DNA of 64,000 nucleotides, from positions 1-64,000 of the forward strand of contig JASLKK010000010.1 of assembly GCA_030747595.1 (NCBI GenBank), read 5' to 3'. The translations under genes and the position numbers were made by a program. This document shows, one piece after another, positions 1-64,000 of this stretch. The notes under the pieces are model-generated. The model did not search any database. It was not told the DNA's origin and saw only the letters and a program-made list of their open reading frames with translations. Numbering within the stretch: the stretch's first letter is position 1; every line of letters begins with the position of its first letter. This stretch comes from Acidimicrobiales bacterium. Its GTDB lineage: Bacteria > Actinomycetota > Acidimicrobiia > Acidimicrobiales > MedAcidi-G1.

Positions 1-251
1 GTGGCGCCACCGACCCGGCGGCTACGCACCTCAAGCTGGGGACGGACGTTGTCGATGGCCCGCTTCAGCGTGCCGACCGGCTCCGAGCCGGTCTTGGACT
101 CGACGGTGGACAGGGCGCTGTAGACGATGCGCTCGGCGGTGGAGCGCTTACCGCGCTGCAGCACCTTGTTGACGAGCTGGGTGACAACGGTGGACCGGTA
201 GACAGGGTCCGGGGTCAACTCACGACGAATGGCGGGGCCTTTACGCGGCAC
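1..251 (-). CDS. rpsG: 30S ribosomal protein S7 (partial, C-terminus outside window)
   Basis: S7 organises the head of the 30S subunit by binding the 3' major domain of 16S rRNA and lies near the tRNA exit site. Only the first 83 codons are visible. They begin [14 protein letters not shown] and continue with the conserved [14 protein letters not shown] helix region, which is typical S7. I place the start at the GTG at 249-251, two bases after the rpsL stop codon, so translation is probably coupled to rpsL. This is the canonical str operon order rpsL-rpsG, which in most bacteria continues to fusA and tuf beyond the window edge. The gene is cut by the window, not broken. Confidence 0.95.
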
Positions 252-253
252 GG

Positions 254-625
254 TCAGCCTTCCTTCTTGGCGCCGTAACGGCTACGGGCCTGACGGCGCT
301 GGCTGACACCCGAGGTGTCGAGCGTTCCACGCACCACCTTGTAGCGGACACCGGGGAGATCCTTCACACGTCCACCACGCACCAGCACAATGGAGTGCTC
401 CTGGAGGTTGTGGCCCTCGCCGGGGATGTAGGCCGTGATCTCGCTCCCACTGGTGAGACGAACACGAGCCACCTTGCGGAGGGCGGAGTTCGGCTTCTTC
501 GGCGTCGTGGTGTACACCCGGGTGCACACGCCGCGTCGCTGGGGCGCGCCCTTCAGCGCCGGCGTGGGGTCCTTGCGGCGCTTGGATTGGCGGCCCTTGC
601 GGACCAGCTGCTGGATGGTGGGCAC
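254..625 (-). CDS. rpsL: 30S ribosomal protein S12
   Basis: S12 sits at the decoding centre of the 30S subunit and affects accuracy and streptomycin response. The protein is 123 residues, the usual length, and contains [16 protein letters not shown] and [17 protein letters not shown]. Lysines 43 and 88, the positions changed in streptomycin-resistant mutants elsewhere, are both lysine here. A longer in-frame opening runs upstream to 781, but I choose the GTG at 623-625 because S12 proteins begin [11 protein letters not shown] and a GAGGAG ribosome binding site lies about five bases upstream. It is followed two bases later by rpsG and has its own promoter candidate at 753-781, separate from rpoC. 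Confidence 0.97.
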
Positions 626-672
626 TTGTGCTCCTCGTGTCGGCCCGAAAGGGGCCAATTCTGATGGAAATC

Positions 673-692
673 TCGAACTCGAACTCGAACTC
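673..692. repeat. Short tandem repeat in the rpsL leader
   Basis: Three and a third copies of the hexamer TCGAAC (GAGTTC on the minus strand) lie in the untranslated leader of rpsL, between the predicted promoter and the ribosome binding site. The repeat is exact. I know of no function for it. It would be transcribed in the S12 mRNA leader. Confidence 0.8.
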
Positions 693-752
693 AGGTTGTC
701 TCTGGGGTACACCGCACACCCAGAACCGGGTCGCGGCACCGGCCAACGGACG

Positions 753-781
753 AGTCTACGGGCGGCCCCTGCCGGGTCCAA
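753..781 (-). promoter_or_regulatory. Predicted sigma-70-type promoter of rpsL-rpsG
   Basis: On the minus strand a TTGGAC -35 box (776-781) and a TAGACT -10 box (753-758) are separated by exactly 17 bases. Transcription would begin near 746, leaving a leader of about 120 bases before the rpsL GTG. The 226-base rpoC-rpsL gap contains little else, so this promoter would give S12/S7 expression independent of rpoBC read-through. Pattern match only. Confidence 0.6.
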
Positions 782-851
782 ACGTCGACCACCGGCCAGA
801 CCGACGACACGAATCGACCCCGCCTCCCGGCAGGGTCGGTCCGGCGGCCGG

Positions 852-3800
852 TCAGTCGGCTACAGGAGTGGCCTCCCCACTGGAATCCGCACCGGCCGGC
901 GCATCCATGGCGCCAGCCAGGTCGATCACGTCGGCCTCGTAGGCACCGGCGAAGGCATCCTCCCCAGGGCCGGCCTGTCCGGCCAACCACTCGGCGAGAT
1001 CCTGCTCCTCGTCGGCTGACGAGTAGAAGTCCATGGGCTTGTAGTCCGGCGCGTGGGTGGCTACCCGTCGGTACTCCTCCATACCAGTACCCGCAGGCAC
1101 CAACTTGCCGATGATGATGTTCTCCTTGAGGCCGATGAGCTTGTCGCTCCGGCACTCGATGGCCGCCTCGGTGAGCACCCGGGTGGTCTCCTGGAAGGAG
1201 GCCGCCGAGAGCCACGACTCGGTGGCGAGCGAGGCCTTGGTGATGCCCATGAGCTCCGGACGCCCTTCGGCGGGACGACGGCTCTCGGCCACCAAGAGGC
1301 GATTCGTCTCGGCAAACAACCGCTGGTCGACCTGCTCGCCGGGCAAGAAGTCCGACTCGCCGGGATCGTTGATCTTCACCCGACGGGTCATCTGACGCAC
1401 GATGAGCTCGATGTGCTTGTCGTGGATCGACACGCCCTGGTCTCGGTACACCCGCTGGACCTCTTCCACGAGGTACTGCTGGGTCTCCCGGACACCCTTG
1501 ATCTCGAGGAGTTCCTTGGGATCCCGGGGGCCCTCAACAATGGCGTCACCGGCCCGCACCTCGGCGCCGTCGGCGACCTCAAGACGAGCCAGGCCCTGGA
1601 TCAGATGGACGTCCTCAGTGCCGTCATCGGCGACCACGGTGATCTCACGACCACGACCCTCGTCCTCGGCGATACGGACAACACCGGAGATGCGGGCCAG
1701 GGTGGCCTTACCCTTGGGCTCGCGAGCCTCGAAGAGCTCGACGACTCGGGGAAGACCGCCAGCGAGGTCCTTGCCGGCCACACCACCGGTGTGGAAGGTA
1801 CGCATGGTCAGCTGGGTGCCGGGCTCCCCGATCGACTGGGCGGCGATCACACCAACCGCCTCACCGACCTCGATGGCCTTGTTGGTGGCCAACGACATGC
1901 CGTAGCTGGCCGCCGAGACGCCGGTGGGCGACTCGTCGGTGAGCGGTGACAGCACCCGCACCCGGTCAATGGTGGTGTCATCGCGCATGGCGATCATCTC
2001 CGGCTCACCCACGATCATCCCGGCGGCGAGAACGGTGCCGTCGCCCAGGGTGACGTCGTCAGCCAGGGTCCTGCTGAACAGACGGGTCTCGAGGTGGCTC
2101 CGTCGGTTGGGCTCATCGGGGCGGACCTCGTCGATCCAGATACCACGCACTCCCATCTCGGATGCGAACGGGTCAACGTCGTTGATGATGAGTTCCTGGG
2201 ACACGTCGACCAGTCGACGGGTCAGGTAACCGGAGTCAGCGGTCCGCAGAGCGGTATCGACCAGACCCTTACGAGCACCCGGTGTGGCAATGAAGTACTC
2301 CAACATCGCCAGTCCCTCACGGAAGTTGGACTTGATGGGGCGGGGAATCATGTCGCCACGAGGGTTGGCCACTAGACCGCGCATGCCGGCGATCTGGCGA
2401 ACCTGCATCATGTTTCCACGAGCACCCGACTTGACCATCATGTCAATCGAGTTGGCCTCGTCGGCCTCCAGGGCGTCGACCATCTTGTCGGTCACCTCGG
2501 CGGTCGCGGAGTTCCAGATCTCGACTTCCATCTGCCGACGCTCGCCATCGGTGATGATGCCCTTCCGGAACTGGGCCTCGACCTTCTCGGCACGCTTCTC
2601 GTGCGCGTCGAGGATGGCTGCCTTCTCTGGCGGAGTCTTGACGTCGTCAATGGACACCGTCAGACCTGAGCGGGTGGCGAAGTCAAAGCATGCGTCCTTC
2701 ATGGCGTCGAGGGACTCGGCCACCACCTTCTTCGGGTAGCCACGGGCCAGGTCGTCCACGATCGTGCCCAGCTCGGACTTACCGACCTGCTGGTTAACGA
2801 ACATGATCATCTTGGCTCGATGGCCGCCGACCTCGAGGGGCTCGATCTCGTGGCCCGGGAGGGCGGCGTTGAAAAACACGCGGCCCGGCGTGGTGGTGTG
2901 CCACGTGGCGGCCACGCCGTTGGCCGGCGTATCGATGAGCTCCGGGTACTCCGACGAGCGGTACTGGATGCGGGCGTGCAGGTGCACGGCCCCGGTCTCC
3001 CAAGCCCATCGGAGGTCGTTGATGTCCCGAAAGACCTTGCCCTCACCGGTCAGGCCCTCGCCCTCGGCGGTCAGGTAGTAGGCACCGATGACCATGTCCT
3101 GGGTCGGGGTGACCAGCGGACGACCGTGGGCCGGGCTGAGCACATTGTTGGCCGACAGCATCAACACTCGTGCCTCGGCCTGAGCCTCGGCCGACAACGG
3201 CAGGTGGACGGCCATCTGGTCACCGTCGAAGTCGGCGTTGAACGCCGCGCAGACCAACGGGTGGATACGTATGGCCTTGCCCTCCACCAGGACCGGCTCG
3301 AAGGCCTGGATGCCTAGACGGTGCAGGGTGGGGGCACGGTTCAGCATCACCGGGTGCTCGCGTATGACGTCCTCAAGGACAGTCCACACCTGAGGCTTGC
3401 GCCGTTCGACCATACGCTTGGCCGACTTGATGTTCTGGGCCAGTTCCTCCTCGACCAGCTTCTTCATGACGAACGGCTTGAACAGCTCTAGCGCCATGAC
3501 CTTGGGCAGGCCGCACTGGTGGAACTTGAGGGTCGGGCCGGCCACGATGACCGAACGGCCTGAGTAGTCGACGCGCTTGCCGAGCAGGTTCTGACGGAAC
3601 CGACCCTGCTTGCCCTTGAGCATGTCCGAGAGGGACTTCAGCGCGCGGTTACCCGGACCGGTCACCGGACGACCCCGACGGCCGTTATCGAACAGTGCGT
3701 CGACGGCCTCCTGGAGCATCCGCTTCTCGTTGTTGACGATAATCCCCGGGGCACCCAGGTCGAGCAGCCGCTTTAGGCGGTTGTTCCGGTTGATCACCCG

Positions 3801-4892
3801 GCGGTATAGGTCGTTGAGGTCCGAGGTGGCGAAGCGACCACCGTCGAGCTGGACCATGGGACGAAGCTCGGGCGGGATGACCGGCACGGCGTCGAGGATC
3901 ATGGCGCGCGGCTCGTTGACCCGGCGGCCGTGCTCGTCACGACGGTTGAAGGCAGCCACGATCTTGAGGCGCTTGATGGCCTTCTGCTTGCGCTGAGCCG
4001 ACAGGGGCTTCTGGCCCTCCGGCGGATCGATCAGCTCACGAAGTTTGACCTCTTCGTCGTCGAAATCGATCCGTTCGATGAGCTGGGCCAGGGCATCGGC
4101 GCCCATGCCACCCTCGAAGTACTCACCCCAGCGATCCTCGAGTTCACGCCACAGCATGTCCTCCTCGATGATCTGGCGGGCGAACAGGCTGGTGAACTCG
4201 TCCCATGCGCGGTTCAGAACGTCGAGTTCCTGCTCGTACTGGTCGCGAATGAACTGGAGGTCCTTGTCGGCGGCCTTAGCGCGAGCCTTGAGGTCCGACT
4301 CCTTGGAGCCCTCGGCCTCCATCTCGGCCAGCTCGGACTCGAGGTCCTCCTGGCGACGGTTCAGCTCGCGGTCACGCTCCTCCTCGATGGCGAGGCGCTC
4401 CTCGGCCAACTCGGACTCCAACTCCGGAAGGTCCTCGTGACGCTTATCCTCGTCCACCCACACAACCAGGTTGGCCGCAAAGTAGATGACCTTCTCCAAC
4501 TGCTTGGCCTTGAGCTCCTCACGGGGCTCGGTTCCCATCAGCAGGTAGGCCAACCAGGAACGGGTGCCCCGCAGGTACCAGATGTGGACGGCCGGAGCAG
4601 CCAGCTCGATGTGGCCCATGCGCTCGCGCCGCACCTTGGACCGGGTCACCTCGACGCCGCAACGCTCGCAGATGATGCCCTTGAACCGGACCCGCTTGTA
4701 CTTGCCGCAATAGCACTCCCAGTCCTTCGTCGGGCCGAAGATCTTCTCGCAGAAGAGCCCGTCCTTCTCCGGCTTGAGGGTGCGGTAATTGATGGTCTCC
4801 GGCTTCTTGACTTCGCCGTTGGACCACATGCGGATTCCGTCCGCAGTGGCCAGGCCGATTCGGAGCTGATCGAATTCGTTTACGTCAAGCAC
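852..4892 (-). CDS. rpoC: DNA-directed RNA polymerase subunit beta'
   Basis: Largest catalytic subunit of RNA polymerase. The 1346-residue protein starts [15 protein letters not shown]. The N-terminal zinc finger uses C60, C62, C75 and C78. A Glu/Arg-rich predicted coiled coil spans roughly residues 140-240. The active-site motif NADFDGDQM begins at N552, giving D554, D556 and D558 as the magnesium ligands. The bridge helix and trigger loop region follow, and the protein ends in a short acidic tail. The start is 68 bases downstream of the rpoB stop, and the two form the usual rpoBC unit. Length and motif order match actinobacterial beta' proteins. Confidence 0.98.
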
Positions 4893-4960
4893 TGTGTCTT
4901 CCTGCGTCTCGTTGCGATGCGTGGCTGGTGTCTGGTTGGTGTCGGTCGCTCAGGGGCGGG

Positions 4961-7900
4961 TCAGCGGGCGAGAAGGCCGGCGGCACGCCGCTCGTCCTCC
5001 TCGTCGGACCCACGCTCCGGGCGGGACAGGTCGATGCCGAGTTCCTCGGCGGCGCGGTAGACATCCTCATCGAAGTCCCGCATTTCGATCTCGCGGCCGT
5101 CCTCGGCGAGGACCTCCACGTTGAGACACAGGGACTGCATCTCCTTGATGAGCACCTTGAAGCTCTCGGGGATGCCCGGCTCGGGAATGTTGTCTCCCTT
5201 GACGATGGCCTCGTAGACCTTGACCCGACCCAACACGTCATCGGACTTGATGGTCAGGAGCTCCTGGAGGCAGTAGGCGGCGCCGTAAGCCTCGAGCGCC
5301 CACACCTCCATCTCACCGAACCGCTGGCCGCCGAACTGGGCCTTACCGCCGAGAGGCTGCTGCGTGATCATCGAGTACGGGCCGGTCGACCGAGCGTGGA
5401 TCTTGTCGTCCACTAGGTGGGCCAGCTTCAGGATGTAGACGTAGCCGACCATGACCTCGCTGTCGTACGCCTCGCCGGTCCGACCGTTGTAGAGAGTCGT
5501 CTTGCCGTCCAGCTGAACCATCCGGTCCCCGTCGACCGATTCGGGTCGCAGGTTGCCGAGAATCTTCTGGATGGTCGGGTGCTTACCGGCCAGATCCTCT
5601 TCGTCCCATTTGGCACCGTCGAAGACGGGCGTGGCCACGTGGACCGAGGGCTCGGTGGACGGACGGGTCTTCTTCTCGATACCCCGCACCGGTTCGGACC
5701 CCACGGCTTCGCCGTCGATCTCCCAACCCCACCGGGCGCAGTAGCCGAGATGGGCCTCCAGCACCTGGCCAACGTTCATCCGTGACGGTACGCCGAGCGG
5801 GTTAAGGATGATGTCCACCGGTGTGCCATCGGCCTGGTACGGCATGTCCTCGATGGGGAGGATCTTGGAGATCACACCCTTGTTGCCGTGGCGGCCGGCC
5901 AGCTTGTCGCCCACGCTGATCTTGCGCTTCTGGGCTACGTAGACCCGAACCAACTGGTTGATCCCGGGGGGCAGTTCGTCGCCGTCGTCGCGGCTCTGCA
6001 CCCGGACGTCGATGACCTTGCCGGTCTCACCGTGCGGAACCTTCAGCGATGTGTCGCGCACCTCGCGGGACTTCTCCCCAAAGATGGCCCGCAGGAGACG
6101 CTCCTCCGGGGTGAGTTCGGTCTCCCCCTTCGGGGTGACCTTGCCGACCAGCACATCGCCGGGCGACACCTCGGCGCCCACGCGCACGATGCCCAACTCG
6201 TCGAGGTCGGCGAGGATCTCGTCGGACAGGTTGGGGATGTCGCCTGTGATCTCTTCGGCACCCAACTTGGTGTCGCGAGCGTCGATCGTGTGCTCGTGGA
6301 TGTGGATCGACGTGAGGACGTCGTCCTTAACTAGGCGCTCCGAAAGGATGATGGCGTCCTCGAAGTTGTAGCCCTCCCATGACATGAAGGCCACCAGCAG
6401 GTTCTTGCCTAGCGCCAGCTCGCCACCATCGGTGGACGGACCGTCGGCCAGCAACTGACCAGCCTTGACCTTCTGGCCCGGCGTAACCCGAATCTTCTGG
6501 TTCACGCAGGTGTCCTGATTAGAACGGACGTACTTGAGTAACTGGTGGGTAACCGTGCCGGTCTTGGCGTAGTTCATGGTGACCGACACGCCGTCGATGG
6601 CCATCACGGTGCCGGCCTCATTGGCCAGCAGCATGTCGGCAGCATCGTGGGCCGCGCTGGCCTCAATCCCGGTGCCGATGTATGGAGCCTCGGCCCGGAC
6701 CAGCGGAACCGCCTGACGCTGCATGTTGGCGCCCATGAGGGCCCGGTTGGCGTCGTCGTGCTCTAGGAACGGAATCAGGGCCGTGGCCACCGACACGATC
6801 TGCTTGGGCGAGACGTCCATTAGTTGGACCTCGGTGCCCGGCACGTAAGAGATCTCGGTGGTGGCACCGAAGAAGACATCCTGTTCGAGCTGCAGCTTGA
6901 GGTCGTTCAGCGAGGCGGCCTGCGGCGACCGGCGCACCAGCACGCGGTCGTTGCGGAAGGTGCCATCGTCGTTAAGCGGAGCGTTGGCCTGAGCGACGAC
7001 GTACTCCTCCTCGTCATCGGCCGCCATGTAGACGATCTCGTCGGTGACGCGACCGTCGATCACCTTGCGGTACGGCGACTCAATGAAGCCGAACGGGTTC
7101 ACCCGTCCGTAGGTGGCCAGACCACCGATCAGGCCGATGTTGGGGCCCTCGGGGGTCTCGATCGGACACATCCGTCCGTAATGCGAGAAGTGGACGTCGC
7201 GGACCTCGAAGCCTGCCCGCTCACGGGATAGGCCGCCGGGGCCGAGTGCTGAGAGACGGCGACGGTGGGTCAGACCCGACAACGGGTTGACCTGGTCCAT
7301 GAACTGCGACAACTGGCTGGTGCCGAAGAACTCCTTGATTGCGGCAACCACCGGTCGGATGTTGACCAGGTTCTGCGGGGCGATGGCCTCCACGTCCATG
7401 GTCGTCATGCGCTCGCGCACGACCCGCTCCATACGAGACAGGCCGATACGAAGCTGGTTCTGGATCAACTCGCCCACCGAACGGATACGCCGGTTGGCGA
7501 AGTGGTCCTGATCGTCGAGGCGGTAGCCGGGCTCACCCTTGGCCAGGTGGAGCAGGTAGGTACAGGTGGCCAAGACCTCGGACCGGGTCAGGACCGGCGA
7601 GTCGGGGTCGGGGCGCTCGAGCTCGAGACCGAAGATCTCCTCGATCTTCTCGATCTCGGGGCCGAGTTTCCGGTTCAGCTTGTAGCGACCGACCCGGGAC
7701 AGGTCGTAGCGACGCGACTCGAAGAAGGCGTTGCGAAGGTAGGCACGGGCGGCCTCGACGGACGGTGGCTCACCGGGACGGACCCGCTTGTAGATCTCGA
7801 GCAGCGCCTCTTCCTGTGGCGACTTGCGCTCACCAGCCTCGACGGCATCCTGCCACCCTTCGGGGAGCTGGTCCTTCTCCCACTGGCCCTCGAGGTAGTC

Positions 7901-8584
7901 GAAGTACCGGACGAAGCGGTCCAGGAATCCCGGCTCATTTTCCTCGTCGTAACCGAGGGCACGAAGCAGGGTGAACATCGAGATGCGGCGCTTACGGGCC
8001 ACCCGGGTTCCGGCGGTGACGTGCTTGCCGGGCTTGTGCTCGACGTCAAACTCGATCCACTCTCCCCGGTAGGGGTGGATGGTGCCGGTGACCAGCTGGT
8101 GCTTGGACATATTTCGCAGCCGGTACCGGTCACCGGGCTGGAAAATGACGCCAGGGGAACGCACGAGCTGGGACACCACGACACGCTCGGTGCCGTTAAT
8201 GACGAAGGTGCCCTTCTCGGTCATGCGGGGGAAGTCCCCCATGAAGACCGTCTGCTCCTTGATCTCACCGGTGTTCTCGTTCTTGAAAGCGGCGCGCACG
8301 AAGATGGGCGCGGAGAAGGTCATGTCCCTCTCCTTGCATTCCTCGATCGTGAACTTCGGCGGCGGGCACAGGTCCTCATCCGTCGGGTCGAACTCGAGTT
8401 CCAACGAGAGCGTCTCGCTGAAGTCGGTGATGGGGCTGAGGTCCCGAAACGTGTCAGCAACGCCTTCTGCGCTGAACCACTCGAACGACTTCCGCTGGAT
8501 GTCGATGAGGTGGGGCAGCGGGAGGACTTCCTCCAGGTTGCCAAACGAGTAACGGTCCCGGACGAGGGGGCGAGCAGAGGACAC
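4961..8584 (-). CDS. rpoB: DNA-directed RNA polymerase subunit beta
   Basis: Second-largest RNA polymerase subunit, forming one side of the active cleft. The protein is 1207 residues and begins [19 protein letters not shown]. The rifampicin-binding region [19 protein letters not shown] begins near residue 419 and is followed by the conserved [12 protein letters not shown] segment; I see no known resistance substitution there. The C-terminus carries the conserved KDDVLGRVK-type region that contacts beta', then a short charged tail. The gene is separated from rplL by 361 bases with a terminator-like hairpin and two promoter candidates, so rpoBC expression need not depend on rplJL. Confidence 0.98.
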
Positions 8585-8688
8585 CTAGAACTCCTGGCCA
8601 GGGGAAACGGACGTGGTGGTCACCGTGGACACGTCGACGAACGCCAAGAAAACAGCACGAATGGCGGGCGCGACCACGGCAACTGGGG

Positions 8689-8718
8689 ATCCTAACGGTC
8701 GCGCGCAGGCAGGCACAA
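8689..8718 (-). promoter_or_regulatory. Predicted rpoB promoter, proximal
   Basis: Minus-strand TTGTGC (8713-8718) and TAGGAT (8689-8694) are spaced by 18 bases. The predicted start near 8682 gives a leader of about 100 bases to rpoB. Pattern match only; weaker -35 than the distal candidate. Confidence 0.45.
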
Positions 8719-8766
8719 CCCCTGCGGGGCAGCACCATCCAGCCCCATAGGGCTGATCTGACGCGC

Positions 8767-8795
8767 ACGGTACGGGTTCAGCGCGTGCCGGTCAA
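8767..8795 (-). promoter_or_regulatory. Predicted rpoB promoter, distal
   Basis: Minus-strand TTGACC (8790-8795) and TACCGT (8767-8772) are separated by 17 bases. This is the best promoter-like pair in the intergenic region and lies downstream of the hairpin that follows rplL. Transcription would start near 8760. Confidence 0.6.
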
Positions 8796-8868
8796 GGACC
8801 GTCCCCGATCGAGAGGTGAACGGAACCGACGGGCAACCCGAAGCGACAGGTAACCCATGGAAAACAAC

Positions 8869-8908
8869 GGAACCCCGGGCCTCGTCCAAAGACGGGGACC
8901 CGGGGTCC
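8869..8908 (-). terminator. Terminator or attenuator after rplL
   Basis: An imperfect GC-rich inverted repeat of about 18 bases per arm with a 4-base loop (8887-8890) is followed on the minus strand by GTTGTTTT. A second small hairpin, CGCCCC/GGGGCG, sits between it and the rplL stop at 8915-8932. In other bacteria partial termination between rplL and rpoB reduces polymerase relative to L7/L12 synthesis, and this element is placed to do the same. Confidence 0.6.
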
Positions 8909-8945
8909 GTACGAACGCCCCAACAATGGGGCGCTTAACGAGTTG

Positions 8946-9326
8946 CTACTTAAGCTCGATGCTGGCCCCGGCGGCCTCGAGGGCCTCCTTGGCCTTCTCG
9001 GCGTCTTCCTTGGTAGCGCCTTCCAGCACAGTCCCCGGAGCGCCATCGACCAGGTCCTTGGCGTCCTTCAGACCAAGGTTGGTCAACGAACGCACCTCCT
9101 TGATGACCTGGATCTTCTTGTCGCCAGCGCCGGTCAGGACGACGTCGAAGGAGTCCTTCTCCTCCTCCTCGCCACCAGCGTCGCCACCGACCGGGGCCGC
9201 AGCAGCCGTGGCCACCGGGGCCGCAGCGGTCACGCCGAACTTCTCTTCGAAGTCCGACAGCAGCTCACTAAGTTCCAGCACGGTCATCCCGGCGATCGCG
9301 TCCAGGATCTCTTCCTTCGTCGCCAT
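8946..9326 (-). CDS. rplL: 50S ribosomal protein L7/L12
   Basis: L7/L12 forms the flexible ribosomal stalk that recruits translation GTPases. The 126-residue protein has the N-terminal dimerisation domain ([16 protein letters not shown]), an Ala/Gly hinge with an acidic stretch, and the C-terminal domain with [23 protein letters not shown] that contacts elongation factors. It ends ASIELK, a usual ending. It begins two bases after the rplJ stop, so expression is probably coupled to L10, its ribosome anchor. A hairpin follows the stop directly. Confidence 0.97.
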
Positions 9327-9328
9327 GA

Positions 9329-10021
9329 TTACTCCTCTTCTTCGTTGTCGTCTTGGCTGACAGGTGCACCGACGGTGTCGGTGCCTTCGTCCGCTGCCTT
9401 CTCCTCCGTGGAGGAGTCAGTAGCATCGGTTTCCTCGGCGGCGGGTGCCGCATCGGTCTCGTCCACAGTGGGAGCGCCCGGGGCACCCCCCTGCTCTATA
9501 AGGGCCTGTAGTGCGTAGGCCATGTTCTGCGGCAGTGCCTTAAGCAGAGCGGCGAACTGCTGCATCGGGGCGGCCATGGCGCCGGCCAGCTGGGCCAGTA
9601 GCACCTCGCGCGGGGCGATTTCAGCCAGTGCTGAGATCTCCTCGGCGGTCAGCCGCTTCTCGTCCAGCAGGCCACCCTTGATGATCAGAGCCTCGTTCGC
9701 CTTGGCAAACTCCTTGAGTGCCTTGGCTACACCTACCGGATCGCCGGCGGAACCGTCGGCCTGCTCGCCCACGAAGGCAATAGCCGTCGGGCCGGTCAAC
9801 AGGTCGTCAATCTCGAGGCCCAGCTCCTCGACGGCGAAGCGCACCAGGGTGTTCTTGTACACCTTGTATTCGCCGCCAGACTCGCGTAGGGCCCTACGCA
9901 GTTCGGCCATGGCCGGAACATCAAGGCCCCGGTACTCGGTCAGGACCGCGGCATCGCTGGCCGAGAACTTCTCTCGGACCTCGTCGACCACCGCGATCTT
10001 CTCGGATCGGGCTTCTCCCAC
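9329..10021 (-). CDS. rplJ: 50S ribosomal protein L10
   Basis: L10 anchors L7/L12 dimers to the ribosome and in many bacteria represses its own operon through a leader RNA. The core ([21 protein letters not shown], then [17 protein letters not shown] and [15 protein letters not shown]) is standard. Two GTG codons compete as the start. The one at 10025-10027 lies only one base after the AGGAGG box, whereas the one at 10019-10021 is seven bases away, so I choose the latter (230 residues). The C-terminal 50 or so residues form an acidic, Ala/Thr-rich tail not needed for the L10 fold; typical L10 is about 170 residues. Confidence 0.95.
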
Positions 10022-10357
10022 GCTCACACCTCCTCGTCTGTTCTATTCGGTCGGGCCGGCGCTGCCGTACCCACCCGGTTTGCGGTTGTCCTGTCATGCC
10101 GACCCGATGGTCGGCCGCACACCGCAGACCGGGACCCGGGCAAACCCGGGTCCGATCAGGAGGTCTCCCCTGCTCGGGCGGTCGATCGGTGCGCCGGACG
10201 GATCCGGTGGGCATCGGGACTCGTTCTGCGCCGTGGCGCAACCCGGAGGTCTTCGGTGAGCGTGTCGATTGTGTCGGTCAGGGTACCGGCGACGGCCGGT
10301 GCCCCCACCGGGGAGTGATCCCGTTACCCAGAGATCCGGGTTGCCGGGAAAACCGGA
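10022..10357 (-). other. rplA-rplJ intergenic leader region
   Basis: A 336-base gene-free stretch upstream of rplJ. It contains the L10-leader-like motif at 10235-10258 and a perfect 9-bp hairpin (10132-10140 with 10145-10153, loop CAAA). I could not identify a convincing -35/-10 pair, so rplJL may be transcribed from the rplK promoter. Confidence 0.55.
10150..10260 (-). ncRNA. Candidate L10 (rplJ) leader RNA
   Basis: On the minus strand the segment CACCGAAGACCTCCGGGTTG at 10239-10258 resembles the conserved 'GAAGACCG-GGG' core of L10 leader RNAs, which bind the L10/L12 complex and repress translation. The position, within the untranslated region upstream of rplJ, is as expected. A GC-rich hairpin at 10132-10153 follows. 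This is a motif recollection, not a covariance-model hit. Confidence 0.5.
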
Positions 10358-11053
10358 TCAGTCAGTGAGGCGACCCGGATCAATGCGGATCCCAGGGCCC
10401 ATCGTCGACGAGATCGATACCTTCTTGAAGTACCGGCCCTTGGCCGACGACGGCTTCAGGCGCTCGATCTCGTCGAGGGCCGCCAACAGGTTGGCGCCCA
10501 GCGCGGCGGCGTCGAAGCTGACCTTGCCGATCGGCAGGTGGACGTTTCCGTACCTATCGGTGCGGAACTCCACCTTGCCGCCCTTGAACTCTCCGACCGC
10601 CTTGGCCACATCATCGGTGACCGTGCCGGACTTCGGGTTGGGCATAAGCCCGCGCGGTCCGAGGGCCCGACCGAGCTTTCCGACGGTGGGCATCATGTCC
10701 GGGGTAGCAATGGCCACATCGAAGTCGAGCATGCCGCCCTCAACCTCGGCGGCCAGATCGTCACCACCTACGTGGTCGGCGCCCGCCTCACGGGCTGCGT
10801 TGGCGGCTTCACCCTGCGCGAACACGGCGACACGGACGTCCTTGCCGGTTCCCGACGGGAGGGCGACGGTGCCACGCACCATCTCCTCGGCCTTGCGGGG
10901 GTCGACGCTAAGGCGGACCAGTAGGTCTACCCCCTCGTCGAACTTCGCCCCGGCCAATGACAATGCCAGGTCGAGAGCCTCGGTCGCCGAGTACATCTGA
11001 TCGCGGTCGTATCTTGACGATGCGTCCGTGTACCGCTTGCCTTGCTTACCCAT
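10358..11053 (-). CDS. rplA: 50S ribosomal protein L1
   Basis: L1 forms the mobile stalk at the ribosomal E site and can act as a translational repressor of the L11 operon. The 231-residue protein starts [19 protein letters not shown] choose the ATG at 11051-11053, preceded by AGGAAGAAGG, rather than an in-frame opening that extends 60 codons further upstream. The motif [25 protein letters not shown] is the L1 signature region (broken here by normal sequence only). It lies 139 bases downstream of rplK. The gap holds a hairpin at 11167-11183 but no U-tract. Confidence 0.97.
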
Positions 11054-11192
11054 GTCGCCTTCTTCCTGTTCCAGCTCCCTCGGGCGGGTCGGTGTCTCCG
11101 GTGGGGCGAGGTCCTCCCCCATCCCGGAACCGCTGTTGCGGTGACCCTCGATCTCAGTTTTTAGATTCCCGGTCGAACCGGGAGCCGCCAGC

Positions 11193-11618
11193 TCAGCTGA
11201 CAGCGATGCCCATACTGCGCGCAGTGCCGGCAACCTGGAGTTTGGCGCCTTCGATGTCGATGGCGTTCAGGTCGGGCAGTTTGGATTCGGCGATCTCGGT
11301 TACCTGGGCCCAGGTGATCGAACCGGCCTCTTCCCGCCCCGGGTTCTGTGACGCCTTGTCAAGGCCGGCGGCCTGACGGATCAGGAACGAGGTGGGCGGC
11401 GTCTTGGTGACAAAGGTGAACGACCGGTCCTCGTAGATGCTGATCTCGACGGGGACGATCTGGCCGCGCTTGTCCTCGGTCTTGGCGTTGTACTCCTTGC
11501 AGAAGTCCATGATCGCCACACCATGGGGGCCGAGCGCGGTACCCACTGGCGGGGCCGGCGATGCCTGACCGGCCGGAATCTGGATCTTGACGACCGCTAC
11601 CATCTTCTTCTTCGCCAT
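11193..11618 (-). CDS. rplK: 50S ribosomal protein L11
   Basis: L11 binds the GTPase-associated region of 23S rRNA and is needed for stringent-response signalling through RelA. The 141-residue protein is standard length. It shows the N-terminal proline-rich segment ([20 protein letters not shown]) and the C-terminal rRNA-binding domain with [19 protein letters not shown]. It is followed by rplA and preceded by nusG 199 bases upstream, the usual order. Confidence 0.97.
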
Positions 11619-11817
11619 GTCTCGGATTCTCTGTTCGTGATCGGGGTTTCGTAGTGGTATTGCTCGCCGGAACGGAAGACTGAACGCCTCTAGTTCCGGT
11701 CATCGGCCGTCGGGGCCGATCGGGGTAACGGTCAAGTCTGGTGCCGGAGCGGTCGATCGGCAACCTGCACCCCGATGGGGGTCACGTTGTCGCCGGTCGT
11801 CCGGTACGGACGTCGGA
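11619..11817 (-). other. nusG-rplK spacer with two hairpins
   Basis: This 199-base gap contains a perfect 7-bp inverted repeat at 11702-11720 (ATCGGCC/GGCCGAT) and a small ACCCC/GGGGT hairpin near 11769-11784 just after nusG. Neither has a clear U-tract. A rplK promoter is expected here, but I cannot point to a convincing -35/-10 pair. Confidence 0.4.
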
Positions 11818-12681
11818 TCAGAGCTGGGCCACCTGGGCGAACTCCAACTCGACCGGGGTCTCCCGACCGAAGATGTTGACCAGCACCTTGACCTTGAGCT
11901 GGTCCTCGTTGATCTCCTGGATGGCGCCGGAGAAGTCGGCGAACGGCCCCTCCTTGACGCGGACGGTGTCGCCCACGCCGAAGCCGAACCGGGCCTTGGA
12001 GCGCTTGGGCACCACAGACTCGGACTCGTCGGCTACCGGCAGGAAGGTCTCGACCTCCTTGCGACTGAGGCGCGACGGCTTACCGCCAGCGCCCACAAAG
12101 TTCACGATTCCTGGCGTATCGCGGATGGCCGCCCATGCTTCGTCATCGAGATAGCAGCGCACCAACAGGTAGCCGGGGAAGACCTTCTTAGAGACGGTGA
12201 CCTTCTTACCGTTGCGGAACTCGTCGACATCCTCCATCGGAATCTCGACTTCGAGGATGCGGTCCTCCAAATGCATCGAAGCGGTCCGGGCCTGGAGGTT
12301 CTGGCGGACCTTCTTCTCGTAGCCCGACTGCGTGTGAACGACGTACCAGTTGCCGCGCCGGTCATAGGCGCTCTCCACGGCGGGCGTCGGCTCCTCGTCG
12401 GAATCCTCATCGAGGAGCTCGTCCTCGTCGATAACCGGTTCATCCGGGATGGCTAATTCCTCGACTGCTGCCTCTTCTTCCTCAACTGCTGCCTCTTCGC
12501 CCGGCTGGTCGGCCGCCTGGGCCGCCTCGGATGCGGCCTCCGGGCCGGCGTCAGTCGGATCCAGGACCAGAGTCCCAGTGGGTAGCAAATCGATGGCTTC
12601 TGCAGGGGCGTCGACGCCGGCTGCGTCGGAGGCTGGGGCGTCCGGATCAACATTCACGATGGGGTCTCCGCTAGTGGACAT
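11818..12681 (-). CDS. nusG: Transcription termination/antitermination factor NusG
   Basis: NusG binds RNA polymerase through its NGN domain and links it to ribosomal protein S10 or Rho. Here the NGN domain starts near residue 111 with NWYVVHTQSGYEKKVRQNL, and the C-terminal KOW domain is seen in VGDTVRVKEGPFADFSG. The first 110 residues or so form an acidic, low-complexity extension rich in Glu, Ala and Asp, as is common in actinobacterial NusG. I choose the ATG at 12679-12681, which overlaps the secE stop by one base (TGATG). The resulting protein is 287 residues. Confidence 0.95.
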   Translation of the reverse strand: MSTSGDPIVNVDPDAPASDAAGVDAPAEAIDLLPTGTLVLDPTDAGPEAASEAAQAADQPGEEAAVEEEEAAVEELAIPDEPVIDEDELLDEDSDEEPTPAVESAYDRRGNWYVVHTQSGYEKKVRQNLQARTASMHLEDRILEVEIPMEDVDEFRNGKKVTVSKKVFPGYLLVRCYLDDEAWAAIRDTPGIVNFVGAGGKPSRLSRKEVETFLPVADESESVVPKRSKARFGFGVGDTVRVKEGPFADFSGAIQEINEDQLKVKVLVNIFGRETPVELEFAQVAQL

Positions 12682-12977
12682 CAGACGTCGAATAGTTCGA
12701 GAACGGACTGGGAGAACACCCAGTCGAGGCCGGCCACGATGGCCGTGATGGCCACGATGGTGATGATCACCACCGCGGTGTAGTTGCCGGTCTCGGCACG
12801 GGACGGCCAGGCGACCTTTCGCAGCTCGGCACGCACCTCGCGGGCGAACTGGCGAAGGCCGGCACGTTCCTCGGCCGAGCGGTTCTGCTGCTGACGTCGT
12901 TGGCGAATCGGCTCGCCGTCGGCGTCGACCTCGCCCTGACGCTGCATCATGCGCTTCTGTTCGCGGTTCATCGACAT
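12681..12977 (-). CDS. secE: Protein translocase subunit SecE
   Basis: SecE clamps the SecY channel in the cytoplasmic membrane. The 98-residue protein has a charged, Arg/Gln-rich N-terminus, the conserved amphipathic segment ending in RKVAWPSR near residues 53-60, and one membrane span (VVIITIVAITAIVAGL). The C-terminal end SQSVLELFDV is typical of single-span SecE proteins. It overlaps nusG by one base and lies 64 bases downstream of the tRNA-Trp gene, as in many bacteria. Confidence 0.95.
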   Translation of the reverse strand: MSMNREQKRMMQRQGEVDADGEPIRQRRQQQNRSAEERAGLRQFAREVRAELRKVAWPSRAETGNYTAVVIITIVAITAIVAGLDWVFSQSVLELFDV

Positions 12978-13041
12978 GGGGGATGTCCTCGTGAAATTCC
13001 GGTGGCTGTGTTCGGGAGCGGTCCGCGTCGGACCGGTCTTG

Positions 13042-13114
13042 CAGGGCAGGAGGGACTCGAACCCCCAACCGCCGGTTTTGGAGACCGGTGCTCTACCAAT
13101 TGAGCCACTGCCCT
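13042..13114 (-). tRNA. trpT: tRNA-Trp (CCA)
   Basis: A 73-base cloverleaf on the minus strand. The acceptor stem AGGGCAG pairs with CTGCCCT, with discriminator G. The anticodon stem-loop CCGGT-CTCCAAA-ACCGG gives anticodon CCA. The T arm contains GTTCGAGTC. CCA is not encoded. It lies between rpmG and secE, the usual place for tRNA-Trp. Confidence 0.96.
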
Positions 13115-13265
13115 GTGTCCCGACCTCCGACCCGAGGTCGGAATCGGGGGGCGGTACGCCCGGAGGTTACCAGCGGGGTTCCGACCTCCCGCAGGGGGGA
13201 TCTGGCCTCCCATAGGGCGATCAGATGTCCCGCAGGAAGAACCTGATGGGTCTGCCGACGAAAAA

Positions 13266-13276
13266 CGCTCTCAGCG
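13266..13276 (-). terminator. Weak intrinsic terminator overlapping the rpmG stop
   Basis: CGCT-GAG-AGCG followed by TTTTT (13261-13265) on the minus strand. The stem is only 4-5 bp, so termination may be partial, with read-through to tRNA-Trp and secE. Confidence 0.35.
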
Positions 13277-13432
13277 CGTCTCCTTGTGATCCACGTGGTT
13301 GCGGCACCAGCGGCAGTACTTCTTGAGCTCAATGCGCTCGCGGGTGTTCACCTTGGACTTGGTGGTGTTGTAGTTGCGGCGCTTGCACTCCTGGCATTCC
13401 AGGGTGACCTGCACTCGTTTATCGGACGCCAT
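13271..13432 (-). CDS. rpmG: 50S ribosomal protein L33
   Basis: A 53-residue protein reading [20 protein letters not shown] with a second Cys pair in [15 protein letters not shown]. The two CxxC pairs are a zinc ribbon, so this is the zinc-binding (C+) L33 form. L33 lies near the E site of the 50S subunit. The start at 13430-13432 has an AAGGAATGAGG-type ribosome binding site upstream. It lies between tRNA-Met and tRNA-Trp, as in many actinobacteria. Confidence 0.95.
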
Positions 13433-13507
13433 CTCGGCCTCATTCCTTCATTGATCCGCCGGAGCGAACGTATCTCGTCATCGGCGGCTGACCCGAACCG
13501 ATGCTTG

Positions 13508-13581
13508 TAGCGACGGACAGATTCGAACTGTCGACCTCTCGATTATGAGTCGAGCGCTCTCACCAGCTGAGCTACGTCGCC
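13508..13581 (-). tRNA. tRNA-Met (CAT)
   Basis: A 74-base cloverleaf on the minus strand. Acceptor GGCGACG pairs with CGTCGCT (one G-U pair at position 1-72), with discriminator A. The anticodon arm CTCGA-CTCATAA-TCGAG gives anticodon CAT. The paired first position means it is not an initiator tRNA. Elongator Met is most likely given its place beside tRNA-Thr and rpmG; a tRNA-Ile2 with modified CAT cannot be excluded by eye. Confidence 0.9.
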
Positions 13582-13585
13582 AGCG

Positions 13586-13658
13586 AGCTCCCTGACAGAA
13601 TCGAACTGTCGACCTTCTCCTTACCATGGAGACGCTCTGCCGACTGAGCTAAGGGAGC
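13586..13658 (-). tRNA. tRNA-Thr (GGT)
   Basis: A 73-base cloverleaf on the minus strand. Acceptor GCTCCCT pairs with AGGGAGC, with discriminator T. Anticodon arm TCTCC-ATGGTAA-GGAGA gives anticodon GGT. It lies four bases before tRNA-Met, so the two are probably processed from one transcript. Confidence 0.95.
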
Positions 13659-13732
13659 CTGATCACCTCACGATGACCGGGCACAATGATGCCACGCGAT
13701 CCGACCAATCCCACCGGTGTTCCGCCACCGGG

Positions 13733-13746
13733 TACCGTCAGCGCCC
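13733..13746 (+). promoter_or_regulatory. -10 element of a probable leaderless promoter
   Basis: TACCGT at 13733-13738 ends eight bases before the ATG of the acetyltransferase gene, so transcription would start at or next to the start codon. No Shine-Dalgarno sequence is visible. The same TACCGT-N8-start pattern occurs before the gene at 62381. Confidence 0.5.
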
Positions 13747-14250
13747 ATGGAGATCCGGCTGGCCCGGTCCGGTGATGCCGAAGCGATCCGGGCCATCTAC
13801 AACCACGAGGTACGTACCTCGACGGCCACGTTCGACATCGTGGAACGCAGCGTCTCTGCTCAGGAGATCTGGATGGCCGACCGGTCGGGAGCGTTCAGCG
13901 TGCTGGTGGCCGTCGAAGGCGGGCCCGACGACCAGGTCATCATGGGGTTCGCCTCGCTGTCCCCGTTCCGGGAGCGAGCCGCCTACCGAAGCACCGTCGA
14001 GAACTCCATCTACGTCGCCGACGGGTACCGGAACAGGGGTGTGGCCGACCGGCTGATGGGCGACCTCGTCGAGGTGGCACGGACCAGCGGTTTCCACTCG
14101 GTCATCGCCAGGATCGGGGGAGGTAACGAGGCGAGCACGACCCTCCATGCCAAGCACGGCTTCGTCGAGGTGGGTGTGGAACGTCAGGTGGGTCGCAAAT
14201 TCAACCGATGGGTCGATGTGACCGTCATGCAGCTTGTCTTCGACGACTGA
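13747..14250 (+). CDS. GNAT-family N-acetyltransferase (phosphinothricin acetyltransferase-like)
   Basis: A 167-residue cytoplasmic acetyltransferase. It opens with MEIRLARSGDAEAIRAIYNH and carries the acetyl-CoA-binding segment YRNRGVADRLMGDLV near residues 98-112, followed by HSVIARIGGGNEASTTLHAKHGF. The HAKHGF and N-terminal IYNHEV motifs match the Pat/Bar/MddA branch, which acetylates phosphinothricin, methionine sulfoximine or related amines. The substrate here cannot be told from sequence. It is a single gene on the plus strand between minus-strand tRNAs. The start at 13747 is chosen because the family begins there and no ribosome binding site supports an upstream start. Confidence 0.85.
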   Translation: MEIRLARSGDAEAIRAIYNHEVRTSTATFDIVERSVSAQEIWMADRSGAFSVLVAVEGGPDDQVIMGFASLSPFRERAAYRSTVENSIYVADGYRNRGVADRLMGDLVEVARTSGFHSVIARIGGGNEASTTLHAKHGFVEVGVERQVGRKFNRWVDVTVMQLVFDD

Positions 14251-14305
14251 GCTTCCTGCCTTCCAGATACTGGCCCTCTGAATGCGGTAAACGGGTCTTA
14301 CCGGA

Positions 14306-14350
14306 ACGGGGAACGGGCCCGCCGGAGCGGACCCGTCAACCGTTCCCCGT
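14306..14350. terminator. Long inverted repeat between convergent genes
   Basis: Perfect 11-bp arms (ACGGGGAACGG at 14306-14316 and CCGTTCCCCGT at 14340-14350) enclose a further short GC-rich stem. It lies between the plus-strand acetyltransferase and the minus-strand tRNA-Tyr and would form the same structure in either transcript. There is no U-tract, so it could be a bidirectional stop or an mRNA 3' end stabiliser. Confidence 0.5.
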
Positions 14351-14374
14351 ACCGCCGCCTGAGACGACGGTTGG

Positions 14375-14456
14375 TGGGCCGGGGAGGATTTGAACCTCCG
14401 AAGGCAATGCCGACGGGTTTACAGCCCGTTCCCTTTGGCCACTCGGGCACCGACCC
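14375..14456 (-). tRNA. tRNA-Tyr (GTA)
   Basis: An 82-base class II cloverleaf on the minus strand. Acceptor GGGTCGG pairs with CCGGCCC (one G-U), with discriminator A. The anticodon arm ACGGG-CTGTAAA-CCCGT gives anticodon GTA. The long variable arm CGGCATTGCCTTCG is typical of bacterial tRNA-Tyr. Confidence 0.95.
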
Positions 14457-14467
14457 AGAAGATGTGG

Positions 14468-14473
14468 AGGATA
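14468..14473 (-). promoter_or_regulatory. Predicted -10 box of tRNA-Tyr
   Basis: TATCCT on the minus strand lies 11 bases upstream of the mature tRNA 5' end. No good -35 is visible. Confidence 0.4.
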
Positions 14474-14510
14474 CCCACCACCGGGGCGGTCCACGACGAC
14501 CGCCGCTGAC

Positions 14511-14523
14511 TAGCCTGCGCGCC
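14511..14523 (+). promoter_or_regulatory. -10 element of a probable leaderless yajQ promoter
   Basis: TAGCCT at 14511-14516 ends seven bases before the yajQ ATG, with no Shine-Dalgarno sequence between. Confidence 0.45.
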
Positions 14524-15012
14524 ATGCCGAGTTTCGACGTCGTCTCCCAGGTTGACCTACAGGAGGTCCGTAACGCGGTGGACCAGGCCTCTCGCGAGGT
14601 ACGCACCCGCTTCGACTTCAAGGGAACCGAGTCGGTGATCGAACTTCAGGAGGGCGCCATCAAGTTGGAGTCCTCGACCGAGGACCGCCTAGCCGCCCTG
14701 GTCGTAGTGCTCGAAGAGAAACTGGTGCGTCGGAACGTCTCGCTCAAGTCCCTGGACTGGGCCGAGGTCGAAGCAGCCAGCGGGGCCCGGTCCCGTCAGC
14801 TGGCCCGACTGCAGGCCGGCATCGATTCGGAGAAGGCCAAGGGCGTGAACAAGGCCATCAAGGACCTCAGTCTCAAGGGCGTGCAATCCCAAACCCAGGG
14901 AGACCAGGTCCGGGTGACGGCCAAGAAGCGTGACGCCCTCCAGGAAGTCATAGCGGCCCTAAAGGCCGCAGACCTCGGCATCCCCCTGCAGTTCGAGAAC
15001 TTCCGGGACTGA
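14524..15012 (+). CDS. yajQ: YajQ-family nucleotide-binding protein
   Basis: A 162-residue soluble protein starting MPSFDVVSQVDLQEVRNAVD with the family segments RFDFKGTESVIEL and GVNKAIKDLSLKGVQSQTQG. YajQ proteins (two ferredoxin-like folds) bind nucleotides; a Xanthomonas member binds cyclic di-GMP and acts with a transcription factor. The role in this organism is unknown. It is a single gene, convergent with htpX and divergent from tRNA-Tyr, and appears leaderless. Confidence 0.92.
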   Translation: MPSFDVVSQVDLQEVRNAVDQASREVRTRFDFKGTESVIELQEGAIKLESSTEDRLAALVVVLEEKLVRRNVSLKSLDWAEVEAASGARSRQLARLQAGIDSEKAKGVNKAIKDLSLKGVQSQTQGDQVRVTAKKRDALQEVIAALKAADLGIPLQFENFRD

Positions 15013-15049
15013 TCAGCCGAGGCGCTGCCGCGACCAGTCGGGAAACGGG

Positions 15050-15922
15050 TCAGGAAATGGGCCCGTTGGTCCAGTCGCCGCCACGCAGGCGGGCTATGCG
15101 ATCAGCGGTCGGCGGATGGGTCGAGAACAACTTTGAACCACCACGTGCACCGCCACGAGCCTGGGCCTTGAGCGGGTCGATGATGTAGCTCGAGGCCTGG
15201 TTCGGATCGACGCCCGACGGGATCCGGCCGGCAGCCAGGTCCAACTTCTCGAGCGCCCGGGCCAGCGGCTCGCCGTCGCCGATCAAACGGGCCGCCGAGG
15301 CGTCAGCTTGGAATTCCCGGCTGCGGCTGATGGCCGCCTGGATCAGCATGGCGGCCACCGGGGCGAGAATGGCAAAGGCGATCTCCCCGATCGGGTTCCG
15401 ATCCCGGTCACGCCCACCACCGAACATTGCGGCGAACATGGCCATGCGGGCGATCATCGTGATGGCCATGCCCACGGTGGCAGCCACCGAGCCAATCAGG
15501 ATGTCGCGGTTGCGGACGTGCATCAGCTCGTGGGCCAGCACGCCGCGTACCTCGCTCCACTCCATGTGGGCCAGTAGGCCCTCGGTCACAGCGACGGCCG
15601 CGTGGTCGGGGTTGCGGCCGGTGGCGAAGGCGTTGGGCTGTGGATTGGGCGAGACGTAGAGCTTGGGCATGGGCATCTCCGCAGCCATCGAGAGCTCGCG
15701 CATGATGCGGTGGTACTCGGGATGGGAGGTCTCGTCGGCCGGCACCGCCTTTGCCGAGGCAATGGCGATCCGGTCGCTGAACCAGTAGGAACCACCGACC
15801 ATGACCAGACCAAGGATGAGGCCGAAGGCCATGCCACCACTGCCGCCGATGGCGCCACCTACCACGATGAAAAGGCCGCCCAGCAGGGCCAGCAGGACGA
15901 AGGTCTTGGCGGTGTTCAGCAA
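15050..15922 (-). CDS. htpX: Membrane zinc metalloprotease HtpX (M48 family)
   Basis: HtpX degrades damaged membrane proteins under envelope stress. The 290-residue protein has two N-terminal membrane spans (about residues 8-26 and 30-48). The zinc site HELMH has H131, E132 and H135, and a third ligand lies in the [14 protein letters not shown] segment. One or two more spans follow the HELMH helix ([21 protein letters not shown]). The start at TTG 15920-15922 gives the family N-terminus [11 protein letters not shown] and has GGAG upstream. No partner genes are adjacent. Confidence 0.93.
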
Positions 15923-16032
15923 CGAAGGGCTCCGTATCCGATCGGGGAGATCCAGCGTAGAGGCGGGCGTGGAAGCGATCCACGCGCACCGGGCCGAAGA
16001 TCCAGTGACCTCCGCGTGTCGCAGGTCCCGGA

Positions 16033-16524
<492 letters not shown>

Positions 16525-16584
16525 CGGCCCGAGGGGCGGCCCTCCGGCCGAGCCGGGAGGGAGGAAGCGGACCGGCGCCGTGGC

Positions 16585-18579
16585 TCAGTCCTCCTGCGGG
16601 GCTTCAGCGGCCCGGGTTCGGATCTCGTCGACCACGCCGCTGTCGGCCAGGGTGGTGGTGTCGCCTAGGTCCCTCCCCTCGGCCACGTCTCGTAGCAGGC
16701 GCCGCATGATCTTGCCGCTACGAGTCTTGGGAAGGTCGGGCACCAGCACCACGGCGCGGGGGCGGGCAATGGGTCCCAGCTTGGTGGCCACGTGGCCCCG
16801 GACCTCCTCGGCGAGTTCCGGTGACGCGGCGTAGGTGCCTCGCAGGATGACGTAGCCGACGATGGCCTGGCCGGTGGTCTCATCGGTGGCGCCCACCACG
16901 GCCGCTTCGGCGACTGCGGGATGGTCGACGAGAGCCGACTCCACCTCGGTCGTCGAGATGCGGTGCCCGGACACGTTCATCACGTCGTCGACCCGGCCGA
17001 GCAACCACAGGTACCCATCTTCGTCCAGCTTGGCACCGTCGCCCGCGAAGTAGCGGCCCTCGAACCGGGACCAGTAGGTATCGGCGTAGCGCTCGGGATC
17101 ACCCCAGATGCCCCGCAGCATCGATGGCCACGGGTGCGTGATGGTGAGGTAGCCCCCGCCCTGGGCCACCGTCTGGCCGGCATCGTCGACCAGTTCAGCG
17201 AACACCCCGGGAATGGTCTGGCACGCCGACCCTGGCTTGGTGGTGGTGACCCCGGGTAGCGGCGAGATCATGTGGCCGCCGGTCTCTGTCTGCCACCAGG
17301 TGTCGACAATCGGGCATGTCCCGCCCCCGATGTGTTCGTGGTACCACATCCACGCTTCGGGGTTTATGGGTTCACCGACCGTGCCAAGCACCCGCAGCGT
17401 CGAAAGGTCGTGATCGGACGGCTCGGCCGTCCCCCACTTCATGAACGTCCGGATGGCCGTTGGTGCCGTGTACAGCTGCGTCACGCCGTAACGCTCGATG
17501 ATGTCCCAGAGGCGGTCCCGAGGCCACGAGGCCCGGTCGCCGGACCGGAACTCAGGTCGGGGCGTGTCCGGGGTGCCCTCGTACATGACCGACGTGCAAC
17601 CGTTAGCCAGCGGTCCGTAAACGATGTAGCTGTGCCCGGTCACCCAACCGATGTCGGCCGCACACCAGTAGACGTCTGACTCGGGCCGCACGTCAAAGGT
17701 GTAGCGGTGGGTGTAGGCCACCTGAGTGAGATAACCCCCGGTGGTGTGCATGATGCCCTTGGGCTTGGCAGTGGTGCCCGACGTGTACAACAGGTACAGC
17801 AGTTGTTCGGCGTCCATCGGTTCGGCTGGGCAGTCTGACGAGGCATCGGCCACGAGCTCGTGCCACCAGAGGTCGCGACCGTCGACCATGGTGACCGCTG
17901 TGTCGCAGCGGTTCACCACCACGACGTGCTCGACCGACGGGGCTCCGGCGGTCAGCGCCGCGTCCACGTTCACCTTCAGGGCCGAGGGCTCGCCGCGGCG
18001 ATAGCCGGCGTCGGCGGTGATGACGAGACGGGCCTCGGCGTCCTCGCAACGGTCCACGATCGAGTCCGGGGAGAAACCGCCGAAGATGACGCTGTGGGCC
18101 ACCCCGATCCGGGCACATGCCAGCATGGCTACCGGCAACTCAGGGATCATCGGCATGTAGACGGCCACCCGGTCACCACGCTCGAGGCCGAGTCCCTTGA
18201 GCACATTGGCGAACCGGCAGACCTCGTCGAGCAGGTCCGCGTAGGTGATTTCCCTGGTGTCGCCCGGCTCGCCTTCCCAGAAGTAGGCAATGCGGTCGCC
18301 AAGCCCGGCATTGACGTGACGGTCCAGGCAGTTGGTGGTCAGGTTGAGGGTGCCACCCTCGAACCACTTGGCGAACGGGAGATCCCACTCCAGGGTGGTG
18401 TGGAAGTCCTGATCCCAGGTCAGCAGTTCACGGGCCTGGCGGGCCCAGAACGCCTCGTAGTCGGCAGCCGCCTCCTCGTGGTGGGAACGATCGCCGAGCA
18501 GGGCTGCGGCAGTGAATTCGACCGAGGGCGGGAAGGTGCGGTCCTCGACGTAGTAGTCCTCGATCGTGGGTTCGCTCAT
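16585..18579 (-). CDS. acs: Acetyl-CoA synthetase
   Basis: Activates acetate to acetyl-CoA through acetyl-AMP in the cytoplasm. The 664-residue length and motifs are standard: YTSGTTAKPKGIMHTTGGYL (P-loop-like AMP motif), WWQTETGGHMISP and YFAGDGAKLDEDGYLWLLGR. The C-terminal PKTRSGKIMRR carries K623, the lysine that Gcn5-like enzymes acetylate in other bacteria to switch Acs off. The start ATG is preceded by a GGGGACC box. It reads alone, with only the HAD gene behind it. Confidence 0.96.
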   Translation of the reverse strand: MSEPTIEDYYVEDRTFPPSVEFTAAALLGDRSHHEEAAADYEAFWARQARELLTWDQDFHTTLEWDLPFAKWFEGGTLNLTTNCLDRHVNAGLGDRIAYFWEGEPGDTREITYADLLDEVCRFANVLKGLGLERGDRVAVYMPMIPELPVAMLACARIGVAHSVIFGGFSPDSIVDRCEDAEARLVITADAGYRRGEPSALKVNVDAALTAGAPSVEHVVVVNRCDTAVTMVDGRDLWWHELVADASSDCPAEPMDAEQLLYLLYTSGTTAKPKGIMHTTGGYLTQVAYTHRYTFDVRPESDVYWCAADIGWVTGHSYIVYGPLANGCTSVMYEGTPDTPRPEFRSGDRASWPRDRLWDIIERYGVTQLYTAPTAIRTFMKWGTAEPSDHDLSTLRVLGTVGEPINPEAWMWYHEHIGGGTCPIVDTWWQTETGGHMISPLPGVTTTKPGSACQTIPGVFAELVDDAGQTVAQGGGYLTITHPWPSMLRGIWGDPERYADTYWSRFEGRYFAGDGAKLDEDGYLWLLGRVDDVMNVSGHRISTTEVESALVDHPAVAEAAVVGATDETTGQAIVGYVILRGTYAASPELAEEVRGHVATKLGPIARPRAVVLVPDLPKTRSGKIMRRLLRDVAEGRDLGDTTTLADSGVVDEIRTRAAEAPQED

Positions 18580-18639
18580 GGCCGGGGTCCCCGATGGTCG
18601 TCGAATGGCGTGCGGGACCGGACCCTAGCCAGCACCGTC

Positions 18640-18680
18640 GGTCCGGGCCGTGGCCCGGCCCCGGTTCCTATTGGGAACCA
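18640..18680 (-). terminator. Tandem hairpins after the methyltransferase gene
   Basis: CCGGGCC-GT-GGCCCGG (18643-18658) and GGTTCC-N5-GGAACC (18663-18679, overlapping the stop codon) lie at the 3' end of the 11-subunit nuo operon. They are good stem-loops without a U-tract, so either a Rho-type end or an mRNA stabiliser. Confidence 0.4.
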
Positions 18681-19768
18681 ACCTTTGAGGAACGGACCCA
18701 CTCCAGCACCGTAAAGCCACCGAGGCCCGATGGATCAAGCAGTGCCTCAGATTCGATCACCCGGCTCCGGCCACGCAGGGCCGTCAGGTCACCTAGGTGG
18801 GCGGCTGTTTTCCAGATTCGCCGACCCTCGTCGACCAGTTCGGCGATGCCGTGGGCGCCCAGGAACTCTGCCTGGGTGGCAACGACGGCACCGTCGGGAA
18901 GCTGGTCGACGGCCACCTCCACGGTCACGTCCTGTGTGCCAGGTTCGTTGGTCGCGACATCGCCCCGTTCATGGCCCCGGTATGTCCGCAGCCACTCGGC
19001 CGGTGGGCGGGCGGCCATGGCTGACGTCGTGGACGCGTAGTCGACGATCAAGACGGATCCGACCCCCAGCAGACCAAGGGCGGTGTCCACCCAGACAGCC
19101 GCCTCAGCCTGGACCGGAATCCGGGCGCCCGGGCTGCACGCCGCGGCATCAACGGGCGCCGGTAGGTCGACGGGATCTCCAAGCACTTCCCGGAACTCCC
19201 CTGTCGTACCCGTCGACTCCCTGTCAACGAGCACTTCATGCCACCGGCCGTCCGCTACCTCCAGAAGCCCGAAGGCCAGGTTGTCGAGCAACTCGTTGGC
19301 CAGCACCACCCCGTGGGAGATGCACCCCACGTCAGCCAGATGGGCCACCGATGACAGGCAGACCCCGGGGAACGTGGCGTCGGTCGGCTGGACGGAGCGG
19401 AGGGCAGCCGACCGCTCCACCATTATGTATCGGCCCTCCGTCAGACAGGCCGGTTCGGCCGCCACCACGGCTCGGGCCAGCGTGCCCGACCCCGCTGCGG
19501 CCTCGACCACCACGAACCCGTTGGGACGGCCCAAGGCCTCCCAGCGGGTATCCATCCAACGGGCCAGAACGGCGCCGAACAATGGGCCGACCTCCGGGGA
19601 GGTAAGGAAGTCGCCACGGCGACCGGCGCTCCCGCCGGCCGCGTAGAAGCCCCCGTCAGGGTCGTACAGGCAGGCTTCCACCCAGGCGCTGAACGCCATG
19701 GGGCCGTCATCCCGGATGGACTCGGCCAGCCGGTCACCCAGCGACTGGGCACCCAGCGAGATCTCCAC
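18668..19768 (-). CDS. midA: MidA/NDUFAF7-family SAM-dependent methyltransferase
   Basis: A 366-residue class I methyltransferase of the COG1565 family. Motifs include SPEVGPLFGAVLARWMDTRW, the SAM-binding glycine-rich loop VVVEAAAGSGTLARAV, and ANELLDNLAFGLLEV. In mitochondria the family member NDUFAF7 symmetrically dimethylates an arginine of NDUFS2 (NuoD) near iron-sulfur cluster N2 and is needed for early complex I assembly. Here the gene starts 13 bases after nuoN of the 11-subunit operon, so it is almost surely co-transcribed. That supports a role in complex I maturation (inference). The GTG start at 19766-19768 is the only suitable one near the nuoN stop. Confidence 0.88.
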   Translation of the reverse strand: MEISLGAQSLGDRLAESIRDDGPMAFSAWVEACLYDPDGGFYAAGGSAGRRGDFLTSPEVGPLFGAVLARWMDTRWEALGRPNGFVVVEAAAGSGTLARAVVAAEPACLTEGRYIMVERSAALRSVQPTDATFPGVCLSSVAHLADVGCISHGVVLANELLDNLAFGLLEVADGRWHEVLVDRESTGTTGEFREVLGDPVDLPAPVDAAACSPGARIPVQAEAAVWVDTALGLLGVGSVLIVDYASTTSAMAARPPAEWLRTYRGHERGDVATNEPGTQDVTVEVAVDQLPDGAVVATQAEFLGAHGIAELVDEGRRIWKTAAHLGDLTALRGRSRVIESEALLDPSGLGGFTVLEWVRSSKVGSQ

Positions 19769-19781
19769 GGCAGTGGGCGGG

Positions 19782-21290
19782 TCAGCCCCCGAGGGCCAGC
19801 AGGCTCACGTCGGTGAAGCGGGCCACCAACTGAGGGGCGACGCCAAAGGCCAATGTGACCGCCCCACAGAGGGTCAGCGCCGTAACCAGCGATGGGGTCA
19901 CCAAGACCGGCGAATGGTCGCCATCCGGCACGTCGTCGGCCCACATCCGGCGGGCGATCGCTGCGTAGTAGTAGAGAGCGATCACCGAGTTCACGGCACC
20001 GACGGCGGCCAGCACGTAGCCCCACGGCTCGCCCGCGGTGGCCAGCACCCGGAAGACCTCGAACTTGGCGAACCAACCACCCAGCGGTGGGATCCCGGCC
20101 AGCGAGAAGAGGAAGATCGTCATGGCCACCGTCAGGCCCGGGGCATAGCTGAAGGCCCCCCCGAATGAGGAGACTTCGGCCGAGCCGGTCTTGCGAGATA
20201 GAGCGATGATGACGGCGAAGGCGCCGAGGTTCATGGCCGTGTAGATGGCCAGATATGTGACGACCGCTGAGAGCGCCTGGTCCCCGTTGGACAATCCGTG
20301 GCCAGCCACGGCCAGAGGAGCAATCATGAAACCTGTCTGGGCGATACCCGAGTACGCCATGAGGCGAACCACGTTGGTCTGGCGCAGTGCCACAAGGTTG
20401 CCGACGGTCATCGAGGTGGCGGCCAGGATCCACATCAGTGGCTCCCAGACCTCACTACGGGAGTAGAAGCCGACGAACACGAGAGCCAGCAGGGCCACGA
20501 ATCCGGCGGCCTTGGACGCCACGGCGAGGAAGGCGGTCACCGGGGTGGGCGCCCCCTCGTAGACATCGGGTGCCCACGTGTGGAAGGGCACGGCCGAGAC
20601 CTTGAAGGCGAAGCCGGCCACGATGAACACGATGCCCATAGTGACCACGGCGGTCGATGTGCCAGCGGCCGCCATCGACGTACCGATGTCGGACAACAAT
20701 GTCGAGCCGCTCACGCCGTAGAGCAGCGACATCCCGTAGAGCATGACCGCTGAAGCGAACACGCCCATCAGGTAGTACTTCAGGCCCGCCTCGGTGGAGT
20801 GCAGGTCTCGCTTGCGCCACGCCGCCATCAGGTAGGCCGGGATGGAGAGCAACTCGAGTGCGACGAAGATCGACACCAGGTCGCGGGCCGAGGCCATCAT
20901 CACCATGCCCATGACTGAGGCCAGCAGGAGGCCGTAGTACTCGTTCTCCCAGTAGTCACCCTCGGCCACGTAGTTGGTGGACAGCAGGACCACCACGTAC
21001 CCGGCCAGCAGGAAGATGGCCTTTACGACGAGGGAGAACTCGTCGACCACGTAAGCACCATCGAACATCACCCGGTCGGTGCCGTCGACGGCCAACGTCA
21101 GCAGGGGTACAGCGGTAGCCAACAGACCCAGACCGGCCAAAGCCGCAGTGAACGGACGTGCCTTCTCCAGGAAGATGATGTCGGCCAGCGTGATCAGCGC
21201 GCCGGCGGCAAGCAGCACCAGTTCGGGCGCGATGCCGTGCCAGTCGATGGCGGGGCGCTGGAACGCCAGGAGAAAGAGAGCGTCGGTCAC
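19782..21290 (-). CDS. nuoN: Complex I subunit NuoN (11-subunit complex)
   Basis: One of three antiporter-like membrane subunits that carry the proton path of complex I. The 502-residue protein has about 14 predicted spans and the conserved KYYLMGVFASAVMLYG and GFAFKVSAVPFHTWAPDVYEGAP segments, which hold the lysines of the channel. It is the last nuo gene of the operon: it starts three bases after the nuoM stop and is followed 13 bases later by midA. It is clearly a different sequence from the NuoN at 30623-32116. Confidence 0.95.
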   Translation of the reverse strand: MTDALFLLAFQRPAIDWHGIAPELVLLAAGALITLADIIFLEKARPFTAALAGLGLLATAVPLLTLAVDGTDRVMFDGAYVVDEFSLVVKAIFLLAGYVVVLLSTNYVAEGDYWENEYYGLLLASVMGMVMMASARDLVSIFVALELLSIPAYLMAAWRKRDLHSTEAGLKYYLMGVFASAVMLYGMSLLYGVSGSTLLSDIGTSMAAAGTSTAVVTMGIVFIVAGFAFKVSAVPFHTWAPDVYEGAPTPVTAFLAVASKAAGFVALLALVFVGFYSRSEVWEPLMWILAATSMTVGNLVALRQTNVVRLMAYSGIAQTGFMIAPLAVAGHGLSNGDQALSAVVTYLAIYTAMNLGAFAVIIALSRKTGSAEVSSFGGAFSYAPGLTVAMTIFLFSLAGIPPLGGWFAKFEVFRVLATAGEPWGYVLAAVGAVNSVIALYYYAAIARRMWADDVPDGDHSPVLVTPSLVTALTLCGAVTLAFGVAPQLVARFTDVSLLALGG

Positions 21291-21293
21291 CGG

Positions 21294-22985
21294 CTAGTTC
21301 CCGGCCGCCGCATGCTCGTCGGCTTCCTCGGCGTGGCCGTCATCCTCGTGATCGTCGCCATGGTCATCGTCGTGACCAGCGGCCTCACCAAGTCGGTAGA
21401 CGTACGAACAGCCGAGTGCCTCGACCTCCTCGTCGGTCAACTGGTGGGCATCGACGGTCAAGCAGTCGCTCAACGATGCGTCCACCGCACCGTCGGAGAC
21501 CCGGAAGATCAGGTTCGGGTAGATACCAATAGCCACGATGAGGGCCAGGATCGGCGCCCACGCGATCCACTCGTGCCTAGTGGTGTCGGTAATGGCCGGG
21601 TCATCGGCAAACTCCTCGGGCGGGTTACCGAAGGCGGTCCGCTGGAGCAGCCACAACAGGTAGCCGGCCGCCAGCACCGTGCCGAGCGCGGCGATGACCA
21701 TGTAGGTCCGGAAGGTCTCGATGGGAACGCCGTTGGCCGGGTTATAGGCCGAGAGGATGGCCGGGAACTCACCCCAGAAGCCGGCCAGGCCGGGCAAACC
21801 GAGCGATGCCATTACGCAGAAGCCGAAGATCCAGCCCATCCGGGGCGCCTGGACCAGCAGGCCTCCGAGCCGGCTGATCTTGAGCGTGTGGTAACGCTCC
21901 TTCATCGAACCGGCGAGGAAGAAGAGCATGCCGGTGATGAGGCCGTGGGCGACCATGCCCATGATCGCCGCGTTGATACCGAAGTCGGTCAGTGTGGCAA
22001 TGCCCAGCATCACGAAGCCCATGTGGGCCACTGACGAGAAGGCGATGAGCCGTTTCACGTCGGTCTGGGCCAGACAGCCCAGCGCGCCATAGATGATCCC
22101 GACCACGGCCAACAGGCCGATCCACGGTGCCCACGTGACGGCGGCGTCGGGCAGGATCGGGATAGCGATCCGAATGAAGCCGTAGGTGCCGAGCTTCAAC
22201 AGCACGGCGGCCAGGATGACTGAACCGACGGTTGGGGCCTGGGTGTGGGCATCGGGTAGCCACGTGTGGAACGGGAACATCGGGACCTTGATGCCGAAGC
22301 CAAGGAACATCCCGCCGAAGATCCACAGCTGCGCGGTGCGGGACACGCCACCGGCGGCCACTGCTTCGGACAGGCCGGCTATGGAGAACGTCTCGGCGCC
22401 GGTCAGGAAGAACAGGGCCAGGAAGCTGACCAGCATCAGGGCCGAGCCGAACAGCGTGTAGAGGAAGAACTTCAGCGAGGCATAGCGCCGGTCCTCGCCG
22501 CCCCAGACGGCGATCATGAAGAACATCGGCAGGAGCACGACCTCGAAGAACACGAAGAAGAGCACCAGGTCCTGGGCCACGAAGGTGCCGATCATCCCGG
22601 TCTCGAGGATCAGGATCAGGATCAGGAAGGCCTTGGGGTTGACCGGATCCGGGAAGTGGTTCCAGCTGTAGATGATGCACAGCGGCACGATCAGCATGGT
22701 CAACAGGATCAGCGGTAGCGACATGCCGTCGATACCCACCGAGAACCGGCTGGAGATCACGTCGATCCAGACCTTGTCGACCCCGAACTGGAGGCGGTCG
22801 GTGTGATCCAGGTCGAACTGGATCAGCAGCAGGACGCCCACGAACGCCACCCACAACGAGGTTACGAGCGCGATCAGCTTGTGCTGGTCCTCTCGCTCCC
22901 TCGGGATGAGCATCATGACCGCCGCACCGACAAGCGGTGAAAACGTGGCGAGGGTGATGCCCCAGCCGTCGAGCAAATTTTCCAT
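21294..22985 (-). CDS. nuoM: Complex I subunit NuoM (11-subunit complex)
   Basis: Antiporter-like proton-pumping subunit of 563 residues. It shows the family segments KVPMFPFHTWLPDAHTQAPT and KRLIAFSSVAHMGFVMLG. The C-terminal 35 or so residues after the last span form a His/Asp/Glu-rich tail (HDDDHGDDHEDDGHAEE region), which is not part of the NuoM fold. NuoL lies 12 bases upstream and NuoN three bases downstream in the same direction. A shorter tail of the same kind occurs on the other NuoM. Confidence 0.95.
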   Translation of the reverse strand: MENLLDGWGITLATFSPLVGAAVMMLIPREREDQHKLIALVTSLWVAFVGVLLLIQFDLDHTDRLQFGVDKVWIDVISSRFSVGIDGMSLPLILLTMLIVPLCIIYSWNHFPDPVNPKAFLILILILETGMIGTFVAQDLVLFFVFFEVVLLPMFFMIAVWGGEDRRYASLKFFLYTLFGSALMLVSFLALFFLTGAETFSIAGLSEAVAAGGVSRTAQLWIFGGMFLGFGIKVPMFPFHTWLPDAHTQAPTVGSVILAAVLLKLGTYGFIRIAIPILPDAAVTWAPWIGLLAVVGIIYGALGCLAQTDVKRLIAFSSVAHMGFVMLGIATLTDFGINAAIMGMVAHGLITGMLFFLAGSMKERYHTLKISRLGGLLVQAPRMGWIFGFCVMASLGLPGLAGFWGEFPAILSAYNPANGVPIETFRTYMVIAALGTVLAAGYLLWLLQRTAFGNPPEEFADDPAITDTTRHEWIAWAPILALIVAIGIYPNLIFRVSDGAVDASLSDCLTVDAHQLTDEEVEALGCSYVYRLGEAAGHDDDHGDDHEDDGHAEEADEHAAAGN

Positions 22986-22997
22986 GTCGGCGTCTCC

Positions 22998-25280
22998 CTA
23001 GACGAGGACGATGAGTATTCCGGCCAGGACCGTTGCTGCCGCGAACAGGATCGCCGCGTAGCTCTGGACCTTTCCGGAGTTGATCTTGCGAAGCTCTTCA
23101 CCTGCACCGGATGCACCGCGTCCGGATGCGTCAACCGCCCCATCGACCACCAACTGGTCGATCTTTTCGTAGACGACGGTCCCGGCCTTTATGGCGGTCT
23201 CGCCGACCACGTCCACGGTGCGGTCGATGACGTCCTGGTTGATCCGATTGGCCATTCGGGCCAACGGGCCCTTGGTGCCATCGGCCACGACGCCGTTGTA
23301 GAAGTGATCGAGGTAGTACTTGTTGGACAGCAGGGTGTGGCCCATTCTGGCCAGCGGGTACTTGGTGGTCGGCCCATCGGGCAGTTCGGTGAGGCTGGTA
23401 CCAGCGGCCTTGGACGCGGCCTCCACTTTGACGAAGTAGTACCACCCGGATGCGGCGATGCCACCGATGACCACCAGCGTCGAGACAATGGCCAGCGACC
23501 AGCTCGGGGTGGCGTGGCTGATGGCCGGGAAGTAGCCGGCTACCGGTTCCACGAAGTGGCCGAAGCGCTCCTGGAGCGACCCGGGAGCCAACTGGAAGCC
23601 CTTGGGCATGTTGAAGAAGCCGGCCACGACGGCCAGCCCGGCCAGGATCCACAACGGGCCGGTAATGCGCGGGCCCGACTCGTGGGGTTCGCCGTGACCA
23701 CGGAACTCACCGAAGAAGGTGAGGTAGACGCAGCGGGTCATGTAGGCAGCGGTCAGTGCCGCGGTGAGCATGCCCATGCCCAGCATCAGGGTGTAGGCCC
23801 CGTTGCCCCCGGTGCCTCCCATCAGGCCCCAACCACCGGTCCCAACGAGGATCTCGTCCTTGGACCAGAAGCCGGCCAACGGCGGAAGGCCGGCCAGGGC
23901 CACAGTGCCGATCATGAACGTCCGATAGGTGTGCGGCATGTCCTTGCGGAGGCCACCCATGTCAGACTTCATGTCGAAGCTGTGCACGGCGTGGCTGACC
24001 GAACCGGAACCCAGGAACAGGCAGGCCTTGAAGAAGGCGTGGGTGAACAGGTGGAATACGGCCGCCGTCCAGGCACCCACGCCCAGGGCCAGGACCATGT
24101 AACCCAGCTGGGAAATCGTCGAGTACGCGAGCACCTTTTTGATGTCGCGCTGCACGAAGGCCAACAGTGCACCCACGATGGTGGTCAAGCCACCGATGAA
24201 GGCCATGAGGTTGATCGAACTGCCCCCGATCTGGAAGCCCTCGAAGAACACCCCGTACATGCGGGCAATCATGAAGACACCGGCCACCACCATGGTCGCC
24301 GCGTGGATGAGCGCCGAGACGGGCGTCGGGCCGGCCATGGCGTCGGGCAGCCACGTGTGCAGGAAGAACTGTCCGGACTTGGACATCACGGCAGCCATCA
24401 GGCAACTGGCGGCCACCACCAACGTGGTGTGCGACAGCGCCCCGCTGTTGGCCAGCGCGTTGGTCTCGGCGATGGAGAACGATCCGAAGCGGTCAGGCAG
24501 GGCTGAACCGGCGGCGAAGAATAGGACGGTCACGCCGACCAGGAGGCCCATGTCGCCCACCCGGTTGGTCAGGAAGGCCTTGAGTGCCGCATCGCTGTTG
24601 GGCTTCTCCTCCCACCAGTGACCGATAAGGGCGAACGAGCAGACGCCGACTAGCTCCCAGGCGCACAGCAGCTGCAGCGTGTTCTCCGACACGACCAGCA
24701 GGAGCATCGACGCGCTGAACAGGGACAGGAAGGCGAAGAAGTGGGTGTAGCGCCGGTCGCCGTGGACGTAGTCGGTGGAATAGACGTGAACCAGCAGCGA
24801 CACCAGGGTCACCACGAGCAGCATCATCACGGCCAGCCCGTCGACCAGGGTACCGACGGTGAACTCCACCCCGTTGGTCTGGAACCAGGTGGCGGTGCGA
24901 TGCACGGCCAACGACGGATGGCCTGGCTCGTGTCCAGCCCCGTGATCATCTCCGTGGGCCACCCCGTGGTCATCGAGCTGGACGACCGCCACGTGGACCT
25001 CGTCGCCGTGGAAGTTGTCCCGGTGGTCGACCCATGCGATGCCGGTCAGCAGGGCCAGCACGAAGGCGATGCCCACCGCGGCAATGCCCAGTTCCGAGCC
25101 GCCCCGGGGCATCTTCTTGCCGAAGAACAGGATCCCGATGAACGAGAGCGCGGGAAGCAACGGGATCAGCCAGACGTTGCGAAGCAGCCAACTACCACCC
25201 TCGGTGATACCGAGGGCCAGGCCGTCGCCGGTAGCCGAAGCGGTGGCGGCCGCCGATGCGATGGTGAGGAGTGCGTCCAC
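22998..25280 (-). CDS. nuoL: Complex I subunit NuoL (11-subunit complex)
   Basis: The distal antiporter-like subunit, with a long lateral helix that spans the membrane arm. At 760 residues it is longer than the common 610-650. It has the family motifs FFLHTWLPDAMAGPTPVSALIHAATMV (given here as HTWLPDAMAGPTP) and DIKKVLAYSTISQLGYM. Residues 86-127, in the loop after the second span, are rich in His and Asp (DDHGVAHGDDHGAGHEPGH). The C-terminal part has the lateral helix and a last span (AAILFAAATVLAGILIVLV). It starts five bases after nuoK. Confidence 0.95.
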   Translation of the reverse strand: MDALLTIASAAATASATGDGLALGITEGGSWLLRNVWLIPLLPALSFIGILFFGKKMPRGGSELGIAAVGIAFVLALLTGIAWVDHRDNFHGDEVHVAVVQLDDHGVAHGDDHGAGHEPGHPSLAVHRTATWFQTNGVEFTVGTLVDGLAVMMLLVVTLVSLLVHVYSTDYVHGDRRYTHFFAFLSLFSASMLLLVVSENTLQLLCAWELVGVCSFALIGHWWEEKPNSDAALKAFLTNRVGDMGLLVGVTVLFFAAGSALPDRFGSFSIAETNALANSGALSHTTLVVAASCLMAAVMSKSGQFFLHTWLPDAMAGPTPVSALIHAATMVVAGVFMIARMYGVFFEGFQIGGSSINLMAFIGGLTTIVGALLAFVQRDIKKVLAYSTISQLGYMVLALGVGAWTAAVFHLFTHAFFKACLFLGSGSVSHAVHSFDMKSDMGGLRKDMPHTYRTFMIGTVALAGLPPLAGFWSKDEILVGTGGWGLMGGTGGNGAYTLMLGMGMLTAALTAAYMTRCVYLTFFGEFRGHGEPHESGPRITGPLWILAGLAVVAGFFNMPKGFQLAPGSLQERFGHFVEPVAGYFPAISHATPSWSLAIVSTLVVIGGIAASGWYYFVKVEAASKAAGTSLTELPDGPTTKYPLARMGHTLLSNKYYLDHFYNGVVADGTKGPLARMANRINQDVIDRTVDVVGETAIKAGTVVYEKIDQLVVDGAVDASGRGASGAGEELRKINSGKVQSYAAILFAAATVLAGILIVLV

Positions 25281-25285
25281 GGTGA

Positions 25286-25585
25286 TCAGCCCCTCAACTG
25301 GTCGATCAGGGTGAGATCGATGGATCGACGGTTGCGGTACAACAGCAGCACCATGGCCAGGCCCACCCCGACCTCAGCCGCGGCAACTGCGATGACGAAC
25401 AGGGCAAACACCTCGCCGCCCACCGACGCCCGGAAGGCACCGAAGGCCACGAGGTTGATGTTCACTGCGTTCAAGATGAGCTCGATGGACATCAGCACCA
25501 GCACGCCGTTGCGACGGGCCAGCACGCCGTACACACCGATGGAGAACAGCACGGCAGACAGGATGAGGAACTGGTTCAGCAGCAT
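25286..25585 (-). CDS. nuoK: Complex I subunit NuoK (11-subunit complex)
   Basis: Small three-span membrane subunit of 99 residues, [20 protein letters not shown], with the conserved glutamates of the proton path in [11 protein letters not shown] and [11 protein letters not shown] choose the ATG at 25583-25585 because it gives the usual family length and start; the frame is open further upstream but without similarity. It lies ten bases after nuoJ and five before nuoL. Confidence 0.96.
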
Positions 25586-25595
25586 CTCAGCCCCC

Positions 25596-26141
25596 TCAGT
25601 CCCGCCGTGCCACGACGATGGCGCCGATGAGGGCGGCGAGCAGCAGGACCGACACGGCCTCGAAGGGGACGATGTAGGCGCTGAAGATGCTGTCGGCGAT
25701 CTCGGCCGTGGTGCTGGGGGCCGACCGGTCCAACTCGGCATCAGCGAACGAGTCGACCAGGGCGGCGGTCATGACGCCGAAGACCAGCAGTCCAACAAGT
25801 CCAGCCATGAGGCGCCGCTCACCCGACACGCCATCGTCGTCACCGAAGGAGCCCTTGGTGAGCATGATGCCGAACAGGAAGAGGACGACGATGGCGCCGA
25901 TGTAGACCATCACCTGGGTGACGCCCACGAACTCAGCACCCAGCAGGATGAAGATGCCGGCCACCCCAGACAGCACGACCACCAGGTAGAGGGCAGCGTG
26001 GACAACATTGTGGGTGGTGACCATCCGAAGCGCCGAGACGATCATCGTGATGGCCATCACGGCGAACGCCACGTTCTGGGCCACCAGGGCCTCGCCGCTG
26101 GTCAGACGGTCCATGTCAGCGAGTGCGGCAAGCGTGCTCAT
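25596..26141 (-). CDS. nuoJ: Complex I subunit NuoJ (11-subunit complex)
   Basis: Membrane subunit of 181 residues with about five spans. The segment [30 protein letters not shown] is the family core (here [16 protein letters not shown]), containing the pi-bulge helix involved in the active/resting change. The start codon overlaps the nuoI stop by four bases (ATGA), so the two are translationally coupled. Confidence 0.95.
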
Positions 26142-26662
26142 CGGGGCACCTGGAGTTTCTTGGCCTCACTGCCAGCCTCGTAGTCCTGGAAGTCCGGGAC
26201 GGTCTCCATCCACTGTCCGAGCTTGGACTTGTCGTGGAGCAGGTCAGCGATCCTCGGCTCGGAGTACTCGAACTCCGGCGACCAGAACAGGGCCTCGAAC
26301 GGACAGACATCTACGCAGATCCCGCAGTACATGCAGAGGGCGAAGTCGATGTCGAAGCGGTCCAGGGCGTTCTTCTGGCGGGGCTTTCCGCCCGGCCGTC
26401 GCGGCGGCGCCTTGTACTTGTGGCCCTCGATGTAGATGCACCAGTCCGGGCATTCGCGGGCGCAGAGCATGCAGGCCGTGCAGTTGTCCTCGTGCAGCGT
26501 GATCACGCCGCGGGCCCGGGGCGTCGGAGCTTCCTTTACCCGTGGGTACTGCACGGTGTGGGAACCCTTGGTCAGGGTGCGCACCATGGTCTTCAGGGTG
26601 ACACCGAGGCCCTTGACCAGGCCGGGAACCTTGGGGAGCGCCAGTTTCGGGAGAGCGGACAT
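26138..26662 (-). CDS. nuoI: Complex I subunit NuoI (11-subunit complex)
   Basis: Peripheral-arm subunit carrying clusters N6a and N6b between the electron entry side and N2. The 174-residue protein has two CxxCxxCxxxCP motifs, [12 protein letters not shown] and [12 protein letters not shown]. In enzymes without NuoEFG this subunit lies at the exposed end of the electron path and is the likely contact for a soluble donor (family knowledge from cyanobacterial and archaeal enzymes; inference here). It overlaps nuoH by one base and nuoJ by four. Confidence 0.96.
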
Positions 26663-27702
26663 CAGAAGACCACCTTCAGGATGCCGGTCAGCACGATGTT
26701 GGCCAGCGACAGGGGAATGAGCACCTTCCAGGCCAACTGCTGGAGCTGGTCCTCACGGAAGCGGGGGTAGGTGAAGCGGAACCAGAAGATCAGGAAAGCC
26801 ACCAGGATCACCTTGCCCAGCAGGATGGCCGGGCCGATGACGTTGAACAGATCGCTGGTCGGATCGATGCCCGGCACGTACCAGCCGCCCAAGAACAGTG
26901 TGGCGGCCAGAGCCGAGAAGATGCCGGCCGTGGCGAACTCGCCGATGAAGAACAGCAGGAAGCGAAGGCCGGTGTACTCGGTGAGGTAGCCGGTGACGAT
27001 CTCGGACTCGGCCACCGGCATGTCGAACGGTGGCTGGGTGAGCTCGGCTTGAACGGCCACCAGAAAAATGGCGAAGCCTAGGAACTGGGTGATGATGAAC
27101 GGATTGCCGATGCCGCCCCACCCGAAGATCTCTCCGGTTGCCTGGGCCATGACGATGCCCTGGACGTTGAGGGTGCCGGCCTGGATGACCACGCCCATGA
27201 CGGCCAGGACCAGGGGCAGCTCGTAGGCCACCAGCTGCCCGGCGGCCCGCAGGCCTCCCAGCAGCGAGTACTTCGATGACGAAGCCCAACCGGCCATGAG
27301 GATCCCGATGACCGAGATGGACGACACGGCCAGCGCCAGGAAGATGCCGGTGTCGACGTCGATGAACCAGGCGTCCGGTCCGGCAGGAATGACCAGCACC
27401 AGCAGGAACGTGGAGATGAGCACCACGAACGGGGCCGCCTTGAAGACGACCCGGTCGGCCTTGGCCGGGATGATGTCCTCCTTCTGGAGGAACTTGCCGA
27501 CCTCGGCCAGCAACTGCAGCGATCCGAACGGACCAGCCTCCATGGGCCCGAGCCGGCTCTGCATGAAGCTCATCATCTTAAAGAGGAACAGGTAGACGAG
27601 CGCGCCGGCAGGCAGCAGCACGGCCAGCAGACCGACCACGGCACGGATCCCGGTCTGCTGCCACCAGGCCAGCTCGACCGCGAAGGTCAAGGCGCCGCTC
27701 AT
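26662..27702 (-). CDS. nuoH: Complex I subunit NuoH (11-subunit complex)
   Basis: Membrane subunit of 346 residues that forms the quinone chamber with NuoB and NuoD and links it to the proton channels. The family motifs [13 protein letters not shown] and [21 protein letters not shown] are present, with conserved Glu and Asp in the latter. The common form of the first motif is RxGPxxxGxxG. It overlaps nuoD by four bases and nuoI by one. The other NuoH (37539-38768) is longer, 409 residues, and clearly different. Confidence 0.96.
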
Positions 27703-28871
27703 CGATCGATGTCCCCGAGGATGAAGTAAAGGCTGGCCAGGATCGACACCACGTCAGGCACGTAGGTGCCCTCGAGGAGCCACGGCGTGATCGAGACATT
27801 GTTGAACGACGCTGAGCGGATCTTCACGCGGTACGGCACCAGGTCGCCCTTGGACACCACGTAGTAGCCCATGATTCCCAGCGGGTTCTCGGTCTCGACG
27901 TACGCCTCGCCAGCCGGCACCTTGATGATGCGCGGCACCTTGGCCATGACGGGACCCGACGGGATGCCATCGAGCAACTGGTCAACCATGCCACAGGCTT
28001 CACGGACCTCCTGGAGGCGCACCCAGTAGCGGGCGAACGAGTCGCCGTCAGGATGGGTCCAGACTTTCCAGTCCAACTGGTCGTGGACCAGGCCGATGCC
28101 GCCGTCGCGGCGGAGATCCCAGTCGACACCCGAGGCCCGGATGTTGGCGCCCGACAGTCCGTAGGACAGGCCCACGTCGGCCGGGATCACGCCGATGCCC
28201 CGAGTCCGGGACTGGAAGATCTCATTGCCGGTAACGAGGTCCTCCATCTCGTCGCAGAACGTGCGGATGCGGCCCAGCACGCCCTTCGTCTCATCGATCC
28301 AGCCCTTGGGAAGGTCGTCCTTCAGCCCACCGATGCGGTCGAAGTTGGGATGGAACCGACCACCGGTGACAGCCTCGATCTGGTTAAGGACGAACTCGCG
28401 GTCGCGGAAGGCGAAGAAGACCGGGGTGACGGCTCCCAACTGGACGCCCATGTCGCCGAGGAACAGCACAACGTTGGCGATCCGGGACAGTTCGAACAGG
28501 ACAGTGCGGATCCACTGGGCGCGGGGCGGCGCCTCGACGTCCATGAGCCGCTCAGCAGCCAGGATGAACGGCACCTCGTTGGCAAAGCTGCCCAACCAGT
28601 CGATGCGGTTGATCAGCGTGGTGACCTGCGGGTACGTCCGGACCTCGGAGAGCTTCTCGTAGCCCCGGTGCATGTAGCCCATGACCGGTTCGGCGGCAAC
28701 CACCCGTTCACCGTCCAACTTGACGATGATGCGCAGCGTGCCGTGGGTGGCCGGATGCTGAGGACCGATGTTGAGGGTCATGCCCTCGGTCTCGATCTCG
28801 ACATTGACTCGGGCATCGCTGGCCTGGCCAGCGATGTAGGCCATTTGGCGGGGATCGCTCACCGGGGTCAC
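27699..28871 (-). CDS. nuoD: Complex I subunit NuoD (11-subunit complex)
   Basis: The 49-kDa-type quinone-binding subunit, 390 residues, related to [NiFe] hydrogenase large subunits. The quinone-site histidines are in GPQHPATHG (H39 and H43). The segment GYMHRGYEKLSEV has R69 at the position equivalent to bovine NDUFS2 Arg85, the arginine dimethylated by NDUFAF7. In NRIDW the residue equivalent to bovine Tyr108, which binds the quinone head group, is a tryptophan (W92). The other NuoD has Thr and Tyr at these two places. The C-terminal GDIDR is the usual ending. It overlaps nuoC and nuoH by four bases each. Confidence 0.96.
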   Translation of the reverse strand: MTPVSDPRQMAYIAGQASDARVNVEIETEGMTLNIGPQHPATHGTLRIIVKLDGERVVAAEPVMGYMHRGYEKLSEVRTYPQVTTLINRIDWLGSFANEVPFILAAERLMDVEAPPRAQWIRTVLFELSRIANVVLFLGDMGVQLGAVTPVFFAFRDREFVLNQIEAVTGGRFHPNFDRIGGLKDDLPKGWIDETKGVLGRIRTFCDEMEDLVTGNEIFQSRTRGIGVIPADVGLSYGLSGANIRASGVDWDLRRDGGIGLVHDQLDWKVWTHPDGDSFARYWVRLQEVREACGMVDQLLDGIPSGPVMAKVPRIIKVPAGEAYVETENPLGIMGYYVVSKGDLVPYRVKIRSASFNNVSITPWLLEGTYVPDVVSILASLYFILGDIDR

Positions 28872-29587
28872 GATGCGTCTCCCTCTTCCGCACTCGCGTC
28901 ATCGTCATCTCCGCCGGGCATGAGCTCCACGTCGACGATGCCCGGCCAGGGCTTCACCCGGCGGGCCAGCAGCGGATAGTCCTTGCGCAGCGGGTTCCCC
29001 TCGAAGTGCGACGGCAGGTAGAGGTGCACCTGATTGGGATGGTTCCGGAACGAGATGCCGAACATCTCCCTGGCCTCACGCTCGTGCCAGTCCACACCGG
29101 GGTAGACGCCGATCCACGAGTCGACCTCGGGCCTGTCGCCCGCCAGGTCGGACTTGATGGTTATGCCCACATGGCCCACCGGGTCATGGACCCGGGCCAG
29201 CAGCTGGAAGCGGGTCTCGCCGCCGGCGACACCCGTCTCGAACGCGTCAGCCGGAGCATCCGACCCGTCGGATGCCTCATGGGGGAGGTCCACCTGGGCG
29301 TCCATGTCGCGTCCGTAGGGCGACGGCATCCAGTCGACGGCCGACAGGAAGTTGAAGTACGTCATGGCGCAGCGGTCCCGCAAGACGGTCGCTGTTTCGA
29401 CCCACGCGTCGGCGGTCACCCGTACCCAGGCATCGACACCGGGCTCGACGTGGCTCTCGACCAGGCCGCTTCCCAGCGCATCGGCCAGCGTCGCGACCAG
29501 CGCGTCGCGCTGCTCGTCAGTCGGGTCCGCCTGTACCTCGTCGGTGTCCACCGTGGTGTCAGCGTCAGGTGACGACAATGGGATCAC
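28868..29587 (-). CDS. nuoC: Complex I subunit NuoC (11-subunit complex)
   Basis: The 30-kDa-type peripheral subunit, 239 residues. The conserved core is [21 protein letters not shown] followed by [16 protein letters not shown]. An acidic N-terminus (about 30 residues) and an acidic C-terminal tail flank it. The core also has a short Asp/Ser-rich insertion around residue 110. The GTG start at 29585-29587 overlaps nuoB by 23 bases. A later start would shorten the N-terminus but cannot be decided by sequence. Confidence 0.93.
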
Positions 29588-30065
29588 CCGTCCAACGTTC
29601 AGTCATGTCCTCGGTGGCAATGCGCTCCTGGAGCAGCACGATGCCCTCCAGCAGGGCTTCCGGGCGCGGCGGGCAGCCGGGCACGTAGACGTCAACAGGG
29701 ATGATCTGGTCGACGCCCTTGGTCACCGAGTAGCTATCCCAGTAGGGGCCGCCGCAATTGGCGCACGAACCCATGGAAATCACGTACTTGGGATCGGGCA
29801 TCTGCTCGTAAAGACGACGCACGGCCGGCGCCATCTTGTCGGTCACTGTGCCCGACACAACCACCAGATCGGCCTGACGGGGGCTGGCCGGAAACGGGAT
29901 GACGCCCAGGCGCATCACGTCGTAGCGCGGCGAGGCGAACGCCGCGCCCATCTCGATGGCGCAGCACGCCAAGCCCCACTGGTACACCCAGAGGGAGTAC
30001 TTGCGGCTGACGTTGAGCAACTTGGTCAGCGGCTTCGGCAGCTTGCCGCTCTCGACGAGTCCCAT
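29565..30065 (-). CDS. nuoB: Complex I subunit NuoB (11-subunit complex)
   Basis: The PSST-type subunit that holds cluster N2, the direct electron donor to quinone. The 166-residue protein has the tandem cysteines in GLACCAIEM, a third in MGSCANCGG and the fourth in [10 protein letters not shown], so N2 can form. It lies 28 bases downstream of nuoA. The other NuoB shares these four cysteines but differs at the third motif (MGVCASSGG). Confidence 0.96.
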
Positions 30066-30093
30066 GATTCGTTACTCCCCTACCGTCGCCCGC

Positions 30094-30459
30094 TCAGATC
30101 CACCGGAGCAGACGCTTACGCCAGGCGTAGAACAGTCCGAGCGCCAGGATGAAGATGAAGATGGCCATCTCGACCAGCCCGAAGACGCCATAGACCTCGA
30201 GGCGGGTGGCCCACGGGAAGATGAACACGGCTTCCACGTCGAACAGCACGAACATCAGGGCGAACACGTAGTACCGGATGTTGGACTGGCTCCACATGTC
30301 GCCCTGCGGGTCGACACCGGACTCGTAGTTCATGACCTTCTGCGAGGTCTCACGCGACGGTCGAAGCAAGCTGCCCAAGCCCAGGAACGCCGACACCAAC
30401 AGCACGGCGAGGCCGCCGAAGACGACCACCACGAGCCAGCTACGAAGGAAGTCGGACAC
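30094..30459 (-). CDS. nuoA: Complex I subunit NuoA (11-subunit complex)
   Basis: Three-span membrane subunit near the quinone chamber, with the conserved acidic residue in FDVEAVFIFPWA and the loop with the ESGVDPQGDMW region. The open frame extends to a GTG at 30510, but I choose the GTG at 30457-30459. It gives 121 residues, the family length, and starts just before the first span; the alternative adds 17 unrelated residues. It is the first gene of the 11-subunit operon and follows a 163-base gap containing a promoter and a Rex-like site. Confidence 0.9.
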   Translation of the reverse strand: MSDFLRSWLVVVVFGGLAVLLVSAFLGLGSLLRPSRETSQKVMNYESGVDPQGDMWSQSNIRYYVFALMFVLFDVEAVFIFPWATRLEVYGVFGLVEMAIFIFILALGLFYAWRKRLLRWI

Positions 30460-30528
30460 GAAGGGAGAACCTAACGAATCGGGCGGATGGGCGACGGCGA
30501 ACGAGACCACAGGCCCGTCGACCCGGGC

Positions 30529-30534
30529 AGGTTA
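30529..30534 (-). promoter_or_regulatory. Predicted -10 box of the 11-subunit nuo operon
   Basis: TAACCT on the minus strand, with TTCGTG 17 bases upstream as a weak -35. The Rex-like operator covers most of the -35 to -10 spacer, so bound protein would block polymerase. Confidence 0.5.
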
Positions 30535-30538
30535 CCGG

Positions 30539-30556
30539 ATGTGAACGGGTTCACGA
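30539..30556. promoter_or_regulatory. Candidate Rex operator upstream of the 11-subunit nuo operon
   Basis: The sequence ATGTGAA-CGGG-TTCACGA matches the Rex consensus TTGTGAA-N4-TTCACAA at 12 of 14 specified positions, and the two inner half-sites are perfect. It overlaps the promoter spacer. A rex gene lies in the same window (61593-62288). Confidence 0.7.
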
Positions 30557-30622
30557 AGACCCAACGACGCCGGCTGACGGGGCCCACGGTGGGGATCCTG
30601 AGGGTGTCAGCGGGGCCCACGA

Positions 30623-32116
30623 TCAACTACCGACCAGCATGGGGACGGCGTCTCGGGCCAGGTCCATGAGGGGTCCGGGCACGATCCCGATGGCCAGCAC
30701 GCCGGTACACGCCACGCCGATGACCACCCGGGCACCCAACGGGACACCGGCATCCTCGGCATCTCCGGCATCTCCGGCATCTCCGGCATCTTCCAAGTAC
30801 ATGGCGACGAGGATTCGGAGGTAGACGAAGGCGGCGATAGCGGCGGCCAGCATGGCCACGCCAGCCACCCAGTAGCCCCGGCCCTCAACCGCAGCGGCCA
30901 GCACGCCCAACTTGGCCACGAACCCACCGGTGAATGGCACACCCGCCTGACCCAGCAGCAGGACGGTAAACGCCCCGGCCAGTACCGGGCGGCGACGGAC
31001 AAGGCCCCGGTAGTCGTCGAGCGAATGGGCCGAATCGCCCGGACCACCCATGACGGTGAGCACGGCGAAGCTCCCGGTAGCCAGCAGCGTGTAGACGACC
31101 AGATAGGCGTAGACCGCCGCGGCACCCCGGGCGTCAGCGGCCTGCACGCCTAGAAGCAGGAAGCCAGCGTGGGCAATCGAGGAGTAGGCGAGCATCCGTC
31201 GAACGTCGGTCTGCAGCACGGCGACCGAGGCGCCGACCACCACGCTGAGTCCAGCAAGCACGGACACGGCCGGCGACCAGTCCGAGGCGTGAGTCCCGAG
31301 GGTCACCACGAGGACCCGCACCATCGCCGCGAAGCCTGCCGCCTTCACCCCGGCGGCCATCCACGCCACGACCGGGCTGGGCGCCCCCTGGTAAACGTCG
31401 GGCGTCCAGGCGTGGAAAGGCACGGCGGCCACCTTGAAGGCCAGGCCGACCAGCAGCAGGGCGATGCCGGCCAGCAGCATCCCGTCCCTGAGCAGCACCA
31501 CCGTCGATAGGTGTTCGGCGATCAGGGCCAGACGGGTCGAACCGGTGGCGCCGTATAGGAGCGCCATGCCGTAGAGCAGGAAGGCCGAGGCGAACGCCCC
31601 GAGCACAAAGTATTTGAGCGCCGCCTCCTGGGACTCAATGCGGCGCAGGTGTAGGGCGGCCAGCACGTACACGGCGATCGACAGGATCTCCAGGCCCAGG
31701 AACAGGACGATGAGGTCGTCGGCCGACGCCATGACCACGCCACCAGTCGCCGAGAGCATGAGCAGGACGTACAACTCGACGCCCGGCAGATCCTCACGGG
31801 CCAGGTAAGGACGGGCCAACAGGGCGGTGGCCACCACCGCGATGGCCAGTATCGCGGTGACCAGCACCGTGGACCCGTCGACAGCGACCATGCCGCCCAG
31901 ATATGAGCGGGGTCCACCGTCACGCACCTCGTTCCACATGGGCACCGAGGCCACCAGCACGGCCAGGCCGGTGACGACCGTCCAGGCCTGGGGCAGGGCG
32001 TCGGGAAGGCGGCGGACGATCGAGGCCACAGTCAGCAGCAGCATCCCACCGGCCGAGAGCAGGATCACCGGAATCAGGGCCCACCACAGGACCTCGGGGG
32101 TGACGACGGTCGACAT
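30623..32116 (-). CDS. nuoN: Complex I subunit NuoN (14-subunit complex)
   Basis: Antiporter-like subunit of 497 residues, last gene of the 14-subunit operon. The segments LKYFVLGAFASAFLLYGMALL and GLAFKVAAVPFHAWTPDVYQGAP carry the channel lysines (shortened here as LAFKVAAVPFHAWTPDVY). Between two C-terminal spans it has a repeat-derived loop, DAGDAGDAGDAEDAG, from a 9-bp DNA repeat at 30755-30794. It overlaps nuoM by one base. After its stop there is a 163-base gap to the next nuoA. Confidence 0.95.
   Translation of the reverse strand: MSTVVTPEVLWWALIPVILLSAGGMLLLTVASIVRRLPDALPQAWTVVTGLAVLVASVPMWNEVRDGGPRSYLGGMVAVDGSTVLVTAILAIAVVATALLARPYLAREDLPGVELYVLLMLSATGGVVMASADDLIVLFLGLEILSIAVYVLAALHLRRIESQEAALKYFVLGAFASAFLLYGMALLYGATGSTRLALIAEHLSTVVLLRDGMLLAGIALLLVGLAFKVAAVPFHAWTPDVYQGAPSPVVAWMAAGVKAAGFAAMVRVLVVTLGTHASDWSPAVSVLAGLSVVVGASVAVLQTDVRRMLAYSSIAHAGFLLLGVQAADARGAAAVYAYLVVYTLLATGSFAVLTVMGGPGDSAHSLDDYRGLVRRRPVLAGAFTVLLLGQAGVPFTGGFVAKLGVLAAAVEGRGYWVAGVAMLAAAIAAFVYLRILVAMYLEDAGDAGDAGDAEDAGVPLGARVVIGVACTGVLAIGIVPGPLMDLARDAVPMLVGS
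30755..30794. repeat. 9-bp tandem repeat inside nuoN
   Basis: About four copies of GGCATCTCC in frame, giving Gly-Asp-Ala repeats in a loop of the minus-strand NuoN. The repeat is a likely site of copy-number variation without frameshift. Confidence 0.8.
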
Positions 32117-33738
32117 CAGTGATCGTCCCCCTCGTCGGCGTGGTCGGATCCGTGGTCGCCAGCGCCTTCGATGTCGACACCAAAGCGGGACGTTGGCTCG
32201 TGGAAGCCGTCCACGTGCTCCTCGATGTGGGCCACCAGGGCATCCACCGCAGGTTCCATCCGTTCGATCACCGGCTTCGGGTAGACGCCCATGAAGACGA
32301 TGAGAGCCAGCAGCGGTGCCAGCACCAGACCCTCACGGAGTTTCAGGTCGGGCATCTCGGCGTTGTCGCCCTTGGCTGGGCCATGGAAGACCCGCTGGTA
32401 GGCCCACAGCAGATAGAGGGCGGCTAGGACCACGCCTCCGGCGGCCACCACGGCCCACCAACGGTGGGCGTTGAACGCTCCGACCAGCACCAGGAACTCG
32501 CCCACGAAGCCGTTCAGACCGGGCAGGCCGATCGACGACAGCATGACCAGGGTAAACACGGCGGCCATGACCGGCGCCGACTTCTGCAGGCCACCCAACT
32601 CGTCAATCTGACGGGTGTGGCGACGTTCGTAGATCATGCCGACCAGCAGGAACAGGGCGCTGGTCGACACGCCGTGGTTGACCATCTGGAGCAGGCCGCC
32701 CTCGATGCCCTCGGTGTTCAGGGCGAAGGTGCCCAACACGATGAAGCCCAGATGGGCCACCGAGGAATAGGCCACGAGGCGCTTCAGGTCCCGCTGCATG
32801 GTGGCCACCACCGCGCCGTAGATGATGCCGACCACGCCCAGAGTCAGGAACACCGGGGCGAAGAAGTGGGAGGCCTCGGGGAACAGGTAGAGGCCGAACC
32901 GCAGGAAACCGTAGGTGCCCAACTTGAGCAGCACGCCGGCCAAGATCACCGAGCCAGCCGTCGGCGCCTCGGTATGGGCATCGGGCAGCCAGGTGTGCAG
33001 TGGGAAGATCGGCACCTTCACCGCGAAGGCCAGCGCGAAGGCGGCAAAGATCCAGCGGGCCGCATTGGTGTCGATGGCCTGGGCCTCGGCAATGGCCACC
33101 AAGTCGAAGGTGACCGAGGTGCCGGTGGCGTCCGCGTGGAGGAAGGCCACGGCCAGGATCCCCACCAGCATGAGAGCCGATCCGGCCATCGTGTAGAGGA
33201 AGAACTTGGTCGCCGCGTATGCCCGGTTGCCGTGCCCCCACCGTCCGATGAGGAAGTACATGGGCACCAGGACGACCTCGAAGCAGAGGAAGAAGACCAC
33301 CAGGTCCAGCGCGCAGAACACACCCATGACGCCGGCCTCCAGCACGAGCAGCCACGCGTAGTAGGCCCGGTCGTCGTGCCCGGGGTCGACGGCCAGCAGG
33401 GCGATCGGGAACAGCACGCCGGTCAGCACGATTAGGAACAACGAGATCCCGTCGATGCCCAGCAGCCACTGGATGCCCAGGTCGGAGATCCAGTCAGCTT
33501 GTGACGTGAACTGCATCTCGGCTCCGTGGGTGGCGTCGAAACCCTTCAACAGCCAAACCGACATACCACCCACGATCACCGAGGTGGCCACGGCCACCAA
33601 CTTGAGCAGCTCTGGGCGACGACGGGGCAGGCAGACCACCAGCAGGGCGCCCACGGCGGGCACCACGATCAGCGCCGGCAGCACGGCGAACGGCACACCG
33701 GGAGAGGAGGCGACCACGAAGGTCAAGAGGGCACCCAT
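32116..33738 (-). CDS. nuoM: Complex I subunit NuoM (14-subunit complex)
   Basis: Antiporter-like subunit of 540 residues. Core segments are VKVPIFPLHTWLPDAHTEAPT and KRLVAYSSVAHLGFIVLG. The ATG at 33736-33738 overlaps the nuoL stop by one base and gives the usual start; the open frame runs further upstream through nuoL but is not NuoM. The last 19 residues are His/Asp/Gly-rich, a shorter version of the tail on the other NuoM. Confidence 0.95.
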   Translation of the reverse strand: MGALLTFVVASSPGVPFAVLPALIVVPAVGALLVVCLPRRRPELLKLVAVATSVIVGGMSVWLLKGFDATHGAEMQFTSQADWISDLGIQWLLGIDGISLFLIVLTGVLFPIALLAVDPGHDDRAYYAWLLVLEAGVMGVFCALDLVVFFLCFEVVLVPMYFLIGRWGHGNRAYAATKFFLYTMAGSALMLVGILAVAFLHADATGTSVTFDLVAIAEAQAIDTNAARWIFAAFALAFAVKVPIFPLHTWLPDAHTEAPTAGSVILAGVLLKLGTYGFLRFGLYLFPEASHFFAPVFLTLGVVGIIYGAVVATMQRDLKRLVAYSSVAHLGFIVLGTFALNTEGIEGGLLQMVNHGVSTSALFLLVGMIYERRHTRQIDELGGLQKSAPVMAAVFTLVMLSSIGLPGLNGFVGEFLVLVGAFNAHRWWAVVAAGGVVLAALYLLWAYQRVFHGPAKGDNAEMPDLKLREGLVLAPLLALIVFMGVYPKPVIERMEPAVDALVAHIEEHVDGFHEPTSRFGVDIEGAGDHGSDHADEGDDH

Positions 33739-35951
33739 CAGAAATTGCTCCTCGAGAGGAACCAGAGCACGAGGCCCACAGCCCCAAGGCCGATGCCCAC
33801 TGCGTAGGTGCGAACCAGGCCGTTGTGGAAACGCCGGAGCAGGCCGGCCTCCCGGCGAACCAGGGTGGCCATCCCCTCGACCGCGCCGTCGACCACCTCG
33901 CGGTCGAAGGCTGCGGTGGCGTCGAAGCCGGTGCGGCCCGGACCGCCCATGAAGTCCGAGACCTTCCGATCGAATCGCCACGCCTCGGCGAGGATCGGAC
34001 GCTCGAAGGCGGTGTGGTCGATGCGACGCTGTCCGTAGGCCGCTACGGCCACCGCGATGCCCACCGCGCCGCCGGCCACCGCAATGACGGCCAGCACCCA
34101 CAGGGTCCCCGCGCCAATAGACAGGTGGACCTCGTTGTGGAACAGCGTGGGCTCCAGCCAGTGCTCGAGCCGCTTGGTGCTCGATGAGAAGGGAAGCTGC
34201 ACGAGCCCACCCAGCACGCTCAGGCCGGCCAGGACGACGAGCGGGAAGGCCATGGTCCACGGGGATTCGTGCGGGTGATGAGCGGCGCGATCGGCCACCG
34301 CGTCGGGTAGCTCGTCAGCCACCGCACCAACGTCGGGGGCGCCAGCCAGGGCCAGGGCGGGAAGGTCGGGTCGCACGTCAGCCGCGGCACGGACATCCGC
34401 CACCGCGGCCTCGGCAACCGTTAAGGCGTCAACGGCAGCAGACAGCACACCTTCGGCCTCGGTCACCGCGGCCTCGTCGGCTGCGGTCGCCGCCCCACGG
34501 CGGACCTCCAACGCAGTCTCGGCATCGGCCACCGCAGCGCGTGCGGCCTCGACGCCCTCGTCGGCACCGGCCAGACGGGCAGCCCAGACGGCATCCACCT
34601 CGTCAGACCTCGGGTCGGCGAAGCGGTGACGACCGAAGAAGGTGAGCACCACTTGACGGGTCATGTAGAAGGCGGTCAGCACAGCGGTCACTAGGCCAAC
34701 GGCCCACAGAAGGGGGCTCTCGTTCCAGGCGAAGGCCAGGATCTCGTCCTTGGACCAGAAGCCGGCGAAGGGCGGCACGCCGGCGATGGCCAACCAGCCG
34801 ATGATGAACGTGCCCGCCGTGATCGGCATGAAACGACGCAGCCCGCCGTAGTGGGCCATGTCCTGGTCACCGTCCATTCCGTGGATAACCGAGCCAGAGC
34901 CCAGGAACAGCAACGCCTTGAAGAAGGCGTGGGTGACCATGTGGAACACCGCGGCCACGTAGGCGCCACAGCCCACCGCCAGGAACATGTAGCCGAGTTG
35001 GCTGACCGTGGAATAGGCCAGCACCTTCTTGATGTCACGCTGGGCCACAGCAATGGTCGCCGCGAACAGTGCCGTGCCGGCACCCGTCCAGGCGATCATG
35101 GTGGGCACCCAGTCAGCGGCGTCGGCGATGATCGGGTTGACCCTGGTCAATAGGTAGACGCCCGAGGTGACCATGGTCGCCGCGTGGATGAGCGCCGAGA
35201 CAGGCGTGGGGCCGGCCATCGCGTCAGGCAACCAGAGGTAGAGCGGGAACTGGGCCGACTTGCCGATGGCCCCCACGAACAGCATCACGGCGATGAACGT
35301 GGCAGTGGACTGGGCCACCGTGCCGGCCGCCGTGGTGTCCAGCACATCGACGTAGGCCACGGACCCGAACGTGAAGAACGTCATGAAGATGGCGACCATG
35401 AAGCCCCAGTCACCGATCCGATTGGTCACGAAGGCCTTCTTGCCCGCTGTGGCGTTGGCCTCGTCGGTGAACCAGAACGAGATGAGCAGGTAAGAACAGG
35501 CACCGACGCCCTCCCAGCCCAGGAAGGTCAGCAACAGGTTGTCACCCAGGACCAGTATCAGCATGGAGAAGGCGAACAGGTTCAGGTAGGTGAAGAAGCG
35601 GGGGAACTCGCCGTCACCGTGCATGTAGCCGACGGAGTAGAGGTGGATGAGGGCGCCCACACCGGTGATGAATAGGCACATGGTGAGCGACAGCGGATCG
35701 GCCAGAAAGCCCACGTCGACCCGGAGATCTCCGGCCGGCATCCACTCGAACAACGTGGTCACCGCCCGCCGGTCCTGCACGTCGCGCCCCGCCAAGTCTA
35801 GGAATACGCCGACGGTGGCCAGAAAGGAGCCGGCCATGGCACCGGTGGCAAGCCATCCAGCCCACGGTTCGCCGAGCCGTTTCCCACCGAACGTCAGCAC
35901 CAGGAAGCCGGCCAGAGGCAGCGCGGGGATCAACCAGACGAGATCGAGCAC
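33738..35951 (-). CDS. nuoL: Complex I subunit NuoL with Ala-rich insertion (14-subunit complex)
   Basis: Distal antiporter-like subunit, 737 residues. The core has LYLWLPDAMAGPTPVSALIH and RDIKKVLAYSTVSQLGYMF. Between the span ending in YMTRQVVLTFFG and the next one (MAFPLVVLAGLSVLGG), residues about 446-560 form an extra segment rich in Ala, Asp, Glu and Val with heptad-like spacing. It looks like helices, possibly a coiled coil, outside the membrane. I do not know it from other NuoL proteins. The lateral helix and C-terminal span follow. It overlaps nuoM by one base. Confidence 0.95.
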   Translation of the reverse strand: MLDLVWLIPALPLAGFLVLTFGGKRLGEPWAGWLATGAMAGSFLATVGVFLDLAGRDVQDRRAVTTLFEWMPAGDLRVDVGFLADPLSLTMCLFITGVGALIHLYSVGYMHGDGEFPRFFTYLNLFAFSMLILVLGDNLLLTFLGWEGVGACSYLLISFWFTDEANATAGKKAFVTNRIGDWGFMVAIFMTFFTFGSVAYVDVLDTTAAGTVAQSTATFIAVMLFVGAIGKSAQFPLYLWLPDAMAGPTPVSALIHAATMVTSGVYLLTRVNPIIADAADWVPTMIAWTGAGTALFAATIAVAQRDIKKVLAYSTVSQLGYMFLAVGCGAYVAAVFHMVTHAFFKALLFLGSGSVIHGMDGDQDMAHYGGLRRFMPITAGTFIIGWLAIAGVPPFAGFWSKDEILAFAWNESPLLWAVGLVTAVLTAFYMTRQVVLTFFGRHRFADPRSDEVDAVWAARLAGADEGVEAARAAVADAETALEVRRGAATAADEAAVTEAEGVLSAAVDALTVAEAAVADVRAAADVRPDLPALALAGAPDVGAVADELPDAVADRAAHHPHESPWTMAFPLVVLAGLSVLGGLVQLPFSSSTKRLEHWLEPTLFHNEVHLSIGAGTLWVLAVIAVAGGAVGIAVAVAAYGQRRIDHTAFERPILAEAWRFDRKVSDFMGGPGRTGFDATAAFDREVVDGAVEGMATLVRREAGLLRRFHNGLVRTYAVGIGLGAVGLVLWFLSRSNF

Positions 35952-35954
35952 GCC

Positions 35955-36260
35955 TTAACCCCCCAGTACCGAGAGGTCGTCGGCCGTCGCACCCTGGCGG
36001 CGGCGCATGATGGCCACGATGATCCCGAGGCCGACCACGACCTCGGCCGCCGCGACGACAAGCACGAAGAACACCGAGAGTTGGCCGCCCAGATCGCCCA
36101 GTTCGGCGCCGAGGCTTACGAAGGTCAGGTTGACGGCGTTGAGCATCAGCTCGACGCACATGAACATAACCAGCGGGTTGCGGCGGGTCAGAAGGCCGAC
36201 GGCGCCGAGCGAGAACAGCACGGCCCCCAACGCCAGATACCAGGAGGTGGTCACCACCAT
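35955..36260 (-). CDS. nuoK: Complex I subunit NuoK (14-subunit complex)
   Basis: Three-span subunit of 101 residues, with the proton-path glutamates in FMCVELMLNAVNLTF and AAAEVVVGLGI. It overlaps nuoJ by one base (TGATG) and lies three bases before nuoL. The sequence differs from the other NuoK along its whole length. Confidence 0.96.
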   Translation of the reverse strand: MVVTTSWYLALGAVLFSLGAVGLLTRRNPLVMFMCVELMLNAVNLTFVSLGAELGDLGGQLSVFFVLVVAAAEVVVGLGIIVAIMRRRQGATADDLSVLGG

Positions 36261-36889
36261 CAGGCGCCCCCCGCTTCTTCGGGCTCTTCGTCAGCCGCTG
36301 TATCAGGCCCGGCATCGGCGTCGGCGGGCTCGGTGGACGTAGCCACGACCACGACGGGAGGCGGTTGCAGCGGGCCCTTGACGGTCCGGGCCAGCACCAC
36401 AGCGCCGACCACCGCGACGGTCAGCAGCAGGGCGGTCAACTCCACGGCGAAAACGTGCCCGGTGAACAGGGCCTCGCCGAGACGCCGGGTGTTGTCCCCG
36501 GCATCACCCAGCGGCGCGGTCCGACCGGGAGCACCCGTCGGACCATCGGTGGCCACCAGCAGGAGGGTGAGCAGCATCCCCATCAACGAGGCGCCGATCA
36601 CCGCGGCCAGGGGACGCTGGCCGACAATGGGTTCCACCCCGAGGTTCTCGGCCCGGTCGACGCCCAGCAGCATGATCACGAACAGGAACAGGATGACCAC
36701 GGCGCCCGCGTAGACGATGACCTGGACGGCAGCCAGGAAGGTGGCGTCCTGGAGGACGAACAGGACGGCGACCCCGAACAGGGTCTGGACCAGGAACAGG
36801 GCGGCGTGCACCGGGTTACGCGACGTGAGCACGCCCACGGCACCGGTCAACACGATCGCCGCACTGGCGAAGAAGACGAAGGCTTCCAT
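36260..36889 (-). CDS. nuoJ: Complex I subunit NuoJ (14-subunit complex)
   Basis: Membrane subunit of 209 residues with the family segment FLAAVQVIVYAGAVVILFLF and about five spans. The C-terminus adds an acidic, Pro/Ala/Glu-rich tail of about 35 residues. It overlaps nuoI and nuoK by one base each. Confidence 0.95.
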   Translation of the reverse strand: MEAFVFFASAAIVLTGAVGVLTSRNPVHAALFLVQTLFGVAVLFVLQDATFLAAVQVIVYAGAVVILFLFVIMLLGVDRAENLGVEPIVGQRPLAAVIGASLMGMLLTLLLVATDGPTGAPGRTAPLGDAGDNTRRLGEALFTGHVFAVELTALLLTVAVVGAVVLARTVKGPLQPPPVVVVATSTEPADADAGPDTAADEEPEEAGGA

Positions 36890-37539
36890 CAGTGGGTATC
36901 CGACCCTTCGTCATCGGATCCAGGTTCGTCGGATTCAGCGCCGGCATCTCCGTCTGACTGCCCGACCTCCGGGGCCCTCACGCCATGACCCAGCTCGCCC
37001 GACCACGACACCTGTCCGCTGTACAAGGCGTCCCCACTGGGCGACGTGGCACGCATCCAACCCGAAGTCATGGCGTCGTCACCCGGTCGCCAGTCTTCCC
37101 ACGGGAGGTGCTGAGGACGACCCGTGGTGGCATCGACCACCAACTCGTCCTTCGTGTAGATGGCGTCGGCCCGGTTGGTGAACGAAAACTCGAACAACTT
37201 CGACTCGGTGATGGCCTCGGTCGGGCAGGCCTCCACGCACAGGTCGCAGTGAATGCACCGCAGGTAGTTGATCTCGTAGATGAAGCCGTACCGCTCGCCG
37301 GGGGACACCGGTTCGTCGGGCGGGTTGTCGGCGCCGCGCACGTAGATGCACTTCGCTGGGCAGACCCCGGCGCACAGCTCACAACCGATGCACTTCTCCA
37401 TGCCGTCCTCGTACCGGTTCAGCACGTGGCGGCCGTGCAAGCGGGCCGGCTTGGGACGCTTGTCCTTCGGGTACGAGGTGGTGACCCGCTTCTCGAACAT
37501 CTTGCCGAAGGTGACGGCGAAGCCGCGGAAGTAACCCAT
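36889..37539 (-). CDS. nuoI: Complex I subunit NuoI (14-subunit complex)
   Basis: Carries clusters N6a and N6b. The 216-residue protein has [18 protein letters not shown] and [17 protein letters not shown]. The last 70 residues or so include a Gly/Ser/Asp-rich acidic tail not seen on the other NuoI. The ATG at 37537-37539, overlapping the nuoH stop by one base, gives the family start [15 protein letters not shown]. Confidence 0.95.
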
Positions 37540-38768
37540 CAGACCGACTCGCCTTCCCGCTCGCCATCCAGGTCTGCCAGACGCTCGGCCCGGGCCTTGG
37601 ACACCGCACCAATGAGGAGCGCAGCACCGCCGGCCATCACGGCCATGCCGACCATCACCACCGGCACCAGCGGCCATCCCCGGTCACCGGCCACGTTCAT
37701 GGCCCCGATCAGCAGGAACCATCCGAGAGCCACCGGGATCAGCACCTTCCACCCCAGGTCCATGAGCTGGTCGTAGCGCAGCCGGGGCAGCGTGGCCCGG
37801 AGCCACACGAAGCAGAACAGGAAGGCGAACACCTTGAGGCTGAACCAGAAGACTGGCCACACCCAGCCCAAGGTGTCGGTCAGGATCGGTCCGGCTGGGC
37901 CACCCAGAAACAAGGTGACGGCGATAGCCGACATGGTGATTACGTTCATGAACTCGGCCAGAAAGAAGAGAGCGAACCGCAGCGAGCTGTATTCGGTGTG
38001 GAACCCGCCGACCAGCTCCTGTTCGGCCTCCACCAGGTCGAATGGCGGGCGGTTCAACTCAGCGGTCCCGGCCATCAGGAACACGATGAACGGGACAACG
38101 CCGGTGGCCAGAACGTTCCAGCTGCCGTTGACCTGACTGGCCACGATGTCGTGCGTGGACAGCGAACCGGAGGTCAGGAAGACCGCTGCGATGGCCAGGC
38201 CGAGGGCCGCCTCATAACTGATCATCTGGGCCGACGCCCGCACCGAACCGAGCAGCGGGTACTTCGAACCCGACGACCAGCCGGCCAGCATCACGCCGTA
38301 GACGGCGATCGAAGAGAGGGCAAGGAAGAATAGGACGCCCACCGGCGGGTCGGCCACCTGCAGGTAGGTGCGCTCACCGAACCACGTGACGGTGCCGTCG
38401 CCCGACGAGAAGTCGCCCCCAATGGGGACAATGGCGAACACTAGGAAGGCCGGCACCAACGACAGATAGGGGGCCAACTTGAAGACCACCCGGTCGGCCC
38501 GGTCCGGGATGAGGTCCTCCTTGAAGAACAGCTTGATCCCGTCGGCCAGTGTCTGGAGGATGCCGAACGGGCCGGCCACGGCCGGGCCGATCCGGTTGTG
38601 CATGTCGGCCACCAGCTTGCGCTCGAACCAGATCATGAGCATGACCGAGACGAGCAGCAGGGTGAAGGCCACAACGACCTTCAGGACCACGATGCCCACG
38701 ATGCCCAGGTCCAGATCGCCACTCAGCAGCGGATCCAGCGCCAGCACGGCGGTGTCCAGGGCGCTCAC
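37539..38768 (-). CDS. nuoH: Complex I subunit NuoH (14-subunit complex)
   Basis: Membrane subunit of 409 residues that shapes the quinone chamber. Motifs are [20 protein letters not shown] and [21 protein letters not shown], the latter with the conserved acidic residues. About 40 extra C-terminal residues, including one more hydrophobic stretch ([21 protein letters not shown]), follow the normal end of the family. It overlaps nuoG by four bases and nuoI by one. Confidence 0.96.
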
Positions 38769-41263
38769 CGGCGACCCACCCGGACTTCGGTGACCGGCGC
38801 CAAGGCATCGATCAGGGCGTTGACGTCCATGTCGGGCTGGTTGGCCCTCAGGTGCACGGTCCCCCGGGCCACACCGGCATCGGCGGCCACCACCACCTGG
38901 ATGGTGCCTTGGGCGCTGATGAGGTCCACGACCTCACCCTCGTCAATCCCGTTGCGGGCCAGGTCTGTCGGCTCAATGCCGGCACGCGTCCCCGGGGCCA
39001 GACCGGCCAATGACGGGCTGTGGGCCACCAGGACCCCGGCGTCGTACATGCACCGGTCGACCACCAGGCGGAGGCCGTAGCCGTCGCGTCCCGGAACGCC
39101 GGTCGGTTCGGGCCGGTCCAGACCCAGCGAACCCTCGATCAGGATCCCCTCGCGGGTCGCCTCGGCGAGGGCCTCGGGTGTGAGCGCGGAGTGAAGCGGC
39201 GACACGGTGACCAGTTCGGCCAGCACGTCGTCCACTGACTCGAAGCCCAGGTCACCACCCAGACGCTCGGCGAGATCCACGGCGATCGCCCAGTCAGGTC
39301 GGGACGTTCCAGGTGAGGTCACCTTGCGGGCCACCACGCTTACCCGGCCCTCCAGGTTGGTAAAGGTTCCGTCGAGTTCGGTGGAGGCCACGGCGGGGAG
39401 GACCACGTCGGCCCGGGCCACGGTCTCGGTGCCGAACAGGTCGATGGCCACCACGGTTCTCGCCCCGGCCAGGGCCTGCTCGACGAGTTGGCGGTCGGGC
39501 ACATCGGCCAGCAGATCGGCCCCCAGCAAGACGAGGACGTCAATGTCTCCAGCGGCCGCCGCAGTGAGAATCCCCAGCGCGTCATGGCCGGCGGCCGTCG
39601 GTACGGTCGGCCACGCATCGGCGACCCGTCCGGCATCGGCCAGCGATGCGCGACCTGGAAGGAGCCCGGGAGCCAGACCCATGTCCATGGCGCCGTGGAC
39701 GTTGCCGCGACGGAGAAGCGAGAGGAATGTGGCCTCAGGCAGATGGTCGTGGAGGGCCAGTGCACCGTCCACTACCGGGCCGGCTGACTCGGCCAGCGAG
39801 GGTCGGCCCAGCAGCACCGTGACCGGCGAACCGTCAGCCACCGCGGCGGCCAGGGTGGCTCCGGCAGCGGCCAACTGGTCGACCGGGATGCCGCCGACAC
39901 CGACCGGTGATCTGGAGCCGAACATGGCGGCCACCACGCCAGCCGCATCACCTGGGGTAACTCGCAGCGAATGGGCGGCGTGAGGGCTCAGCCCGGTACG
40001 TCGCGGCGTGAGTTCAATCAGGGTGGCCCCGTCGTGGACCACGGCGTGTCGGAGTCGCAGAAACAGCGCCCCGAGTTCCTCCTTGGGGTCGGGACCCAGG
40101 AGCACGATCGTTCCGCCGGGCGTGCAGGCCCGGTCGATGGTGGCCCGCGGCAAGCCGAGGACGACCTCCGCGGGCAGACCATCGGCCAACTGGGCGTCCA
40201 CGTGGTCGGTGCCCAGCACGCCCTTGGCCAGCTTGACCCACGCGTACTGCGACTCGTTGGTCATCCGGGCGCCGCCCAACACGGCGATCCGATCAGCCGG
40301 TGCGGCCGACAAGGCCGACGCAGCGACGCCGAGCGCCTCGCCCCACGGCGCAGCGACCAGCGAGTCGCCCTCGGCCGTCCGGTTGCCCAGGGCGTCGCCC
40401 CGCAGCATCGGTGAGGCCAGGCGGTCCTCGTGGTCGTAGGCCTCGAAGACGAACCGTTCCTTGTCCGAGAGCCAGCCCCAGTTGACGGCGTCGGCGTCGA
40501 CACCCTGGAACCGGAGCACCCGGTCGCTCGAGGACTGCACGGTGATGCGACTGCCCACGCTGTCCAGCGTGCTGGTCGACTCGACCTCCTCGAGATCCCA
40601 CGGGCGGGCCTTGAAACGGTACGGAGTAGCGGTCAACGCGCCCACCGGGCAGACCTGCACGGTGTTACCGCTGAAGTACGAGGAGAAGGGCTGTTCGGGG
40701 AAGGTGTTGATCTGGGTCTGGCCGCCCCGGTCCATGAAGTGGATGAGTTGATCGCCGGCCACCTCGCCGGCGAACCTGGTGCAGCGGTCGCACAGGATGC
40801 AGCGTTCCCGGTCCAGGTAGACGTTGGAGTTGACGGGGATCGGCTTCTCGAAGTGCCGCTTCTCCTCGACGAATCGGCTCTCGCCTGGTCCGAAAGCCAT
40901 TGTCTGGTCCTGCAGGGGGCACTCGCCGCCCTTATCGCAGACGGGGCAGTCCAGTGGGTGGTTGACGAGCAGGAACTCCAGCACCCCGTCCTGGGCCTTT
41001 CGGGTGCGGTCCGACTCGGTCTCGACGGACATGCCGGGCGTGCACTCGAGCATGCACGACGGCTGCAGGGCAGGGCCCCGCCCGGTGTCGACCTCGACCA
41101 GGCACATGCGACACATCCCGACCGGCTTCATCCGGCTGTGGTGGCAGAACCGGGGAATGTACGTGCCGGTGCGCTCGCAGGCGTCGATCAGCAATTCACC
41201 CGGGTGGGCGGCCACCGTCTCACCATCGACCTGTATCTCGACGACGGGTGTTTCCCCACTCAT
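38765..41263 (-). CDS. nuoG: Complex I subunit NuoG
   Basis: Large iron-sulfur subunit of the NADH module, 832 residues. Cluster ligands visible are C40, C51, C54 and C70 ([2Fe-2S] N1b), H102, C106, C109 and C115 (N5), and C155, C158, C161 and C205 (N4). The region after CPVGAL, where E. coli and Thermus have the extra N7 cysteines, reads ESTSTLDSVGSRI, so N7 is absent as in mitochondria. The C-terminal molybdopterin-enzyme-like domain is present without an active site. It overlaps nuoF and nuoH by four bases each. The 11-subunit operon has no copy. Confidence 0.96.
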   Translation of the reverse strand: MSGETPVVEIQVDGETVAAHPGELLIDACERTGTYIPRFCHHSRMKPVGMCRMCLVEVDTGRGPALQPSCMLECTPGMSVETESDRTRKAQDGVLEFLLVNHPLDCPVCDKGGECPLQDQTMAFGPGESRFVEEKRHFEKPIPVNSNVYLDRERCILCDRCTRFAGEVAGDQLIHFMDRGGQTQINTFPEQPFSSYFSGNTVQVCPVGALTATPYRFKARPWDLEEVESTSTLDSVGSRITVQSSSDRVLRFQGVDADAVNWGWLSDKERFVFEAYDHEDRLASPMLRGDALGNRTAEGDSLVAAPWGEALGVAASALSAAPADRIAVLGGARMTNESQYAWVKLAKGVLGTDHVDAQLADGLPAEVVLGLPRATIDRACTPGGTIVLLGPDPKEELGALFLRLRHAVVHDGATLIELTPRRTGLSPHAAHSLRVTPGDAAGVVAAMFGSRSPVGVGGIPVDQLAAAGATLAAAVADGSPVTVLLGRPSLAESAGPVVDGALALHDHLPEATFLSLLRRGNVHGAMDMGLAPGLLPGRASLADAGRVADAWPTVPTAAGHDALGILTAAAAGDIDVLVLLGADLLADVPDRQLVEQALAGARTVVAIDLFGTETVARADVVLPAVASTELDGTFTNLEGRVSVVARKVTSPGTSRPDWAIAVDLAERLGGDLGFESVDDVLAELVTVSPLHSALTPEALAEATREGILIEGSLGLDRPEPTGVPGRDGYGLRLVVDRCMYDAGVLVAHSPSLAGLAPGTRAGIEPTDLARNGIDEGEVVDLISAQGTIQVVVAADAGVARGTVHLRANQPDMDVNALIDALAPVTEVRVGRR

Positions 41264-42675
41264 GCGCCAACCTCCCCACCGGGGGCGGCGGCCGACACTG
41301 GGATGCCGTCGCTTCGGGTGATGCGGGCCTCAAACTCGTGGCGGAATCGCCGGATGGTCGAGGTGATGGGCGCCACCGACGACGGACCCAACGGACAGAT
41401 GGTGGTCTGGCGGGGCGGGAACGGCACGGCTTCAAGCCCCTCGTCGGCATGGGCGGCCACCGGATACGGCCCGGGGCTGATGTTGTCGCCCACGTCGAGC
41501 AGCAGATCGATGTCGGACGGTCGGCCATGCCCGTCGAGGATGCGAGCCAGGATCTTCTCCTCCCAGTTGGTCCCCTCCCGACAGGGCGAGCACTTGCCAC
41601 ATGACTCGCGGGCGAAGAACCGCACCATCCGATGGCAGGCCTTCACGGCGTCGGTGGTCTCGTCCATGACGATGATGGCGCCCGATCCCAGCATTGATCC
41701 GGCGGCGCCCACCTCCTTGGCCTCCAGCGGCAGGTCGAGGTGCTCGGCAAAGAACCAGGGTGCGGATCCACCGCCCGGGATGAACATCTTCAACTCGTGG
41801 CCGTTCCGGATTCCCTGGCAGAACGCCTCGCCGTAGAACAGGTCGCGGAACGTGGTGACGCCCTGCTCGACCTCGTAGACACCGGGCCGGTTCACGTGTC
41901 CCGAAACGGTGAACAGGCGGGTACCGGGCGAGGTCTCCGACCCCATCTTCCGGTAGGCGACAGCGCCGTGGGACATGATCCACGGCACGTTGGCTAGCGT
42001 CTCCACGTTGTTGACGATGGTCGGCTGGCCGTAGAGCCCGATGGCCGCCGGAAAGTACGGCGGCTTGAGGCGGGGCATGCCCCGGTTGCCCTCGAGGCTC
42101 TCGATGAGCGCCGTTTCCTCGCCCACGATGTAGGCGCCGGCACCCCAGTGGAGGGTGATGTCTACCGACAGGTCGGTGCCCAGGACGTTTCGGCCCACGT
42201 AGCCCGCGGCATAGGCCTCGTTGAGTGCCGTGGCGATTCGCTCCTGGGCCAGGGCCATCTCGCCCCGGACGTACAGGAAGCACTGCGACAACCCGAGGGC
42301 GTAACAGGCGATCAGGCAGCCCTCGATGAGTTGATGCGGATCGCGCTCCATCAGCAGGCGGTCCTTGTAGGTGCCGGGCTCGCTCTCGTCGCCGTTCACG
42401 ACCAGGTACCGGGGCCACACGCCCTCGGGGCAGAAGCCCCACTTGACGCCGGCCGGGAATCCGGCACCACCACGGCCCAGCAGGGTGGCCTCGCGGACCT
42501 GGGCGTGCACGACGTCGGGGGTCATGGTCAGCGCGGCCCGGAGGCCCTCGTAGCCCCCGGTGGCCAGGGAGCGTTCCAGGGTGAAGGAATCCTCGTGAGG
42601 GAAGCGGGAGGTCACGACCTTCGGCCCGTCGTTGTCGACGTAGCCAGCGGCATGGGGGACGTAGGCGCCGGTCAC
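41260..42675 (-). CDS. nuoF: Complex I subunit NuoF (NADH-binding)
   Basis: Flavin subunit that oxidises NADH with FMN and passes electrons to cluster N3. FMN and NADH regions are LLGRGGAGFPAGVKWGF and GAGAYIVGEETALIESLEG. The N3 ligands are in ESCGKCSPCREGTNW with a later Cys in TICPLGPSS. I choose the GTG at 42673-42675 (471 residues): it overlaps the nuoE stop by four bases and has AGAGGAGG five bases upstream. It is the only NuoF in the window. Confidence 0.96.
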   Translation of the reverse strand: MTGAYVPHAAGYVDNDGPKVVTSRFPHEDSFTLERSLATGGYEGLRAALTMTPDVVHAQVREATLLGRGGAGFPAGVKWGFCPEGVWPRYLVVNGDESEPGTYKDRLLMERDPHQLIEGCLIACYALGLSQCFLYVRGEMALAQERIATALNEAYAAGYVGRNVLGTDLSVDITLHWGAGAYIVGEETALIESLEGNRGMPRLKPPYFPAAIGLYGQPTIVNNVETLANVPWIMSHGAVAYRKMGSETSPGTRLFTVSGHVNRPGVYEVEQGVTTFRDLFYGEAFCQGIRNGHELKMFIPGGGSAPWFFAEHLDLPLEAKEVGAAGSMLGSGAIIVMDETTDAVKACHRMVRFFARESCGKCSPCREGTNWEEKILARILDGHGRPSDIDLLLDVGDNISPGPYPVAAHADEGLEAVPFPPRQTTICPLGPSSVAPITSTIRRFRHEFEARITRSDGIPVSAAAPGGEVGA

Positions 42676-43319
42676 GATGCCTCCTCTTCTACCGCAGGCA
42701 TCCATGCGGGTGACCCGGTGACGTCCTCGGGGGGTACCACGCCGGCCCGACGATCATCCGGCACGTGCTGTCGTACCCGACCGAGGGTTCCGTGGTCGGG
42801 GATGTCACCGCCGTCGCCCGCTGCGCCGCGGACCAGTGGGCTACGTCCGGCCCGGAGGTCGGCCACCACCTCATCGAAGGTTTCGGTGTCGGCCCGGTGG
42901 AAGTAGCGGTAGTTCACGGTGAAGCAGGGCGCCTCGGTGCAGGCTGCCACGCACTCCACGTCCTCGACGGTGAACAGGCCGTCGTCGGTGGTGCCACCGG
43001 CCCGGACCCCGAGCGTCGACTCGGCGTGCTCTAGGAGTTCCTCGCCACCCAGTAGTTGGCAGGACACGTTGGTGCATACGTTGACCACATACCGGCCCAC
43101 CGGATGGAACTTGAACATTTCGTAGAAGCTGCCGGTGCCCAGCACCTCGGCGGCCGTGGTCCCGGTCATGGCGGCGATCTCGACCATGGCCTCGGGCATT
43201 ACCCATCCCTCCTGCTCCTGGGCTAGATGGAGTAGTGGGATGACCGCCGACTTCGGCTTCGGGTACCGGGTCAGGATCTCGCGGGCGATCCGCTCGTTCG
43301 ATGGGTCGAACCAGCTCAC
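42672..43319 (-). CDS. nuoE: Complex I subunit NuoE
   Basis: Thioredoxin-like [2Fe-2S] subunit (cluster N1a) of the NADH module. The four ligands are in CTNVSC and CVAACTEAPC. The GTG at 43317-43319 overlaps nuoD by four bases and gives MSWFDPSNERIAREILTRYP, a good family start. At 215 residues it is longer than the usual 160-170 owing to a C-terminal extension. Confidence 0.95.
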   Translation of the reverse strand: MSWFDPSNERIAREILTRYPKPKSAVIPLLHLAQEQEGWVMPEAMVEIAAMTGTTAAEVLGTGSFYEMFKFHPVGRYVVNVCTNVSCQLLGGEELLEHAESTLGVRAGGTTDDGLFTVEDVECVAACTEAPCFTVNYRYFHRADTETFDEVVADLRAGRSPLVRGAAGDGGDIPDHGTLGRVRQHVPDDRRAGVVPPEDVTGSPAWMPAVEEEAS

Positions 43320-44719
43320 CGGTCGACCTCCCCCATGATGGGGTCCACCGACGACACGACAGCCACGCCGTCGGCGATCAGACCACCCTCCATGAGGTGC
43401 GGCAGGGTCTGTAGGTTCACGAAGCTGGGACCACGGATGTGCATCCGGTAGGGCTTCGGACCCCCGTCCGACACCAGGTAACAACCGAGTTCACCACGGG
43501 GCGACTCCACGGCGGCGTACGTCTCACCCTCTGGCACGTGGAAGCCCTCGGTGAAGATCTTGAAGTGGTGGATGAGGGCTTCCATCGACTCGTCAATGCG
43601 GGCACGCGGCGGCGGGGTGACCTTCTTGTCTTGGGTCCGGTAGTCGCCTTCGGGGATCAGGTCGATGATCTGCTCGACGATTCGCAGCGACTCCCGGATC
43701 TCGTTGAGGCGGATGGCGTAGCGGTCGAACGAGTCGCCGTGGGTACCCACGATTACGTCGAACTCCACCTCGTCGTAGGCCAGATAGGGCTGGTCGCGGC
43801 GCAGGTCCCAGGCGTAGCCGGTTGACCGCAGGATGGGACCGGTGGCCGACAGGGCGAGCGCTTCGGCAGGGGTCATGACGCCCACGCCCTGGAGCCGCTC
43901 GCGAAAGATGGGTTGCCCGGTGAGCAGGGTGTCGTACTCGTCGAGTCGGGGTGGGATCAGGTCGAGCAGCCGCCGAAGGTCGTCCTGCCACCCGTCGGGG
44001 AGGTCGGCGGCGACCCCTCCGGGCCGGATGTAGTTGTGGTTCATCCGCAGGCCGGTGACCTTTTCGAAGAAGCGGAGCACCTCTTCGCGCTCGCGCCAGC
44101 CATAGATCATCATCGACACGGCGCCTAGGTCCATGCCGTTGGTGGCCTGGAACAGGAGGTGTGAGGCGACCCGATTTAGCTCGCACATGAGCATCCGGAT
44201 CCAGGTGGCCCGCGGCGGCACGTCGATGCCCAGGAGTTGCTCAACGGCCAGGGAGAAGGCCAGTTCGGAGAACAGTGGGGCGGCGTAGTCCATCCGGGTG
44301 ACGTTGGTCGGGCCCTGGAGGTAGGTGAGGTCCTCGGCGGTCTTTTCCATACCGGTGTGGAGGTAGCCGATGATCGGCTTGGTCCGCAGGATCGTCTCTC
44401 CCTCCATCTCCAACATGAGACGGAGCACTCCGTGGGTGGACGGGTGCGACGGGCCCATGTTGAGGATCATCCGCTGGTCTGCAGCATCGCCGGTGGGCGG
44501 ATCGTCGGGATCGCCAGCCAGGACGGCGGCCTCGGCCTCGCTCAGGCGAAGTACGGCACTCGTGTCGTCACGGCGCAAGACGCGCTCGTACGAGCCCAGG
44601 TCCAGATCGGAGCCCTCGACACCGGGGCCGTCAAGGGCGCCGTCGAGAGAACCGTCGACGGGCTCGTCGGTCGGAGGACCTGTCGGAGGACCTGTCGGAG
44701 GACTGATCATGTCCGTCAT
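43316..44719 (-). CDS. nuoD: Complex I subunit NuoD (14-subunit complex)
   Basis: The 49-kDa-type quinone-binding subunit, 467 residues. The family core starts near residue 84 with MILNMGPSHPSTHGVLR (quinone histidines H92 and H96). In GYLHTGMEKTAED residue T122 stands where bovine Arg85 is, as in Thermus, and Y145 in TRMDY is the quinone tyrosine. About 83 N-terminal residues form a Pro/Gly/Asp-rich extension with the repeat PPTGPPTGPPT. The ATG at 44717-44719 overlaps nuoC by four bases. Confidence 0.95.
   Translation of the reverse strand: MTDMISPPTGPPTGPPTDEPVDGSLDGALDGPGVEGSDLDLGSYERVLRRDDTSAVLRLSEAEAAVLAGDPDDPPTGDAADQRMILNMGPSHPSTHGVLRLMLEMEGETILRTKPIIGYLHTGMEKTAEDLTYLQGPTNVTRMDYAAPLFSELAFSLAVEQLLGIDVPPRATWIRMLMCELNRVASHLLFQATNGMDLGAVSMMIYGWREREEVLRFFEKVTGLRMNHNYIRPGGVAADLPDGWQDDLRRLLDLIPPRLDEYDTLLTGQPIFRERLQGVGVMTPAEALALSATGPILRSTGYAWDLRRDQPYLAYDEVEFDVIVGTHGDSFDRYAIRLNEIRESLRIVEQIIDLIPEGDYRTQDKKVTPPPRARIDESMEALIHHFKIFTEGFHVPEGETYAAVESPRGELGCYLVSDGGPKPYRMHIRGPSFVNLQTLPHLMEGGLIADGVAVVSSVDPIMGEVDR
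44671..44703. repeat. 12-bp tandem repeat at the 5' end of nuoD
   Basis: About 2.7 copies of TCGGAGGACCTG, giving PPTG repeats in the N-terminal extension of the minus-strand NuoD. Confidence 0.8.
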
Positions 44720-45219
44720 CGGGCGGCCGGGGCGTCCTTGAACTGGACCGGAATCCGGCCAATGGCCACGTCGCGACGGAGCGGGTGACCCTCCCAGTCC
44801 TCGGGCATCAGGATCCGGGTGTGGTCGGGGTGGCCGGCGAAGGCCACACCGACCAGATCCCAGGCCTCGCGCTCCATGGCCTCGGTCCCCGGGAAGATGT
44901 CGAACAGCGATGGCACCACGGGCTCGGCTTCGGGCACCTGGGCCCGCAAACGAACCCGTCGACCTCTGGTGTGGTCGATGAATGCGGCTACTACCTCGAA
45001 GCGCTCGGGTGTCACGCCCTCGGGCAGGTCGGTGCGACCTGGATGAGCGGAGTAGTCCACGGCGGTGACGTCGATGGCCATGCAGAAGCCGTCGGCTTTC
45101 AGGGCCGAAACAGTGTCCAGCCACTGGTCGACGGTCGGGTGCAACACGACCTGCCCGGTGGCCTCGACCACCTGCACGCCGTGGAGCAGGGACTCGTCGC
45201 TCACCTCGGGCTCGCTCAT
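44716..45219 (-). CDS. nuoC: Complex I subunit NuoC (14-subunit complex)
   Basis: The 30-kDa-type subunit, 167 residues. The conserved core is [20 protein letters not shown] followed by [13 protein letters not shown]. It is shorter and more standard than the other NuoC. It overlaps nuoB and nuoD by four bases each. Confidence 0.94.
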
Positions 45220-45824
45220 CGGGTGCCCAGTTCCACGGCCTGGACGGTCTCGACGGGAGCGGCACGCACGTCGACCTCGATGGCCGCGCCACCGTCATTG
45301 GCCTCGCGGCGGCGTGTCAGTTCGCCGCTCTGGATGTTGTCGTGCAGCGTCAGGATGGCGTGCATCAGGGTCTCGGGGCCGGGCGGGCAACCGGGGGCGT
45401 AGACATCGACCGGCACGACCTGATCGACGCCCTGGACAATGGCGTAGTTGTTGAACATTCCGCCGCTCGACGCGCACACGCCCATGGAAATGACCCACTT
45501 GGGCTCCATCATCTGGTCGTAGATCTGGCGCAGGATGGGAGCCATCTTCTGGGACACCCGGCCGGCCACGATCATCAGGTCGGCCTGACGTGGCGAGGCC
45601 CGGAAGACCTCCATGCCGTAGCGGGCCAGGTCGTAGTGAGCGGCACCGGTGGCCATCATCTCAATGGCGCAGCACGCCAGGCCGAACGTCGCCGGCCAGC
45701 AACTTCGGGCCCGCGACCACTTCACGAGATCCTCGACCTTGGCCGTGACGAAGTTGTGCTCGAGGCCCTCGAGGCCGTGGGACATCACGTCTGAGGTCTC
45801 GCCGAGTCCGGGAAGGTGCACCAT
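45216..45824 (-). CDS. nuoB: Complex I subunit NuoB (14-subunit complex)
   Basis: Cluster N2 subunit, 202 residues. The N2 cysteines are in [19 protein letters not shown] and [10 protein letters not shown]. The ATG at 45822-45824 overlaps the nuoA stop by one base; the frame remains open further upstream, but that part lies inside nuoA. The C-terminal 40 residues extend past the usual end. Confidence 0.95.
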
Positions 45825-46309
45825 CAGGCGTCCCGATCCCGTCCCTCGAGCCCCACTTCGCGAACCCCGGCCCGCCGAACGGTGGACGACGAGGTGCGGT
45901 GCGGTGACACGGCGTGCCGGACCCGACGTACCGGACCCCACTCAAGGGCCCCGTTGCCGATCAGGTACACGAACGACTCGAATACCGCCGCCGAGAAGAT
46001 GAGGACGGCCACCAGACCGAACAGGCCGAGACCGTCATGGGCAATGGCCCACGGGTAGAAGAAGATGATCTCGATATCAAAGACGATGAAGATCATCGCC
46101 ACGAGGAAGAACCGGACGGGGAACCGCTCGGGCGTCTCACGTCCCGGGATGATCCCGCACTCGTAGGGCGCGGCCTTGCGGTCATTCGGGCTTCGGGGGG
46201 CGAGCAGGCGCGAGGCGACGAAGCTGAGGGCGGCGAACAGGAACGCCAGGATCAGGAGGACGATGATGGGGAGGTACTGGCCGAGCACGTCACTCGTCCC
46301 CAGTTCCAC
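45824..46309 (-). CDS. nuoA: Complex I subunit NuoA (14-subunit complex)
   Basis: Three-span subunit, 161 residues, with [20 protein letters not shown] (shortened family loop) and [13 protein letters not shown]. The C-terminal 35-40 residues are a basic, Arg-rich extension. The GTG start at 46307-46309 lies 26 bases after the preceding gene, leaving no room for a separate promoter. The 14-subunit complex I is therefore probably transcribed with the bc-complex genes upstream. Confidence 0.93.
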
Positions 46310-46335
46310 CCACGACCACGGGATTGATCACGAGG

Positions 46336-47346
46336 TCAGGCGCTGCTGGTCTCGAACTCCCTGCGCCGCTCCATGAGCTCCTTGTCACGCACGTGGAGCC
46401 AGTAGCAGAGGGCCAGGAAGACCAGCAACGAACCGATGGTGACCAGTGCAGGTCGCAGGCGAACCCATCCGAGATCACGGATCATCACCACCGACACGAC
46501 GGGCTCACCGGGGTCGACAACCGGACGGGGCGGGGCCACGCCGGCAGGGACCTCTTGGAATAGCACCCCCTGTAACTGCACCACCGTGTAGCGGGTCGGG
46601 TGGGTGAGTCGGGCCGAGTTGGTGATCCAATGGCTGATCCGGTCCCAACGGTTTGGATCATCGGTCAACGAGGGCTTGCCACCCATGGTGTAGGCATCGA
46701 GCAACTTGTAGTCGGCCGAACTAGCAAACCCGAGATCGGGATGGGCGAGCACGTCAGCGGCCGCCTGAGCCTGCGCGTCGCCGGCCTCGGTGGTGGCCAA
46801 GAGGCGCCATGGACCAACGGCGCGGAGACCCGCGGCATCGGTCACGTTGCGGGCCACGGCAGCAAGCTCCGACCGAGTGATGGTCTCGTTTCGCAACTGG
46901 CGGTCGGCTCGAAGGGCATTGAGTGCCTCGGCCTCCAGGTCCGGGTTGTCGGTCGCGTTGGGGAGCGTGTCGAACTCCGCAATCGCCACGGCGTCGCCAG
47001 AGGCCACGACCAGTTCGTAGGCCGACGGGATCTCGTCCGGATTGGGCAACTCACGGGCGTACGACAGGCCACTGGCCCGAAGGTCCCCGACGTTGATGTC
47101 CACGGTCTTCCAGCTCGGGGCGTCACCCTTCCAGCCAGAGCCGTACATCCACCAGGCGCTGCCCAGGATGACCATCCAGCCCATGAGTGCGGCGGCGGCC
47201 ATCAGGGTGGCCAGCCGGACACCCGAATTGGTGGCGATGACCAGCCAGACCGATCCCATGAGGACAACGAAGCCGGTGGCGACGACCAGGATGCCTCGGA
47301 TCTCGGGGTCCCATGCCAGGCCGGCCAGCGTGACGAGGCTGTCCAT
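46336..47346 (-). CDS. Conserved-looking membrane protein of unknown function between bc complex and complex I
   Basis: I do not recognise this family. The 336-residue protein has two N-terminal spans (about residues 18-38 and 45-66) and one C-terminal span (about 299-318). A soluble domain of some 230 residues between them would lie outside the membrane on one side. It contains no cysteine pairs or haem motifs. Its start overlaps the stop of the di-haem cytochrome c gene by one base (TGATG), and it is followed by nuoA. Co-translation suggests a structural or assembly partner of the bc complex (inference). Confidence 0.75.
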   Translation of the reverse strand: MDSLVTLAGLAWDPEIRGILVVATGFVVLMGSVWLVIATNSGVRLATLMAAAALMGWMVILGSAWWMYGSGWKGDAPSWKTVDINVGDLRASGLSYARELPNPDEIPSAYELVVASGDAVAIAEFDTLPNATDNPDLEAEALNALRADRQLRNETITRSELAAVARNVTDAAGLRAVGPWRLLATTEAGDAQAQAAADVLAHPDLGFASSADYKLLDAYTMGGKPSLTDDPNRWDRISHWITNSARLTHPTRYTVVQLQGVLFQEVPAGVAPPRPVVDPGEPVVSVVMIRDLGWVRLRPALVTIGSLLVFLALCYWLHVRDKELMERRREFETSSA

Positions 47347-48542
47347 CAGAGGCTCCTCTCATACGCCACGATGGCGGCGATCTGCTCCGGGGTGAGGATG
47401 CGGGACCGCACGACCGTGCCGATCACGTCGAGGTCGTCGGTGCGGCCACCGAAGCCGGGCATGGCGCCGGTGCCGGGACGGGCGTTTCCGTAGCCGGCGC
47501 CAACTTCCGAACCGGTGCGGACAAAGTCCTCGTGCCCACCGGTCGTCGGGAAGTGGGTTTCGATGCCCACGAGAGCCGGCCCAACGTGGCCTGCTCCCGG
47601 TCGGTAGCCGGTGAGCACGCCGGCCTCGGCCAGACGGGGCCACTCGGCCATGAGCTCAGCGGTGGCCTCCTCGCTCGAGGCTCCGTAGGAGAAACCGGGC
47701 GTGTGGCAGCGGGCGCAACTGTTGGCGCCCTGGGCTGCCGGGTTGTTGAAGAGCAACTCGCCGTAGGCGGCGTAGTCGCTGCTGGACGGATCGGCGGCCT
47801 GGGCGAGCCAGGCCTCGATCGCCGCGTCGGTGTCGTCGGCATTGGTCAGACCCGGGTCACGAGCAGTAACGATGCCCCTTGCGCCGACCTGCAGACCGCT
47901 TGTCACCTCGGCGGCCGCCTCCTCGGGCGTCAGCTGGATAGAGCGCAGGTAGACGACGAGTTGATGGACCTGCTGGGAGGTCAGCGGACCGCCGCCGGGT
48001 AGGCCCCATGCGGGCATCGGCGTCCCGGGTCGGCCGTAGTCGAGGATGCGCTTGACCTCGGATTCGTCGAAGCGACTCAGGACCGTGGTGAGCGCCGGGG
48101 CCTTCCACTCGACCTGGGCCACGAAGCCACCGTCGGCGTCGGCAATGGTGAACTGGGCCACGCCACCCACGCCTCCGGGGCCGTGGCAACTCACGCACGC
48201 CTCTTCGAAGGTCCGTGCTCCACGTCCCTCGAACCGCTTGACCCAGCCGTAGGCCGCGTTGTCCTGGCGGGCCGGCTCCATGAGCCAGTAGATGGGGAGG
48301 ATCAGGGAGACCACGGTGAGCAGGACCAGCGACCAGGCCAGATTGCGGTCCAGGAACCGGGTCTCGAGCTCATCGTCGTCGGCGTGGCGCACCCGGTTGG
48401 GAGCCAAGTCGATCTCGGACCCGACCTCCCGCTTGCCGATGCGAAAACTGAACAACAGGTAGACGAACATGCCCACCAAGACGACAGACGCGAGGACCCA
48501 GCCGATGGTCCTTTGTGTGCTTGCGAGGAGAAGTGTGCTCAT
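47346..48542 (-). CDS. Membrane-anchored di-haem cytochrome c of the bc complex
   Basis: A 398-residue protein with two N-terminal spans (about residues 12-32 and 70-88) and two class I cytochrome c domains. Haem-binding motifs are CVSCH (116-120) and CARCH (276-280). Axial methionine candidates are in GTPMPAWG and GAMPGFGG. It plays the part of QcrC or cytochrome c1/f: it would take electrons from the Rieske protein and pass them to an oxidase or the soluble carrier. It lies 33 bases downstream of the Rieske gene. Confidence 0.9.
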   Translation of the reverse strand: MSTLLLASTQRTIGWVLASVVLVGMFVYLLFSFRIGKREVGSEIDLAPNRVRHADDDELETRFLDRNLAWSLVLLTVVSLILPIYWLMEPARQDNAAYGWVKRFEGRGARTFEEACVSCHGPGGVGGVAQFTIADADGGFVAQVEWKAPALTTVLSRFDESEVKRILDYGRPGTPMPAWGLPGGGPLTSQQVHQLVVYLRSIQLTPEEAAAEVTSGLQVGARGIVTARDPGLTNADDTDAAIEAWLAQAADPSSSDYAAYGELLFNNPAAQGANSCARCHTPGFSYGASSEEATAELMAEWPRLAEAGVLTGYRPGAGHVGPALVGIETHFPTTGGHEDFVRTGSEVGAGYGNARPGTGAMPGFGGRTDDLDVIGTVVRSRILTPEQIAAIVAYERSL

Positions 48543-48575
48543 CGGTGTCTCTGCGATCTCGTGCGTCTCGACGGA

Positions 48576-49451
48576 CTAGTGGCCGCCGGCCTGGCCGATG
48601 CAGTTCGGACCCTCGGCCTCCTGGCCGGTGGTGTTCGTACCAATCGGGGGGCCCTGGACAATGGTGCCGGTGTCTACGGTGAGAACACCGTCAGTCACCG
48701 ACATGGCAAAACGGTCCATGCCCCGGGGAGCCGGACCGCCTCGCTTCTCGCCTACCTGGTTGTACTGCGAACCGTGGCACGGGCACTCGAACCACTGCGA
48801 GGACACACAGTTCGGCACCCGGCAGCCCAGATGGGGGCACTTCTGGTAGAGGGCGATGACGCCGGCGTCAAAGCCGCCGTCCACGCCGGCCGTCATGCCG
48901 GCCAGTTCCGGCGCCGAATAATTGGCACGGGCCTTCTCGACTGCGCCGTTCGGGTAGGCGGTGATCCACATCCGGCCCTCCGGCTTGTACAGAAAGCCGT
49001 TGTTGGCGGTGATGTCGGCTAGCAACTCCACGACGTTGCCCACCTTGATCTTGGAACCAAAACCACTCACGCCCTGGGGCCACAAGAAGGCGATGCTGGC
49101 GCCACCGAAGCCCGAGAGGCCGAAGCCCATCATGCCGACGAGGCTCCGGTTGAAGAACTGTCGGCGGCTCACGCCAACGGCTACCGGGTCGGGGGCCACG
49201 AACGGCTCGGCGGGCGCCGACTCCACGGCCACCACGCCGGACCCGGATCGGGCTGCGACCGCGGCGGCCTCGACCTCGCGACCGGACGGGGCCGCCTCAG
49301 CTTCGGACCCACCCAACAGGGGGTTGGTCACGTCTCGCCGGCGTGTCTCACGGGATAGGCCGACCGCGCTGCGGTCGCGTCGCCGGGAGGCCCCGGCCAG
49401 AACGGCCACGGCAAGGACGAGGAGAAGGATGACTGCAACGGCGACGCCCAC
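48576..49451 (-). CDS. qcrA: Rieske iron-sulfur protein of the bc complex
   Basis: A 291-residue protein. The Rieske [2Fe-2S] ligands are C205 and H207 in CPHLGC and C223 and H226 in CPCHGSQY, with C210 and C225 as the usual disulfide pair. The N-terminus has one span (about residues 3-19). A second hydrophobic stretch follows SRRQFFNRS (95-103), which resembles a twin-arginine signal and is typical of actinobacterial Rieske proteins with several spans. The Ala-rich linker between is of low complexity. Confidence 0.93.
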   Translation of the reverse strand: MGVAVAVILLLVLAVAVLAGASRRRDRSAVGLSRETRRRDVTNPLLGGSEAEAAPSGREVEAAAVAARSGSGVVAVESAPAEPFVAPDPVAVGVSRRQFFNRSLVGMMGFGLSGFGGASIAFLWPQGVSGFGSKIKVGNVVELLADITANNGFLYKPEGRMWITAYPNGAVEKARANYSAPELAGMTAGVDGGFDAGVIALYQKCPHLGCRVPNCVSSQWFECPCHGSQYNQVGEKRGGPAPRGMDRFAMSVTDGVLTVDTGTIVQGPPIGTNTTGQEAEGPNCIGQAGGH

Positions 49452-49507
49452 GGGTCAACTCCTGTGCTTCATCAGAATGGTGGACGGGATGAAGGGTTCC
49501 ATGGCGA

Positions 49508-50227
49508 TCACAGTTCGAAGAAGAGGCCGGAGTTCCACGGGAAGACGAAGTTGAAGCCGGGGCCCCGGAAGAAGGACCCGATCATCACCAGCACCGACCA
49601 GAACATGAGGTGCACGGTCATCAACGAGATGGCGAACTTGCGATCCTCGGGACGTTTGGACGGGTTCTTATCGATGTAGGGCGCCATGACCAGCACGAAG
49701 AGGCCGATACCGGGAATGGTCACACCGGCCACCATCGGGTGGAACATGGTGAGCAGCTCCTGCAGGCCCAAGAAGTACCAGGGCGCCTTGGAGGGGTTCG
49801 GCGTCTTGTTGAAGTCAGCCAACTCGAGAAGCGGTGCGTTTACGAAGATCGAGAACAGCAACGAGAACAAGGTGATGGCCAGCGCCGCGAGGAACTCGGC
49901 GAGCAGGAGGTGCGGCCAGACGTGCACCTTGTCCTGCGGGGTCGCCTTGGTGTCCTGGATGGAACCCGACTTGACGACGGTCAGTAGTCGCTGGTTGTGA
50001 CCGTCTGGGCCGCTGCTCCCGGCAGGGGCGGCGGGTCCACCGGCGACGGTTCCGGGCTGGTCGGCGGCAGCGGTACCACGGTCCAGCAGGTGGCTGGGAA
50101 TCTTCTCGTCGGCAGCAGGCGCGCCGCCCCCGGGCGCGGCTTCGCCAGATGGAGCGTCAGTCGTTCCCTGGGCCTTGGCCTTGGCGGCCTCCGCCCGCTT
50201 TCTGAGATGTTCGGGGATCTCGGTCAT
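49508..50227 (-). CDS. petD: Cytochrome b subunit-IV-like protein (C-terminal half of cytochrome b)
   Basis: A 239-residue protein equivalent to b6f subunit IV, forming the quinol-oxidation side with cytochrome b. Three spans are visible after residue 104. The PEWY position reads APWY (148-151), so the usual Glu is missing. The first 100 residues are a soluble extension that starts IPEHLRKRAEAAKAKAQG; a related motif, IPSHLLDR, occurs at residues 43-50. The same opening is found on the cytochrome c at 52318. It lies 28 bases after cytochrome b. The symbol follows the b6f family. Confidence 0.9.
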   Translation of the reverse strand: MTEIPEHLRKRAEAAKAKAQGTTDAPSGEAAPGGGAPAADEKIPSHLLDRGTAAADQPGTVAGGPAAPAGSSGPDGHNQRLLTVVKSGSIQDTKATPQDKVHVWPHLLLAEFLAALAITLFSLLFSIFVNAPLLELADFNKTPNPSKAPWYFLGLQELLTMFHPMVAGVTIPGIGLFVLVMAPYIDKNPSKRPEDRKFAISLMTVHLMFWSVLVMIGSFFRGPGFNFVFPWNSGLFFEL

Positions 50228-50255
50228 CTGTCGTCCTGTCGCCTACGGGCCTGAC

Positions 50256-51038
50256 CTACAGCGGACCCGAGATGCCGCCGTCCTTGCGGACTCGCCAGAA
50301 GTGGATGGCCATGAATATGACCACCACGAACGGGAGCATCAGGACGTGCAGGGTGTACCAGCGGAGCAGGGTGTCGGTTCCGATCTCGACGCCGCCGAGC
50401 AGCACAAATCGGACCTGTTCACCGAAGACGGGTGTGAAGCCCATCATGTTCGTTCCCACCGTCACTGCCCAGAGGGCTAACTGGTCCCATGGGAGGAGGT
50501 AGCCGGTGAACGAGAGCAGCAGGGTGAACTGCAAGAGCATCACGCCGATAACCCAGTTGAACTCCCGGGGTGGCTTGTAGGCACCGTGGTAGAAGACACG
50601 GGCCATGTGCAGGAACACGGTCAGCACCATGAGGTGGGCAGTCCACCGGTGCATGTTTCGTACCAGCAGACCGAAGCCCACAGCGGTCTGCAGGGTCTGG
50701 ATGTCGTCCCACGCCTGAGCGGCGGTCGGTCGATAGAAGAACATCAGGAAGATGCCGGTGACCGTCAACAGAATGAACAGAAAGAACGACAGCCCACCAA
50801 GACAAAGGGTGTAGCTGACCTTCACTGCGTGACGCTTCACCTTCACCGGGTGGAGGTGGTACAGCACACTGTTCATGATCACGTAAGACCGGTTCCGGGG
50901 GCTGTCGTTGTAGCCCTTACGGAAGATCGAGCCCGGTCGGAAGATCGAACTCCAAGCCTGTGAACCCTGGACCTGGTCGGTCAGTTGGCCGAGCTGCTCC
51001 TGCAGCGCCTGACCAGCCGGCTTCTTATCGTCAGCCAC
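50256..51038 (-). CDS. petB: b6-type cytochrome b with a probable haem ci cysteine
   Basis: A 260-residue, four-span cytochrome b. The haem ligands are H130 and H144 in the second span and H231 and H246 in the fourth. The 15-residue step in the fourth span is the b6f-type value (14 in mitochondrial cytochrome b). C79 in TLCLGG aligns with Cys35 of chloroplast b6 (YCLGG), which covalently holds haem ci. The protein ends where b6 ends, and subunit IV is a separate gene. It lies 46 bases downstream of the ferredoxin gene. Confidence 0.93.
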   Translation of the reverse strand: MADDKKPAGQALQEQLGQLTDQVQGSQAWSSIFRPGSIFRKGYNDSPRNRSYVIMNSVLYHLHPVKVKRHAVKVSYTLCLGGLSFFLFILLTVTGIFLMFFYRPTAAQAWDDIQTLQTAVGFGLLVRNMHRWTAHLMVLTVFLHMARVFYHGAYKPPREFNWVIGVMLLQFTLLLSFTGYLLPWDQLALWAVTVGTNMMGFTPVFGEQVRFVLLGGVEIGTDTLLRWYTLHVLMLPFVVVIFMAIHFWRVRKDGGISGPL

Positions 51039-51084
51039 GGTGTCCGCTCTCCTGTGAAACCTTCATACGTGCGTTCATTTCCAC

Positions 51085-51501
51085 TCAGCCCAGCCGCATT
51101 CCGTAGCCGTACCCGTGGGTGTTGGTCCGCTGGTGGGTGTCACCGTCAGCCGGTGCATCGCTGCACTTGCCCATGATGATCACGCCGGTCGGACACCGAT
51201 CGACGCAGAGGGCACAGCGAGTGCACACGTCGTCGTCGATGGTGAAGATCACATGATCGCTGGGGTCAACTCCCGGCTGTTCGGTCCCTACCGACTCGGC
51301 CACCGCCTCAGGCGAGACCATGTGGATGCACTTCCATGGGCAGATGTCGACACAGCCCTCGCACATGATGCACTCGGCTTGGTCGATATGGATGAACTGC
51401 TTGACCCGGTTGTTGGTCGTCATCCAGTCCGCGTCAACCTCGCGGAGAACGTAGTCGTCGACGAATTTCGGGTGCGGAGGGTTGGCGTCGGTGACACTCA
51501 T
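51085..51501 (-). CDS. Two-cluster ferredoxin encoded with the bc complex
   Basis: A 138-residue soluble protein with two CxxCxxCxxxCP motifs, CIMCEGCVDICP and CTRCALCVDRCP, so it should carry two [4Fe-4S] clusters. About 38 residues separate the two motifs, more than in small clostridial ferredoxins. A 40-residue N-terminal part and a His/Gly/Tyr-rich C-terminus flank them. The ATG at 51499-51501 overlaps the membrane-protein gene by four bases. Its place ahead of the bc genes suggests a role in quinone-pool electron transfer or as donor to the 11-subunit complex I (inference). Confidence 0.9.
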   Translation of the reverse strand: MSVTDANPPHPKFVDDYVLREVDADWMTTNNRVKQFIHIDQAECIMCEGCVDICPWKCIHMVSPEAVAESVGTEQPGVDPSDHVIFTIDDDVCTRCALCVDRCPTGVIIMGKCSDAPADGDTHQRTNTHGYGYGMRLG

Positions 51502-51953
51502 GTGCCGGCCCCCTCCCGGATCAGCGGACGGCCGTATTCCGACGTGGGCTTCGGTGCATCGTCGGCTTTGCCTCGCTCCTGCCACTGGCGCCACATCACG
51601 ACGTTGCCTCCGAGGGCGATGCCGTAGATGACGACGGCTACCAGGTCACGGATGACTTGGTAGGTCATGGTGAACGGGAGGCCCCACTCGACGATGCCCT
51701 TGTTGCCCGTCCACGGGAGTTCAGGGCCGATCAAATAACGGTCGGGGCGCCAGTTCAGCTCGCTGTCCGCCCAGGTCAGCCACTGGTGAGGTACCACGCC
51801 GTAGACCCACCAGAGAATGAAGAAGACGTAGGTGGCGAAAAGCATCGCCTCGCCCCACGTGAAGTCCTTGTCGGCCGGGGTGCGTTTCCGATACCAGTCG
51901 ACGCCACCCAGAAGGACGAGCAGCACGACGATGGATGTCACGAACGCGACCAT
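51498..51953 (-). CDS. Small membrane protein of unknown function, first gene of the bc operon
   Basis: I do not recognise this family. The 151-residue protein has three likely spans (about residues 4-18, 34-54 and 101-119). Trp-rich linkers (VPHQWLTWADSELNW) and a short charged C-terminus follow. There are no cysteines, and only one His. It overlaps the ferredoxin gene by four bases (ATGA), so the two are made together. It could be the membrane anchor of the ferredoxin. Confidence 0.75.
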   Translation of the reverse strand: MVAFVTSIVVLLVLLGGVDWYRKRTPADKDFTWGEAMLFATYVFFILWWVYGVVPHQWLTWADSELNWRPDRYLIGPELPWTGNKGIVEWGLPFTMTYQVIRDLVAVVIYGIALGGNVVMWRQWQERGKADDAPKPTSEYGRPLIREGAGT

Positions 51954-51988
51954 CGATCCAGGCCCTCCCTCGGTGGCTCAAGCGGACT

Positions 51989-52006
51989 TCGTGAAATAAT
52001 GCACAA
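51989..52006. promoter_or_regulatory. Candidate Rex operator upstream of the ferredoxin/bc/nuo-14 operon
   Basis: The sequence TCGTGAA-ATAA-TGCACAA matches the Rex consensus TTGTGAA-N4-TTCACAA at 12 of 14 specified positions. It lies 35 bases upstream of the first start codon (51953), where a bound repressor would lie just downstream of a TAGCAT-driven start. Confidence 0.65.
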
Positions 52007-52290
52007 GCGGTGTGCGCACCATGCTAACGGTTAGACGCCGGCCACGACGACCGAAGTCCGAAGGGTTGACCAGTGGTCGAACCGGTCCGGGCAGCAGTCG
52101 AAACGTGGCGGTGATCCGGTGGGTGTTTCTATCACGCGACCACCTGAACCAGCCACCTCCGCACGACATATGAAGTGCCCGTGGCCCGGAGCGCCCGCCC
52201 CCAACGGCCGCCCGCTAACCTGCCCCTGTTCCAGACCGGCAAGCCGATCCGGGTCGGCTTCACCGCTATCCGGAACACCGAGAACCGCCG

Positions 52291-52311
52291 TACCGTCAGA
52301 CTCCTCCGGAG
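52291..52311 (+). promoter_or_regulatory. -10 box and ribosome binding site of the cytochrome c gene
   Basis: TACCGT (52291-52296) with a GGAG ribosome binding site (52308-52311) six bases before the TTG start. No good -35 hexamer is visible. Confidence 0.45.
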
Positions 52312-52317
52312 CCCACG

Positions 52318-53079
52318 TTGACCGATATCCCCGAACATCTTCTGAAGCGGGCCCAGGCCGCCAAAGCCAAGGCCACCGGCTCCGAGGCTCCGGCAGCCGA
52401 CACCCCGGCTGAGGCCGCTGCGGCCGCACCGGCCACCAAGGCACCCGCTGCCGCACCGGCCGCACCGGCGGTCGAGACGCCACTGGCCCCCGTCGCTCCG
52501 TACGTGGCCGCGGCCAACGCCCGCAAGAAGATTCCCTGGTGGGCCACCAGCGGACTACTGCTGCTCCCGATCTGGGCCATCTCGTATGTGGGCACCCTCG
52601 AGCGACCCCCTCAGGAGGCCACCGGAGTTCTAGCCGAGGGTTCACATGTCTACGAGGTCCGCTGCGCCAGTTGCCACGGTGCGACCGGCGCCGGCGGAAG
52701 CGGTTATGCCCTGGACAACGGCGAGGTGCTGGTGACCTTCCCGACCGCGGCGGCCCACATCGAATGGGTGGCCAAGGGTTCGGACGGCTTCGGACTCGGC
52801 AACACGTATGGCGACGCCACCCGTGGACGGATCGTCGAGGGCGGCATGCCCGGCTGGGCCGACGTGCTCACCACCGAGGAACTGATCGGTGTGGTGCTCC
52901 ACGAGAGGGCCCGCATGTCGGGTTCGGCTGATGACGCGGCGCTGGCCGAGGCCATCGACCACGCCGTCGACAACGGTGATCTGGACCTACACGGCCACCT
53001 TGATCCGTCGACGGTGACTAGCGATGAAATCCAGGCCATCTTGGACTCCGTCGCCCACGAGGACGACGGCGGGCACTAG
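52318..53079 (+). CDS. Membrane-anchored mono-haem cytochrome c
   Basis: A 253-residue protein starting at TTG 52318-52320. It opens with TDIPEHLLKRAQAAKAKATG, nearly the same as the start of the subunit-IV-like protein at 49508-50227. An Ala/Pro-rich linker, one span (about residues 74-92) and a cytochrome c domain with CASCH (116-120) follow. A methionine ligand candidate is in GGMPGWAD. It is divergent from the bc operon. I expect it to be an electron carrier docked on the bc complex. Confidence 0.88.
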   Translation: MTDIPEHLLKRAQAAKAKATGSEAPAADTPAEAAAAAPATKAPAAAPAAPAVETPLAPVAPYVAAANARKKIPWWATSGLLLLPIWAISYVGTLERPPQEATGVLAEGSHVYEVRCASCHGATGAGGSGYALDNGEVLVTFPTAAAHIEWVAKGSDGFGLGNTYGDATRGRIVEGGMPGWADVLTTEELIGVVLHERARMSGSADDAALAEAIDHAVDNGDLDLHGHLDPSTVTSDEIQAILDSVAHEDDGGH

Positions 53080-53128
53080 CCCCCCGGACCGGGCCCCGGG
53101 CCCAAACCCACCAACCGTCGAGAACGTT

Positions 53129-54418
53129 GTGACCGACCACTTTCCTGACGCCCCGGTTGACCTGTTGGTCATCGGTGGTGGACCCGCTGGGGCTGCCACC
53201 GCCTACTGGGCTGCATCCCACGGTCTCGACGTGGCGGTCGTCGAACGCAAGACGTTTCCCAGGGATAAGACCTGTGGTGACGGTCTCACACCGAGAGCCG
53301 TCCACCAACTCGAGGAGATGGGCCTTGGGCCTATCCTCGAGCGGCACCATCGGTTCGACGGCCTCCGGGCCATCGCCCATGGCCGGACCATCGAAATGCC
53401 GTGGCCCGACCACACCGTCTACCCGACCTACGGCTATGTCGTTCGACGCTGTGATCTGGACGCCTTTGTGGCCGAGCACGCGGTGACAGCCGGGGCGACC
53501 CTCCTCCAGGGCCACGAGGCCGTCCGCCCTATCGACCCACCTGACGGTTCGACGCCGGGCGCCATCGGTGGCGCGATCGTCCTGGATAAGACCACTGACA
53601 CGGAACGGGCCATCCGGGCCCGCCACGTCGTGGTGGCCGATGGTGCCAACTCGCGCTTCGGCCGGGCACTGGGCACCGTGCGCGATCGGACCTACCCAAT
53701 GGGAATGGCCATCCGCGGCTACTTCGAGAGCCCGCTTCACGACGACCCGTGGATCGAATCCTCTCTGGACGTCCGTGACCGCGAAGGTAGCGCCATGCCC
53801 GGGTACGGCTGGATCTTCCCAGTGGGCAACGGCACCATCAACGTAGGCATCGGCCTACTGTCGACCTTCCGGGATTACAAGCAGGTCAACACCAGCCACC
53901 TGTTCGAGGAGTTCGCCTGCACGCTCCCCGAGCACTGGCAGATCGATCCGACGCGACCCATCGCCCCACCCACCGGCGGCCGCCTTCCGATGGCCGGTTC
54001 AGTCGGTCCCAAGGCGGGGCCCAACTGGCTAGTGGTCGGGGACGCTGCCGGCTCAGTCAACCCGTTCAACGGTGAGGGCATCGACTACGCCTACGAGACC
54101 GGGCGGATGGCCGCTGGCCTGATCGCCGAAGCCGCCGCTCGGGGCGACGATGCCATCTTGGCCCGCTATCCCGACCTACTCGACGAGGAGTATGGCCTGT
54201 ACTTCAAGGTGTCCCGGCTGTTCGCCAGGGTGATCGGCAACCCGACGCTCATCCGAGAGCTGACCCGGGTTGGGATGCGATCACAGCCGCTCATGGAGTG
54301 GGCGTTGCGGATCATGGCCAACCTGATGCGCGACGAGGACCGGGGGGCCGCTGAAGCCGCCTACTCGGCTATCGCCGGCGTCGTCCGTCTGGTCCCCGAC
54401 CGTCTGGTCGACGCCTGA
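53129..54418 (+). CDS. menJ: Geranylgeranyl-reductase-family flavoprotein, MenJ-like menaquinone reductase
   Basis: A 429-residue FAD protein with the dinucleotide fold VIGGGPAGAATAYWAA at the N-terminus, then FPRDKTCGDGLTPRAV and the second FAD motif VVGDAAGSVNPFNGEGI. The FPRDKTCGDGLTPRAV stretch is close to mycobacterial MenJ, which saturates one isoprene unit of menaquinone. This would fit a menaquinone-based chain, but other prenyl reductases share these motifs. The start GTG at 53129 is 49 bases after the cytochrome c stop, so the two probably form an operon. Confidence 0.82.
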   Translation: MTDHFPDAPVDLLVIGGGPAGAATAYWAASHGLDVAVVERKTFPRDKTCGDGLTPRAVHQLEEMGLGPILERHHRFDGLRAIAHGRTIEMPWPDHTVYPTYGYVVRRCDLDAFVAEHAVTAGATLLQGHEAVRPIDPPDGSTPGAIGGAIVLDKTTDTERAIRARHVVVADGANSRFGRALGTVRDRTYPMGMAIRGYFESPLHDDPWIESSLDVRDREGSAMPGYGWIFPVGNGTINVGIGLLSTFRDYKQVNTSHLFEEFACTLPEHWQIDPTRPIAPPTGGRLPMAGSVGPKAGPNWLVVGDAAGSVNPFNGEGIDYAYETGRMAAGLIAEAAARGDDAILARYPDLLDEEYGLYFKVSRLFARVIGNPTLIRELTRVGMRSQPLMEWALRIMANLMRDEDRGAAEAAYSAIAGVVRLVPDRLVDA

Positions 54419-54512
54419 CCCCTCGCTGGATGCCGGTCCCTAAGCGGATTCGAATCCGGGTTGGGACCCGCCTAGCGGCCATGACCGCGGTCCGACGTCA
54501 GACCGGGCGAGA
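54419..54512 (+). other. menJ-pgi spacer with a small palindrome
   Basis: A 94-base gap with the perfect palindrome GGATTCGAATCC at 54446-54457. No U-tract follows. It could be an operator or a weak hairpin. Nothing else is visible. Confidence 0.35.
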
Positions 54513-56105
54513 ATGGTCGACGTGAACGCAGCTCCGAAGGAATCCCCGACCACGTTCCCCTGCTGGCGTGCACTCGCCGACCTCCGAGACGCCGGTCGGC
54601 CGACACTCCGGGATCTATTCGCCAGTGACCCGGACCGTGGCGACCGGCTGGGAACGGTGTGCGCTGATCTCTGGATCGACCGGTCGCGCCAACACCTTGA
54701 CGAAGCCGTCCTCGACGCCCTGGGCCATCTGGCCGACCAACGCGACGTCGTTGGCTTCCTGCGCCGAACGGCCGACGGCGAGGTGGTCAACGGTTCCGAA
54801 AAGCGTCCGGCCAGCCATCAAACCCTCCGCCTAGGTCGGGACGCGGCTCCGGCTGACGTCGTGGCCACCCGCGACCGGATGGCCACGTTGGCCACAGCGA
54901 TCCGGGCCGGTGAGGAGACGGGGGCCACCGGATCCACGATCACCGCCCTGGTCCAACTCGGGATCGGCGGCAGTCACCTGGGGCCAGCACTGGCCGTTGA
55001 CGCCCTCGCACCGTTCGCCCATCCCGACATCGAGATCCGCTTCTCGTCGAGTGTCGATGCCGACGACCTCGCCGAGGCCCTCGACGGCCTCGATCCGGCA
55101 TCGACCCTGGTGATCGCCTGCTCGAAGTCGTTCACGACCATTGAGACGTTGACCACATTGGACGGCGCCCTGGCCTGGCTGGCCGGCGGGCTCGGCGACG
55201 CGGCCATCAACCATGTGCTCGCGGTGACCGCTGCACCCGAGCGGGCGAAGGCCCTCGGAGTGGACGTCAACCGGATCTATGAAATACCGGTGGCGGTGGG
55301 TGGCCGATTCTCACTGGGTTCGGCGGTCGGCCTGCCGGTGATGGTGGCCATCGGCCCCGAAGCCTTCGACGAGATGTTGGACGGCATGCGGGTGGTGGAC
55401 AATCTGTCGGCCACCGAACCGCCCGATGAAAACGCGGCGATCCAACTGGCCCTCATCGACGTGTGGAACCGGTGTCACCTCGGTAGAAGTTCGCTGGCCG
55501 TCGTCCCGTACGCACACCGGCTCCGCCTGTTCGCCCCCTGGCTCCAGCAACTCTCCATGGAGAGCCTCGGCAAGGGCACGTGCGAAAACGAGAGCGATCC
55601 GGAGACGCCAACCGGCCCGACGGTGTGGGGTGCAACCGGTACCGATGCCCAGCACGCCTTCTTCCAGCTGCTCCACCAGGGGACCGACGTCATCCCGGTG
55701 GACCTCATCGGTGTGATCCAACCGACCGTCGACGATGCCCGGTCCAGCAAGGGTGCTGAGGTTCTGATGACCAACCTGGCGGCCCAGGCCGATGCTCTGG
55801 CCTTCGGACGGACGGCTGACGAGGTGCGGGCCGACGGGGTCGACGAGGCGCTGGTGGCCCACCGGACGTTCCCCGGCAACCGACCATCGACAGCCATCCT
55901 CCTCTCCGAGCTCACGCCTTCGACGCTCGGCCAGTTGATCGCTCTCTACGAGAACCGCACGGTGGCCATGGCCGCCGTGCTGGGCATCAACCCCTTTGAC
56001 CAGTGGGGTGTCGAGCTGGGCAAGAAGATGGCGCTCGACCTGGCTAATGGATCAGCCCCCGAATCGGCCCTGCTGCGACGAGCCCGGGCGCTTCGCGACT
56101 CCTAA
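54513..56105 (+). CDS. pgi: Glucose-6-phosphate isomerase
   Basis: Interconverts glucose 6-phosphate and fructose 6-phosphate. The 530-residue protein has GIGGSHLGPALAVDAL, VIACSKSFTTIETLT and QLSMESLGKGTCENESD, and the signature GINPFDQWGVELGK near the C-terminus. The last two are the sugar-phosphate isomerase signature regions. It is the last plus-strand gene before the convergent haem operon (25 bases to the hemL stop). The ATG at 54513 is used; a GTG three codons later is an alternative. Confidence 0.94.
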   Translation: MVDVNAAPKESPTTFPCWRALADLRDAGRPTLRDLFASDPDRGDRLGTVCADLWIDRSRQHLDEAVLDALGHLADQRDVVGFLRRTADGEVVNGSEKRPASHQTLRLGRDAAPADVVATRDRMATLATAIRAGEETGATGSTITALVQLGIGGSHLGPALAVDALAPFAHPDIEIRFSSSVDADDLAEALDGLDPASTLVIACSKSFTTIETLTTLDGALAWLAGGLGDAAINHVLAVTAAPERAKALGVDVNRIYEIPVAVGGRFSLGSAVGLPVMVAIGPEAFDEMLDGMRVVDNLSATEPPDENAAIQLALIDVWNRCHLGRSSLAVVPYAHRLRLFAPWLQQLSMESLGKGTCENESDPETPTGPTVWGATGTDAQHAFFQLLHQGTDVIPVDLIGVIQPTVDDARSSKGAEVLMTNLAAQADALAFGRTADEVRADGVDEALVAHRTFPGNRPSTAILLSELTPSTLGQLIALYENRTVAMAAVLGINPFDQWGVELGKKMALDLANGSAPESALLRRARALRDS

Positions 56106-56129
56106 CCGGGCGCCGGTCGGAAACTCGCC

Positions 56130-57410
56130 TCAGACAAGGGAGGCGACGGCAGCGGACGCGGCATCAGCCGCGATCTCGATGGTCTCATCAACCACCGCGT
56201 CGTCATGGGAGAGGCTCGGAAACAACGCCTCGTATGCCCCGGGAGCCAGGGCTACGCCCCGCTCCAGCAGGGCGTGGAATACCTTCGAGTACCGGCCGTT
56301 GTCGGCCAGCACCTTCGCCTCATCGAAGTCGGTCGGTGGGGCGACCGGGCCGTCACCGAAATACAGGCCGAGGAGGGACCCCACCCGGGGCAGGGTCGAG
56401 GCCAGACCAGCCGAGGCGAACGCTCCGGCCAGCCCGTCAGCCAGTCGTGTCGCCGTGGCGGTCAGCCGATCGAAGGCGCCGTCGTCGAGCAGTTCCAGGG
56501 TGGTTCGTCCGGCCGCCATGGCCAACGGGTTCCCCGAGAGCGTGCCGCCCTGGTAGACGCCGCCCAGAGGTGCGAGGTGCTCCATGACGCCCCAACGGCC
56601 ACCGAAGGCGCCGACCGGAAGGCCACCGCCGATGACCTTGCCGAAGCACCACAGGTCCGGGGTCACCCCGAACCGCTCGGCTGCCCCACCGCGAGCCAAG
56701 CGGAAGCCGGTGATGACCTCATCGAAGATAAGTAACGCACCGGCTGTATCGCAGGCGGCCCGAAGACCCTCGAGGAATCCGTCTGCCGGAGCGACGAGGC
56801 CCATGTTGGCGGCCACCGGTTCCACGATGACCGCGGCGACGGTGTCGTCAAGGGTGGGAACCACGTTGTAGGGGGCCACGATCGTGTCGGCCACTGCACC
56901 ATCGGTGACGCCGTCACACCCGGACAGGCCCTGGTTGGCCACACCGCTGCCCCCGGCCGCCAATAGCGCATCGGCATGGCCGTGGTAGCAACCGGCGAAC
57001 TTCACGATGCCCGGTCGACCTGTCGCTCCCCGGGCCAGACGAATGGCCGACATGGTGGCCTCGGTGCCCGATGAGACGAACCGCACGGACTCCAGCCCGG
57101 CGATCCGATCGACCACCATCTCGGCTAGTACCACCTCGGCTTCAGTCGGCGCTCCGTAGGAGGTCCCCGCCGATGCCGCCCTGGTGACGGCCTCCAGCAC
57201 CGCCGGGTGGGCGTGACCGAGGATCCCTGGACCGTAGGACTGCACGTAGTCGATGTACCGACGACCCTCAGCGTCCCAAAGGTACGGCCCCTGGGCCCGA
57301 TCCACGAAGTACGGGGTGCCGCCAACCGATCCGAAGGCCCGGACTGGCGAGTTGACCCCACCGGGAATCACCCGCCGCGCTCGGTCGAAGAGGTCGAGGT
57401 TGGCGCCCAT
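56130..57410 (-). CDS. hemL: Glutamate-1-semialdehyde 2,1-aminomutase
   Basis: PLP enzyme converting glutamate 1-semialdehyde to 5-aminolevulinate, the second step of the C5 haem pathway. The 426-residue protein starts MGANLDLFDRARRVIPGGVN. The PLP lysine is K258 in FGKVIGGGLPVGAFGGR, and FVSSGTEATMSAIRLAR forms the phosphate-binding part. It is the last gene of the rex-hem operon, 11 bases after hemB. Confidence 0.96.
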   Translation of the reverse strand: MGANLDLFDRARRVIPGGVNSPVRAFGSVGGTPYFVDRAQGPYLWDAEGRRYIDYVQSYGPGILGHAHPAVLEAVTRAASAGTSYGAPTEAEVVLAEMVVDRIAGLESVRFVSSGTEATMSAIRLARGATGRPGIVKFAGCYHGHADALLAAGGSGVANQGLSGCDGVTDGAVADTIVAPYNVVPTLDDTVAAVIVEPVAANMGLVAPADGFLEGLRAACDTAGALLIFDEVITGFRLARGGAAERFGVTPDLWCFGKVIGGGLPVGAFGGRWGVMEHLAPLGGVYQGGTLSGNPLAMAAGRTTLELLDDGAFDRLTATATRLADGLAGAFASAGLASTLPRVGSLLGLYFGDGPVAPPTDFDEAKVLADNGRYSKVFHALLERGVALAPGAYEALFPSLSHDDAVVDETIEIAADAASAAVASLV

Positions 57411-57421
57411 CGGTCCGATCC

Positions 57422-58411
57422 TCAGCTGCCGAGGAGTTCGGCGGCCCGTCGAGCGAGGTAGGTGAGGACGAAGTCGGCACCGGCCCGACGGATGGACAGG
57501 AGGTGCTCCATGCCCACTGCGTCGCCGTCCAGCCAGCCGTTGGCTGCCGCGGCCTCCACCATCGCGTACTCACCGCTGACGTGGTATGCGGCTAGAGGCA
57601 CGTCGACGACGGCGCGGGCCTCGGCTATCACGTCGAGGTAAGCCAACGCCGGCTTGACCATGACCATGTCGGCGCCCTGTTCGATGTCGCCGAGGATCTC
57701 GACCATGGCCTCACGGGCGTTGGGCGGATCCTGCTGATAACCCTTCCGGTCACCGCCGTCGACGATCTCGACGTCGACGGCATCACGGAACGGCCCGTAG
57801 AGCGCCGAGGCGTACTTGGCGGCGTAGGCCAGGATCGCCGTCTGCTGATGACCGGCATCGTCAAGCGCGCCGCGAATGGCCGACACCTGGCCATCCATCA
57901 TTCCTGAGGGGGCAGTGACGGAAGCTCCGGCGTCGGCCTGGGCGACGGCGACCCGGGCGTAGAGCTCGAGAGTGGCGTCGTTGTCGACCGACCCGTGCCC
58001 GTCCAGCACGCCACAGTGCCCGTGGTCGGTGTACTCGTCCACGCACAGGTCGGCCATGAGCACCACGTCGTCGCCCACCTCGTCACGGAGGTCCCGCAAG
58101 GCCACCTGGACAATGCCGTCCGGGTTCCAGGCCTCGGAACCGACGGCGTCCTTCTTGTCAGGCACCCCAAAGAGGATCACAGCCGGAACGCCGAGGTCAC
58201 GGAGCGCGGCCACCTCGGAACAGAGGCTGGCCCGTGTGTGCTGGACTACGCCAGGCAACGAGGCCACGGGCTGTGGGTCGTCGATGCCCTCGCGGACGAA
58301 CAGCGGGGCAACGAGGTCATCAACCGACAGACGGGTCTCGGCCACGAGGCGCCGTAGGGCCGCCGTGCGGCGCAGGCGGCGGGGCCGCGAGACGGGGTAC
58401 TCCACGTACAT
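57422..58411 (-). CDS. hemB: Delta-aminolevulinic acid dehydratase (porphobilinogen synthase)
   Basis: Joins two 5-aminolevulinate molecules to porphobilinogen. The 329-residue protein has the two Schiff-base lysines K199 (ILAYAAKYASALYG) and K253 (MVMVKPALAYLD). The metal-site segment reads DLCVDEYTDHGHCG: C123 and C133 of the zinc form are kept, but the middle Cys is D125, an intermediate between the zinc and magnesium types. It lies 55 bases after hemD. Confidence 0.95.
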   Translation of the reverse strand: MYVEYPVSRPRRLRRTAALRRLVAETRLSVDDLVAPLFVREGIDDPQPVASLPGVVQHTRASLCSEVAALRDLGVPAVILFGVPDKKDAVGSEAWNPDGIVQVALRDLRDEVGDDVVLMADLCVDEYTDHGHCGVLDGHGSVDNDATLELYARVAVAQADAGASVTAPSGMMDGQVSAIRGALDDAGHQQTAILAYAAKYASALYGPFRDAVDVEIVDGGDRKGYQQDPPNAREAMVEILGDIEQGADMVMVKPALAYLDVIAEARAVVDVPLAAYHVSGEYAMVEAAAANGWLDGDAVGMEHLLSIRRAGADFVLTYLARRAAELLGS

Positions 58412-58466
58412 GAGCCTACGGAGAGCGGTGGCTTCGCCGGTCAGTCGGCCCGATCAGCCAACCCGG

Positions 58467-59237
58467 TCAGTAGACGCGGGTTATAGCCCACGCTTCGACA
58501 GCGGCCACTAGGCCATCGACCGAGTGCGGGTCGGCCTGGACCACCTCGTGCCCGGCGTGACGAGCCGCTGCGGCGCTAATCGGACCGATGCACACCGCTT
58601 CGACCGGCAAGACCGTCCCGGGAAACAGATCGTGGTACCGGCGAACCGTAGATTCGGACGTGAAGGTCACCAGGTCGGCCAGTGCGGCGGCAGCCAGCAC
58701 TCCGAGGTCGACGTCGGGCGCCACGTTCCGGTAGGCGACCACCACCTCGACCTCCCAGCCGGCGGCTCGCAGACCGTCGGGCAGCACCGCCCGGGCCGTC
58801 TCCGCCCGGGCCAACAAAACCCGACCAAGGCCAGTCGGGTCACCGGGCACTGGGAACTCGGCCAACAGACCTTCGGCGACCGCCCTCGTTGGCACGAGGT
58901 CCACGGCATAACCGGCAGCGACCAGCGGTGCGGCGGTCTTCGGTCCGACCGCGGCGATCCGCCCCGGGAAGGTGCGCCCGGCGAACCTTTCGGCCACCCG
59001 ATGAGCACCATTCGGGGAGGTCACCACGATCCAGTCGTACCGGCCAGCTACCGCTCGATCCACGGCCTCGGTCAAGGCCGCTCCCCCGGCGGTCGGCTCG
59101 GCGATGACGATCACTGGCAACTCGACCACCTCGGCACCTCGTTCCCGCAAAGCCTCGGCCAGTGAGCCGGCCTGATCGGTGGCCCGGGTAACCACCACGT
59201 TGCAGCCGGCCAGTGGGCCGGGCCGGTCGGTGGTCAC
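58467..59237 (-). CDS. hemD: Uroporphyrinogen-III synthase
   Basis: Closes and rearranges hydroxymethylbilane to uroporphyrinogen III. The 256-residue protein has the weakly conserved two-domain HemD pattern, with WIVVTSPNGAHRVAERFAG in the first part and VTFTSESTVRRYHDLFPG and AVCIGPISAAAARHAGH in the second. It overlaps hemC by four bases (59234-59237). Not fused to a methyltransferase, unlike in some actinobacteria. Confidence 0.9.
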   Translation of the reverse strand: MTTDRPGPLAGCNVVVTRATDQAGSLAEALRERGAEVVELPVIVIAEPTAGGAALTEAVDRAVAGRYDWIVVTSPNGAHRVAERFAGRTFPGRIAAVGPKTAAPLVAAGYAVDLVPTRAVAEGLLAEFPVPGDPTGLGRVLLARAETARAVLPDGLRAAGWEVEVVVAYRNVAPDVDLGVLAAAALADLVTFTSESTVRRYHDLFPGTVLPVEAVCIGPISAAAARHAGHEVVQADPHSVDGLVAAVEAWAITRVY

Positions 59238-60160
59238 CGGCCGAGCAGGGCGGATCCGCCCTGCTCGTCGAGGAGGAAACGAGCGATGGCCCGCCCCATC
59301 CCCGGTCCGTCGGATCCGGTTCGCTCATCAATGAGCAGGACGGTGCCATCCGTGGACGACACCGACCCGGTCAGGCGGAGATCACCATCAGGCCCGCCTC
59401 CCAGCACGGACCCGTCCATCAAGACGGCGTGAGCGGCCACCGGCAGGTCACATCCGGCACCTAGTTCGGCGAGAAACGCCCGCTCGGCCGCCACCGTCCG
59501 GTGGGCTGTCGGATCGTCCACAGCGGCGAGCAGTTCGAGGAACGAACCGTCATCGCTTCGGCACTCCACGGCCAGTGCCCCCTGACCTACCTGGGGAAGC
59601 AGTACCGACTGGTCCAATGGATCGACCACCGCCGGGGTCAGGCCCAGTCGATCGAGCGCGGCAACCGCCACCACGATCGCTGCGAAACCGTCAGGACCGT
59701 CCAGTTTCGCCAACCGGGTACCAATGTTTCCCCTCAAGCTGGCGAACTCCAGGTCAGGACGCCAATGGGCCAACTGGGCTCGGCGACGGATCGATCCGGT
59801 GGCCACCACGGCCCCCGCCGCCAGGTCGTCAAACCGGCAACCGACGAGGGCGTCGCGTGGATCAGCCCGTTCAGGTACGGCGGCCAACACGAGGGCGTCG
59901 GGAGTCAGGGCCGGCAGGTCCTTCGCCGAGTGGACGGCCACGTCGGCCCGGCCTTCAAGCACCGCGGCCTGAACCTCCTTGACGAACACGCCCTGGCCGC
60001 CCATCTCCTCCAGCGGAGTGGTCCGATCCAGATCCCCGGTGGTCTCGACGACCACGATCTCGACGGTAGTGCCCGGTCGAGCCGCCACGATCAGGGCAGA
60101 CAGGCGATCGGCCTGCCAGCGCGCCAGTGCGCTGCCCCGGGTCGCCGCACGGACGTGCAT
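59234..60160 (-). CDS. hemC: Porphobilinogen deaminase (hydroxymethylbilane synthase)
   Basis: Polymerises four porphobilinogens on its dipyrromethane cofactor. The 308-residue protein has the catalytic aspartate in VHSAKDLP (D81), the Arg-rich TGSIRRRAQL and the cofactor cysteine C237 in LGAGCDLPVAAHA. Length and motif order are standard. It starts eight bases after hemA. Confidence 0.95.
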   Translation of the reverse strand: MHVRAATRGSALARWQADRLSALIVAARPGTTVEIVVVETTGDLDRTTPLEEMGGQGVFVKEVQAAVLEGRADVAVHSAKDLPALTPDALVLAAVPERADPRDALVGCRFDDLAAGAVVATGSIRRRAQLAHWRPDLEFASLRGNIGTRLAKLDGPDGFAAIVVAVAALDRLGLTPAVVDPLDQSVLLPQVGQGALAVECRSDDGSFLELLAAVDDPTAHRTVAAERAFLAELGAGCDLPVAAHAVLMDGSVLGGGPDGDLRLTGSVSSTDGTVLLIDERTGSDGPGMGRAIARFLLDEQGGSALLGR

Positions 60161-60168
60161 ACCGGCCG

Positions 60169-61428
60169 CTACAGGTCGAAGAGGTCGCGCAGGGCCTCGG
60201 CTAGGCGCTCGCCCCGAGCGGTGCCCGCGGCGTCCTTCATCCGAATGGTCGGCTCATGCAGGAGCTTGCCGACTATGCCGGCAGCCAGTGCCTCGACGGC
60301 CTCGCGTTGGCGTTCGTCCAGGTCGCCCAGACGAGCGGCCAGACGCTCCAACTCACCCTTCTGGACGTCCTCGCCGCGACCACGCAGGCTGGTCACCAGC
60401 GGGGCGACCGAGCGGGCAGTCGACTCGTCGACGTAACGATCCAGTTCGGCATCCACGATGGCCTGAACCGCTGTGACCTCCCTCTGGCGTTCCCGGATTC
60501 CCGCATCGGCGAAGGCCCGCAAGTCGTCCATGTCCAACAGGGTCAGTCCGTCGATCTCCCCGGCGGCCGGATCGACGTCACGGGGCACCGCGATATCGAC
60601 GACCAGCAGCTCACGACCCTCGCGTTCACCAACCACCGAAGCCAGATCACCATGTTCGAGGATCACCGACGACGCACCGGTGGACGTCAACAGCACGTCG
60701 ACCTCGGGCAGAAGGCGGGGCAGGTCATCGAGACGGACCGCGGTCCCACCGAGACGCTTGGCGACGTCGACAGCCCGTTCCCAAGTGCGGTTCGCCACCA
60801 GGATGGAGGCGACGCCGCCACCGTGCAGGGCACGGGCCAGGCCCTCGCCCATCTCACCAGCGCCGACCACCATGACCTGGCGGCCCTCCAAAGTGCCTAG
60901 GCGATCGGTGGCCATGGCAACCGCGGCCTGTGAGACCGAGGTGATGTTCCTAGAGATAGCCGTCTCGGTTCGCACCCGCTTGCCAACTTCGAGTGCATGA
61001 CGGAACAGCGGGTTGAGCACCGGGCCGACGGCGCCCTCGGCGGCCGCCGTCTCCCACGATGTACGGACCTGCCCGAGGATCTCGTGCTCTCCCAGGACCG
61101 CTGAATCAAGACCGGACGCCACCGAGAAGAGGTGACGGGCCGCGTCACCGTCGAACAGCCCGACGAGGTGGTCGGAGAATTCCTCGGGGGCCACGTGTGA
61201 GGTCTCGGCGAAGAAGTTACGGATGTCCTGATACGCGCCGTGGAATTTCTCCGCAAAGGCGTACACCTCGATGCGGTTACAGGTCGAGAGCACCACGGCT
61301 TCAGTGACGTTCTCACGCGACGTGAGATCCGCCAACGCCTTGGGTAGACGGGAAGCGGGCACCGTCATCCGCTCGAGCAGGTCGAGAGGAACGGTCCGGT
61401 GGTTCAAGCCGACGGCGACAACCGACAA
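60169..61428 (-). CDS. hemA: Glutamyl-tRNA reductase
   Basis: First committed step of the C5 haem pathway: reduces Glu-tRNA to glutamate 1-semialdehyde with NADPH. The 419-residue protein has the nucleophile C50 in LSTCNRIEVYAF, LFSVASGLDSAVLGEHEILGQ and the NADPH fold VVGAGEMGEGLAR. The start TTG at 61426-61428 gives MSVVAVGLNHRT, the family start, with AGGAG about ten bases upstream. It follows rex after 164 bases, as in Streptomyces rex-hemACD. Confidence 0.95.
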   Translation of the reverse strand: MSVVAVGLNHRTVPLDLLERMTVPASRLPKALADLTSRENVTEAVVLSTCNRIEVYAFAEKFHGAYQDIRNFFAETSHVAPEEFSDHLVGLFDGDAARHLFSVASGLDSAVLGEHEILGQVRTSWETAAAEGAVGPVLNPLFRHALEVGKRVRTETAISRNITSVSQAAVAMATDRLGTLEGRQVMVVGAGEMGEGLARALHGGGVASILVANRTWERAVDVAKRLGGTAVRLDDLPRLLPEVDVLLTSTGASSVILEHGDLASVVGEREGRELLVVDIAVPRDVDPAAGEIDGLTLLDMDDLRAFADAGIRERQREVTAVQAIVDAELDRYVDESTARSVAPLVTSLRGRGEDVQKGELERLAARLGDLDERQREAVEALAAGIVGKLLHEPTIRMKDAAGTARGERLAEALRDLFDL

Positions 61429-61592
61429 GGCTCGCTACTCCTGATTCTCCGGAACCACCGGAAGCCCGGGGTGCCAGTTTCGAGGTGAATGGATTGACTG
61501 GACTGAGACGACATCCGGCGCCGTCAGGGACACCAGCATTCCCGATGGAGGGGTTGCCTTCCAACCCCCGGGCCGCACCACTCCAATACCGA
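61429..61592 (-). other. rex-hemA spacer
   Basis: A 164-base gap with no gene. I see no clear promoter or terminator. The two genes probably share the rex promoter. Confidence 0.4.
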
Positions 61593-62288
61593 TCACCCGA
61601 CAGCCCCGGCGTTGGCTCCGCTGGCCATCCGACGATGCTGGTGGTAGCCGAGGATCTGCAGTTCGGTAGCCAGGTCGACCTGCCGGAGGTCGACGTCTTC
61701 GGGCACGTGGACGACTGCTGGAGCGAAGTTGAGGATCGAGGGGACACCGGCGGCCACTAGATGGTCGGCCGCTTCCTGGGCGGAAGTTGACGGTGTGGCG
61801 ATGATGCCCACCGTGCATCCTGATTCGGCGACGACGTCCGCCAGTTCCTCGACCGGGCGCACCACACGACCGCCGATGTGCCTGCCCACCACGGCTGGGT
61901 CGGCATCGACGAGGCCGGCCACCGGGAACCCACCAGCCACAAACCCGTCGTACTGGCTCAGAGCCCGACCCAGGTTGCCGATCCCGACGATGACCACCGG
62001 ACTGGGCTCGCCGCCCCCCAGTGCCAGGCTGATCTCACCGATGAGGTGATCGACCTGGTAGCCGACGCCCCGGGTGCCGTGGGCGTGAAGGTAGGAGAGG
62101 TCCTTCCGTACGTTGGCGGCGTTGACTCCAGCCAGATCAGCCAACTCGACTGAGGACACGGTGGCCATGCCGGAATCAGCCAACTCGACCAGGCCGCGCA
62201 AGTAGACGGGTAGACGGGCAACCGTGGCCTCGGGAATGACCTCGCGCCGATCTGACCCGCCGTTCATCGACCCGTCGTTTCTGGACAC
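61593..62288 (-). CDS. rex: Redox-sensing transcriptional repressor Rex
   Basis: Rex binds operators when NADH/NAD+ is low and leaves DNA when NADH is high. The 231-residue protein has an N-terminal winged helix (VARLPVYLRGLVELAD and VNAANVRKDLSYL) and a Rossmann fold with GIGNLGRAL (G102, G104, G107). Its gene leads rex-hemACDBL. A Rex-like site overlaps its own promoter. The GTG at 62286-62288 is six bases after a TAGTTT -10 box, so translation is probably leaderless; an ATG seven codons later is an alternative start. Confidence 0.95.
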   Translation of the reverse strand: MSRNDGSMNGGSDRREVIPEATVARLPVYLRGLVELADSGMATVSSVELADLAGVNAANVRKDLSYLHAHGTRGVGYQVDHLIGEISLALGGGEPSPVVIVGIGNLGRALSQYDGFVAGGFPVAGLVDADPAVVGRHIGGRVVRPVEELADVVAESGCTVGIIATPSTSAQEAADHLVAAGVPSILNFAPAVVHVPEDVDLRQVDLATELQILGYHQHRRMASGANAGAVG

Positions 62289-62294
62289 GGGCCA

Positions 62295-62300
62295 AAACTA
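62295..62300 (-). promoter_or_regulatory. Predicted -10 box of rex-hem
   Basis: TAGTTT on the minus strand, six bases before the rex GTG. The Rex-like operator begins five bases upstream and would cover the -35 and spacer. Confidence 0.55.
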
Positions 62301-62305
62301 CGCGC

Positions 62306-62323
62306 TTGTGCACCGATTCACAT
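62306..62323. promoter_or_regulatory. Candidate Rex operator, autoregulatory
   Basis: The sequence TTGTGCA-CCGA-TTCACAT matches the Rex consensus TTGTGAA-N4-TTCACAA at 12 of 14 specified positions. It lies between rex and the divergent gene at 62381. In Streptomyces and others rex represses its own operon, including hem genes. Confidence 0.75.
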
Positions 62324-62366
62324 GACACCGGCATCTTGCGGGAACCGGGCCGGGACGACGGACCAA

Positions 62367-62380
62367 TACCGTTGACCACT
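62367..62380 (+). promoter_or_regulatory. -10 element of a probable leaderless promoter
   Basis: TACCGT at 62367-62372 ends eight bases before the GTG at 62381, the same spacing as before the acetyltransferase at 13747. Confidence 0.5.
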
Positions 62381-63115
62381 GTGAACATGCAGTCTCCGGT
62401 CGCCGCGGCGTCCATGCTCGTCTCGTTGGCCTTCGCCGTCACGGTCCTCGAGCGCTGGATCGACCGACGCCGGCCTCAAGACCTTGCCTGGGCAACCTCC
62501 CTCGGACTGTTCGCCGCTGGCGCCGCCGCCCTCTGGTGGGGCGCGTCGATCGGCTGGTCGGAAGGTTCGTTCCGTGCGTTCTACGCCTTCGGAGCCGTCC
62601 TGAACGTACCGATCCTGGCCCTGGGGACCGTGTACCTGCTGGCGTCCCGGCGAACCGCCAACCGGATCGCCCTGGCGACCGTGCTGGCCTGTGCGTTCGC
62701 CGCCGGGATCGTGATGGCCGCACCCCTCGCCGACTCACCCCACGGTGTCGCGGAAGTGTTCGCAACTGACGAACTCCCGCAGGGATCGGAGGTGTTCGGT
62801 GCCGGGCCCCGGGTAGCCGCCGCCCTGGCCTCATCGGTGGGAGCGTTGGTCGTGATCGTCGGGTCCCTCTGGTCAATGATGCGTCTTGGCCGGATCGGGG
62901 GGCCGGCGGCCCGGCGGGGAGCGACCGGCAACGGCCTGATCGTGGCCGGGGCCCTCGTGCTTAGCTGGGGTGGCCTGCTCAACTCGGTCCTCGATGAGAT
63001 GACCGGCTTTGCTGTGTCACTGCTCGTGGGCATCTCGCTGATCTTCGCCGGGGCACTCACCGCCACAGAATCAAGGTCCCCCGCCGGCTCAAGGCCTGTG
63101 ACCCCGCCCACCTGA
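62381..63115 (+). CDS. Multi-span membrane protein of unknown function, divergent from rex
   Basis: I do not recognise this family. The 244-residue protein has about seven hydrophobic spans, with loops of 10-40 residues and few charged residues inside the spans. There are no haem or metal motifs. The open frame reaches back to 62306, but I choose the GTG at 62381 because a TACCGT -10 box ends eight bases upstream and the upstream part lies in the Rex operator. The shared Rex site suggests redox-linked expression (inference). Confidence 0.7.
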   Translation: MNMQSPVAAASMLVSLAFAVTVLERWIDRRRPQDLAWATSLGLFAAGAAALWWGASIGWSEGSFRAFYAFGAVLNVPILALGTVYLLASRRTANRIALATVLACAFAAGIVMAAPLADSPHGVAEVFATDELPQGSEVFGAGPRVAAALASSVGALVVIVGSLWSMMRLGRIGGPAARRGATGNGLIVAGALVLSWGGLLNSVLDEMTGFAVSLLVGISLIFAGALTATESRSPAGSRPVTPPT

Positions 63116-63134
63116 TCGGCACGCCGGTCCCGGG

Positions 63135-63224
63135 TCAGTCGACCAGCAGGACGAACTGGACGACGGCGGCCCCGAGGATGACCAACAAAAGCAGTGCGGT
63201 GACGATCGTGGTTCCCAGACGCAT
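63135..63224 (-). CDS. 29-residue single-span membrane peptide
   Basis: The reading frame starts MRLGTTIVTALLLLVILG and ends VLLVD, with one hydrophobic span and no cysteine. Its ATG at 63222-63224 overlaps the stop codon of the preceding SAM hydroxide adenosyltransferase gene by one base (TGATG), a common coupling signal in this genome. No family is known to me. The overlap and the clean transmembrane sequence argue for a real small protein. Confidence 0.55.
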   Translation of the reverse strand: MRLGTTIVTALLLLVILGAAVVQFVLLVD

Positions 63225-64000
63225 CAGGACTCACCTCGCGGTGTGGATTCGGGTCGCACACCGAGACTGACCGCGGTGGTCACACCGCTGGCCGGCCCAT
63301 CCGCCACCTCGACCACCACCGGGTCGGACGGTCCTAGCCCGAGGTCGGCAGCGGCCGACATGCGGCACATCACCAGCGACACCAAGCCGGTCGAGTCGAC
63401 CAGCAGTCCGAGACCCCCCGGAGCCACCTCATCAAATGCGCTGACCCGCCGGGCGGGCAGCACCCGGTCAGCGATCCGGACCCGAAATCGGTCGACTGAC
63501 GGGTCGCCAGCCAATTCGTCGAGATCCTCGGGGCCGGCGTTGAGCTGGACATTGCCGAACCGGTCGATCCACCAAACCTCGGCGTGCAGGCCATCGGTCT
63601 CGACCGCGGCGGCCGAGACCACGGCGGGGAGTAGGCCGTTGGGATCAATCGATTCACCCAACTCGTCGAGATCGACCCCGCAGGCCAGATGGGCGGCCAC
63701 TGGTGCGAACACGTCTCGACCATCGAACGTCGTGCCCTGGGACGGAAGGTGCCAGGCGGGATCGGTCAGCGAGACCGCCCGGTCGGCTCCACCCACCATG
63801 GCGACCGCTGGAGCCAGTAGTCCGTTGTCGGGCCCGACGAGGACCGACTGTCCACCACCCACCTCGACGGCTATGCCTCGGCGGGTCGTACCCACACCGG
63901 GATCGACCACGGCCAGGACCACGCCGGGGCACAAGTACTGCGCACTGCGAGCCAGAGCTAGGCCACCGGCCCGCACGTCGTGGGGGGCGATTCCGTGGGT
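63224..64000 (-). CDS. SAM hydroxide adenosyltransferase (DUF62 family), partial
   Basis: 259 codons are visible; the N-terminus lies outside the window. The segments HGIAPHDVRAGGLALARS, VVDPGVGTTRRGIAVE, GPDNGLLAP and FDGRDVFAPVAAHLA are those of the fluorinase-related family that splits SAM with hydroxide to adenosine and methionine. A fluorinase or chlorinase is less likely given the ordinary context. The C-terminal domain (DRFGNVQLNAG) is complete. Confidence 0.9.
   Translation of the reverse strand, partial: THGIAPHDVRAGGLALARSAQYLCPGVVLAVVDPGVGTTRRGIAVEVGGGQSVLVGPDNGLLAPAVAMVGGADRAVSLTDPAWHLPSQGTTFDGRDVFAPVAAHLACGVDLDELGESIDPNGLLPAVVSAAAVETDGLHAEVWWIDRFGNVQLNAGPEDLDELAGDPSVDRFRVRIADRVLPARRVSAFDEVAPGGLGLLVDSTGLVSLVMCRMSAAADLGLGPSDPVVVEVADGPASGVTTAVSLGVRPESTPRGES

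Follow-up and report, generated by a model that had tools for sequence, protein, structure and literature searches.

Symmetric dimethylation of an arginine in the NuoD/NDUFS2 subunit of complex I (Arg85 of the bovine protein, within KCDPHIGLLHRGTEK) has been described in bovine, human, Pichia, and Paracoccus enzymes, while the equivalent arginine of E. coli is unmodified (PMC3750175). The enzyme that methylates NDUFS2 Arg85 is NDUFAF7 (PMC3829151), a member of the MidA family. In Thermus, the corresponding position of Nqo4 is held by threonine and an arginine of Nqo6 fills the same space, where Yarrowia NDUFS7 carries threonine (Hameedi et al.; PMC8042128). In mitochondria, the arginine and its methylase are hard to separate from assembly, which complicates assigning a role to the dimethylated arginine beside cluster N2. 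Bacteria with two complexes I, one pairing an arginine-bearing (Arg-type) NuoD with midA and the other having the arginine moved to NuoB and threonine in NuoD (Thr-type), offer a natural internal control, in which loss of midA is expected to affect one complex only. The window analysed here, a stretch of 64,000 nucleotides from an Acidimicrobiales bacterium (contig JASLKK010000010.1), encodes such a pair.

A MidA-family gene at the end of an 11-subunit nuo operon

The midA gene (18668-19768; it and all nuo genes and codons described below lie on the minus strand) encodes a product of 366 amino acids that matches PF02636 (Methyltransf_28) with 106 bits (E 2e-30; cut-off 23.3) and is the sole match to this profile in a search of the whole 2.46 Mb genome; no NCBIfam model matched it. 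Its sequence matches in the PDB are 1zkd (DUF185), 5ztz (the Dictyostelium NDUFAF7 homologue), and 4f3n. An AlphaFold model built with 40 homologues from the window and the compared loci (mean pLDDT 93.9) likewise found MidA/COG1565 structures as its top matches with Foldseek and VIA-align, the latter giving Z scores of 33.6-36.1 over 325-341 residues against 4g67, 5zu0, 5ztz, 1zkd, and 4f3n; the next unrelated fold scored 13.6, and the MidA fold extends over the whole length of the protein.

The start of midA lies 13 nt past the stop codon of nuoN, the final subunit gene of an operon reading nuoABCDHIJKLMN and lacking E, F, and G. Its genes are nuoA (30094-30510; PF00507), nuoB (29565-30065; PF01058 and alignment to NDUFS7), nuoC (28868-29587; PF00329), nuoD (27699-28871; PF00346 and PDB alignments), nuoH (26662-27702; PF00146), nuoI (26138-26662; 4Fe-4S domains), nuoJ (25596-26141; PF00499), nuoK (25286-25741, with the true start inside this reading frame), nuoL (22998-25280), nuoM (21294-22985), and nuoN (19782-21290), of which nuoK, nuoL, and nuoM were assigned from sequence and nuoN from sequence and homologues in relatives. 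The N2-binding CC motif and GPQHP are found in the sequences of this operon, and its NuoD and NuoB are of the complex I type, which together with the absence of NuoEFG identifies an 11-subunit complex I. A 14-subunit nuo operon lies directly upstream. The earlier note on this DNA had described a MidA/NDUFAF7-type methyltransferase ending the 11-subunit operon, and profile, fold, and the 13-nt spacing confirm it.

Several further features of the locus were recorded. An acs-like gene in the same orientation begins 88 nt beyond midA, and the space between the two (18580-18667) holds a G+C-rich inverted repeat, CCGGGCCACGGCCCGG, without a T-run, which may or may not terminate the operon. Two genes upstream of the 14-subunit operon (46336-48542) encode membrane-anchored proteins, one with two CxxCH haem-binding motifs. 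The NuoD of the 11-subunit operon is also about 24 residues shorter than its 14-subunit counterpart around the conserved PPPR...SMEALIHHFK (360 versus 384 residues, counted from the GPxHP region).

The residues of the SAM site and pocket are conserved in the window's MidA (E89, G93, G95, N158, E159, D162, D243, Y244, G277, D280, and T282). SAM motif I reads EAAAGSG, with Ala91 at a position where 38 of 40 relatives have glycine, which may be regarded as a small caveat on activity. The same substitution would suit a protein that acts as an assembly chaperone, binding NuoD with little or no methyl transfer and reading the arginine only as part of a recognised surface; the linkage and co-occurrence described below would fit any NuoD-specific maturation factor, and Arg-type complexes evidently assemble in genomes free of MidA. 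Such a role is nevertheless unlikely, given that the SAM site and catalytic pocket have kept E89, N158, E159, D162, D243, Y244, and D280, that the fold matches the SAM-bound homologue 4g67, and that methyltransferase-dead MidA is reported to give no rescue in Dictyostelium (original work as cited in PMC9006661).

A reciprocal switch between NuoD and NuoB

The NuoD of the 11-subunit operon is of the Arg type (GYMHRGYEK), its site reading M-H-R69-G-Y-E-K, with the Arg69 codon at 28665-28667; this residue is the equivalent of NDUFS2 Arg85 and the proposed target of MidA. The NuoD of the 14-subunit operon (43316-44719; identified by PDB alignments) is of the Thr type (GYLHTGMEK) and offers no arginine target, its site reading L-H-T122-G-M-E-K with the Thr122 codon at 44354-44356 (both residue numbers count from the start codons used in the earlier note). 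HMMER alignments place the threonine of Thermus Nqo4 opposite Arg69 and the arginine of a mitochondrial 49-kDa subunit (HRG) opposite Thr122; the residue alignment given in the earlier note is thus correct, and the contrast between Arg69 and Thr122 at the NDUFS2 Arg85 site stands. Chance is not a concern, as neither the match to the family nor the alignment of the residues is ambiguous. The accompanying proposal that the modification is older than mitochondria is nothing new, symmetric dimethylation at this arginine having been shown for Paracoccus denitrificans in 2013 (Carroll 2013; PMC3750175).

What the earlier note had missed, and what is added here, is a reciprocal switch in NuoB. The NuoB of the 11-subunit operon (VSGT..KMAP) carries threonine (codon at 29847-29849) on the mitochondria-like side of the switch, its VSGT aligning to the VAGT of NDUFS7. 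The NuoB of the 14-subunit operon (45216-45941, with the true start inside this reading frame; VAGR..KMAP) resembles those of Thermus and mycobacteria, and its VAGR aligns to the Thermus and M. smegmatis proteins (2fug_6 and 8e9g_B), the arginine (codon at 45558-45560) being the equivalent of Thermus Nqo6 Arg83. With NuoB threonine beside NuoD arginine in one complex and NuoB arginine beside NuoD threonine in the other, both arrangements are present in one cell. The reciprocity extends to all 101 neighbouring nuoB-nuoD pairs (genes at most 5 kb apart) from 80 genomes, comprising 68 pairs of NuoB-Arg with NuoD-Thr and 33 of NuoB-Thr with NuoD-Arg, with zero exceptions. The residue swap in NuoB thereby provides a structural reason for the missing MidA target in the 14-subunit, Thr-type complex.

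Distribution and linkage of midA and Arg-type nuoD

In a survey of 296 genomes of the phylum, PF02636 and sequence patterns for Arg-type NuoD, Thr-type NuoD, and HRA/HRS variants were searched and the exceptions were read individually. MidA and Arg-type NuoD occurred together in 81 genomes, MidA alone in 8, Arg-type NuoD alone in 58, and neither in 149 (Fisher 3e-25); restricted to genomes with a detected NuoD, the counts are 81, 3, 58, and 41. Of the 84 genomes in which both MidA and some NuoD were detected, 81 thus carry an Arg-type NuoD. Among the 44 genomes with Thr-type NuoD only, 41 have no MidA, the three exceptions being G092, G208, and G279, of which G208 is the clearest. In the window's own order, MidA is absent from all six Thr-only genomes and present in 15 of 16 Arg-type genomes. 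Counted by family, the table becomes 31/1/13/26 (p 1e-8), and permutation within families gives p 0.024. The last of these tests is the fairest, and its support is modest; shared descent accounts for much of the statistical signal.

Some apparent exceptions came from the patterns themselves. The 24 MidA genomes at first scored as lacking an Arg-type NuoD were mostly such an artefact, many carrying HRA, HRS, or HRAFDK in place of HRG. The HRA/HRS pattern was run on all 296 genomes, which avoided correcting the MidA-positive ones alone, while two HRAFDK genomes (G052 and G064) and one AGY-serine genome (G180) were added among the MidA-positives only. The seeming absence of Thr-type NuoD from three genomes with Arg-type NuoD and MidA was likewise a pattern miss (HTGMEW, HTGMER).

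The converse does not hold, for midA is absent from 58 of the 139 genomes in the phylum survey that have an Arg-type NuoD. A two-way co-occurrence is accordingly rejected on the evidence of these genomes, of the Bacteroidota (see below), and of E. coli; given how frequent Arg-type NuoD is without MidA, the arginine does not require it. Of the co-occurrence expected in the earlier note, the direction from MidA to Arg-type NuoD survives (81 of 84) and the direction from Arg-type NuoD to MidA fails (58 of 139 without). A nested group with HR[GA]FEK (families f23, f38, f45, f52, and f71) has intact Arg-type 11-subunit operons, mostly without MidA. At the HRGFEKLAE loci (L098-L102 and L208-L211), complete Arg-type 11-subunit operons were seen with no PF02636 gene; in this group, either the arginine goes without methylation, as it does in E. 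coli, or a different enzyme acts on it.

Individual genomes yielded further observations. A weak MidA homologue adjoins a lone Thr-type nuoB in G279 (L117; C21:957000-976999), a genome in which no Arg-type nuoD was found. The sole genome of family f25 with MidA and Arg-type NuoD has both on one contig closely resembling the window's group (L111; G141:C498), possibly through contamination of the assembled genome or through transfer. More than one PF02636 copy per genome was seen in some actinobacterial families (G189, G167, G124, and G092), and the extra paralogues may possibly have other targets.

Beyond the phylum, 50 named MidA genomes were considered from Nitrospirota, Cyanobacteriota, Bacteroidota, Acidobacteriota, Desulfuromonadales, and Methanoperedens-type archaea; the NuoD pattern was found in 46, and essentially all 46 include an Arg type. 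In a subsample centred on Acidobacteriota, among the matches listed, MidA occurs in none of 11 Thr-only genomes (HTGMEKLFE), in all nine that combine an HTGMEK Thr type with an Arg type, and in G350, which has a Thr-type NuoD with another motif; the Arg-only genomes there, again among the matches listed, are divided between 16 with and 24 without MidA, split by NuoD subfamily. In Bacteroidota, among the matches listed, nearly all genomes have an Arg-type NuoD, and 5 of 128 exceed the PF02636 cut-off, one match being strong. These distributions bear on the idea that MidA modifies the compensating NuoB arginine of the 14-subunit complex, which in Thermus fills the same space beside N2 (PMC8042128). 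This idea is scarcely credible, as MidA is missing from 41 of the 44 genomes in the phylum, and from all 11 of the second survey (among the matches listed), in which Thr-type NuoD, with arginine in NuoB, is the only type, and as midA is linked in the window to the other, 11-subunit operon.

Gene position adds to the association. An Arg-type nuoD lies at most 15.5 kb from midA in 46 of the 81 genomes that have both, with about 1% expected by position, and by the coordinates listed for the genomes compared, no midA was found 20 kb or less from a Thr-type nuoD. At least four gene orders are seen in several phyla. In the first, that of the window's class and of most Acidimicrobiia-like cases, midA is the last gene of the 11-subunit operon; in the second, seen in actinobacteria with genomes of 7-10 Mb (probably Streptomyces) and in families f20, f21, f55, and f58, it has a lone Arg-type nuoD next to it or nearby; in the third, found in Nitrospira, it opens an Arg-type 14-subunit operon; and in the fourth, found in cyanobacteria, it adjoins ndhH or follows ndhCKJ. 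As midA is linked to an Arg-type complex I in Nitrospira and cyanobacteria too, the link tracks the arginine and not the 11-subunit form, and a link specific to 11-subunit complexes is rejected on account of the Nitrospira 14-subunit operons that start with midA. The specificity for one of two complexes suggested in the earlier note is supported in part: by linkage, co-occurrence, and relocation of nuoD to the vicinity of midA, MidA pairs with Arg-type and not Thr-type NuoD, and not with 11-subunit complexes as such. No earlier report of this linkage was found in the literature searched, although work on MidA evolution (Shahul Hameed, 2018) lay outside the search, and priority is uncertain.

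In all three lone-nuoD genomes read (L223, L224, and L225), nuoD is missing from the second nuo operon, where nuoC is joined directly to nuoH (near 11312 in L224). In 13 genomes, the Thr-type nuoB and the Arg-type nuoD are distant from each other or on separate contigs, and in 12 of these the distance between midA and nuoD is 0.4-8.6 kb; midA thus follows nuoD and not the operon. A lone Arg-type nuoD beside or near midA, with a second operon lacking nuoD, was also observed at L103, L109, and L110 (families f21 and f55 among them). In a NuoD tree, the 11-subunit Arg types group together with strong support, apart from a second group made up of the Thr types, and the relocation of nuoD could represent one or two events.

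Two alternatives must be weighed against this pattern. The association might mainly reflect the vertical transmission of a single 11-subunit operon in which midA stands last by chance, with no functional coupling, as a single gene order in most Acidimicrobiia-like cases and the modest within-family support could suggest; with at least four orders in several phyla, with midA staying by nuoD and not by the rest of the operon in the 12 of 13 split genomes, and with the six same-order genomes that lack Arg-type NuoD all lacking midA as well, this is very improbable. Alternatively, MidA might act on other substrates, be they proteins or DNA, as has been proposed for Wolbachia (PMC12455994), and its nuo linkage might be incidental. 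The few genomes with MidA and no Arg-type NuoD (G208) and those with several copies (G189, G167) would agree with this; it is nonetheless improbable, for midA and Arg-type nuoD are adjacent or close together in Acidimicrobiia-like genomes, large-genome actinobacteria, Nitrospira, and cyanobacteria, and the pairing includes nuoD genes outside their operon. Linkage and co-occurrence together support the view that MidA would belong with Arg-type NuoD and not with Thr-type NuoD.

Proposed role of MidA and comparison with known systems

The favoured explanation, to which a probability of about 0.72 is assigned, is that the midA product is an arginine methyltransferase of the MidA/NDUFAF7 type that serves only the NuoD of the 11-subunit complex I and acts on Arg69 during assembly. 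MidA would bind free NuoD while the complex is being assembled and, with SAM, would symmetrically dimethylate Arg69 beside cluster N2, after which NuoD would dock onto NuoB with N2 properly seated, in analogy to NDUFAF7 and NDUFS2 Arg85; we infer the methylated residue, the symmetric product, and the effect on assembly. The cell's 14-subunit complex would have no need of MidA, as its NuoB supplies the cluster-side arginine and its NuoD site is a threonine. A further and rather doubtful suggestion is that, in cells with two complexes I, the methylation could serve as a paralogue-specific maturation mark, placed only on the NuoD whose NuoB lacks the cluster-side arginine and helping to prevent mixing of NuoD and NuoB partners, and that selection could have kept midA with a relocated nuoD. 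MidA and Arg-type NuoD are associated far outside the proteobacteria as well, in Nitrospira, cyanobacteria, Acidobacteriota, and Methanoperedens-type archaea, and the survey predicts which bacterial complexes I would be worth examining for arginine modification.

Compared with described systems, the 14-subunit complex of the window has the NuoD-Thr/NuoB-Arg arrangement of Thermus thermophilus and Mycobacterium smegmatis; unlike those organisms, the window also encodes NuoD-Arg/NuoB-Thr in a coexisting 11-subunit complex. Paracoccus denitrificans likewise has a bacterial NuoD with arginine at the site, and symmetric dimethylation of its Nqo4 Arg65 is proven (PMC3750175), whereas modification of Arg69 is predicted here for another phylum and for an 11-subunit complex. 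E. coli NuoCD shares the arginine but leaves it unmodified (PMC3750175), and E. coli is absent from the control genomes matching PF02636. Rhodopseudomonas palustris DUF185 (1zkd) and Burkholderia thailandensis COG1565 (4f3n, 4g67), both proteobacterial and with structures solved, are of the same family and fold as the window's MidA. Finally, the human and Dictyostelium NDUFAF7/MidA proteins share PF02636, the fold (VIA-align Z of about 35 to 5zu0/5ztz), and an arginine at the equivalent site of the partner subunit, although the window's MidA is bacterial, is 25% identical, and has an activity that is predicted only. Unlike the NDUFAF7/MidA of mitochondria, it shares an operon with its presumed substrate, in a cell whose second complex I lacks the target arginine.
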